A DNA stretch of 49,226 nucleotides, from assembly GCA_015039465.1 (NCBI GenBank), contig MU130383.1, positions 1 to 49,226 on the forward strand, in the 5' to 3' direction. Made by a program: the position numbers and the translations under genes. Source of the stretch: Phlegmacium glaucopus (taxonomy: Eukaryota; Basidiomycota; Agaricomycetes; Agaricales; Cortinariaceae). The first letter of the stretch is position 1, and each line of letters begins with the position of its first letter. The notes beneath the pieces are model-generated. The model searched no databases. It saw only the letters and a program-made list of their open reading frames with translations, and had not been told where the DNA came from. Positions 1-49,226 of this stretch are shown in pieces.

Positions 1-240
1 ACCCCTCTGAGTTCGCTTTTTCAGTCACTTACTGTCAACCTATTGTCTACTGCTACAGTCTTTCTAAAGACTCGTTCACATTCATCCTCATCCTCCTCAC
101 CTCTACTCTTGCTCCCTACCTCTGTGTGATACAAGTCAAGGTTACACCTTCCCTAAACGAACAACAGGGAGGCTTTTGACTTAAAGACTAGTCCATTGCT
201 CTCTGGTTGGTGTTTTATAACAACACAAACAACGATTTAT
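1..240 (+). repeat. LTR-like segment, partial copy of the 30.1-30.5 kb repeat
   Basis: This stretch closely matches 30,195-30,530 in the same orientation: a CT-rich leader with the phrase ttcgctttttcag, then a shared block around gtgatacaagtcaaggttac, and a shared end around ctctggttggtgttt followed by CAACA-rich sequence. The other copy has a TATA-like box about 100 bp upstream of the matching part, so both are best read as the transcribed right half of a retrotransposon LTR. The left part of this copy lies outside the window. No protein is predicted from it. Confidence 0.5.
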
Positions 241-1080
241 ATCGGTCATTGCCCCCACTGTCCCTAACGCTTCCTAAACTCCTTGGCTATATTGCCCTTT
301 AGTCATTTCATCACTCTTCATTTCGCTCATCTCATATCTTGTCGCCCTACCTTAGTTGGAACCTTGCTGCATATACTTGACTCAGTGTTTAGGCCACCGA
401 AGCCCCGAGCCACATCACACATCAGTTAGTACAGCACCTAGCATACTGACAGTGTATCACTGTGCCTCCTACCTGCTACAGATACTTAATACAAGAGTTG
501 TAAACTAACTAGGTGTGGATATGTGAAACAGTAATGTAAAATTGAGCTAAAGTGAAGTCACATTGACCCAGTAGTTTGGTAACGAAGGAATAGGAGACAA
601 AGTAAAAATAAAGGTGATGAGTAAGGAGGTCAGTTGAATGACCTCCTGCTTCAAAGGAAATAATAAATATATATATATATATATATGGAAGGTTGAAAGA
701 AATTAAGTTGAAAACAAAATGGACCATAATAAAACCAGTGAAAGGGATGCGTATGCAAGCTGTGAAAGACCACGAGATTAGAGAGTGGCTGTGGGAAGGT
801 GTGGTTGTGAAGGGATCAAATGTTTGAGTCCAATATTGACTGAGAGAACTGAAGATATGTCAAAGTATGAAGTGCAAAGAGGAATGAGGGTGCTTTGGAT
901 AGTTATGAAGGCCATAGAAGGGACATGCAATGTATGAGTGAGGAGTGGAAGGTGTTGTGGAACATGCGAATGATAGTGCAAGGGTTACTGGCAACCACAG
1001 ATGACAATGTGAATAGTAGTGAAAGCCGCAAGGCATCCGCGTATACTGCAAAGTTGTTAAATCGCAAAAATAATCTGTTT
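241..1080. other. Gene-poor stretch with a short TA microsatellite
   Basis: I see no supported gene here. It contains a pure TA dinucleotide run at about 666-686. The small open frames on both strands lack family resemblance and splice structure. A T/C-rich part at 241-480 may be the internal start of the retroelement whose LTR-like end precedes it. Confidence 0.4.
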
Positions 1081-1104
1081 ATGAACCTAGAGGCTATATG
1101 GATC

Positions 1105-1236
1105 CTATCACTGGTCTTTTTCCAGTCTTTTATTTTCAAAAATCAAAAGACCAGACCACTGGTCCAGTCTTTTCCCAGTCCAGTCTGGTCTGGTTACGGT
1201 CTTTTTCCAGTCTCGTAACCAGACCTTCAAACACTA
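1105..1236. mobile_element. Fragment of a hAT-like MITE with GGTCCAG word repeats
   Basis: The sequence is built from ctggtc/gaccag words and ends with ccTTCAAACACTA, matching the right terminus of the complete element at 28,472-29,018 (ggactTCCAAACACTA). No TAGTGTTT terminus is visible on the left, so this copy seems 5' truncated. It has no coding capacity. Confidence 0.5.
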
Positions 1237-1424
1237 GCAATAATACAAGCAAAACTTAACAAAGTCATTTAGGCAGCTTCTGGGACAGTGGGGGTGACGA
1301 CCAAATAGCCAGAGGCTTATCTGTGTGATAAGATAGCAAATAGTTGACATTAGGGGTGACATAGAGCAATGTCGCTGCAAAAAAATGCGAAAAACAAAGG
1401 CAGGGAACCAGCAGGTTCATCAAT

Positions 1425-2064
1425 GGAAGGAATGGAACTGGAACAAGTAACGGATAGGACTATGGCCTCAGTTTATGTGCTGTGCCACCCAACTCCTATA
1501 GTGTCCTGATTTCGGAACTGGAAGAGAAAGGAACAAGACAGAAGCCTCAGTGACTTAGAGGATTAACAAGAGGAGGAAACTAAGTTGATATTCAAAACTA
1601 AGGAAAACATACAAGCTTCAAGTACTTAAATAATAAAGGGAATAGCAACTGAAATATGGAAGATAAATATAAAGTCCTGCATTCTGCTCCTGGAAAGTCC
1701 TGCATTCTTGGGTGAATGATCCGATGCTGGTGTGATGACTGATAATGGAAAAGTGATGACAAATATGTGATTGTTATGGTGAAGATGAGGGAAATGGGTT
1801 TGGAGTAATTCCAGAGGAGCTGGAATGATATGGAAAAGCTTTGGAGCTGGTTGTAGGAAGGAGTATTCCAAATGTAAGGGCCGTTATGGTGGAGATGAGG
1901 GAAATGGGTTTGGAGTAACTCTGGAGGAGCTGGAATAATAAGGAAAAGCTTTGGAGCTGGTTGTAGGAAGGAGTATTCCAGATGTAAGGGAAAGCACTGG
2001 TATGGACCTACCGGAGACAGCTCCAATGGAGCTGGACCAGAGTAATGTATAACAGAATGTAACA
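1425..2064 (-). mobile_element. Truncated solo LTR (LTR family 1) with internal duplication
   Basis: This matches the family of solo LTRs at 4,591, 6,167, 21,350 and 26,383. It lies in minus orientation and ends at GAATGTAACA, the inverse of the family start TGTTACATTC. The family's other end (TGTTAAG in this orientation) is not found, so this copy is truncated or diverged near 1,400-1,430. A block of about 110 bp is duplicated in tandem inside it (about 1,773-1,882 and 1,883-1,990). Open frames across it are accidental. Confidence 0.7.
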
Positions 2065-2169
2065 GGCTTGTGAACTCTTTAGACATTTCAGGACATCCCA
2101 TTTCAGCTCCTAATGTGGGCTTTCATGCTCTTGAACTCTTTTAAGTAGCTACAATGGCCTCCACATCAG

Positions 2170-2400
2170 CAAACTTGGGGCCAGCTTACCGGCACCGGAC
2201 AGCACCGGACAGCACCATAGAACCATAGAAAAGGTTCTTTTGTTTATAGTGCTGTCCGGTGTCATGGTAACGCTATCCGGAAATGGCCCAACACTAGACA
2301 GCACTATAGAGTGCTATAAGGTACTATATAGGGCTATAAGGTGCTATATAGGGCTAGGATAATACTGTAGTTAGAGAGCCCTACACTCATAATATTCTAA
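2170..2400. repeat. Short-word repeat element (GCACCGGACA / GCTATA words)
   Basis: The left part iterates caccggacag and its inverse ctgtccggtg; the right part iterates gctataaggt and ctatatagg. The block is followed by an AT-rich segment. This resembles other elements in the window built from one short word and its reverse complement. No terminal repeat or target duplication was resolved. Confidence 0.45.
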
Positions 2401-2589
2401 TAGCAATCACAACAAGAGTAAGGAAATTGTTTAAAAAATTATATTCAACTAAGTAATAGTAATCTAAACATCATAATATACTACTTATACTACTGTAAAG
2501 GATCATTGTCGTCATTGCAATTTACACCTAAGATGGAATTAGAACAATTAATTATGATAGAGGGGAAATTTAAGGGCTTACATGTGTGG

Positions 2590-2890
2590 TATAACACACT
2601 GTCGTCGTCATCACATGCTGTAATTGTCACCGCACCATGTCGTCGTCACATGTCGTCATCGCATGTCGTCATCGCATGTTGTCGTAGTCGTTGTTGCATG
2701 TTGTCGTAGTCGTTGTAGTCATAGTTGTAGTCATCGTAGTCGTTGTCGCATGTTGTCATAGTTGTTGTAGTTGTAGTTGTTGTAGTTGTAGTTGTAGTTG
2801 TAGTTGTAGTTGTAGTTGTAGTTGTAGTTGTAGTTGTAGTTGTAGTTGCATGTCATTGTCGCATGTCGTTGTCACATGTTGTTGTTGTCG
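2590..2890. repeat. GTTGTA/GTCGTC microsatellite
   Basis: A trinucleotide-based simple repeat: degenerate gtcgtc and cgcatgt units pass into a nearly pure GTTGTA hexanucleotide run at about 2,760-2,848. Its valine- or serine/cysteine-rich open frames are by-products of the repeat. Confidence 0.9.
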
Positions 2891-3489
2891 CCACTATAAG
2901 TGTCATCAATGTTTTGTCATTTATTATCATTGTTGTTTGTCGAGGTGCTCACCATTTGTTGTTATTGCTGTTGTGGTATTGCTGTCAGTGGTAGTGGTGG
3001 CGGTATGGAAGTGACGAACTCGGTGGGAACAAGTGTTGAACTTATATATTTAGTAATTTTAGTTTTTTGTGCACGGACTCTGTTTAGGGTTGGCTTATTT
3101 AACTTAATGAAAATCTCAAAAAATGTGATGTATTCTAATGTGACAGAGTGACAAAGCTAGACCATGCTAGACAGCACTGGTGTGCGCAACGTGAATACTA
3201 TGGAAACTATAACTCACTATAGTTATGGTGACGTGACTGTAGATACTATAAGATACTATAATTTTATGTGACGTGACTATAGGCTACTATAATTTGGTGT
3301 GACATAACTATGACAAACTATGGGAAATCCCCGATTTTGCTGATGCATGCTGGCTAATATTGTCATATGCATAGTCTCTGATGTATTGTCATTGGATACA
3401 TTGTAGTAAGTAAATTCTGTTGATTCACACACTGCACTAATGAAATCCATTTGAATACAATCTTGACAATGTGTCTGCCAATACATTTT

Positions 3490-5770
3490 TGTAAGGGCGA
3501 CTGAAAGTCAGCTGGTCCTGATCAGGGTTGGGAGTTTGGTCAGGGCCAAATGTAACTGAAAATCATGTTGAAGCCGGGTGCACTAGCAGGAGATCCAAAG
3601 TTAATAAAATTATAAGTATCAACTACAGCTAACCCACCTAGCAGGAGATCCAAAGAGGAAAGGATGGGGATCTCTGCACTTAGAATTCCCAATGGAATTC
3701 AAATATTAGGTATATCATCAGCCAAATAACCAACTGACCTGATAAATCCCCTTAACAAATCACAGTTTGTAGGGGTCTTCCATTTTACTACACTATCAAC
3801 CTTATCAGGGTCCATGCAAATTCCATTCACATCAATTACTCTCCCTAAGAGCTTCATTTCTTCCAGTAGAAAAAAAAGTTTTCCCTTGCTTAGATATAGC
3901 TTTTCCATAGCCAATACATCCATAACAATCTTACAATGTTTGATATGGTCCTCTAGACTATCAGATATACATCCAAGAATCTCCCTAAGTAGGGTGAGAA
4001 TATATGATTCATTAGACTTTGATATGTAGCAGAGGCATTACAATCCCCCATTTGTAACTAAACTGACCATGTTACTGTCTGGCGTTGTTACTGCTGACTG
4101 TTCAACATGTTCAGATATTATCTGAATTTTTTCATACACTGCTGCTAAGTCCATCATAGATTGAAAGATCTTCACTACCACATGGCATAATACCCCTTCA
4201 ATGTCTGGTAAAGGAGAAGTCATCTTTACTGTGTTTTTATTTCTTTTATAAGTCATATACAGTTCTCAGCTCCTGCTGATCTTTTGGTTTATTGGGTTTT
4301 GGTATTAGTAACATAGGGACAGTATTTTGGGCAGTAGTCATTTTCCATTGACTGGACCTTAAGTAAGTGTCATGCTTTTCTACCCACTGCTCCCAAACAA
4401 TCTCAGGGCACCTAGATGCCCACCATTGATAGGTTTTATTCTCATCTATTAATGGAATAGAGTGATTTATGGCTCAAAACAGTGGTAATTCTGTTTCCTC
4501 AACTTTTTGACATAATGGCTCAGCATAAGCCATCAGTTCCTCATGGGCTCTTTCTATTTCAGGACTTAATGGTGATGTTGCTGCTAAGAGTGTTACATTC
4601 CGTCATACGTTACTCTGGTCCAGCTCCGTCGGAATTGTTTCCGGTAGTCCGTACTCCGTACAGTGCTTTCCCTTATATCCCGAACTACTCTTTCTATGTT
4701 CAACTCCGAGACTTCTCCGTGTCATTCCAATTCCTCCGCCTATACTCCAAACCCATTATCACTTCTTCGCCACTACCACTATTCTTTGTCATCATCTTTC
4801 CCATCATCAGTCAGCACACCAGCCATGGATTATTCACCCAAGAATGCAGGACCTTTCCCGGGAGCAGAACGCAGCACTTATATTTATATTCTATATTTTG
4901 GTTGCAATTCTCTTTATATTTAAAGTACTCGAACTTGTATGTTTTCCCTTAGTTCGAATATCAACTTAGTTCCCCTCCTCTTGTTTTCCCTCTAAGTCAC
5001 TGAGGTCTTCCGACTTGTTACTTTATTCTTCCGTTCCAAAATCAGGACACCTTAGGAGCTGGGCGGCACAGCACATACGCTGAGGCCAACGTCCTTTCCG
5101 GGTTACTGTTCCGGTTCCGTTCCGGAGTAACTCCGACGTGACTTCTCTCCTTTGCTTTAAACTTAACAAAGAGGACCTTAGTATCACTTCCGGATGCAAT
5201 CAGCAAAGCCTCTATGCTCCCAATCATGATTCATGCTGGATTCAACCCAATACATACCTAATGTTGATACATCCAAGGTGTACCTAAGATAAGGTCATAA
5301 TCATTTATATTCACCACATAAAATTGTTGTGAAGAATCTATATCCATGTATTTTAGCTGTGTTTCTATAGTAGAATTAATTTTTGCTTGTGATCCTTGCA
5401 CTGCCAATTGTAACCCAATAATCAATTGAATTCTCAAGTAACTTTTGTTTTATTTTCAACTGATCAACCAATGCTTGAACCAGATGTTCATTTATATATG
5501 CTTTGATCACTACAGGTTTTGGTAATTGTAAGGGCAACTGAAAGTCAGCTGGTCCCAATTGGGATTGGGAGTTTGTCCAAGTATTTGGTAGTTTGGGCCA
5601 AACATAACCAAAAGTCGGGTTGAAACCAGGCATGCTAGCAGGAGATCCAAAGTTAATAATATTATAAATATCAACTACTACTAACTCACCTAGCAGGAGA
5701 TCCAAAGAGCAAAGGATGGGGATCTCTACTAGGATAGGAAAGTATTTAAGTATGGACATATCAGACATAT
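3490..5770 (-). pseudogene. Degenerate Ty3/gypsy pol (protease and reverse transcriptase)
   Basis: Minus strand. About 5,770-5,235 encodes a gag-pol spacer and an aspartic-protease-like region (PKPVVIKAYINEHLVQALVD, then farther on NDYDLILGTPWMYQH). About 4,480-3,699 encodes the reverse-transcriptase region: NTVPMLLIPKPNKPK, TSPLPDIEGVL, then KLFFLLEEMKLLGRVIDVNG and KTPTNCDLLRGFI. These are hallmarks of agaricomycete Ty3-type pol. Several frameshifts are present. The protease active-site DSG and the polymerase YxDD are both missing through small deletions. RNase H and integrase are absent: after the RT end the sequence re-enters the gag-pol spacer. A solo LTR (4,591-5,168) interrupts the element. 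Dead copy. Confidence 0.85.
4591..5168 (+). mobile_element. Solo LTR, family 1, target duplication AAGAG
   Basis: It starts TGTTACATTC and ends AACTTAACA, giving the TGTTA...TAACA inverted ends of an LTR. It is 578 bp long and flanked by AAGAG on both sides (4,586-4,590 and 5,169-5,173). It interrupts the dead gypsy element in opposite orientation, so it arrived later. Internal sequence is absent, as expected after LTR-LTR recombination. Confidence 0.9.
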
Positions 5771-6166
5771 GAAAATAAATAAATAATGGTGTGATAACAA
5801 AATAATTAAAATGGTGTGATATGAAAATAAATAAAATAACAAGTCAAAGTTCTGTTCAGGTTTGGGCCCAAACAAAAGTCAGAAGTGATGAGTCAGGACT
5901 ACCTCTAATGAAGATCAGGAGGGGAGATGCTAGGGCCAACAATGGGGTGGGACATATAGGTTGCCAACTGGTTGATCCACCTGCCAATTTGGTTAAGCTA
6001 ACAACTGGTCCAGATATCTTTCCTTAGCCGACAAGGGAGACTTAGGTCCCCCACTCAGTTGGTTCCCGATGGGTGTCAGTCAGGAAGTAAATCCTGATTG
6101 GGCGGTGTAAGTAGAATGGAGTGTCCCCTTACAGTAATAGATAATCATTTGTGTTTTTAATGCGTG
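5771..6166. other. No gene seen; possible gypsy gag-side remnant
   Basis: This gap between two solo LTRs contains no convincing coding frame. It adjoins the upstream side of the dead gypsy element and is probably its decayed leader or gag region, but no gag motif is visible. Confidence 0.3.
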
Positions 6167-6744
6167 TGTTACATTCCGTTATATGTTACTCCGGTCCGGC
6201 TCCATCGGAGCTGTTTCCAGTAGTCCGTATTCCGTACAGTGCCTTCCCTTATATCCTGAACTACTCATCCTATGTTCAACTCCGAGACTTTTCCGTGTCA
6301 TTCCGGTTCCTCCGTCTATACTCCAAACCCGTTACCACTTCTTCGCCACTACCACTATTCTTTGTCATCATCCTTCCCACCATCAGTCAGCATACCCGCC
6401 ATGGATTATTCACCCAAGAATGCAGGACCTTTTCTGGGAGCAGAACACAGCACTTATATTTATATTCTATATTTTGGTTGCAATTCTTTTTATATTTAAA
6501 GTACTCGAACTTGTATGTTTTCCCTCAGTTCGAATATCAACTTAGTTTCCTCCTCTTGTTCATCCTCTAAGTCACTGAGGTCTTCCGACTTTCCATTCTC
6601 TTCCGTTTCCGAAATCAGGACATTGTAGGAGCTGGGCGGCACAGTACATACACTGAGGCCAAAGTCCTTTCTGTTACTTGTTCTGGTTCCGTTCCATCCG
6701 ATCCGGAGTAACTCTGACGTGACTTCCTTGTTTCAAACTTAACA
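6167..6744 (+). mobile_element. Solo LTR, family 1
   Basis: 578 bp, TGTTACATTC to AACTTAACA, strongly similar to the copies at 4,591 and 21,350. Flanks are GCGTG and GTGTG, a 4-of-5 target duplication match. It ends eight bases before the boundary of the large inverted duplication. Confidence 0.85.
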
Positions 6745-6751
6745 GTGTGCC

Positions 6752-9700
6752 AAGGAATGTCTAATTGAGAGTGACAAAGCTCACAAAAATGAAAATTTTG
6801 ACAAAAACTATGCTACGATGTACGAAAATGTCGAAAAGCATTACGGGCCTTAGCAAAAGAATTGACCCCAGTTTTTTTTTTGATCCTGGTGCCCCCTTGT
6901 TGTGAATTACTCAGTAAAATCAAACGGAAGCCATGAGATAGGGAAGTCTTGCTGCAGTTCAACCAACAATGACAAGAGGATCTCTCTTGCTGTCAAAATA
7001 GAACCGAAGCATCGACCATCATTAGAGGTGTACCAATAACATGGATAAATGTTATTGCAATGCATGAAATATAAACTAGAACTATTATACATAGGTTACG
7101 AAGTAGCCGATCTCAAAACCAATTACCATTCATCTACACATTCCAAGATATATCATCATTCCCTGACAAATCAATCGGTCCAATGTCTCTTTCTAATCTG
7201 AACATTTCTTCGGTGTTGATGCGGTTTCGATTCAGTAGTTCCTCGATTTTGCTGAGCGCATTATCCCGATCCAACCGATGGTGGACGGCCTGTCCTGCGA
7301 CGTGTTTCCTGATTTCTTCGGGAACTTGGGCTATCACCGTTGACTCTCTGTAGGCACGATAGGCGAGCATTATAAGGCAACGAGAAACCGAAACCTGGTA
7401 TATTGAGACAAGCCAGAATACGTTTTGCATGATGAGAGTGAGATCGACGATATATGCCATAAGCCTTCGCAATGTGTCGTGGCTAACATAATCTTCAGTG
7501 TAATCCGTAGATATAGAAGAATGGTACACTTACGATTGCTGGTAAATGTCATAAGCCCATTTGGCGAGAACAAGACAGCCGGCGATGGGCACAACAATTG
7601 GAGCGGCTGGGCCGGCAAGGGCAGAGACGATGCCAGCGATGGCACCGACCATGGCAATACCTGCGGAACTGATAATCATGAGTCGACATGCATAGCCGCA
7701 ACCACTGGAAGTTGAACTCACAGGGTCTTTTTCGGGTTGGCTGCATTGTTCGGAGTGAAATCCACCAGATTTGTCATCAGGGCTTGGAACTCCTTGCTGC
7801 GCAAATGCTGTGTTGACATTATAAAATAATCTCGCAACAACGAATAAGCATACACACCATATGAGAATTGTGGATGTTCCAGACTACTACGATATCGATA
7901 TGAATTGCAAACAAACATGCCTCCAGTGATTTTTCTGCAAAGCGTGCACTTGTTGCGAGGCCTTTCCAGTAGTCTGGAACAGTAAAAAAAGACTATTCCA
8001 GTCTTAGTACGCGTGACTCTTACTTGTTCGGCCAATGCTTAGATAAGATGGAAAGACATGAGATCGAGATAAGCTGGTAGTAAAACGGACTTACACAATG
8101 CACCCCTCAATTTTCACACCAGGATTCACTCCTTGAGCAATCGCACCAACCACCCAGGGTCCTATAGACTTGGAAAAATTGGCTTCAACTAGAGACTGTG
8201 TCAATTCTACCAAATTCGAGACGGTGTGTTCATATCCTTTCTCAGCTAGAAGATACATATAATGAACCCAAGAAGAGAACACTGACACAACCCAGAACTC
8301 ACTAGACACAGCTATACTCCCGAATTTCATGCGAGCAGCCTTCTTCAAAGGCTTAACGCATTCATTTTTCACAAATGCATCTGCTTTCTTCCTAGCATCA
8401 TTGTCCGACGACAGTTGGGCCCTTTGACAGCGCGAAACGAGGAGATCATACTTGGTAAAGACCGCAATAATGGGAGCTGCAACAGGGCCAATCAGCATGC
8501 ACTATTTTCAATCAACGCCGGATGACTACTTTTGGTTTTCAACTTGAAGAACTCTTCGATCCCAGTCTCAACTATCCGACCGTCGGCACATGGTATCACG
8601 AAACACAACCTGTTATCTGTGGCTTAGTAACATGGTTGGCTTCATTGATAGTGCATTTACCAGATGGCATGTATTTGATCCTTGACATCAGGGATAGCGC
8701 TTCTGGTCTCTATGAAATCTTTGACTATTGAAAGATTGTCAACCTCTCCGTGTTCAAATCCCTGACTATCATGAAGCACAAAATACTCATTATTAGTAGG
8801 AATGATTTCGGTATTAATGTTCGCCACTCCTGCTTGGCCATGCGCCACGTTCTATTTAAAATTTGTATTCAGAAAAAGAAAAGAAATCTAGGGGGATGGC
8901 GATCAAGCTTACTGTTTCGTTGGTAGCGAAAGCGGTGCCAATTAAGGATGACTTCCCGACTCCGGACCATTAGTAGCTCGCATCAGGAGCTGCAGCGTCA
9001 ACAGTCAATGAAGATCTTTTACCTTCCCTATTACCAAGACTCGAAATCTAGAACAACACTCATCAGTATATGACTTCGATTGCTGACATTGTACTTACCG
9101 AGGACAAATTTCATTGATCCTCTCCGTTGTTGGTTGAAGTTGGGAATCCTGACTGGCGAACAGTTCGCCTTCTCGGTAAATCTGATCAGCACGTCCTACT
9201 TTAGCACACCGATGACTCCTTTACCAATATCAAGTTGCGTACTTGAGACATAAAATGAATAGTAATATCCGCCGCATCGTATGATTTTTTCCATTCTGCA
9301 TTGAAAAAAAGGGTCAGCATGAGCCTTTTTCAAAGTCTAACTGAAGTGAAAAATGTTCACCATTTCTCCCTTCTCCTCCAGTGACTTGGTTGACCAGCTC
9401 TGCGGACCCAATTTCGATATGTTGGGCCCTTCCCCACAGAGCCGATTTCCGATGAAGTTCAAGGACAATCTGATGTGGAGGAGACAAGTCTCTAAGATGA
9501 ATAATCAACATCGGATACGGGACAATGTGACAGATCACTCACAGTGGGGGGTTAAATTTTGTGTTCCACACCTTCTGTTCACTACTAGGCGCCCAGGTAA
9601 TGTCCTTATATCTGTTATTGATGAAGAGTTCGATTGATTTGAGCGGCTTATTAGCTACAATTGTGATTTCTAGTTGGGGAAGCATTAGAGTTGCTGAAAT

Positions 9701-10020
9701 CGAAGTGGAAGAGTACGCTACCGGATATCCGAGTACCTCGGAGGCTAACCGTCGAAGAACCCGAAGCGTTTCCAGTAGTCATGATGGATTGAAACGCGAA
9801 GGAGTTTGCAGGTGTGTTCTCGCCTGGGGTTCTTTCGAGGCTTCACCCTGGTTAAATGACTACAGAATGAGGGGTGTCACCTGGCAGCCTCATTGTCATT
9901 GATGAACTTTTCAAGCGAGGCAGATTCTCAAGAAGATAACGAATGAGGGCAACTCAATGGGATGATCCTGCAGTTGTTCCCACACGATGGGCCTAAACGC
10001 ACACTTAGGTGGAGTCGGAA
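6752..10020 (-). repeat. Inverted duplication arm A (partner 36,540-41,100)
   Basis: The whole interval, including introns and flanks of GTPase copy A, matches 36,540-41,100 in opposite orientation. The match starts at aaggaatgtctaattgagag (6,752) opposite ctctcgattagacattcc (ending near 41,101). It fades near 10,020 opposite the aattccgactccgccta sequence near 36,550. Arm B additionally carries a 1.2 kb insertion (37,059-38,263). About 26 kb separates the arms. Confidence 0.85.
7134..9782 (-). pseudogene. P-loop GTPase-like gene, copy A, decayed
   Basis: The gene reads leftwards from a start codon near 9,782 (MTTGNASGSST, then SLRGTRISGSVLFHFDF). Domains in order: an unrecognised N-terminal module of about 200 residues; a P-loop (VLVIGK joined across an intron to SGVGKSSLIGTAFATNE); a switch-like motif FVLHDSQGFEHGE near 8,770; the base-recognition motif FTKYD near 8,450; a hydrophobic segment AGIAMVGAIAGIVSALAGPA near 7,650; and a C-terminal helical tail ending SGNDDISWNV at 7,134. 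Such GTPases with C-terminal hydrophobic helices are common in mushrooms; their role is not established. Damage: relative to copy B it lost the AG acceptor before the P-loop exon (GG at about 8,967-8,968) and has a 5-bp frame-changing deletion in the first exon. Confidence 0.75.
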
Positions 10021-11300
10021 TTTGAAGTGCCGTTGAAGCGGAGAGGAGATATTGATTGAATCAGCCGTATCACGGTCTTGTCACTCATTGCCAAATTTGG
10101 AACCCAACCTTGGGGTTATCAGTGGTCTCCGAGATCACCGACCAACTTTTCCGGCAGGCGAGCTCGAGACCTTAGGTTTGTTCAGACATCAATTATTAGA
10201 CTAGCGGTCGACTTCGTCGACAAAATACCTTGCTGAATAATCAACAAACAAGCATGCTGGTTTTAGGAGCCTGATGCGACTGAGGTTTTTTTTAGTTTAG
10301 TTTGTTTTTTTATCTTTGTCTTTGAGTGAAAAGAAAGTTGAGACCGTAGCACTTATACGAGGGAGTTTGGAGACCAAACATGTACAAAAAATGGGTACAA
10401 CATTTCGGAGCTTTTAAGAGATTTAGACATGAATGAAATCGTATTGTATTTATTTGTGTTATACCATGATGTTGTACAACAACAAATGTTGAATTTAGAC
10501 CCGGGAGAAACCTTGCTTTACAGCAAGGTAATAAGCTCCCTCATAGTAAGAATAGCACTAGAATAGCTCGTGAGACGAGCGGCTGCTTTTAGGAGCCTGG
10601 CTCCTATCCTCTCCTATCATAAAACCAGCTTGCATCATCTGTTATCTTATCATATCTTTTTCATCAAAATATAAAGAAAGGCAAATCCATCTAATCGAGT
10701 TGGAGCATAAGGTTTGTTCATCAAAATATTTGTGTTATGTTTGTACACTGATAAATCATGCGATACGAGCGCGCTGGCAACGCGCTGGTTTTAGGAGGTT
10801 GGACCTTTTTTGGAAATTCCTTGATGGACAGAAATAACAAAGTCAAGTACTTGATGACCGTCAGACCCGGGTCAGACAAGCCTAGGGACTGGCGAGCCTG
10901 TTTGACGCCGAATATGAGCCTGCAGGATCTTGATGAGTATACGTCTACGCAATGCTCTTGACATTGTAGTTTACAATTATGGATGATAATCTATCGAGTC
11001 TCAACTAATCTCAACTATGATTCAGTATGAAGATCCTGGAGGCCAAGATCCGTCTGCAACCCTTTGCGGACCCTATTCAGCTAAACTTGATTGACAGATG
11101 GTCATATCAAACGCCACTGTGAATTTTGTTGTTCAAAACAAAATCCAAACGACTGTCACACACAAGATCGGATCTAACCTGTTACTAGACGACAACAGTC
11201 ACTGAGACGGTACATCAATCTTCATTTGCTATCAACCTTACGCACCCTTGCCTTCCAGCCCACCGCAGATATACATTCGATGCACAAATTGCAGGAAAAG
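10021..11300. other. Intergenic region with repeated GGTTTTAGGAG motif
   Basis: No supported gene. The motif ctggttttaggag or a close variant recurs near 10,257, 10,585 and 10,788, with cgctgg-type flanks, and the intervals between are AT-rich. A short open frame from 10,758 lacks any family resemblance. Upstream exons of the following GTPase gene could lie here, but I cannot place them. Confidence 0.35.
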
Positions 11301-11408
11301 TTTAGTCAGCTCATAAGTCAGATTCCGTTGCCAAAGCAAGTTGTTCACGGTCTCAGACTATCCTATTAGGTTCGAATCGACAGCCACCTACTGCAGGCCA
11401 GACTCAGG

Positions 11409-14400
11409 ATGCGTTTGGAGTGTTTCATACTTCAACAGGTTGGATTGTTTTCCCACATAATAGAGTCAAATTTCAGTTGTCTTGTAGGCGCAACATCACA
11501 ATCTGAATCAACATCAACTGCCTTGTCCGATGATCTTCGGTCCGAGGAAATTCAAATCATAGCCTATCGCTTTCGCGTTCTCGTGATAGGCCGAGCAAAT
11601 GCAGGCAAGACTACCATCCTTCAAAAGGTCTGCAATACGGCAGAGCAACCGGAGATATTCAATACCAAAGGGAAGAAGGTATGTCATTGCGCTGAAAAAA
11701 TTGATATAGAGGTAATGATGTCCATGAAATATGAATCATCAGATTAGAAGGTTGATACTCAAGCCTTCTGTGGAGGTATGTATGAGTTCGTGTTTCGCAT
11801 CGATGAACTTATATTATCTCAGCGCGGGATGCACAACATCGAGAATGAGCTGGTATTCAAGAGCAACCCTCGATTCATTTTCCACGATTCCCATGGTTTT
11901 GAGGCGGGAGGTATCGAGGAACTTAATAAAGTGAAACAATTCATAACAGAGAGATCGAAGATGGTCGACCTAAGTGAACAGTTACATGTCATATGGTGGG
12001 TTATCGTCAATGTGGAGTTTTGTCCGATCCATTTCTTGCTTCTATAGGTACTGCATCCCGATGGATGACGAAAGGCCATTCACAGCAGCAGAGCTGAATT
12101 TCTTTGGAGAGAGCGGTACAGGGGGTGGTGAGCATTAGATTGTTGGGTGTTTGTGGAAATCATCGTCTGAAGGACATTTTTTGCAGTTCCAGTAGTCGCG
12201 ATATTCACTAAATTTGATGCATTAGAAGATGTAGCATATGGCAAGCTGACAAAAGAGGGTATCCTTCCTGCCGATGCAGTCAAACAGACAGCCGATCGCG
12301 CGGTGACCGACTTCGAAAAGGAATATTTACCTATCTTTCACAAGCTGAAATTTCCTCCAAAAGGTTATGTATATTTGCGAGGTAATGCAAGCATTTCAGT
12401 GCCTATGTTTGTGGTGACAGAAGTTAATAGTCAAGTTCTAGATATGAACAAACCCAAAGCAGATTGTCATCGACTGGCGGACACTGTAGCAGCAGTGCTA
12501 GAGAACACTGATTTAAAGCGGTTGTTTGTGTCTATACAGCGAAACAATCTAGAGCTATCCATCAGGTACATGGTGGAAAGGTGATATTGTTTGACTGAAT
12601 TTATTCCACATGTTGCACACTCAACAAACCATTCCCCAGTGAATTGATCCCAGAAATTTTGAAGACTGGAGATCAGGAGCAACCAAGTGCTGTTATACAT
12701 ACTTTTTTCCAGAGAAAGATGGCAAGATGGTTTCCACATTGTGTGGTGAATATTGTTCCTTAATTGTTGTGAACATAAGACTAACATTTGCAACACAGAG
12801 TAGCTATTAAGAACTATTGGAAAACATCAACATTAACTGTAATCTTTGCAGTCGGTAAGCATCTAATTTATATCCCACCATGCATGAATTCCTGGGCCAC
12901 AACATATTCCCAACTGATCATGAGTTTGTTTTCTGTGGTGCATCAACAGGAAGTAAGTCATTGATTCCAGGGCTAGAACATTCTGTCCACTCATCATGGG
13001 TTTGACTTCTCTGATGCCTCAACAGGGAGTAAGTCATTGATTTCTTTGTTGGAACATCAAGTCTGCATCCTCTGATACCTCAACAGCCAGTAAGTCATTG
13101 ATTCCTGTCCTGGCACATTCCATCATGACTTTACTTTCTCTGGTGCCACAACAGTTGGTAAGACATTGATTCCTGTCATGGAGCACTCTGTATACTCATC
13201 ATGAGTTAACTTTCTCTGATGCCTCAACAGGGAGTAAGGCATCAATTTCTGTCTCAGAACATTCTGTACTCAGCATGAGTTTGCTTTCTCTGGTGCATAA
13301 ACAGAAAGTAGGTCATTGATTGCTGTCATGGAACATTCTGTGCACTCATCATGAGTTTGCTTTCTCTGGTCTCTCAACAGAATGTAAGTGATTGATTGCT
13401 GTCATGGGACATTCGGTCTACTTATGAAGTGTTTGCTTTGTCTGGTGTTTCAACAGTTTGTAAGTCATTGATTCTTGTCCTGGGACATTCTGTACACTCA
13501 TCATGAGTTTGCTTGCTCTGGTACCTCAACAGGGAGTAAGTCATTCATGCCTGTCATGGGACATTCTGTGCACTCATCATGAGTTTGCTTGCTCTGGTCC
13601 CTCAACAGGTTGTAAGTGATTGATTGCTGTCCTGGGACATTCTCTCTACTCATCATGAGTCTGGTTTCTCTGGTTCTCAACAGCTTGTAAGTCATTGTTT
13701 CCTGTCCTGAAATATTCTGTGCACCCATCATGTTTTTATTTCTCTGGTGCATCAACAGGATGTAGGTCATTGACTCTTCTCCTAGAACATTATGTGCACT
13801 CATAATCAGTTGGCTTCTCTGGTGCCTTAAAAGGCAGTAAGTCATTGATTCCTGTCCTGGGACATTCTGTCCACTCATCATGAGTTTGTGTTCTCTGGTT
13901 CCACAACAGACTGTAGGTCATTGACTTCTGTCCTGGAAGATTTTGTCCACTCATCATGTTTCTGTTTCTCTGGTGTGTCAACAGTCTGTAAGTGATTTAC
14001 TCCTGTCCTGGGACATTCTGTCCACTCATGATGAGTTTCTCTGGCACCTCAACAGAGAGTAAGGGATTGATTCTTGTCCTGGGACATTTGGTCCACTCAT
14101 CATGACCTTGCTTGCTCTGGTGCCCCAATAGTATGCAAGTCATTGATTCCTGTCATGGAAATTTCTGTGCACTCATCATGAGTTTGCTTTCTATGATCCC
14201 TCAACAGATAGTAGGTCATTGATTGCCACCCTGGAACAGTCTGTCCACTCATTATGAGGTTGCTTTCTCTGGTGCCTCAACAGATTGTAGGTCATTGACT
14301 CCTGTCCTGGAAGATTTTGTCCACTCATCATGTTTTTGTTTCTCTGGTGCATCAACAGGATGTAGGTCATTGATTCCTCTCCTAGAACATTCTGTGCACT

Positions 14401-17400
14401 CATCATGAATTTTTTTCTTTGCTGCCTTAACAGGAAGTAAGTTGTTGATTCCTGTCTTGGGACATTCTGTGCACTCATCATGAGTTTGCTTTCTCTTGTG
14501 CCTCAACAGGGAGTAAGTGATTGATTCCTGTCCTGGAACATTCTGTCCACTCATTATGGGTTTGCTTTCTCTGGTGCCTCAACAGATTGTAAGTGATTGA
14601 TTCCTGTCCTGGAACCTTCTATCCTCTCATCATGAGTCTGCTTTCTCTGGCACCTCAACAGAGAGTAAGGGATTGATGCCTGTCCTGCAACCTTCTGTGT
14701 ACTCATCATGAGTTTGCTTGCTCTGGTCCCTCAACAGAGAGTAAGTGATTGATTCCTGTCCTGGAACATTCTGTGCACTCATCATGTGTTTGTTTCTCTG
14801 GTCCCTCAACAGAAAGTATGTGATTGATTCCTGTCCTGGAACATTCTGTCCACTGATCATGAGTTTGCCTTCTCTGGTCCCTCAACAGCGAGTAAGTCAT
14901 TGATTGCTGCCCCAGAATATTCTCTGCACTCATCATGAGTGTCCTGTCTCTGGTGCCTCAACAGCAAGTAAGTCATTGATTTCTGCCCTGGAACATTTTG
15001 TCCACTCATAATGAGTTTGCCTTCTCTGGTCCCTCAACAGGGAGTAAGTCATTGATTTCCGTCCTGCAACATTCTGTCCACTCATTATTGGTTTGTTTTC
15101 TCTGGTGTTTCAACAGACAGTAAGTAATTGATTTCTGCTTTGGAATATTCTGTGCACTCATCATGAGTTTGCTTTCTCTGATGCCCCAACAGGGAGTAAG
15201 GTGTTAATTCCTGTCCTGGGACATTCTGTGCACTCATCATGAATTTGTTTTCTCTGGTGCTTCAACAGGCAGTAAGTCATTGATTCCTGTCCTCAAACAT
15301 TGTGTACTCAGCATGAGTTTGTTTTCTCTGGTGCATCAACAGAGAGTAAGTCATTTATGCCTGTCATGGGACATTCTGTGCACTCATGATGAGTTTCCTT
15401 TCTCTGGCACCTCAACAGGTTGTAAGTGATTGATTGATGTCCTGGGACATTCTCTCTACTCATAATGAGTCTGGTTTCTCTGGTTATCAACAGCTTGTAA
15501 GTCATTGTTTCCTGTCCTGAAATATTCTGTGCACTCATCATGAGCTTGCTTTCTCTGTTCCCCTAACAGGGAGTAAGTCATTGATTCCTGGTCTGGGACA
15601 TTCTATCCACTCATCATGAGTTTGCTTGCTCTGGTGTCTCAACAGATTGTAAGTCATTGATTCCTGTCCTGGAACATTCCATCATGAGTGTGTTTTCTCT
15701 GCCACCTCAACAGGGAGTAAGTGATTGATTCCTGTCCTGGAACCTTCTGTGCACTCATCATGAGTTTGCTTTCTCTGGTCCCTCAACAGAGTGTGAGTCA
15801 TTTATTCCTCTCCTGGGTTATTCTGTGTACTCATCATGAGTTTTCTTTCTCTGGTCCCTCAACAGCGAGTAAGTCATTGATTCCTGTCCTCAGACATTTT
15901 GTCCACTCAGCATGAGTTTTGCTTGCTCTGATGTCTCAATAGCTTGTAAGTCATTGCTTCTGGTCATGGGCCATTCTGTGCACTCATGATGAGTTTGTTT
16001 TCTCTGGCACCTCAACAGGATGTAAGTCATTGATTTCTGGTCTGAGACACTCTGTACACTGATTATGAGTTTGCTTTCTCTGGTCTCTCAAAAGCTTGTA
16101 AGTGATTGATTGCTATCCTGGGACATTCTGTCTACTTATCATGAGATTGCTTTGTCTGGTGTCTCATCAGCTTGTAAGTCATTGTTTCCTGTCCTGAAAT
16201 ATTCTGTGCACTCATCATGAGTTTGCTTTCTGTGGTCCTTCAACAGCAAGTAAGTGATTGATTCCTGTCCTGGGATGTTCTGTGCACTTATCATGAGTTT
16301 TTTGTCTCTGGGACCTCAACAGAAAGTAAGTGATTTATGCATGGGACATTCTGTCTACTCTTTGTTTTCTCTGATGGCTCAACAGGGAGTAAGTAATTGA
16401 TTCCTGTCCTGGGACATTCTGTGCACTCATCACTAATTTTCCTTCTCTGGTGCCTTAATAGGAAGTAAGTGATTGATTCCTGTCCTGGAACATTCTGTGC
16501 ACTTATGATGAGCTTGCTTTCTCTGGTGCCTCAACAGACAGTAAGTGATTGATTCCTGTTCTGTAAAATTCCATGCACCCATAGTGATCTTGCTTGCTCT
16601 GGCATCTCAACAGCTTGTCAGTCATTGATTCCTGGTCTGAACATTCTGTACACCTATCCTGAGTTTGCTTTCTCTCATGTGTCAACAGGCAGTAAGTCAT
16701 TTATTCCTGTCCTGAGATGTTCTGTCCACTCATCATGACGTTGCCTTCTCTGGTTTCTGAACAGGAAGTAAGTCATTTATTCCTGTTCTGGAATATTCTG
16801 TACACTCATCATGAGTCTGGTTTCTCTGATGCCTCAACAGGCAGTCAGTCATTGATTCCTGTCCTGTGACATTCTGTGCACTCATTCTGAGTTAACTTTT
16901 CTGGGTGCCTCAACAGAATGTAAGTGACTGATCCTTGTCCTGGAACCTTCTGTGCACTCATCATGAGTTTTCTTTCTCTGGCACCTTAACAGAGAGTAAG
17001 GGATTGATTCCTGTCCTTGAATATTCTGTTCACTCATCATGGGTTTGCTTTCTCTGGTCCATTCACAGTTTGTAAGTCATTGATTCCTGTCTGGGAACAT
17101 TCTATGCACTCATCATGAATTTGGTTTCTCTGGTAACTCACCAGAGTGTAAGGGATTGATTCCTGTCCTGGAACATTCTGTCCACTGATCATGAGTTTGC
17201 TTTCTCTGGTCCCTCAACAGCGAGTAAGTGATCAATTCCTGTCCTAGAACATTCTGTGCACTCATCATGAGTTTGCTTTCTCTGGTCCCTCAACAGCAAG
17301 TCAGTGATTCATTCCTGTCCTGGACATTCTGTCCACTCATGATGAGTTTTCCATCTCTGGTGCCTCAATAGCGAGTAAGTCATTAATTCCTGTCCTGGAA

Positions 17401-19563
17401 CATTCTGTCCACTTATCATTAGTTTGGTTTCTCTGGTGCCTCAACAGTTTGTAAGTCATTTATTCCTGTTCTGATATATTCTGTCGGGCCATCCACTCAT
17501 TATGAGTTTGCTTTCTCTGGCTCCCTAACAGATTGTAAGTATTGATATCCGTCTAGGAACACTATGTCAACTCAACCATGACATTGCTTTCTCTGGTCCC
17601 TCAACAGCGAGTAAGTCATTGATTCTTGTCCTTGGACATTCCCTCCACTTATCATGAGTTTGTTTTCTCTGGTTTATTAACAGGAAGTAAGTGATTGATT
17701 CCTGTTCTGGGACATTCTGTGCACTCATCATGAGTTTGCTTTCTCTGGTGCATAAATAGAAAGTAAGTCATTTATTCCTGTCTTGGAACATTCTGTGCAC
17801 TCATGAAGAGTTTGCTTTCTCTGTTGTCTCAATAGCTTGTAAGTCATTACTTTGTGTCCTGAAATATTCTGTCCATTTATCATGAGTTTTCTTTCTCTGG
17901 TGCATTAACAGAAAGTAAGTGATTGATTTCTGTCCACTCATTATAAGTTTGCTTTCTCTGATGCCTCAACAGGATGTAAGCCATTCTTTCCTCTCCTGGC
18001 ACATTCTGTGCACTCATCATGAGTTGCTTTCTCTGGTGCTTCAACAGCGAGTGAGTCATTGATTCCCATCCTGGAACCATCTGTCCACTCATTATAAGGT
18101 TTGCTTTCTCTTGTGCCTCAACAGGATGTAAGTGACTGATTCCTTGCCTGGAAAATTCTGTGCCCTCATCATGAGTTCACCTTCTCTGGTCTCTCTATAG
18201 CAAGTAAGTCATTGATTTCTGTCGTGGAGTGTTCTGTGCACTCATTATGAGTTTTCTTTCTCTGGTGCCTTAACAGCAAGTCAGTCATTTATTCCTGTCC
18301 TAGGACCATTCTGTGCACTTATCATGAGTTTTCTTTCTCTGGTCCATCAACAGTTTGTAAGTGATTGATTCCTGTCCTGCAACATCTGTGCACTCATCTT
18401 TCTCTGGTGCATCAACAGGATGTAGGGCATTTATTCCTCTCCTAGAACATTCTGTCCACTCATCATGAGTTTGGTTTCTCTGGCATTCAACAGGTTGTAA
18501 GTGATTGATTCCTGCTCTGGAATATTTTGTCCACTTATCATGAGTTTGCCTTCTCTGGTGCCTCAACAGCTTGTAAGTCATTGAATTTTGTCCTGGAATA
18601 TTCTGTTTATTCATCATGAGTTTGCTTTCTCTGGTGCCTTCACAGCAAGTAAGTGATTGATTTCTGTCCACTCATTATAAGTTTGCTTTCTGATGCCTCA
18701 GCAGGATGTAAACCATTCTTTCCTCTCCTGGCACATTCTGTGCACTCATCATGAGTTTGCTTTCTCCACTCTCTGAATAGAAAGTAAGTCATTGATCTAT
18801 GTCCTGGAACATTCTGTGCACTCATCATAAGTTTGCTTTCTCTGATGGCCTAACAGCAAGTAAGTGGTTGATATCTGTCCCAGGATGATTTGTCCACTTA
18901 TCATGAGTTTTATTTCTCTGGTGTCATGATAGTTTGTAAGTGATTGACTCTGTTCAACTATAAAATATTATGATTTTCAACCTTTCCTTTTAGATTGTAA
19001 TTATTTCACCTTTATTATTCACCTTTATGAATATTTAAATTAATTGGATTTGATAAACACCAGGCATGTATCTATTTATTTATTTTTTGTGGCATTTCTT
19101 CATATATTATTTTACTAGAATGTAAGTGCAATGTTTTCTCAAGAGAAAATTTGTTGGTATGTGTGGCACAATAAATATCCTTAGCAATGTTACCTTTGTG
19201 ATATTTTTTTCTACAGTTTTAGGGCAATGAATTTCTGTGTCTCTCTAGCTATACAAGATAAGCCAACTGGACATCCAATTCTTATTTGTGAGTGTTGTTA
19301 ATCATACCTAATTTTTGCAGCCTCAGAATATTATTTATTCTTAGATTGGTTCTTCTACTGCAAAGCAAAAAATTGCTGGGTTTGGTATTGGTCTGTGATT
19401 ATCCATGATTTCTATTTTATTCTATTTTCATTTCAATACAGCATTTTCTATCATTCTGGAGTATTCATTTTATTTGTGGGACAAAGCACCATCATCCAGT
19501 CTCAAGTACTTGGCCTCTGCAATTGATGTTTACAAGTCATCTGGAAAGCATGTTCAGCTGTAG
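11409..19563 (+). CDS. P-loop GTPase gene with 3-nt microexon array in its middle
   Basis: Ordinary exons: 11,409-11,678, 11,743-11,775, 11,823-11,995, 12,048-12,127, 12,187-12,381, 12,442-12,580, 12,655-12,745; then 84 three-base exons (12,852-19,121); then 19,249-19,287, 19,345-19,384 and 19,442-19,563. Motifs: P-loop VLVIGRANAGKTT, switch-like HDSHGFEAGG, base-recognition FTKFD, then ARWFPHC before the array. After it come LYKISQLDIQFLF and a C-terminal helical region AFSIILEYSFYLWDKAPSSS. It belongs to the same broad family as copies A and B but to a divergent branch. The start is uncertain: the ATG at 11,409 reads through, but an alternative uses an intron from about 11,440 to 11,488 and an upstream frame (PPTAGQTQDAFGVFHTST). 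The stop at 19,561 may reflect a frameshift, since family-like sequence continues in another frame. Confidence 0.7.
12852..19121 (+). repeat. Tandem array of ~73-nt introns and 3-nt microexons
   Basis: Unit: NNN-GTAAGTcattgattcctg ... cactcatcatgagtttgc ... ctctggtgcctCAACAG. Of 80 intervals between microexons 1 and 81, 54 are exactly 76 bp; the rest span 59-84 bp. AG precedes the triplet in 84/84; GT follows in 83/84 (GC at 14,135); GTAAGT is exact in 58. The triplet length is always 3. The introns contain CTCAT branch-like motifs and a pyrimidine-rich tract before AG. Microexon starts: 12852 12950 13026 13087 13155 13231 13305 13381 13457 13533 13609 13684 13759 13834 13910 13985 14056 14132 14208 14284 14359 14434 14510 14586 14662 14738 14813 14889 14965 15041 15117 15193 15269 15343 15419 15494 15570 15646 15714 15790 15866 15943 16019 16095 16171 16247 16323 16386 16462 16538 16614 16689 16765 16841 16917 16993 17069 17145 17221 17297 17372 17448 17532 17608 17684 17760 17836 17912 17973 18048 18125 18201 18277 18354 18419 18494 18570 18646 18705 18781 18857 18933 18994 19119. 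Confidence 0.9.
19249..19287 (+). other. First ordinary exon after the microexon array
   Basis: The exon follows ctctctag and ends before gtgagtg. Its 39 bases read LYKISQLDIQFLF in phase 0, exactly the phase produced by an upstream exon ending in phase 0 plus any number of 3-nt exons. The next introns (19,288-19,344 and 19,385-19,441) are both 57 nt, typical for the organism. The following exons continue IGSSTAKQKIAGF and AFSIILEYSFYLWDK without a break. Confidence 0.7.
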
Positions 19564-19760
19564 AGAAGACCTTTGAAGAAGAGAAAGAGCTTTTCTTTGG
19601 GGAAGTTAAAGACATTGAGAAATCTGCCAAGTCTACTTTTTCTCAGAAACTCGTACAGATTGCTTTGGAGAACCGTTTATGTATGTTCTACTTTGTATTG
19701 GAGAACTTGATCTGTCTGACCTGTACTTTTCCAGCTTCATCTCAAATAAACAGAGCCTAA
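19558..19760 (+). pseudogene. Out-of-frame continuation of the GTPase C-terminus
   Basis: Immediately after the stop codon at 19,561-19,563 another frame stays open for about 65 codons: VEKTFEEEKELFFGEV, then SAKSTFSQKLVQIALENRL. The charged, helical composition looks like the natural end of the protein. A single-base loss near 19,557 would explain the shift. I infer a recent frameshift or an assembly error; a very short intron is less likely because no donor with adequate spacing is present. Confidence 0.5.
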
Positions 19761-20240
19761 GGGAAACAGATGGGATATTCCCAGCATATGTTATGAATGG
19801 CTGGTACCTCTACTTTATTTTCCCATTATATCCCTTGGCTATTAGACCCATTCCTCTTTTCCCTTTCTCTTTCCTTACTGTTGGTCCATGCTCTTTAACC
19901 TGTACTATAGTTAGCTTTACCCTTTACCCATTCTGATTCCCTATGCTACTATTCTTGGACTACCGAGGCTATGGACTCATCTGACTCATACATATCTCTG
20001 ACTCCTTTTTTACCTATATAATGAGCCAACACCAGTAGTTGTAGTTCCTTAGTTTAGACCTTTGTACTCTATGGTCTTGATCTACTATGCTTGCTCTGAA
20101 CTTGCCCTCAGTCTAGCAAGGGATCTTGATGACTTGTGTAATTAAGCCTCTAGTTATCTGGTCTACTTTGCTCAGCACAAAATATGAGTGCAGGTTTGTA
20201 GTTGCTGTAACAAAAGGTCTAAACTACTATACCATCCATT
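19761..20240. other. No gene seen
   Basis: Moderately AT-rich sequence without a convincing coding frame, splice structure or terminal repeat. It lies between the 3' end of the GTPase gene and a word-repeat element. Confidence 0.4.
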
Positions 20241-20480
20241 GAGGTCTTTACACTCCCCCACATTGTCCAGCTGGACTTCCACCAGACTACTTCTGGACAC
20301 TTTTTTAATTTAATGTAATTTTTCATGGTGGAAATGAGGGAAATTGTCCAGTGACTTTCTGTTGCCAATTACAGTAATTGTCTGGTGGACATGTCCAGTG
20401 GACAGGTCCAACAGACAGTCACTGGAAATAGCCTACAAGTCCAAGTAGATAGCACTGGACTGAATTACCATTAATATTTA
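20241..20480. mobile_element. Word-repeat element (CTGGAC/GTCCAG) with shared end motif
   Basis: It begins GAGGTCTTTACACTCCCCCA, identical to the beginning of the element at 22,401 and related to the inverse end at 25,059-25,078. The body iterates ctggac, gtccag and tccagtggac in both orientations, then passes into AT-rich sequence. Non-coding; probably a non-autonomous transposon, class unresolved. Confidence 0.5.
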
Positions 20481-20789
20481 AAAATCTACTAATAGCAATA
20501 CAGTTAATATTCAGAAGTAAACATACCATAACATTATAACACATGACCTAACATGATGGCATAAATCCGCATCACATATGCAGTCACCTTGTGAGCTTGT
20601 GTTAGGTAATATAGTCATAAGCAAAAGGTGAGCTTGTGCCAAGGCATGGGATATGAGGCTGCTGGCCAGGGGATAGTTAGCAGAGCCTGGGCAGGCTGAA
20701 GCCTCCTAAATATTATATACATTATATAGGTTGTGCTAGCTACTAATCATTACTGAATTATAAAATAAATGGAATCCTGCTAGGGATAG

Positions 20790-22220
20790 GTTTGCCTCAA
20801 TGTTCTTATCATCTGGCCACAATTGTAGAAATGGCTCATTTGGGATGCTTTCTGTGACTGATTCTGAGGCTGAGCCCTTTGAGACACCAGTGTTATGGTT
20901 ATATTCAGAGCTGGGGGTATATATCTTTCTCAAGCAGAATCCTGTTCTGAATAGGAATAGATTGGATGAATTCTGGCCTCAAATGTTATCATCTGGCTGC
21001 AGTTGTAGAAATGGTCTGTTGGGATCCTGTCTGGGACTGATCCCAAGGGTGAGCCCTTTGATACCAATGTCATAGTTTGGTAGAATACTTAACCCAAACA
21101 CTTCTGCAGAATCCAGACTTGCCTCAGTATTAGTACTCAAGAATAAATGACTGGTATGTGGAGCTGTGGATATATATTCTCTGCGGAATCTCAATGAGTG
21201 AAATTGTGGCTTCAAGAAATTTGGGATGCTTTCTGTGACTGATTCTGAGGTTGAGCCCTTTTGAGACACCAATGTCATGGTTTGAGAATATTTAATCTAA
21301 ATACTTCCACAGAATCCAGACTTGCCTCTGTATTAGTACTTGGGAATAATGTTACATTCCGTTATATGTGACTCTGGTCCAGCTCCTTGGGGTTGTCTCC
21401 ATACTCCATACTCCATTCCAGTATCCTCCCTTGTCTCCGGATCTATTCTTTCTACATCCAACTCCGAGACTTCTCCATGTCATTCCAACTCTTCTGACAA
21501 TACTCCAAACCCATTACCACTTCTTTGTCATAACAACTATTTCTTTGTCATCACTTTCCCATTATCAGTCAGCACACCACTATCGGATTATTCACCCAAG
21601 AATGCAGGACCTTCTGGGAGCAGAGCGCAGTACTTTATATTTATCCTTTATGTTTTGGTTGCTATTTCTTATTATTATTTAAGTACTCAAAACTTGTATA
21701 TTTTCCTCAGTTTGAATATCAACTTAGTTCCCCACTCTTGTTTCATCCTCTAAGTCACTGAGGTCTTCCGTCTTATTCCGTTTCTCTTCTGGTTCCGAAA
21801 TCAGGACATCTTAGGAGCTGGGCGGCACAGCATATACGCTGAGGCCAAAGTCCTTTCCGTTACTTGTTCCGGTTCCGTTCCATCTGTTCCGGAGTTACTC
21901 CATCGTTACACCTTGTTCAGAACTTAACAAATAAATAACTAGTATGCAGAGCTGCGGATATATATTCTCTGTGGAATCTCAATTCGAGTGAAATTCCGGC
22001 TTCAAGAGACTGATTAGTTATTGCTGGTAGAATACCTAATTTAAACACTTGCGGAATGTGGAGGGATATTGATCTTAAACTCAGGTTAAACATCAAACTT
22101 GTTTCCACAGCTATTAAGATCGCTCAAACATGTTTCATGGTGGTTTTACATGGAATAGATTCTCAGAATGGTGCTCTGAATAGGTTAGATGAATTCTAAA
22201 CTCCTGCTGAACTGGAATAG
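20790..22220. repeat. Tandem ~190-bp repeat interrupted by a solo LTR
   Basis: Related blocks containing gggatgctttctgtgactga and gagccctttgagacacc recur near 20,840, 21,021 and 21,220, with linked blocks such as gatatatattctctg at about 21,170 and 21,957. The solo LTR at 21,350-21,929 splits one unit. Small minus-strand open frames repeating ESVTESIPN follow the repeat and are not supported as genes. Confidence 0.6.
21350..21929 (+). mobile_element. Solo LTR, family 1, target duplication AATAA
   Basis: 580 bp from TGTTACATTC to AACTTAACA, flanked by AATAA at 21,345-21,349 and 21,930-21,934. Removing it restores continuity of the surrounding 190-bp repeat (compare caagaataaatgactggtat near 21,140 with the junction), which confirms the boundaries. 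Confidence 0.92.
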
Positions 22221-22400
22221 ATATACCTGGTACAGCACTGAACTTGCCTATGCAGATTTCTGCAGATTTCTGACCCTTGCCTGATGTTTCTCACTACCTC
22301 CATGTTATGAATGGGATCTTGGCATTCCTGAGCCCAGTGTAAGGTGCTACATACATTATAAATTAGTCACAAAATAGTTGTATAATATGCTACAATTTTC

Positions 22401-22710
22401 GAGGTCTTTACACTCCCCCACGTCTTCCTGGAGGATTCCTGGTGGATTCCTACCTATTCCAGGAGGATTCCTACCATTCCTGGTAGGAATACCAGGATTC
22501 CAGGAGGAATTTTCTACCAGCCAATTCCCCCTGAAATCCCCATTCCTGGCTCTTCCTAATCCAGGAGGATTCCAGAAGGATTCCTGGTGGATTCCTGGTA
22601 CTCAAGGAAATTGATACCAGGATTCCCAGAATTCCCTAGGAATCCCTAACACAGAATCCACCTGGAATCCACCCGGAATCCTGGGAATTCCACAGGGATG
22701 AACTCAACTC
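22401..22710. mobile_element. Word-repeat element (GGATTCC/GGAATCC)
   Basis: It begins with the same 20 bases as the element at 20,241, then iterates ggattcctgg, ccaggaggatt and the inverse ggaatcc for about 280 bp before an AT-rich tail. It has the same architecture as 20,241 but a different internal word. No coding frame. Confidence 0.5.
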
Positions 22711-22919
22711 TTACTTTTAAATATTATTCAAAATTAAAAGAATCATATATAAGTCAATAGTAATTTAAATATACATGAGTTAACTGTAATTCATATATAT
22801 GTGGTGGCAGTGCCCTGCTGCCATTCAAATTTTGAATTTTGTTCAAACCGTGAGGTATGGTCATGTGACTGCACGTGACGCACTTCTCACAAATCAACAA
22901 ACATTATTCCGTCTTCTCA

Positions 22920-23695
22920 CAACTACCACTCACCACCACGACAACCAGGACGACAAAGGATGAGAAGATGGATGACGACGACGACCAACGACGATGACGA
23001 CCAACGATGACGACGACCAACGACGATGACAAGGAACAACGACAACGACAAGGAACAACGATGATGACGAGGCCCAGCGACAACGACGAGGGGCAATGAC
23101 GACGACGAGGTAAGCACTACCACCACCACCGACGACGACGACGACGACGACCCCCCTCACTCGGGGGGGGGTTATTTCTTTTTATTGATATATTATGACA
23201 ACAGCAACACACAGACAACGACAACGACGACACACGAACAACGACCAGCACGACAACGACAACGACCCCCCCTCACTGGGGGGGATTTTTATTTCTATTT
23301 ACTTTAGTACACTACCAGGAGAACCACCGTGACGACCACCACCACACACAACAACAACAACAACCCCTCGCTGGGGGGGTTTTTACTTTTATTACCTGGA
23401 TAAATACACACGAACGACGGCTGCGACGACGACGACGACGACCCCCCCCCCTCACTTGGGGGTTTTTTAATTTTTTATTAGCAAGGTGACTACACACGAA
23501 TGACGGCTGCGACGACAACCAGCACGGACGACGACACCCCCCCTTACTGGGGGGTCTTTTTTTATTTTTTTATTCTTTATTTTAATTGACTACAACAACA
23601 CACGCGAACGATGATGAACCCCCCTTCATGGGGGGTTTTATATATATATATTTATTACGATCGACAACCCCCTCATGGGGGTACATAAAATAGAT
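22920..23695 (+). repeat. GAC/ACA-rich minisatellite with seven C-run/G-run hairpins
   Basis: ACGACGAC-type simple repeats alternate with seven hairpins of the form C(4-9)-TCACT-G(5-9). They lie near 23,151, 23,266, 23,364, 23,442, 23,537, 23,618 and 23,668, most followed by a T-rich tail. Two units share a longer flank (cacgaacgacggctgcgacg). The block resembles factor-independent terminators in form, but tandem amplification of a hairpin-prone minisatellite is the simplest reading. Confidence 0.75.
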
Positions 23696-23699
23696 ATAC

Positions 23700-24300
23700 T
23701 GGTTCCTGGTACCCTTACTTTGGTTCTGGCACCATGTGCACTCATTGTTCCTTGAAACATAGGGGTTATTCTATTTTTAGCCCCATGTTACTAATTTTAG
23801 GTAGTTTCCACCCCTCTTGATGGTAACTGTGCCTATTGTGCCTGGAAACAATCTTTATGATTGTTCAGCACTCCCCCTATCCTTAATCATCATGATTCCC
23901 TCCACTATCTTGGTTATTCTGCTTCCACTGTTGCTAGGGCACCAACTTCCCCTGAATATTTATTAATAATATTCTGTTGCTCCACAATCACACCCCATGA
24001 CATTTGCTAACCCAATATTGTTTATTTAACTTTTCCTGTGCCAAGTCTATAAGGATATTCATGGATTTATTGGTTTTAATCCAGACATGCAATTTGTAGT
24101 GTAACAAATGATAGTCTATTGATTAACTATATGCATTTAAGTCACACAGTAATAGGTCTAATCAGCAATTGTAGGGTAGACAACTCTGATTCCCTTGTTT
24201 ATTATCAGTTGTATTAACCAGTTATTGGTGCATTAATTAATATTTATGCTGAAATAATAGATAAAAATTGCAAAAACCATGCTTATGCAGATTTAAATCA
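23700..24300. other. No gene seen
   Basis: AT-rich intergenic sequence. No extended coding frame, tandem repeat or terminal repeat was recognised. Confidence 0.4.
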
Positions 24301-24309
24301 TATCACCAC

Positions 24310-25080
24310 ATGGACTGCTCAGACTCCGCACAGATTCTGTGTGGAGTCCGAGTAAGGTCTGAATAGAGTGCTAGGAGTCCGAGTGAAGTCTGAGCTGTCC
24401 AAGTGAAGTCTGAGCTACAGTGAATTCCTAGCTGTTCAAACAAAAATTCCTAGTAAAGTCCAAGCAAAGTCCAAGCAAAGTCTGAGCAGTCCAAGCAAAA
24501 AAAAAAGAAGTTTCTAAATCCTATTCCTGTATTAGTCCAAGTGAAGTCTGAGTGAAGTCTGAGCAAAGTCCAAGTGAAGTATGAGTGAATTGTGAGCAAT
24601 ATTCTCATAAATAACAGAATTTCTTAGGTATATAGAAACTTAGCCAAGTAGGCATGGAACTATTAGTTATATTTATTACTAACTTAGCATTTATTTATAA
24701 ATAGAATAAGATATATCAAAATTAATAAATAACCTGCATTGTCATTTAACTGGTAATACAACTTAATATCAGTAGTAACATCAACCTTAATTAATATTTC
24801 ATTCAATTTTCCTCAATAGGAAATATCATTACTATATTATTACAAAAATATATTAATTACTTACTTATAATTGATTTACAAAAAATAAAAACAAAAAAAA
24901 GTGAATTAAATAAGGGGTTACCTTGGTTCATTTTATGTGGTAAAATAAACTACAAAGGATTAATACTTGAGGAATTAAATAACAAACTCCCCCAGAGAAT
25001 AACCAGTCAAATTGCTCGGACAGTTTGCTCGGACTGCTTGGACTCCACACGGATTAGGTGGGGGAGAGTAAAGAACTCCC
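24310..25080 (-). mobile_element. Word-repeat element (GTCCGAG / AGTCTGAG), AT-rich core
   Basis: The left part iterates agtccgagtgaagtctgagc and variants; the right part iterates gctcggac and ends gactccacacggattaggtgg followed by gtgggggagagtaaagaact. That end is a near inverse of the start of the elements at 20,241 and 22,401. The core (24,600-25,000) is AT-rich and non-coding. Probably a non-autonomous element in minus orientation. Confidence 0.5.
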
Positions 25081-25167
25081 TACAGCTAGGAATAGTACTG
25101 AAAGAGGCAGAAATTCCAGCAGAACCCAAGGGCCTATATTAATTCTTGCTGGGCTACATTTACAGAT

Positions 25168-27111
25168 TTATACATTTTCTACATTTTCAATGTAATCTGA
25201 TTGCTTCATCCATCCATTAAATCCCTGGTTCCTTTGAAACTTTTGCGAAATAAATTCCAATACCTTTCTGTGGAAGTATTGAACTAGGCAGAACCTGTCA
25301 CCATCGCCGTCAACTTCCCCAACGCTGTGTGCCAGCACCTTGCCACAGAGCCCAATAATTGTCCCAGGATTATATTGGAACTGTAGACCAATTCCAGGAA
25401 CCTCCAATCGACCATTGGTATAATGGCCCAAAGTCGTGATAATATCATAAAATGGTGCAAACCCCTTTCCATCGTGATGCAAAACAGTCTCTCAATTGGA
25501 GAGAATGGAAAACGAGGTAAAGGGAGAGGGCCAAAGCACTCTTTCCAGCCACAGAGAATTTGTTGCTACATTGGTAATTTCCCCATTTTTAATGGCACAG
25601 AGAATTGAAAATGCCCGCACAGCCAGCTTGGGATGGATTATTGCCAAGATGGCACTGAGCAAGGATAAGGATTCCAAATTGGCACACAGATATTGAATAA
25701 TGGGGGAGCAGGGCCAGCCGTGGAGGGACCCAGAGACAGACAACTGGTGCACAACATTGAACCAACATGGTGAAAAGGGTATGTGGCCAGCTGAAGTGGG
25801 TGTAGTCCCAGCAGCCTTATACCCCTTCTCCCACCATTTCAGACTCTTTTTTTTTTTTTAATTCCAATTAAAGTCCTGTGTGGCAATGCCCTATGTTGGA
25901 CTGCTACACTAATGTTACTCTAGTTTGATATGGACTCGTGTGTATCTGACTATGTGAACGGGTGGTGGCCTTCTAAGAAGATGTGCAGAAGTGTAATTAT
26001 GGGTGTATCGTAATGTAGAAATGAAGAGAGAAAAGCTGATAGTTACGGGACTTCCTGTTATTATTATTTCAGACTCTTGGATTGGGAAACCTCTGGAAGG
26101 CTTCCTTTGAAAATCTTGTCAAGGTTGTGCATCCTCCCAGTCATTTTAAGCTTGTATATAGTTAGTAAATTTGTAAATAATCCAATAAGGTTGAATGTAC
26201 GTTCCGGGATGTAGTGATCGCACCGGGCAGGTACCAAAGCACTATAATCCCACAGGAATCAACCATGGTACAGGGAATGTCTTGCAGTGGTAGGCAGTGC
26301 CCTTCCCTAGCGGTAAAGAGGGGCAGAAATCTCTTCCATAGCGAAGCCTCACTTTCCTCCATACCAATATTTTGACAAGTGGTGTTAAGTTCAAAACAAG
26401 GGGTCACGTCGGAGTAACACCGGATCGGACGGAACGGAACCGGAACAAGTAACAGAAAGGACTTTGGCCTCAGCGTATGTGCTGTGCCGCCCAGCTCCTA
26501 CAATGTCCTGATTTTGGGAATGGAAGAGAATGGAAAGTTGGAAGATCTCAGTGACTTAGAGGATGAACAAGAGGAGGAAACTAAGATGATATTTGAACTG
26601 AGGGAAAACATACAAGTTTGAGTACTTTAAATATAAAAGGAATTGCAACCGAAATATAGAATATAAATATAAGTGCTGCGTTCTGCTCCCAGAAAAGGTC
26701 CTGCATTCTTGGGTGAATAATCCATGGCTGGTGTGCTGACTGATAGTGGGAAAGATGACAAAGGAATAGTTGTTATGACAAAGGTGTGGTAAGGGGTTTG
26801 GGATATTGTTGGAAGAGTTGGAGTGATATGGAGAAGTCTCGGAGTTGGACGTAGGAGGAGTAGAGTCAGAGACAAGGGAAAGTACTGGAACGGAGTATGG
26901 ACTACCGGAAACAACTCCGACGGAGTCGGACCGGAGTAATGTGTGACGGAATGTAACAAGTGGTCAATGAGTTGGCATATGCCTCAATTGGCCAGGGAAG
27001 GTGGACTTGGGAAATGTTTGAGGCTGGCCAGCTAGAAAGGTTGTTGGACTTACTGGGGTTGTGGAAGGCCTTGTAGACTTGACCTACAATCATTTCACAG
27101 TCCTTTAGCAA
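25168..27111 (-). pseudogene. 2-oxoglutarate/Fe(II) dioxygenase-like gene, disrupted
   Basis: Read on the minus strand: a start near 27,111 (MLKDCEMIVGQVYKAFHNPS), then WPIEAYANSLT up to 26,959. After a 576-bp solo LTR the same frame resumes (TCQNIGMEESEAS, then IIVLWYLPGAI) at about 26,382-26,160. The catalytic part lies at 25,752-25,168: APFTSFSILSN-type sequence (here SPFTSFSILSN), HHDG (HxD iron ligands), RLEVPGIGLQFQYNPGTI, distal His in VLAHSV, and GDRFCLV (Arg for 2-oxoglutarate). This layout resembles dioxygenases expanded in mushroom genomes, including TET/JBP-like ones associated with transposons; that subfamily link is inference. Damage: the solo LTR insertion, and TGA at 25,492-25,494 just before HHDG, likely from CGA. 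The middle region (25,760-26,150) is poorly preserved. Confidence 0.65.
26383..26958 (-). mobile_element. Solo LTR, family 1, inside dioxygenase gene, TSD AGTGG
   Basis: 576 bp, inverse orientation: starts TGTTAAGTTC, ends GAATGTAACA. AGTGG flanks it at 26,378-26,382 and 26,959-26,963. Deleting the LTR and one target copy rejoins the dioxygenase reading frame (ANSLT to TCQNIG), so it landed in coding sequence. Confidence 0.93.
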
Positions 27112-27440
27112 TGGGTAGGATAACTTGGGGCAAGGTAAAGGATGCTGGACCCCATGAATTTCAGGATAAGGAATGAGTCATGTATAGTGCTATCTCTTCA
27201 GAAAGATTCATAGGTCCTTGTGAGAATTCGAGGGCAGAGAAAGGCATTGTGATGGTTGAGGATAGGCAGTCTTGCAGCTGTTGTGTGGAGAAGCAGGAAA
27301 TAGGAACTGGTCAAGTTTGGGTGGCAATTATTGATAGGAGAAAGCAAGAGTTGAAAACTGAATATTGCTAAGACTGAAATATTGCGGGTGGGAATTGACT
27401 CTTATAACTTTGATACTCACATTAATATAGTACTAATCCT
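27112..27440. other. No supported gene
   Basis: A short plus-strand frame (27,180-27,371) has no recognisable motif. The stretch probably holds the promoter side of the minus-strand dioxygenase relic. Confidence 0.3.
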
Positions 27441-27459
27441 GCTCCTTGCCTCAGCTGTG

Positions 27460-28080
27460 GGATGACATGGGATGGCACAGGATGGTGCAGGATGACGCAG
27501 GATGATGCAGGATGGTGTGGATCAAATTTTTCTCCTGCTGGACAAATAGTGTTCACCAAGGGTATACCTGTGATTTTCACGGGTTTTGACTACATAGGCC
27601 TGTAGCTACAAATTATGTGATACCAGAACATTTTTGTTTCCAAATCCATTCAGAAATGGGTGAGTTATACCCCTACCAAGTTTTGGCCTTAAATTTGAAG
27701 AATTGTGCCCTTAGCATCATTTTTGCTGACATAGGTTGCCCAAAATGGCCAATTTCCAAATTTGGCATACCCGTGGTCACTAATTGGTGTGCTGTGACAT
27801 CACAATTGATTATAGGCCTCCAAAACATCACACAGCTGTAGCTCAGTGAGTTCTTCACCGATTTACATGAAAAAATTTGCAAAATGTTCAGAAAATTCGG
27901 GGCTATCCTATGATATGTAAAAACCCGTCATTTACTCGCAGGTATACCCTTGGTGAACACTATGGACAAAGCTTGTCAATTGATACCAGTCTGGAAATTC
28001 CTTTCCACTGCTGTGGGATGATGTGGGATGATGCCATGATGCCAGATAGCCTGGATCAAAAATTTCCACTGGACTAATTG
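27460..28080. repeat. GGATGATG-word repeat element hosting a MITE
   Basis: Clusters of gatgatgcaggatgg words at about 27,460-27,520 and gatgatgtgggatgatgcc at about 28,015-28,045 flank the MITE at 27,547-27,962. Both sides share gatcaaa(aa)tttt, so the outer unit was one element before the MITE inserted. Confidence 0.5.
27547..27962. mobile_element. hAT-type MITE, TSD TGGACAAA
   Basis: 416 bp with near-perfect terminal inverted repeats beginning TAGTGTTCACCAAGGGTATA and ending with its complement (TATACCCTTGGTGAACACTA). The 8-bp target duplication TGGACAAA lies at 27,539-27,546 and 27,963-27,970. Eight-base duplications and a TAGTGTT-like terminus point to the hAT superfamily. No transposase is encoded. 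Confidence 0.9.
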
Positions 28081-28470
28081 CTTGGAAATTTATACTACCA
28101 GCATTAATTAATCTATAGTAATCCTACCTCCTAGCCAATGTGGCAGGATGACACTGTTGACACAGGATGAGAATAATTAATTAGGCCAGAGAAGCTCATC
28201 TATTTCACTTTCCACAAGCTCCCCCATAATTGTAAGAATGGCAAGCTCGCCCATAGCCATAAGGGTAAAGTCACATGCCCAAGCTCGCAAGTTAGCCTCA
28301 TCACACATGATGTTTAATGCTGTGATGTTGTCACATGGCTGTTACATAAATTCACTGAATGCCCTGAAGTTTGATAGATTCATCCATCCATCCCAATCAA
28401 TGACCATGCCATCTACAAGTGTTTACAGCAACCATGCGTTCAGGGTTTCTAAGATCCAGATCATGTGTGG
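28081..28470. other. No gene seen
   Basis: Spacer between two MITEs. A 78-codon frame (28,238-28,474) lacks recognisable motifs or splice signals. Confidence 0.3.
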
Positions 28471-28471
28471 G

Positions 28472-29018
28472 TAGTGTTTAAAAGTCTGGTCCAGTCTGGT
28501 CTTTTGGTATTTTTTGACAGGACCGGGACCGCAACTGGTCCACTAAGTTTCTAAAAGGTCAAAAGACCAGACTGGACCAATTGGGACTGGTCCACATCGG
28601 TTTTTTGCAGTCCTGGACCAGTCCTGGTCCAAGACTGTTGAGGACCGGACTTTTGACAAATACCGGTCATATTTTCATATATAACATCAGACAAATATGT
28701 ATATGTGATCTATACCTTTAGAATAAGCTCAAGAACATTAAATTCTGTTGGGAATTGACAATTTTATGAAGATAATATTTGTTTTCTACTATTTTGTGTA
28801 CATTTTTACTGTTTTATTTTTTTCTCAGTGAATATTTGACCAATAAATATGGTCTTTATGTCATTTTAAAGGGAAAATAAAGGGCTACGAAACTACCAGT
28901 TCAGACCGGTCCTAAAACCGAAGACCAGTCTTTTTCCAGTAAAAACCAAAAAACCGGACTGCTGGTCCAGTCTTTTTGCAGTCTTTTTCCAGTCCTGCAA
29001 CTGGACTTCCAAACACTA
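28472..29018. mobile_element. hAT-type MITE with GGACCAG subterminal repeats, TSD TGTGTGGG
   Basis: 547 bp. It starts TAGTGTTTAAAAGTCTGG and ends GGACTTCCAAACACTA, with the 8-bp duplication TGTGTGGG at 28,464-28,471 and 29,019-29,026. The outer 150-190 bp on each side iterate ggtccag/ctggacc words, as in hAT subterminal transposase sites; the core is AT-rich. Related to the fragment at 1,105-1,236. Confidence 0.92.
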
Positions 29019-29221
29019 TGTGTGGGAGTAATTTACTGGGTAATAATGGAATGGAATAAATATATCATCAAGATATCAGAGCAAAGGAAGGTTTCTAATC
29101 CCATTTCTACTTTTGAACTTGTAGCTGCGCTGTCGCGCACCAATACTGATTGGTAGCGTGAGAAGAAAGCTTAAAAGTCGCCATCATGAAAATAAGCGGA
29201 CTTTGAATTTGATTACCTATT

Positions 29222-29740
29222 TTGGAAGCGGCCCTGAATCACGTTCCTGGTCAACAAAACCATTCGTTCAACGATAACATCCCCATTGCTCATCATACTC
29301 TCAATGTCTCACACTATGCTCTCCATTGTTTTCACTATCGACATGCTCCTAAGCATATACCATCCGTTCGTTCCTTGGCTAGTGATCCAGCAAAGCGATC
29401 AATCTACTATTCACATCGGTCATCGGCTCGCGTTTGATCGTATCCTTGGTCCATCATTTCAAGAACGGCCCCTTTATGGACGCATCAACTACATCTCCCA
29501 TTATGTACAAGGCTTTGTCATTGTGTTGTGGCTATGGACCCACAAGTCTTCCCCTCAGCCATCTATCTTGCCATCCCTCGCTCCTGGATCTCACTCAGTC
29601 CCCTATCCTCACTCATCTACCTCTTATCTTATCATTCACTGCCAAAACCATCATTCACGCGGTACCTAAAGCCTTCCCACCCTCTTTATGACAATTTAGG
29701 AAGTCCAGGAGGATCACGACTAAGCAGGAATTGCAGATGA
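29222..29740 (+). other. Overlapping open frames, unrecognised
   Basis: Three overlapping plus-strand frames (starting 29,222, 29,286, 29,528) stay open for 70-127 codons. They are rich in H, S, P and Y. No family is recognised. They precede the LTR-like promoter at about 30,098 and could be retroelement or host relics. Confidence 0.25.
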
Positions 29741-30097
29741 ATCAGCAGCAGAGGATTATTCTCGCAGAGTGTCAAGTGTTATCAAGGCTGCGCGACATGG
29801 GACCATGGGCAAGTAGTGGTTTCTCGGGAACAAGGCTGCGCCTTTCAAGTGTTGACTCAGGACCTTTCACATTTTTGACATGACCACACGCCTATGGAGT
29901 CGATATATTTTTGCTATTGGGCTATGTACACTGCCTTCCTTTCTTTTCTCTCGCACTTTGACACTTTACAGATTATTTTACTGTTCCTTTTCTTTTCCAT
30001 TGTTCTTTTCTTCTCGCAGCTGTCCTCTCTTTATCTTTCTTCCTTTGACAGCGCGTACTTTGTTTCTTTTTATTGTTTTACATAGCCTCATCCTTAG

Positions 30098-30530
30098 GGT
30101 ATAAATACTGCTCTTTTGTACCAGGATAGGTAGTTCAGTAAAATTCATTCTTACCCCCCACTTTCATCATCTCAGTGGAATTCCAGTGAATTCCTTCCTT
30201 AAGTTCGCTTTTTCAGCCCCTTACTGTCACTGTCCTCTACTGTCAATCACTATAGTCTTGCTGAAGACTCTTCCTCTATCATCCTCATCCACATCCTCTA
30301 CTCCCTTCGCTTTTTCAGCCTTTTACTTGTCACTGTCCCCTACTGTCAACCGCTGTAGTCTCACCAAAGACTCTCTCATATTCATCCTCATCCACCTCTA
30401 CCCTTGCTCCCTACCTCTGTGTGATACAAGTCAAGGTTACACCTTCCCTAAACGAACAACAGGGAGTCTCTTGACCTAAGGTCTGGTCCACTGCTCTCTG
30501 GTTGGTGTTTATATACAACAACAACAATGA
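30098..30530 (+). promoter_or_regulatory. LTR-like promoter and leader (TATA at ~30,099)
   Basis: ggtataaatactgc near 30,098 is a TATA-like box. About 90 bp downstream begins the CT-rich leader shared with window positions 1-240, ending ctctggttggtgtttat followed by CAACAACAA. The layout (TATA, leader, CAACA-rich exit) fits the right half of an LTR. The left edge may be near 29,760-29,790, but no clean terminal repeats or target duplication were found. Confidence 0.45.
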
Positions 30531-31411
30531 TTTATAGCGCACCTGATATTTGTACATGTTTCTGCAACATGTTTTGGGACGTCCGCTGCTGGTGGATCAA
30601 TCCTTATATTATCTCCCATCATTTGGAAACAATGTACACAACTGTATTTTACACTCCCCAAATAAATCAGGTGTGTGACACAGGGTAAGAGTGCGACTGG
30701 TAAGAGTGTGACCATAGGGCAAGAGAGCAACACACTTGTGTGTTCCCCTTCTAGGTGTGTCGACGATCGATTGATTTAAATTTACATTACATGTGTGACA
30801 CATTGTTAGATTAGCTTAGGTTACATTTAGAGGTTTAGGCTTAGGGCTTTGGGTTAATTAACATTAATTGTTAGGGTTGGGGATCCCTTCTCTCCGCGTG
30901 GTAGCACATTCTCACTTAGGAGGGGACACAGCATGCTAATCTGCAACACATTGCCTAGGCTCAATCAAACCCCCTCTCAGAACGCAAGAAGGGCTTATAA
31001 CAAGGTGTTTCATCACTGAATCATCAGGGCAGTGTCAACTTTTGGCCAAATGATTTATACTGTTGGTTGAGATGACTTCTGAGGCCAACTTCATAGACAC
31101 ATTATGTTTACTAGGGTCCTAAATACCTAAATATGAATTTTTTGTATTTTAAAATGTCACCCAGGTGAGGCAGGCTGCAAAGCAAAACAACATCTCATTT
31201 TGTACTATGTAGTCTTTGAATTGTTTGATCACTAGCAACTGTAATGGTTTTCAAGTGGTTTTCATCAAAGATGACATTTTGTATCCAATGGTTGTGACTC
31301 AGCTGCACTGCCATGCATCAGCAAATTATGATTTTGAGTCATAACATGCCATAACAAATAGACTAAGCCTATAGTGCTGTCTAGTAGTATGTAGACAGCT
31401 CATGTTGCTAT
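30531..31411. other. No gene seen; probable retroelement or intergenic sequence
   Basis: Contains repeated gtgtgacac phrases (30,672-30,800) and two TTAGGG words near 30,841 and 30,871 that are too few to be telomeric. Short frames on the minus strand are not supported. Confidence 0.35.
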
Positions 31412-31415
31412 GTAG

Positions 31416-31682
31416 TGTAAGATAGCTAGTTTCTTTGTATTGGGAATAGTATTTCAGGTTTCGTAGTATATTTTGGGGGAAAGGAATCTCTATTCCGTGT
31501 AATTCTATACTGTATTTATACTATTTCAAGACAATGTGAGACACATATTCATGCCACAACTATGAGAGGCCACTCGCAGAGTGGCTCAAAAGAGATACTA
31601 AAACGGGGAGTCCTTTGTGACTGAGTCATGTGATTGTGATGTTGATTTGTAATCCGTGATCAAAGATTCTCCATTCCTTACA
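31416..31682 (-). repeat. 3' LTR of the gag-only element
   Basis: 267 bp, TGTAAG...CTTACA. A purine-rich tract lies immediately inside it on the minus strand, marking this as the 3' LTR. Confidence 0.88.
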
Positions 31683-31700
31683 CCTCCCCCTCACTTTTGA
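31683..31700 (-). promoter_or_regulatory. Polypurine tract
   Basis: The plus-strand run cctccccctcacttt directly adjoins the left LTR; on the minus strand it is an almost pure purine tract, the expected plus-strand DNA primer site. Confidence 0.75.
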
Positions 31701-32071
31701 ATATCAACCGTCCTCGGTTGCTCATTGAGTATGTCGTAATTTGTCATCAGTTGTTGCTAATTCATCATTATCGATCATTTCAGTGATATCAATGCTGTTT
31801 CGCGACCTTTGATAATACAGACGATCCGGAATGCTGCAACTTTGATCAAACTTTGATGTGTGTGAATGTTGAAATGAAATTTGTAGGTGAGTTTTGATCT
31901 TCATGGTCAATTACTGCCAGCTCATTTTTGCTGATGATTCTGGTGACGAGGATAGCTTTCAGGACCTTTGATAACTTGAAATATGGTGTATTTATTTTTC
32001 ACCCAGGCTTCATTAGGCTCTGATAGCTGATATGCAGTGTTTGAAGTCGTGCAGCCACCGGATCTACGGCA

Positions 32072-32749
32072 TCAATGTCGATTCCTCCTTTGCCCAACCT
32101 TCAGATGAACTCCCTTCCTCCACAACGGCTTCATCAACACTTGAGATGATATCCTTGGCATGACAAACACGTGCACCCAAGTCCGGTCAACTTCAACTCC
32201 AAACTTCCAATTCTCGGTATCTCCTGTCTCATCCGTGTTCGCAATTTCCGTGATTGTATTCCAGGTTCCGTCTGTTTCCATGCACTGCTCTCGAGGTAAG
32301 TTGTCTTTGATGTTTGTGTTTGTGTTTCCTTCAGCTGCTGACAATATTGTTCCTTCCAGTTTCTCTTTTTCTTGAACGCCTGCTTCTCCTGATGACGTTG
32401 CAGACTCCGATATGCGCGGATTGATAACTTGAGGTTTGAAGGTATGTTTTCTCTCTTCAAAATATTTGTCTTCGTTGTTGCTGAGTTCTTTTAGATCCTG
32501 AACTGCGCTACTGGGTGCTTCGTCATCATAAATCTGTTGTGGGTCATGCTGCTGGACTTTCAACTCTGCGATCTCGAACGCGTGTTGATTCGTCGATTGG
32601 TAAGTGTCCGTTTCCATCAACATCTCCTTCCACAGCTTTTTCTGTTCTTTCCGCCTTCTCATCTTCCCGGACCCTCGTTTCATCAAACTCCATCTCATGC
32701 TCACATCTGTCCACCTCTCCTGGCCTCTTTTCAATTCCCTCTCGTTCAT
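32072..32749 (-). CDS. Acidic/basic ORF3 of the LTR element
   Basis: A 225-codon open frame with a lysine/arginine-rich start and glutamate-rich middle. It contains the phrase NPRISESATSSGEAG and ends KVGQRRNRH. It overlaps the preceding frame by about 206 bp in another phase, so it would need a frameshift or its own start. It is not recognisable as pol. It may be the C-terminal part of a long gag, or partly an antisense-type artefact. Confidence 0.4.
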   Translation of the reverse strand: MNERELKRGQERWTDVSMRWSLMKRGSGKMRRRKEQKKLWKEMLMETDTYQSTNQHAFEIAELKVQQHDPQQIYDDEAPSSAVQDLKELSNNEDKYFEERKHTFKPQVINPRISESATSSGEAGVQEKEKLEGTILSAAEGNTNTNIKDNLPREQCMETDGTWNTITEIANTDETGDTENWKFGVEVDRTWVHVFVMPRISSQVLMKPLWRKGVHLKVGQRRNRH

Positions 32750-33242
32750 AGATATCTCTTTCTATCACTTCAAACTCGGCGAAATCATCATTTCTCGATC
32801 TGTTATCCCCATCATCCAAATTTGTTACGGCACTATACACACCGGATGCAGTTGAATCACTCGTTTTTGGCATGCATGATGGATATTCTTGGGTGAAACT
32901 GGTAAGTTTTGGCGTCATTTGTGTATCTTCATGAGCTAAACCGTCGTCTACAGCTGTTTTGGTATCCAAAACGTTCACGACTGCCACGTTGGTGTTGACA
33001 CATGAAGGTTGGGGGGTTTTGGTGAAAGCTGGCGCGACGACAATGGATGGAGTGTACAGCCTGGCAGGTGAATATTGGGCAAAAACAGTGAGTTTGTCCG
33101 ACGTTCGAGTATCTTCACGTGCTAACTTGTTGTTCACAGCCGTCCAGGCTTTCAAAACACTCGCGATTGCTGCGTTGTTGTCAAAACTTGGAGGCACTGG
33201 GTCTTGCATTGTAGGGCTCACAGTGGGGTTGGACATATCCAT
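32544..33242 (-). CDS. ORF2 of the LTR element, possible gag extension
   Basis: A 232-codon frame beginning MDMSNPTVSPTMQDPVPPSF, with an acidic C-terminal half (EFEVIERDIYEREGIEKRPG). It starts 12 bases after the gag-like stop. Internal near-repeats (KLAREDTRTSDKLTVFAQ and GLAHEDTQMTPKLTSFTQ) show it arose by duplication of a segment of about 75 codons. No catalytic motif. Confidence 0.5.
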   Translation of the reverse strand: MDMSNPTVSPTMQDPVPPSFDNNAAIASVLKAWTAVNNKLAREDTRTSDKLTVFAQYSPARLYTPSIVVAPAFTKTPQPSCVNTNVAVVNVLDTKTAVDDGLAHEDTQMTPKLTSFTQEYPSCMPKTSDSTASGVYSAVTNLDDGDNRSRNDDFAEFEVIERDIYEREGIEKRPGEVDRCEHEMEFDETRVREDEKAERTEKAVEGDVDGNGHLPIDESTRVRDRRVESPAA

Positions 33243-33254
33243 ATGTTCGTCAGC

Positions 33255-33995
33255 TCATCTTTCCTCCTCCTTGTGTTCTTTTCTTCTGACCTCCTCTGTT
33301 TCATTTCTTAGCATCTCATCCTGTTCCCAATCCGATCCCTCACTCAACTCATCATCACTGGATTCATGGCTGATCTCAGCACTAGACTTGTCGCTGGACT
33401 CGAACCTTCTCGTGACCAGCGCTGGTGGGAAGCTCAAGGAGGGTAACATTGCAGACGGTTGTGTGTAGTTCCATCCTGCTGGCAGTGGGAGGTACTCCGC
33501 GACGGTTGGGGCTATGCGATGGAGCTTGGCGAATGTGGGGGCATACAAGGTGTCTGAGGCCCAGAGCAGTGTCAATTGTCCCACCAATTCTCCTACCTTG
33601 TCTATGATGCTCCTCTGTTCCTCTTCCCACTCTGAACCTTCCTCGCTTGATAAGACTTCCGAATCTGAATCTGAATCCTCATCACTCGTTTCAACTCTTT
33701 TCGACTTCCTTCTCTTCTTCGACTCTCTCTTGTTTTTGTGGTACATTTTTATTATTTTCTTCTTCAACAACTTGTAACTCTCATCATAACCTTCTAGCCT
33801 TTTCCAGGCAGTCTTCGTCTTCCTGTCCACATACTTCACAACTATCTTTGACATCTCCCTCGACGTCAGCTCATATTTCCATGCCAATTCTTCGAAATCC
33901 TCAAGAAACTCTTCAAGTTCATCTGGATAATCCAAATCATAGTCCGGTGCGCGTCTAGACCCTGGGTCTGGCATAGCCTTGGTTCCTTTGACCAT
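33255..33995 (-). CDS. Gag-like protein
   Basis: 246 residues. The N-terminal region has the capsid-like pattern DELEEFLEDFEELAWKYEL, then KIVVKYVDRKTKTAWKRLEG, typical of Ty3-type gag (row of helices with a W near the middle). A basic stretch (KNKRESKKRRKSKR) and long serine/aspartate/glutamate-rich segments follow. No CCHC knuckle is visible. It would form the particle shell that packages element RNA. The frame is intact. Confidence 0.65.
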   Translation of the reverse strand: MVKGTKAMPDPGSRRAPDYDLDYPDELEEFLEDFEELAWKYELTSREMSKIVVKYVDRKTKTAWKRLEGYDESYKLLKKKIIKMYHKNKRESKKRRKSKRVETSDEDSDSDSEVLSSEEGSEWEEEQRSIIDKVGELVGQLTLLWASDTLYAPTFAKLHRIAPTVAEYLPLPAGWNYTQPSAMLPSLSFPPALVTRRFESSDKSSAEISHESSDDELSEGSDWEQDEMLRNETEEVRRKEHKEEER

Positions 33996-34546
33996 CGTAA
34001 GTCTTTTCTCATTTCTTTCTCTTTATCTTGGTTGTACTGATGATTCTGTCACTTTCTTCTTTTCCGTAGGCTTCCACGTTCATCTCATCATCCTCTCTGG
34101 GATTCCTAAAGACCCTAGCTGCTTTCTTGGATAAGGTATGTCTGTTTCTCTGTTTGTTGTCGGTTCGCTTTCACTTGGTTGTTCTGAACAGGTAAGCTTG
34201 CTTTCGGTGCTTCCGTATTCAGTGCTCTCGCTCTCTCGCTTTCGGTAATCTCGCTTTTTGGTGTTCTCACTTCTTGGTGCTCTCTCTTTCAGTATTCTCG
34301 CTCTCGGCACTCTTGCTTTCACTGCTCTCTCTTTTGGCGTTGTGCGTTCTCGATGCGCTGATGGGAATGGTGGGTTATGTGTTGGAGGAAAGGATAAGCG
34401 ACATGTAGGTGGCTCGGTTGCTCCTTGACAGTCGTTTGCTACTCCTGGCGGGTGGCTTTGAAATGATGGGGGTGGGTGGGTGGGATGATAAGGTTTCAAG
34501 GAGTGTCGTCAGTGACCTAGGTAGTTCGCAGTGGGTGGGCTCCAGA

Positions 34547-34813
34547 TGTAAGATAGCTAGTTTCTTTGTATTGGGAATAGTATTTCAGGTTTCATAGTAT
34601 ATTTTGGGGGAAAGGAAGCTCTATTCCGTGTAATTCTATACTGTATTTATACTATTTCAAGACAATGCGAGACACATATTCGTGCCACAACTATGAGAGG
34701 CCACTCGCAGAGTGGCTCAAAAGAGATACTAAAATGGGGAGTCCTTTGTGACTGAGTCATGTGATTGTGATGTTGATTCATAATCCGTGATCGAAGATTC
34801 TCCATTCCTTACA
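34547..34813 (-). repeat. 5' LTR of the gag-only element
   Basis: 267 bp, about 97% identical to the partner at 31,416. The PBS-like TGGAGCCCACCCACTGCGA lies just inside on the minus strand (about 34,527-34,545). Confidence 0.88.
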
Positions 34814-34869
34814 GTAGTGATAAAGGGAAACTATGTAATACTTTGTAGCTAATCTCATCGTATACACAC

Positions 34870-35575
34870 TATTATAAAACATATCATGTTTTTTTTTTGT
34901 GTTTTTTTTTTTTTGCGTGATCCTTATTTCTTTTTTTTTAAGTTCAACAGACCAACCCTAAACATGGTCTGTGCATTCCATCAAAATTATCATTAAGCTC
35001 AAACAATGTCCAACATTTCAACTCCATCACTGACCACCATGTCACTGACCATCACTACGTCACCAACCATCACCAACCATCACCACCACCTCCTCCTGCA
35101 CAGTCCACCTGGGACATGACAACAATGGTAACCCCCATGTAATTTTTTCTTTATTATGGCACTGACAAGCAAACTCTCTCACATACAACAACAATGTACA
35201 ATAATGATGACAATGACTGTCAACATACAACAACAACAACATACAATGACAACTCAGATGTACAACAATGACAGAGGACAACAACATATGACATATGATG
35301 TATGATGACAACGATGATGATGTATGACTACAACAATAATGATGTATGACTACAACAACAATGACATATGATGACCGACTACAACGACAACGACAATGTT
35401 CAACTACACTATGATGATGACAACAGTGTACAACTACTACATGACAGTGTACAACTACTACGATGACAATGTACAACTACTACGACAATGTACAACTACA
35501 ATGACAACATAACAACATACAACAACAACAACAACAACAATGTACAACAACAACAACAACAACAACATATATTTT
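34870..35575. repeat. Poly-T and (ACA/GAC)n low-complexity region
   Basis: T-runs at about 34,890-34,940 are followed by ATGACA/ACAACA-type repeats from about 35,190 to 35,575, ending in a pure CAA run. A minus-strand frame of VVV/HH composition is a by-product. Confidence 0.85.
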
Positions 35576-35580
35576 ATTTA

Positions 35581-35819
35581 TGTTGGAAGTGTTGAGTTCA
35601 CTCTGGGTAGATAAGCTGATAAGAGAACATTATGCCAGAGGTCAAAGATAAGAATAGCATTTTTGTTATCATTCCTGTACTTGTATAAATAGTAGTTACA
35701 ACTAGAGTAGTTCTTTAGTCGAATAACTAGTGTTTTATCTGGTTAACACCAACCGTCTTAAGCCTCCAGTTTATTGTCACTCTTGACATTTATTACCCAT
35801 TATTCACCTAAATCCAACA
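35581..35819 (+). mobile_element. Solo LTR, family 2, TSD ATTTA
   Basis: 239 bp from TGTTGGAAGTG to AAATCCAACA, with TGTTGGA/TCCAACA inverted ends. ATTTA lies at 35,576-35,580 and 35,820-35,824. A TATA-like tataaatag lies near 35,685. Unrelated to LTR family 1. Confidence 0.93.
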
Positions 35820-35899
35820 ATTTATTAGTTGGGTAATATATGTAATTAGACATTGTATTTTGTAGGTGTGGTTGGACAATATACTTTTTTTTTGATGTA

Positions 35900-36140
35900 C
35901 TTGATTTCAAGTAAGACAATGGTTTGATTCTTGAGAACTGAAAAGTAAACCAATACTATTTGAGCTCAGTATGGAGTGCTATGGAACTACAAAAGGCCAT
36001 TCCAGAGTGCTATAAACCCCCTACATGATGCTATGTAGTGCTTTATGGTGTCTGTGGGATGCTACAGAAATAGGGACCCATGCTATGACACTACAATGCT
36101 ATAGACCATTACATAACAGTCCATAGCACACCCTGGATTT
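35900..36140. repeat. GTGCTATG word-repeat element
   Basis: Iterates gtgctatgg, tgctataaac, gatgctatgtagtgct and inverses (ccatagcac). Similar in style to the GCTATA block at 2,290-2,360. Non-coding; boundaries unresolved. Confidence 0.4.
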
Positions 36141-36366
36141 GCTGATGTGCGATCTTGGTAGTACGCATTCCCAAAATGTGTCGCAGACTCGCAGATTAGC
36201 TCTTTTCTCCTTTTGGGGAGTGTGTCGAACTACGTATATCCTCTTTTGGAAAGTTTGAACCATTAACCTGTCCTATGAAATATTACTATACCAGACTATA
36301 CCTCACTTGATGATCATCTGACTATTACAGCTATTTTCACATCAATAGGCCGAAACGCAAACTTAG

Positions 36367-36486
36367 GCGGACTCTAAACCGTAGAGTCCGCTTGAAAGGC
36401 GGGCTCTGTCTACATTTTTTATGTGACTCGGCTGCACTGCCCTGCCATGTGACGGACTTTCAGACAAGACCGTCCACGCGTGGACG
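36367..36486. other. Two perfect palindromes upstream of GTPase copy B
   Basis: GCGGACTCTA-aaccg-TAGAGTCCGC (36,367-36,391) and the uninterrupted 16-bp palindrome CGTCCACGCGTGGACG (36,471-36,486). They lie just outside the duplicated arm. Function unknown; cruciform-prone sites or relic element ends are possible. Confidence 0.6.
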
Positions 36487-36865
36487 ATCTTGGTACGAGA
36501 CTATGTCAATCATTATCTCCACTTCAATGGCCTCTACGAGCACAACTTTAAATTCCGACTCCGCCTAAATGTATTTTTAGCCTATCGGTGTGGGAACAGC
36601 TGCAGGATGGTCCCAATGATTTGAGTTGCCCTCATTCGTCATCTTCTTGAGAATCTGCATCACCCGAAAAGTTCATCAATCAACAAGGCTGCCAGGTGAC
36701 ACACCCTCATTCATTTCCCAGTCAGAGGGGAAGGCTGTGAACGCGCCGTAGTCATTTAACCAGGGTGAAGCCTCGAAAGCATCTCAGGCGAGAACAGGGT
36801 GTAACCAGTAAACCAGATAACATTGTTGGTACGCACCTGCAAACTCCTTCGCGTTTCAATCCATC

Positions 36866-39800
36866 ATGACTACTCGAAACGCTTCTGGCTCTTCGACGGC
36901 TAGCCTCCGAGGTACTCAGATATATGGTAGCGTACTCTTCCACTTCGATTTCAGCAAATTGCACCTAATGCTTCCCCAACTAGAAATCGCAATCGCAGCT
37001 AATAAGCCGCTCAAATCAATTGAAATCTTCATCAATCACGAACATAAGGACGTTACATTGGGGATGAACAATCCTTGTGAGTGTGACATCAGGTCACATC
37101 CATGTGACATGCTATGTGACAGCCCATTTCATGAGACATTGACTTTCTGCTCACTACAACAACAAGATGATAAATATTCTGCTGTAGACACCTCAATAAA
37201 AGCATTTTACATTACCCTATAAGAGCCATTTTTTTAATTATGTAATATTTGTTCCAAAAATGCGCAGTCACATGCAAACACCAGCCAAATATGAGCCTCC
37301 AAAGTGTATGGACCATATCTTATGAAGGACTTTATGTATTGACTTAATTTTTGGGTGCTTTCCACTCAGAATTTTAAGCTGAATTGAGCTATAAGAGCAG
37401 ATCTTTTAAATATGACCCCTAATAGTAAGATACACATGTAGAATACACAGTTTATGTACTTATATGACATAAAATAAAAATTCTAATCTTATAGGGTTTT
37501 TACTAGAAATATTTAGAGCAATCCCACTCTGCAAATCTAGTCACAGAGTGCTCTTGTTACAGAGTTATAGCCAGAGCACTGTTTAGCACAGAGATTTGAT
37601 CAAACAAACCACTGATCTCATGCAAATGGCAAAATATAGATGATTTAGTGCTCTTATGAACTCTGTAGTGGAGGTATAGGTGTAAATGTGTGTGTCATAC
37701 ATGCCAGACCATGCCTTGGAATACCTGACAGCACTCAAAAGTGCTGTCTAGCTATAACTCTGCAACAAGAGCACTCTGTGACTAGATTTGCAGACCAAAA
37801 TTGCTCTAAATATTTCTAGTAAAAACCCTATAAGATTAGAATTTTTATTTTATGTCATATAAGTACATAAACTGTGTATTCTACATGTGTATCTTACTAT
37901 TAGGGGTCATATTTAAAAAATCTGCTCTTATAGCTCAATTCAGCTTAAAATTCTGAGTGGAAAGCACCCAAAAATTAAGTCAATACATAAAGTCCTTCAT
38001 AAGATATGGTCCATACACTTTGGAGGCTCATATTTGGCTGGTGTTTGCATGTGACTGCGCATTTTTGGAACAAATATTACATAATTAAAAAAATGGCTCT
38101 TATAGGGTAATGTAAAATGCTTTTATTGAGGTGTCTACAGCAGAATATTTATCATCTTGTTGTTGTAGTGAGCAGAAAGTCAATGTCTCATGAAATGGGC
38201 TGTCACATAGCATGTCACATGGATGTGACCTGATGTCACACTCACAAGGATTGTTCATCCCCAGTTACATGGGCATAGTAGTGAACAGAAGTCTTGGAAC
38301 ACAAAATTTAACCCCCCATTGTGAGTGGTCTGTCAAATCGTGAACCCCTTATCCAATATTGATTATTCATCTTAGAGACTTGTCTCTTTCACATCAAATT
38401 CTCCTTGAACTTCATCGGAAATTGGCTCCGTGGGGAAGGGCCCAACATATTGAAATTGGGTCCGCAGAGCTGGTCAGCCAAGACACTGGAGGAGAAGAGA
38501 GAAAAGGTTGACATTTCTTCACTTCAGTTGGATTTCGAAAAGGGCTCATGCCGACCCTTTTTTTTTTCGACGCGGAATGGAAAAAATCATACGATGCGGC
38601 GGATGTTACCATTCATTTTATATCTCAAGTACGCAGCTCGATATTCGCAAAGGAGTCATCGGTATACTGAAGTAGTGAACTAGGACGGCGCTGATCAGAA
38701 ATCGTTGACCAGTCAGGATTCCCAACTTTCAACCAACAACGGAGAGGATCAATCTAATTTGTCCTCGGTAAGTATAATGTCTACAATTGAAGTTATATAC
38801 TGACGGGTGTTGTTCTAGATTTCGAGTCTTGGTAATAGGGAAGGTAAAAGATCTTCATTGATTGTTGACGCTGCAGCTCCTGATGGGAGCCACTAATAGT
38901 CCGGAGTCGGGAAGTCATCCCTAATTGGCACCGCTTTCGCTACCAACGAAGCAGTAAGTTGGGTCGCCATCCCCCCTAGATTTCTTTTTTTTTCTGAATA
39001 AAATTTATAATTAGATCGTAGCACATGGCCGAGCAGGAGTTGCGAACATTAATACCGAAATCATTCCTACTAATAACGAGTACTTCGTGCTTCATGATAG
39101 TCGGGGATTCGAACATGGAGAAGTTGACAATCTTGCAATAGTCAAAGATTTCATAGAGACCAGAAGCGCTATGCCTGATGTCAAGGATCAAATACATGCC
39201 ATCTGGTAAACGCACTGTCAATGAAGTCAGCCACGTTACTAAGCCACAGATAATAGGTTGTATTTCGTGATACCACGTGCCGACGGTCAGATAGTTGAGA
39301 CTGGGATCGAAGAGTTCTTCAAGTTGAAAACCAGAAGTAGTCATCCTGAAAATAGTGCATGCTGATTGGCCCTGTTGCAGCTCCTATTATTGCGGTTTTT
39401 ACTAAGTACGATCTCCTCGTTTCGCGCGGGCGAAGAGGCCAACTGTCGGACAATGATGCTAGGAAGAAAGCAGATACATTTGTGAAAAATGAATGTGTTA
39501 AGCCTTTGAAGAAGGCTGCTCGCATGGAATTTGAAAATATAGCTGTGTCTAGTGAGTTCTGGGTTGTATTAGTGTTCTCTTCTTGGTTCATTTTATGTAT
39601 CTTCTAGCTGAGAAAGGATACGAACACACGGTCTCGAATTTGGCGGAATTGACACAGTCTCTTGTTGAAGCCAAGTTTTCCAAGTCTATGGGGCCCTGGG
39701 TGGTTGGCGCGATTGCTCAAGGAGTGAATCCTGGTGTGAAAATTGAGGGGTGCATTGTGCCAGTCCGTTCTACTACCATCTTATCTCAATCTCATGTCTT

Positions 39801-40678
39801 TCCATCTTTTCTAAGCATTGGCCGAACGAGTAAGAGTCATGCGTACTAAGGCTGGAATAGTCTTTTTTGACTGTTCCAGACTACTGGAAAGGCCTCGCAA
39901 CAAGTGCACGCTTTGCAGAAAAATCACTGGAGGCATGTTTGTTTGCAATTCATATCGATATCGTGGTAGTCTGGAACATCCACGATTCCCATATGGTGTG
40001 TATGTTTGTTCGTTATTGCGAGATTATCTTATAATGTCAACAGTATTTGCGCAGCAAGGTGTTCCAAGCCTTGATGACAAATTTGGTGGATTTCAGTCCG
40101 AATAATACAGCCGACCCGACAATGACCCTGTGAGTTCAACTTCCAGTCGTTGCGGCTATGCATGTCGACTCATGATTATCAGTTCCGCAGGTATTGCCAT
40201 GGTCGGTGCCATCGCTGGCATCGTCTCTGTCCTTGCCGGCCCAGCTGCTCCAATCGTTGTGCCCATCGCCGGCTGTCTTGTTCTCGCCAAATGGGCTTAT
40301 GATGTTTACCAGCAATCGTAAGTGTACCATTCCTCTGTATCTACGGACTACGCCGAACATTATGTTAGCCACGACACATTGCGAAGGCTTATGACATACA
40401 TCGTCGATCTCACTCTCATCATGCAAAACGTATTCTGGCTTGTCTCAATACACCAGGTTCCGGTTTCTCGTCGCCTTATAATGCTCGCCTATAGCGCCTA
40501 CAGAAAGTCAACAGTGATGGCCCAAGTTCACGAAGAAATCAGGAAACACGTCGCAGAACAGGCCGTCCACCATCGGTTGAATCGGGATAATGCACTCAGC
40601 AAAATCGTGGAACTACTGAATCGAAACCGCATCAACACCGAAGAAATGTTCAGATTAGAAAGAACATGGACCGATTGA
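36866..40678 (+). pseudogene. P-loop GTPase-like gene, copy B, with foldback insertion
   Basis: Start MTTRNASGSSTASLRG at 36,866; the first exon is interrupted at about 37,058 by a 1,205-bp element. The GTPase core follows: VLVIGK (exon ending 38,843), an intact acceptor aatag, then SGVGKSSLIGTAFATNEA (38,900-38,953); FVLHDSRGFEHGE near 39,085; FTKYDLLVSRG near 39,400; a hydrophobic segment AGIAMVGAIAGIVSVLAGPA near 40,190; then YIVDLTLIMQNVFWLVS near 40,400. Introns are 45-60 nt. A 2-bp loss near 40,665 shifts the frame, so the tail ends RTWTD instead of copy A's RDIGPIDLSGNDDISWNV. The GTPase part may still be expressible, but the N-terminal exon is broken. Confidence 0.7.
37059..38263. mobile_element. 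Foldback element, ~510-bp inverted arms, TSD GTTACAT
   Basis: 1,205 bp, TGGGGATGAACAATCC...GGATTGTTCATCCCCA. Left arm 37,059 to about 37,570 and right arm about 37,755-38,263 are nearly perfect inverted repeats around a 185-bp centre. GTTACAT flanks both ends (37,052-37,058 and 38,264-38,270). Copy A of the host gene retains the uninterrupted site (cattacctgggcgcctagtag in gene orientation). No transposase is encoded; superfamily uncertain given a 7-bp duplication. Confidence 0.92.
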
Positions 40679-41100
40679 TTTGTCAGGGAAGGATGATACA
40701 TCTTGGAATGTGTAGATGAATGGCAATTAGTTTTGAGATCGACTACCTTTGTAACCTGATGTGTAGAATAGCACTAGTTTATATTTCATTCATTGCAATA
40801 CATTTCTCCATATGATTGGTACACCTCTAATGACAATGCTAGATGCTTCGGTGCTACTTTGACAGCAAGATCCTCTTGCCATTGTCGGCTGGGCTGCCAG
40901 TGCAACAAGACTTCCCCATCTCATGGTCACGGTTTCAGTTCAATTTCACTTAGTAATTCACAAGGGGGCACCAGGACCAAAATAAAAATAAAAAATACTG
41001 GGTCAATTCTTTTGCTAAGGCCCGTAATGCTTTTCGTACATCGTAGCATCGTTTTTGTCAAAATTTTCTTGTGAACTTCGTCACTCTCGATTAGACATTC

Positions 41101-41485
41101 CATGCTGCAGGACGTGCTCGAGGCGTATTTGCAAACTTTAATGAGAATTAATGATTCTTCTACTATCATTAGGAATACATGGATAGCATATGCAGCTGCT
41201 AGTATTACCGGACATCTGTATATATGCGTGACAAAGTTTGTGAACCGGATCAAACACTCAACGCAGCTCTCATCAAGCACTCATCCAGTCTGTGGTATTT
41301 TAAGGTATCATCGAACGAGAAACAGAGATTCCTTCGGCATTTTGGTGGAAATTATTTGTGATTGCTAGAGCTTACTACATACAGCAACTATCACCTTGAA
41401 CATGAAGAGATACAACGGTCACCATCTATAACCAACAACCTCATCTGAAGTCCCCCATCGACACCAGTTACTTCCCCAGGCAGAC
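41101..41485. other. Spacer between duplication arm B and the PMT relic
   Basis: Opposed open frames of 88 and 117 codons occupy the region; neither shows a family motif. It may contain the junction scar of the duplication. Confidence 0.3.
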
Positions 41486-43620
41486 ATGGTTATGCATATC
41501 TCGGTTCATCCGCCTGGATTCTATGCTTCTGTTCTTCAGGTTCCCTCGCTGTTTTCTGTTTAACAAAACAATATGAGTAAGATTCTACAGTTCATATCTC
41601 TATACACTTGTAATAACGGAAACATTTTATAGCTCGTTTTCTATCAACTGGTGGATATGGTTATTCCTGACTGGAGTTTCTATCGGTTGTGTAACAAGGT
41701 CTTTTAACCTTTCGTCTTACTAGCTCCTTTATACTAACTATTTCCAGTGTAAAAATGATCAGTCTTTTCGTGATGGCTCTCATCAGTGTATACACCATTG
41801 AGGACCTTTGGGAAAAGTTTGGAGATGACAAAATGCCTATAGCAAGTGTCTTTTACAAAGGCCTCGCACAGAACTCGGCCTGATGTTTTCACAGCGCGAC
41901 CAAGCGAAACGTTGGGGTGCTCGGATATTATCGTGCCGATCCTTGTCTTTATGGCCTCTTTCAAAATATGGACCATTTCTGGCGCTCAATCACACTGGAC
42001 CTGGCGATGCTCAAATGAGCTCTCTCTTCCAAGCCAATCTTGAAGGCAATGATTTTGCCAAAAATCCTCGTGGTATACTTTCCGTTTTCAAATTTCTGGC
42101 TTGTGTTTAACCACTAGAGAATAGAAGTCGCGTATGGTTCGAAGCTCACTCTCAAAAACATGGGTTGGGGTGGCGGACTTCTTCATTCACATGTCCAAAC
42201 GTACCCTGTCGGTTCGAATCTACAACAAGTTACCTGCTACCACTACAAGGACGACAACAAGTTCACTATCTTGCCTCGATGGGATGAACCTCCTTACAAT
42301 CCAAACAACGCTATGAGATTCCTCAAGAATGGTGACGTCATTAGATTGAACCATGTTCCAACGACACGCACCCTCCATTCGCACACTGTTTTGGCGCCTG
42401 TTACAAAGTTAAACTATTAAGTTTCGTGTTATGGAAACGAGACAGTTGGTGATAAGCATGATTATTGGAAGATTGAAGTCGTGGATGATATCAACCGAGG
42501 CACCAACATCGATCGGATCCATTCACTCACAACTCGTTTGAGGATCAAGCATGAAGCTCTGGGATGTTATCTCCGTGCTGCGAATGCTGTTCTTCCGCAG
42601 TGGGGTTTCGAGCAGATCGAGGTTAGCTGTGACAAGGAGAATAATCCAAAAGATGCGCACACATACTGGAATGTGGAGAGTCATTGGAATGACCGATGAT
42701 GACCTGTTTAACTATTGATAGTCCTCACAACCTTCCTTTTTCGTTGGCAGTACTCGCTGGCGATCACAAGTTGTACAATTCACCTTTCTTGCGCGACTTC
42801 TGGCACCTCAATGTGGCGATGATGACATCCAACAATGCTCTCGTCCCCAACCCCGACAAGGAAGATATACTCGCATCCAAACCTTTTGACTGGCCTCCCC
42901 TCCATCTCGGTTTGAGGCTGTGTGGTTAGGGAGACACTGAAATCAAGTACTACCTAATGGGAATGCCAGTCGTGTGGTGGGCTAGTACGCTTAGTCTATT
43001 CGTTGCCTTTGCTACTTTGGGGGTATACCTTCTGAGATATCAGAGGAAGTATATTGATATGGATACTCGTGAGTTGTGATTTTCTGAATTTGGAGCATGG
43101 TTGGTTATTGACGAAACTTTGTAAGGTGAATGGGATCATTTCTTATATGTTGGGAAAATAGCATTCTATGGGTGGGCGTTCCACTTTGGTGAGTTTCAAG
43201 TACAAATGTGCGCTGTCAAATTTCATTATCTTTATCAGTGCCTTTCTTGATCATGGGACGCGTAACATATCTTCACCACTATGTATGTTTGTTCTTGTCT
43301 ATTGTTCGCAATACAACCCTGACCTTTTTCTGCTTTTTCAGCTACCAACGCTATACTTCTCCGTCCTGATGCTATCACACGTCCTGAATCATTCCATTTT
43401 TTCTTCAAAGCGATGTACAAAGAAAACAAAGAACATAGTATTCGGCGTGCTGACGTCCATCATCATCTTCACCTTCTGGTGGTCAAAGGGGCTGTTTTCG
43501 CAATCACTGGGCCTATCGCGGAACACAAAGGACTACAATGGAGGTATGTGACTTTGTCATCCCATAGTCCTGAATTCTTTTTCTTAAAACTGGTATATTG
43601 ATTTTTTTAGTCATGGAATA
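41486..43620 (+). pseudogene. Protein O-mannosyltransferase (Pmt2-like), truncated copy 1
   Basis: It corresponds exon by exon to copy 2 (46,162-49,077) but begins only at the exon encoding LCISRFI, so the catalytic N-terminal third is absent. Recognisable pieces: VKMISLFVMALISVYTIEDLWEKFGD (in part), GPGDAQMSSLFQANLEGNDF, MGWGGGLLHSHVQTYPVGS (MIR-domain region), [14 protein letters not shown], and C-terminal membrane segments LPTLYFSVLMLSHVLNHSIF. Damage relative to copy 2: a 10-bp deletion near 41,570, TAA at about 42,418 in place of GAT, a deletion after NDR at about 42,697, and TAG at 42,927-42,929 in place of TGG. It retains TGG where copy 2 has TGA (about 41,810). Confidence 0.85.
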
Positions 43621-43880
43621 TTTATAATAATTGATTGATGTGAGGGGGACGATAATGTTCCTGTCCCTTAGATATTCCTGGAGTTCGATGAAGTGTTGAC
43701 TCTCATAGATTTGTTTGTCGCGTGTCTCCTCTAATTATAATATATTTCTCTCCCACTCAAACCACATTTATGAAGATAAGCAATACTACGAATGGTTCGA
43801 CATACGTTTTTTATGAGGCTCTGACATACACTCGTTTACGTATCCTGTAACCAGTTGTTCACAACGAGCATGTTTTAGTT
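43621..43880. repeat. 3' flank of PMT copy 1, duplicated at window end
   Basis: The sequence around tgttgactctcatagatttg and tctcctctaattataatata (43,698-43,755) reappears at 49,164-49,220. The tandem duplication therefore extends past the gene into its 3' flank and probably beyond the window. Confidence 0.7.
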
Positions 43881-43910
43881 ATGGCTGACATCTCTTTTCT
43901 GGCTGCCCAG

Positions 43911-44046
43911 CCCCGGGTGGTCACGGTGGTCGCGGTGGAAGAGGAGGTCGTGGAGGAGCCAGAGGAGGCTCAAACGCTGTCCTTGAACCTCACAGACATG
44001 CTGGACATCTTGAAAGCATCCTTAAACCAGAACGAGGCTCTATGAT
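43911..44046 (+). pseudogene. Fibrillarin (NOP1) relic, N-terminal part
   Basis: GGHGGRGGRGGRGGARGG is the glycine/arginine-rich domain of fibrillarin, the nucleolar box C/D snoRNP 2'-O-methyltransferase. NAVLEPHRHAG follows, matching the conserved start of the folded domain (VxxEPHRHxG). After HAG the sequence departs from the family. An acceptor-like cag precedes it at about 43,909. Confidence 0.8.
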
Positions 44047-44439
44047 GTAAGTATCATCAACAAACTCTGATCTTCGGTCATACTGGCCCATAGCGTGAGT
44101 CTATTCATTCAATTTACCTTTAATTCTGAGGCAGGTACGGCTCAGGGGATTCCAATGAAGGAGTAACAAGGCATGTTGATTCAACTTTTGCCATGATAAA
44201 AGAATGGTTAATGAGGCGTAGCAAGAGTAAGTGCTAATCCTTATTTAGTTAAAGTTGAAGCCTGATATAAGATAGAATATGCACACTTAATGATTGATGG
44301 TCGAGTTAGCTCCAGTTGAAGAATCGGCACAGTTCAGGAGAGGAGCCGGATAAGCCACCCCATAACATTAAGCCGCTTGTTAAGAGCGAAGAACTGTTAA
44401 TGTTGTGCTTCCCATTTTGTAGCAGCTTCATGAGGGTGT

Positions 44440-45380
44440 CAATCTGGTAGGTTGCAAAATACGAACATAGGGCCATAGGCGCTCGAGATTGATCGCAAGA
44501 CATTTAAGGCAGCGTGGTATCGTTTGCGAAGATTGGAACCGTGGATGGGGGGTAAAATGGTCGTCTCTAACTTTACGAGATGCCATCCTAGCCCAACTTC
44601 CATTATAGAGGGTTGGGTTTCAAACAAATCGAGCAGATCCTGGATATATGAGCGTATATCAGTAGCATTTCTCTGCCGCTTTGGCGACTCTAGTTCAAAT
44701 AGTCCCAACCATCCTTTCTAATCCGTGGGTCATTCAGGATATAACGGAAAATGCTCTAGTTCGTACTTACAGTGGCTTCAAAATCTCCTAAAAATTGCAT
44801 CAACCTCTTGAAAGGAGCGAAAGCATATTCGCCTGAGGGGTCAGGGATCTTAGGTGGATCTTCGCCTAGAGATTTTCTAGGGCTGTCATCGTTGGAGCGA
44901 TCAGATGACGGGTTTGGGTCGTATTCTTGGGTGCCGTATGTAGTTGTTATGATAGTCAGTAAAAGGTAACCCAGCAGCGGTATTCATGTTGCAACTCACA
45001 GTGTAGGAAGAGGTGAACTATTCTTTGCGCCTAAGCCATTAATGCTCCTCCCAATCAATCAACCCTCCAAACAGTTTCGTTCACTTCCTCTGCCGATGAG
45101 CTGACTATGGCCCAGTCCATTAAAATGATAGGGAAATCAGGATTGACCGCCGCAACATTGACGACCTGACGGATGCCATCTATAGATCCAAGTTCAAAAC
45201 CTACATGCTAAATTCCAGCAGCCTTCAAGGCGTCCATAGTCTCAACAGGGTTCCTCGGTGGTCGGAATACTGGCAGTGAAACAGAAGCCTTCAAAATGGT
45301 ATTGATAACTTGCTCGCTACAATGAACCACTCTTTCGTTCAGCGTACAGCGGTCTGCAGTTCATGGAAGGTCTTGATCCT
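44440..45380 (-). pseudogene. Unrecognised gene relic inserted within the fibrillarin relic
   Basis: Minus strand. From about 45,350: DRCTLNERVVHCSEQVINTI, VFRPPRNPVETMDALKAAGI, then a TAG, then HVGFELGSIDGIRQVVNVAA and PDFPIILMDWAIVSSSAEEV. Farther left: GEDPPKIPDPSGEYAFAPFK, an intron-like gap (gtaagtacg...ttag), and WLGLFELESPKRQRNATDIR ending NLPD at 44,439. The coding character is clear, but I do not recognise the family. The internal TAG would be CAG before a C-to-T change. Confidence 0.5.
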
Positions 45381-45557
45381 CAATGTTTTATCTAGTCAAG
45401 GGTTAGTGTGAGACCCCAAGGTATGAGTAGGTCGAGATTTCTCACCTCACTTAGCATTGGTTTTCAATCGTTGCAAGGCCATGTAGGTTGTCATGCCAAT
45501 GTAGGTTGTCTCAATGAAGGAAAGTTGTCTCCATAAAAGGAAAGTCGCACAGAGCCC

Positions 45558-45818
45558 TCGTTGAAGGATGCCCGACTACACCGCATGCTGCTTTCCCTGG
45601 TTGATGTAATTTTCGCCAACGTCGCACAGCCAGATCAAGCCCGCATTGTCATTTACAATGCGCAGAGCTTCCTCAAAGATGGCGGCCACGTCGTAATGCC
45701 GTCTGAAGTCATTTTTGCTGCTGAAGTACAAAAGCTCATAGACAACAACTTCAAGCCTCTGGAATAAGTAACCCTAGAACCGTATGAGAGAGACCATACG
45801 ATGGTTTCTGGTGCATCT
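45558..45818 (+). pseudogene. Fibrillarin (NOP1) relic, C-terminal part
   Basis: LVDVIFANVAQPDQARIVIY corresponds to the conserved fibrillarin motif (VDVIFADVAQPDQARI). VQKLIDNNFKPLE, a TAA at 45,765-45,767, and VTLEPYERDHTMVSG follow, matching the family C-terminus (FKPxEQLTLEPYERDH). The TAA sits where CAA/CAG (Gln) is expected. The middle of the protein with the AdoMet-binding loop is missing, replaced by the unrelated minus-strand relic. Confidence 0.85.
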
Positions 45819-46161
45819 TTAGTCTCAATTGGCCTCTCTGAAATTTATCTTCTAGCAACCGGTTCCAACTTGATTGTGATTTCCAGGACACCATATTTTT
45901 TTTCCCTATTCGTTTTGCTATCGTAAGAGTATCTGCGTAGTCGAGTGCTTTTTCTCTTCCTGAGTCCTGACTAAAAATATATAGAGTATGTCCCAATAGC
46001 CTCGGTTACCTCGCCAATTCTAATTTCGACGTTGGTTATCGGTGATCATGTGCCGCAGCAGAGGTACTCATTACAGCGTCATTGAACTGTGAAATTATCC
46101 TCGTTGTCTGCAACGTCGACCAGCGACGCGCAGCTAGGCCACACTGTTAGGAAGCCAGCTG

Positions 46162-49077
46162 ATGAGCCCTTCTGCAGCGTTCAATTTAGGGACAAGTGAC
46201 CCTGACGCACCTTTCGAATTCGAAGATATTTCGCACCCTAACCACCATTGGCCATCCATCAATCGAGAGGAAGGACTTCCTTTACACTACATGTCAGAAG
46301 AAAAGTCTTGAGGAAGAGTCAAGGCCTCGACAGGGTCGGTGCTTGGAGAGTATGACCAACAAGAGCGCTACGGCGATTACTATGATGACGAGGGCAAAGA
46401 CGTCTACAACAAAATACGCCCTGAGAGTGCTCGTCTACCACAACCTCCATTGCCGCCCCCAACATCTGTTGTAAGTCCATTTCTTTTGAACACATTGACC
46501 AGGCCTAACTGTTTCCAGACGGAATTTATTCTTCAAAATCTCGAACACCTCCCACCCATTATCTACACTCTTCTATCCTGTTGGACGAGGTTCCACAAAA
46601 TTGGTGCATCCAATGCTGTCTTTTGGGATGAAGCTCACTTTCGCAAATTTGGTACGCATTATCTCAAACGCGAGTTTTACTTTGATGTCCATCCACCGCT
46701 TGGGAAGATGCTTGTGGGATTTGCAGGTCTGCTGGCAGGCGATGATGGGAACTTCGAATTTAAGAGCGGAGAGGTGTACCCTGACAATGTCCCATATATT
46801 GCCATGCATGTCATGCTTGCCACGTTCGGTGTAGGCATGGTACCTTTGGCTTGGTATACGGCTGCCATAGAGTTGGGCATGAGTCAGTGGTCTTGCCATC
46901 TAACGGCTCTAATGGTACTTCTTGGTAAACATTTCATGTTTTGAACTGCTCCCTTGTCTAAATCTTTGCTGTTCAGATCTCGGTTGGCTATGCATATCTC
47001 GGTTCATCCTCCTGGATTCTATGCTTCTGTTCTTCACATTCCTTACTGTTTTCTGTTTAACAAAATTCCACAACGAACAATACGAGTAAGATCTCTACAA
47101 TTGTCTCTCTATACACCTTGTAATGACGGAAACATTTCATAGCTCGTTTTGTATCGACTGGTGGATATGGTTATTCCTCACTGGAGTTTCTATCGGTTGT
47201 GTAACAAGGTCTTTTTCAACCTTTCCTCTTACTAGCCCCTCAATACTAACGATTTCCAGTGTAAAAATGATCGGACTTTTCGTGACGGCTCTCGTCGGTG
47301 TATACACCATTGAGGACCTTTGAGAAAAGTTTGGAGATGCTAAAATGCCTATAGTAAGCGTCTTTTACGAAGGCCTCACACAGAACTTGGCCTAACGCTT
47401 TCACAGCGCGACCAAGCGAAACAGTGGGGTGCTCGAATATTCTGTCTTATCATCGTGCCGATCCTTGTCTTTATGGCCTCTTTCAAAATCCATTTCTTGG
47501 TGCTCAATCACACTGGACCTGGCGATGCTCAAATGAGCTCTCTCTTCCAAGCTAATCTTGAAGGCAACGATTTCGCCAAAAACCCTCTCGGTATACTTTC
47601 CGTTTTTCATATTTCTACCTTGTGTTTAACCACTGGAGAGCAGAAGTCGCGTATGGTTCGAAGCTCACCCTCAAAAACATGGGTTGGGGTGGCGGACTTC
47701 TTCATTCACACGTCCAAACATACCCTCTCGGTTCGAATCAACAACAAGTTACCTGCTACCACTACAAGGACGACAACAACAAATTCACTATCCTGCCTCG
47801 ATGGGATGAACCCCCTTACAACCCAAACGACGCTATGAGGTTCCTCAAGAATGGTGACATCATTAGATTGAACCATGTTCCAACGACACGCAACCTTCAT
47901 TCGCACACCGTTTTGGCGCCTGTTTCAAAATTGAACTATGATGTTTCGTGTTATGGAAACGAGACAGTCGGTGATAAGCATGATTATTGGAGGATTGAAG
48001 TCGTGGATGATATCAACCGAGGCACTAACATCGATCGAATCCACTCACTCACGACTCGTTTGAGGATCAAGCATGAAGCTCTGGGATGTTATCTGCGTGC
48101 TGCGAATGCTGTTCTTCCGCAGTGGGGTTTCAAGCAGATCGAGGTTAGCTGTGATAAGGAGAATAATCCAAACGATGCGCACACGTACTGGAATGTGGAG
48201 AGTCATTGGAATGACCGCTGTAGGTGCTTCGATGACGTGTTTAACCGTTGATAGTCCTCACAACCTTCTTTTTTTGTTCACAGTACCTGCTGGCGATCAC
48301 AAGTTATATAATTCACCTTTCCTCCGCGACTTCTCGCACCTCAATGTGGCGATGATGACATCCAACAATGCTCTCGTCCCCGACCCCGACAAGGAAGATA
48401 TCCTCGCATCCAAACCTTTTGATTGGCCTTTCCTCCATCTCGGTTTGAGGATGTGTGGTTGGGGAGACGCTCATATCAAGTACTACCTAATGGGAACGCC
48501 AGTCGTCTGGTGGGCTAGTACGCTTAGTCTATTCGTTGCTTTTGCTACTTTGGGGGTATACCTTCTGAGATATCAGAGGAAGTATATTGATATGGATACT
48601 CGTGAGTTGTGATTTTCTGAATTCGGAGCATGGTTGGTTGTTGACGAAATTTTGTAAGGCGAATGGGATCATTTCCTATATGTCGGGAAAATAGCATTCT
48701 ATGGGTGGGCCTTCCACTTTGGTGAGTTCGAGTGCAAATGTGCGCGTTCAAATCTCATTATCTCTTAGTGCCTTTCTTGATCATGGGACGTGTAACGTAT
48801 CTTCACCACTATGTATGTTTGTTCTTGTCTATTGTTCGCGATACAACCCTGACTTTCTTTCTACTTTTCCAGCTACCAACGCTATACTTCTCCGTCCTGA
48901 TGCTGTCACACGTCCTGGATCATTTCATATTTTCTTCAAAGCGATATACAAAGAAAACAATGAATATAGTATTCGGTGTGTTGGCATTCATTATCGTCTT
49001 TACCTTCTGGCGGTTCAAAGGGGTTGTTTTCGGAATCACCGGACCTATCGCAGAATACAAGGGACTACAATGGAGGA
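46162..49077 (+). pseudogene. Protein O-mannosyltransferase (Pmt2-like), copy 2, nearly full length
   Basis: Pmt enzymes in the ER membrane transfer mannose from dolichyl-phosphate mannose to Ser/Thr of secretory proteins. Start MSPSAAFNLGTSDPDAPFEF at 46,162. Conserved regions in order: GASNAVFWDEAHF (acidic catalytic loop with the DE pair) near 46,610, YFDVHPPLGKMLVGFAGLLA near 46,685, several membrane segments, the MIR region (GGLLHSHVQTYPLGS, LHSHTVLAPVS), [20 protein letters not shown] near 48,345, GLRMCGWGD near 48,450, and C-terminal membrane segments to GLQWRK before a donor at 49,078. At least eight introns of 45-65 nt. Lesions: TGA at 46,309-46,311 (codon 50) and TGA at 47,321-47,323 where copy 1 has TGG. 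Otherwise well preserved, so recent inactivation or sequence error is possible. Confidence 0.85.
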
Positions 49078-49226
49078 AGGTATGTGACTTTGTCTTTTCA
49101 TAGTTCCGATTGTCTTTTCTTAAAAGATAACGTTCCTGTCCCCTAGTTGTTACTGGAGTTGGATGTTGACTCTCATAGATTTGTTTGTTCGAGTGTCTCC
49201 TCTAATTATAATATATATGTTTCCCA

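Follow-up and report, generated by a model that had tools for sequence, protein, structure and literature searches.

The closest described counterpart of the gene analysed here is found in Tuber melanosporum, whose nank (NACHT-ANK) genes are cited as carrying dozens of 3-bp exons that are alternatively spliced (Iotti et al. 2012, pmid 22289772, as cited in PMC4986451, PMC10197012, PMC9815663 and PMC3689799). From these cited receptors the one-codon-exon principle is already known, and the remark in the original prediction that no described gene of such an architecture was known does not stand. The window (the whole stretch of 49,226 nt of Phlegmacium glaucopus DNA that was analysed) holds a gene with 84 triplets, likewise dozens of exactly 3-bp exons per gene, and, as far as the citing papers describe the truffle genes, both systems are expanded fungal families with such exons in a presumed recognition stretch. 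However, the truffle genes encode an ascomycete NLR receptor, whereas the present host is a G-domain GTPase of a basidiomycete, in whose genome at least 48 arrays fall into two families with dissimilar introns; the truffle exons are cited as alternatively spliced, and those of P. glaucopus are predicted from genomic DNA to be spliced. New here are the phylum, the gene family, the scale and the decoupling of triplets from introns, and a search of the literature on one-codon exons and microexons in fungi found no title on such exons in basidiomycete GTPases.

The HNWD/NWD WD-repeat genes of Podospora anserina are described as having highly identical internal repeats, intragenic and intergenic exchange, and diversity limited to few codons (PMC4986451). 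As described there, they resemble the P. glaucopus genes in all three respects, but the conserved frame of the repeat is protein in Podospora, whereas in P. glaucopus the frame consists of intron and retains just the codon in between. The micro-exon genes (MEGs) of schistosomes have many short exons of lengths divisible by three and encode variable proteins; they share many short exons and variable products with the present genes, whereas their exons exceed one codon and are not known to form a homogenised tandem array. Fungal introner-like elements are near-identical introns multiplied across one genome, as the introns are here, whereas the P. glaucopus copies are tandem intron-plus-codon units confined, among the best candidate matches, to these gene families. 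We propose that the window gene is very probably a fungal GTPase gene whose middle consists of 84 one-codon exons predicted to be spliced, all or partly, into a hypervariable segment, likely for non-self recognition.

Predicted one-codon exons of the window gene

The predicted window gene has 96 exons and 95 introns (Table 1) and reads as one open frame of 493 codons, from ATG to stop through the 84 triplets; in its 458-codon core, the other two frames hold 23 and 26 stops. All 84 microexons of the original prediction were recovered at exactly 3 nt between 12,852 and 19,121 on the forward strand; they lie in phase 0, preceded by the G-domain exons and followed by the C-terminal ones. Its counts of splice sites were reproduced (acceptor AG in 84/84; donor GT in 83/84, with GC in the remaining one), as was the unit spacing of 59–84 bp in the tandem array, from which an overlapping match at 15,121, judged spurious, was left out. 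The N-terminal exons agree with the N-terminus of the public model of a paralogue, P0001. In place of the first one-codon exon, TCG, seven other loci, L031, L032 and L034–L038, carry TGG, TTG or GTG, and L033 reads N. The C-terminal exon of the window copy has a 10-nt deletion near 19,552 relative to seven aligned paralogues, which shifts the frame so that this copy stops earlier than they do and may be losing function.

Table 1. Predicted exons of the window gene
Feature	Position	Strand	Remarks
Two N-terminal exons	11280..11438	+	11280-11316 (start ATG) and 11370-11438; inferred GT-AG borders
Seven G-domain GTPase exons	11488..12745	+	one open frame, GT-AG borders
G-domain exons 1-4	11488-11678, 11743-11775, 11823-11995, 12048-12127	+	P-loop GRANAGKT in the first
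G-domain exons 5-7	12187-12381, 12442-12580, 12640-12745	+	WFPHCV at end
3-nt exon TCG	12852..12854	+	first one-codon exon
81 tandem 3-nt exons	12950..18935	+	last starts at 18,933; introns ~73 nt, GTAAGT...CTCAT...CAACAG
3-nt exon ATT	18994..18996	+	same in all eight family-1 loci aligned
3-nt exon AAT	19119..19121	+	GAT in seven aligned paralogues
39-nt exon LYKISQLDIQFLF	19249..19287	+	phase 0 both sides; frame as in public model P0121 (paralogue)
46-nt exon IGSSTAKQKIAGFGI	19345..19390	+	open frame, paralogue model
C-terminal exon including stop	19442..19563	+	seven paralogues aligned

The unit finder requires AG and G[TC], and thus conservation in those columns is built in. The largest interval within the window array, a measure free of this bias, is 84 bp, and since no interval exceeds it, no unit there has lost its splice sites. 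At the per-site departure rate of 0.135 in the array, the 162 donor bases should show about 22 departures, vs. 1 observed, and the probability that all 81 array acceptors survive is about 6e-11, bearing out the claim that the splice dinucleotides are kept beyond neutral decay. The per-position divergence profile, named beforehand as a refuting test, also came out for splice-site conservation. Only four columns never vary in the 54 standard-length window introns, i.e., G+1, A+41, A-2 and G-1; A+41, which lies in CTCAT, 32 nt from the intron end (54/54), is not demanded by the finder, unlike the other invariant columns, and is likely the branch point of the array introns. A yTnAy motif 15–45 nt before the intron end is missing in 9 of 80 window introns. 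Taken from these signals, splicing of the window one-codon exons is likely.

A G-domain GTPase family with sister arrays

On sequence grounds, the array lies in a gene for a G-domain GTPase. Public annotation splits the paralogues of this gene in two, their models ending at or before the array and restarting beyond it as separate proteins. The spliced paralogue L034 is 81–94% identical to the P. glaucopus models P0001–P0004 over 58–69% of its length. Pfam matches of the window and of L034 to P-loop GTPases are weak and below cut-offs (MMR_HSR1 in L034 at 20.7 bits, curated cut-off 21.9), and 4 of the 8 proteins scanned (P0064, P0097, P0099 and P0109) pass the MMR_HSR1 cut-off. The G-domain fold was found in the host proteins, and IRG is among the top Foldseek matches; against IRG and dynamin-like GTPases, TM-scores are about 0.3, with an rmsd of about 15 or more beyond the G domain and, for IRG, over the full length. 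No NACHT or ankyrin match was found in the spliced paralogue or in the eight proteins scanned, and the window P-loop exon has one NACHT match (E 0.038, 14.3 bits) below its cut-off of 26.7; the host does not fit a NACHT-ankyrin receptor, the proteins matching P-loop GTPase families instead. For the joined 81-aa array peptide, neither a relative among similarly long proteins nor a Pfam family was found, and scanning the window for Rfam families and tRNA genes gave no match.

In relatives from Laccaria, Suillus and further contigs, P0036, P0109 and P0008 among them, the two halves of the gene form one continuous protein; where the array would lie, between WFPH and the C-terminal domain, this protein has an insert that is variable and of low complexity (insert borders placed by eye). 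The insert is missing or short in P0025, P0032, P0055 and P0083, and that of P0097 does not coincide with the least complex window of this protein.

At least 48 one-codon-exon arrays were found in the P. glaucopus genome, mostly in GTPase genes. Family 1 comprises the window array and seven sister arrays with the same intron, and family 2 at least 40 array clusters with a 53-nt intron dissimilar to that of family 1; 35 of 40 family-2 clusters are flanked by both halves of a homologous gene, on the same strand and no more than 3 kb away, and the host proteins of the two families are homologous (37–40% identity in one G-domain exon). When distances of 0 to 12 nt from AG to donor were scanned, 213 of 215 family-1 motif matches and 463 of 468 family-2 matches had a distance of 3. 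In the array search, a reversed control pattern matched 19 and 19 times, vs. 77 and 96 for the real pattern. Patterns for three other acceptor/donor types revealed no third array family; two isolated matches to them lie on C93 and C16. The 20 arrays read hold 9–101 triplets, some running past the stretch read. Intervals above 95 bp reflect one 2-nt exon in L034, one GG donor in L036, one GG acceptor in L050 and one deleted exon in L053; insertions interrupt L036 and L051, and L038 is truncated. The sister arrays, the GTPase host, the truffle case and the invariant A+41 had all escaped the original prediction.

Codon-like triplets between near-identical introns

The triplets behave as codons. 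Across the 20 arrays, 2 of 761 triplets are in-frame stops (TGA in L035, TAG in L052), vs. about 72 expected: 1/235 in eight family-1 arrays (21.6 expected; minimum 9 in 5,000 shuffles) and 1/526 in twelve family-2 arrays (50.0 expected; shuffle minimum 28). This depletion is confined to the gene's own frame, the other two frames matching the order-shuffled expectation. Together with the conserved splice and branch positions and the single open frame, it strongly supports selection on the one-codon exons to be spliced, as predicted, and translated. Synonymous choice is skewed, e.g., in family 1 for Gly (GGA 23/24) and Gln (CAA 29/30) and in family 2 for Leu (TTG 65/73), and is mixed in family 2 for Arg (AGA 19, AGG 19), Lys (AAG 17, AAA 12) and Ala (6 and 6).

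Whether each triplet is read in every transcript bears on where diversity would reside. If every triplet were always included, each gene would make one fixed peptide, and diversity would lie between genes and strains rather than transcripts; the splice sites, uniformly near consensus, and the near absence of stops, as if almost each triplet were read, speak for this. However, near-identical sites that follow one another in tandem at a distance of 3 nt would be expected to favour skipping, and alternative splicing is cited for the microexons of the truffle. We regard constant inclusion as plausible but somewhat doubtful.

The original prediction held the triplet to be the most variable part of the unit; with diversities of 0.72, 0.72 and 0.49, the three triplet columns of the window array do lie far above the intron-body mean of 0.225, but individual body columns reach 0.66. 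Paralogues with near-identical introns carry unrelated triplets, and alignment scores reach P ≤ 0.05 in only one of 28 family-1 array pairs (L036 with the window array, 0.025). Neighbouring triplets are more alike than shuffled (P < 0.05) in just 3 of 20 arrays, and recent tandem copying of triplets is thus hardly visible; among four arrays checked for block repeats of at least four triplets, L056 has 4 (shuffled mean 1.14, maximum 5) and the window array, L055 and L057 have none.

Triplet-directed mutation, instead of exchange with diversifying selection, is an unlikely source of this diversity, although several findings would fit it. Among unit pairs with letter-identical introns, the triplet differs in 288 of 318; L031 and L033, whose flanking introns are 1.1% apart, share triplet order no more than by chance; and triplets are linked weakly at best to their own introns, even in old arrays (P 0.006 upstream in the window array and 0.011 downstream within locus in young family-1 arrays; the other 12 of 14 tests > 0.05). 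Random mutation would, however, scramble the strong, family-specific synonymous skew of several amino acids, and when loci are compared in pairs, the array introns have diverged less than the flanking ones in 27 of 28 cases, showing that intron homogenisation acts too.

Insertion of an intron-like element between all codons of an older continuous exon is very unlikely. The introns of young arrays are 98–99% identical, as such insertion would predict, but the introns at the array edges are hybrids that match the array unit only in their 3′ part or at their 5′ start, which is expected if units were duplicated in tandem together with the triplet they enclose, and C is almost absent from the third codon base (3/761 triplets), in which ordinary exons are not expected to be so poor. 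Complete GT...AG copies in unrelated genes, the mark of introners, were not found, array DNA being located, among the best candidate matches, only at family-1 loci. Finally, an untranslated array, i.e., a satellite within a single long intron or between two separate genes, as the split paralogue models imply and as the equally in-frame direct join of 12,745 to 19,249 would allow, is very improbable given stop depletion solely in the frame fixed by both flanks, conserved splice and branch positions, the same pattern with two dissimilar introns, and the continuous protein in Laccaria, Suillus and further contigs.

A putative recognition segment and its meaning

For the favoured reading, a GTPase with a hypervariable spliced segment, the short introns would be removed singly by intron definition. 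As every exon is 3 nt long, a skipped exon leaves the frame intact, and the gene could yield one long peptide or a shortened family. Unequal exchange would lengthen and shorten the arrays, and homogenisation would keep introns alike, both inside a locus and from locus to locus, with the triplets diverging by diversifying selection or triplet-aimed mutation. The segment may function in recognition, as a sensor surface on a GTPase switch, by analogy with the NACHT-ANK receptors of Tuber and with further expanded recognition genes in fungi. A bolder extension, which we offer tentatively and consider rather improbable, is recognition rewritten codon by codon: about fifty GTPase genes with interchangeable one-codon cassettes, in which array exchange and triplet-directed diversification would rewrite the peptide very fast and frame-neutral skipping would give a combinatorial sensor library per gene, with the Laccaria and Suillus relatives suggesting that this is widespread in Agaricomycetes.

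One-codon exons are near the lower limit of spliceosome recognition, and here dozens stand in a row between introns that are near-copies. Since the annotation of P. glaucopus splits this GTPase family in two, similar cases may have been overlooked elsewhere. If spliced as predicted, these genes would be a second fungal one-codon-exon system beside the truffle receptors and would offer a natural setting in which to test intron definition and order-keeping among identical splice sites, and, with hypervariable codons decoupled from near-identical introns, the origin of recognition diversity would become directly testable.

A GTPase gene with predicted one-codon exons

The window (contig C149:1-49226 of the 60.5-Mb genome G000) comes from the mushroom Phlegmacium glaucopus (Agaricales, Cortinariaceae), which is ectomycorrhizal in habit. 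The original prediction of 84 exons of exactly three bases (triplets) between 12,852 and 19,121 was borne out by count, as were its splice dinucleotides, with AG at 84/84 acceptors and GT at 83/84 donors, the remaining one being GC. The 81-unit tandem part of this array is complete, since its largest interval is 84 bp. The spliced gene model comprises 96 exons separated by 95 introns of 47-127 nt (median 73 nt) and reads as a single open frame of 493 codons; its exon borders were picked with GT-AG in mind, aided by paralogue alignments and public models. The other two frames of its 458-codon core contain 23 and 26 stops. The window copy stops early because of a 10-nt deletion in its last exon relative to seven aligned paralogues. 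No model of this gene was found among the public P. glaucopus proteins matched, and on three P. glaucopus contigs the public annotation presents the gene halves as separate proteins (P0003 and P0123, P0004 and P0125, P0005 and P0121).

Features of the window and of array loci in the same genome
Feature	Location	Strand	Remarks
G-domain exons	11,280-12,745		upstream of triplets, joined in phase 0
C-terminal exons	19,249-19,563		downstream of triplets, joined in phase 0
Protein O-mannosyltransferase gene pieces	46312-48251	+	PMT E 2.8e-33, MIR E 1.2e-28
Large inverted duplication	6754-9600 and 38265-41101		about 90% identity
Second large duplication	41487-43589 and 46985-49125		about 90% identity
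Dispersed repeat, about 530-580 bp	4590-5123, 6166-6744, 21350-21929, 26383-26958		82-90% identical; also adjoins paralogue L034
Array interruptions or ends by insertion	L036 4312-6307; L038 from about 5080; L051 83-814		inserted sequence of the ACAACTCCGTGGTCTCTTT type common to L036 and L038
Isolated pairs of 3-nt exon patterns	C93:116814-116896, C16:32269-32356		outside both array families

Across the 54 window introns of standard length, the only invariant columns are G+1, A-2, G-1 and, 32 nt upstream of the intron end, the A of CTCAT; the first three were imposed by the unit finder, whereas the A of CTCAT was not. Of 80 window introns, 71 have a yTnAy motif 15-45 nt upstream of their end.

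In five relatives, P0036 (Laccaria bicolor), P0109 (Suillus brevipes), P0008, P0097 and P0099, both halves form one continuous protein, in which WFPH (YFQH in P0036) is followed by an insert of 37-51 residues, with borders placed by eye, and then by the C-terminal domain. These inserts are narrow in composition (entropy 3.0-3.3 bits), as are many array peptides (1.9-3.9 bits over the array peptides), and in 4/5 relatives, P0097 being the exception, insert entropy is lower than in all other windows of the same protein. In relatives P0025, P0032, P0055 and P0083, the insert after WFPH is either missing or short. P0008 has 458 residues and is encoded by a contig of 1,727 nt that is probably a cDNA; the predicted structure model of this protein places a G domain before helices, with lower confidence at the insert. 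C-terminal homology was found between P0008 and P0121 and likewise between P0036 and P0123 (BLASTP E 5e-10, one comparison each).

Two array families, one probable coding frame

Seven sister arrays share the window's intron (family 1), each in a paralogue of the window gene and with 9-31 triplets, counting the first 3-nt exon where present; the 5' side of the L033 array reads N, and one more copy, L038, is truncated. A pattern search uncovered family 2, with a different intron and a 56-nt unit, in at least 40 array clusters (40 of 47 candidates scored), whose matched span of 88,936 bp corresponds to an estimated 1,590 or so units. The reversed two-unit pattern, used as a control, still gave 19 matches per strand genome-wide. 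Among the matches listed, G-domain exons lie within 3 kb upstream of 38/40 clusters, C-terminal exons within 3 kb downstream of 37/40, and both at 35/40. The host proteins of the two families are homologous, although no cross-match between their array DNA appeared among the matches listed. Family 2 introns have no single candidate branch column as prominent as the invariant A of the window introns. On the 3' side, family 2 arrays are closed by extra 3-nt exons with different introns, with TAT in 13/13 pattern-matched places, then a variable triplet.

The triplets show the behaviour of codons. Eight family 1 arrays (235 triplets) and 12/40 family 2 arrays (526 triplets, some cut at the ends of the fetched stretch) were read, and each family has a single in-frame stop in total, against 21.6 (sd 3.1) and 50.0 (sd 5.1), respectively, when each triplet column was shuffled within arrays; 0/5,000 shuffles fell to the observed counts. 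Stops in the two other frames are close to random triplet order (2 vs. 3.2, 28 vs. 28.5, 26 vs. 28.7, 85 vs. 80.4). All 196 codons for Asp, Phe, His, Asn, Tyr and Cys have T as their last base, and C is the third base in 3/761 triplets. CG is absent from both consensus introns, so both splicing preference and CpG decay may contribute here. Family 2 triplets (L047-L058) seldom begin with C (24/526), whereas those of family 1 often do (61/235).

Variable triplets between near-identical introns

In L031, L032, L033 and L035, intron body diversity is 0.010-0.019, whereas triplet columns reach 0.41-0.75. Among units of exactly 76 nt whose following introns are letter-identical, triplets differ in 288/318 pairs (49/66, 80/87, 26/28 and 133/137). 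L031 and L033, whose flanking introns differ by 1.1%, show no more similarity in triplet order than shuffled triplets do when aligned (P 0.745). Unlike these young arrays, older ones have diverged introns, as in the window (body 0.225, triplet-to-body ratio about 3). In 27/28 family 1 locus pairs, divergence between the loci is lower for array introns than for flanking ones, which points to homogenisation of introns across loci, and introns at array edges are hybrids, as would be expected from tandem duplication of intron-plus-codon units.

Two readings may explain how triplets are kept apart from their introns, namely diversifying selection with exchange, or mutation directed at the triplets. 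Codon choice is skewed and family-specific for several amino acids and mixed for others; the skew argues for triplets drawn from an old pool of codon units and against random mutation as their sole source.

Precedent and possible role

That no gene of this architecture had been described did not hold, since PMC4986451, PMC10197012, PMC9815663 and PMC3689799 cite dozens of alternatively spliced 3-bp exons in Tuber melanosporum NACHT-ANK receptors; the principle of the architecture is thus already known. As far as the literature was searched, the gene family, the phylum, the scale and the decoupling of triplets from introns are new here. A recognition role for the arrays may be suggested as an analogy, not as a result.
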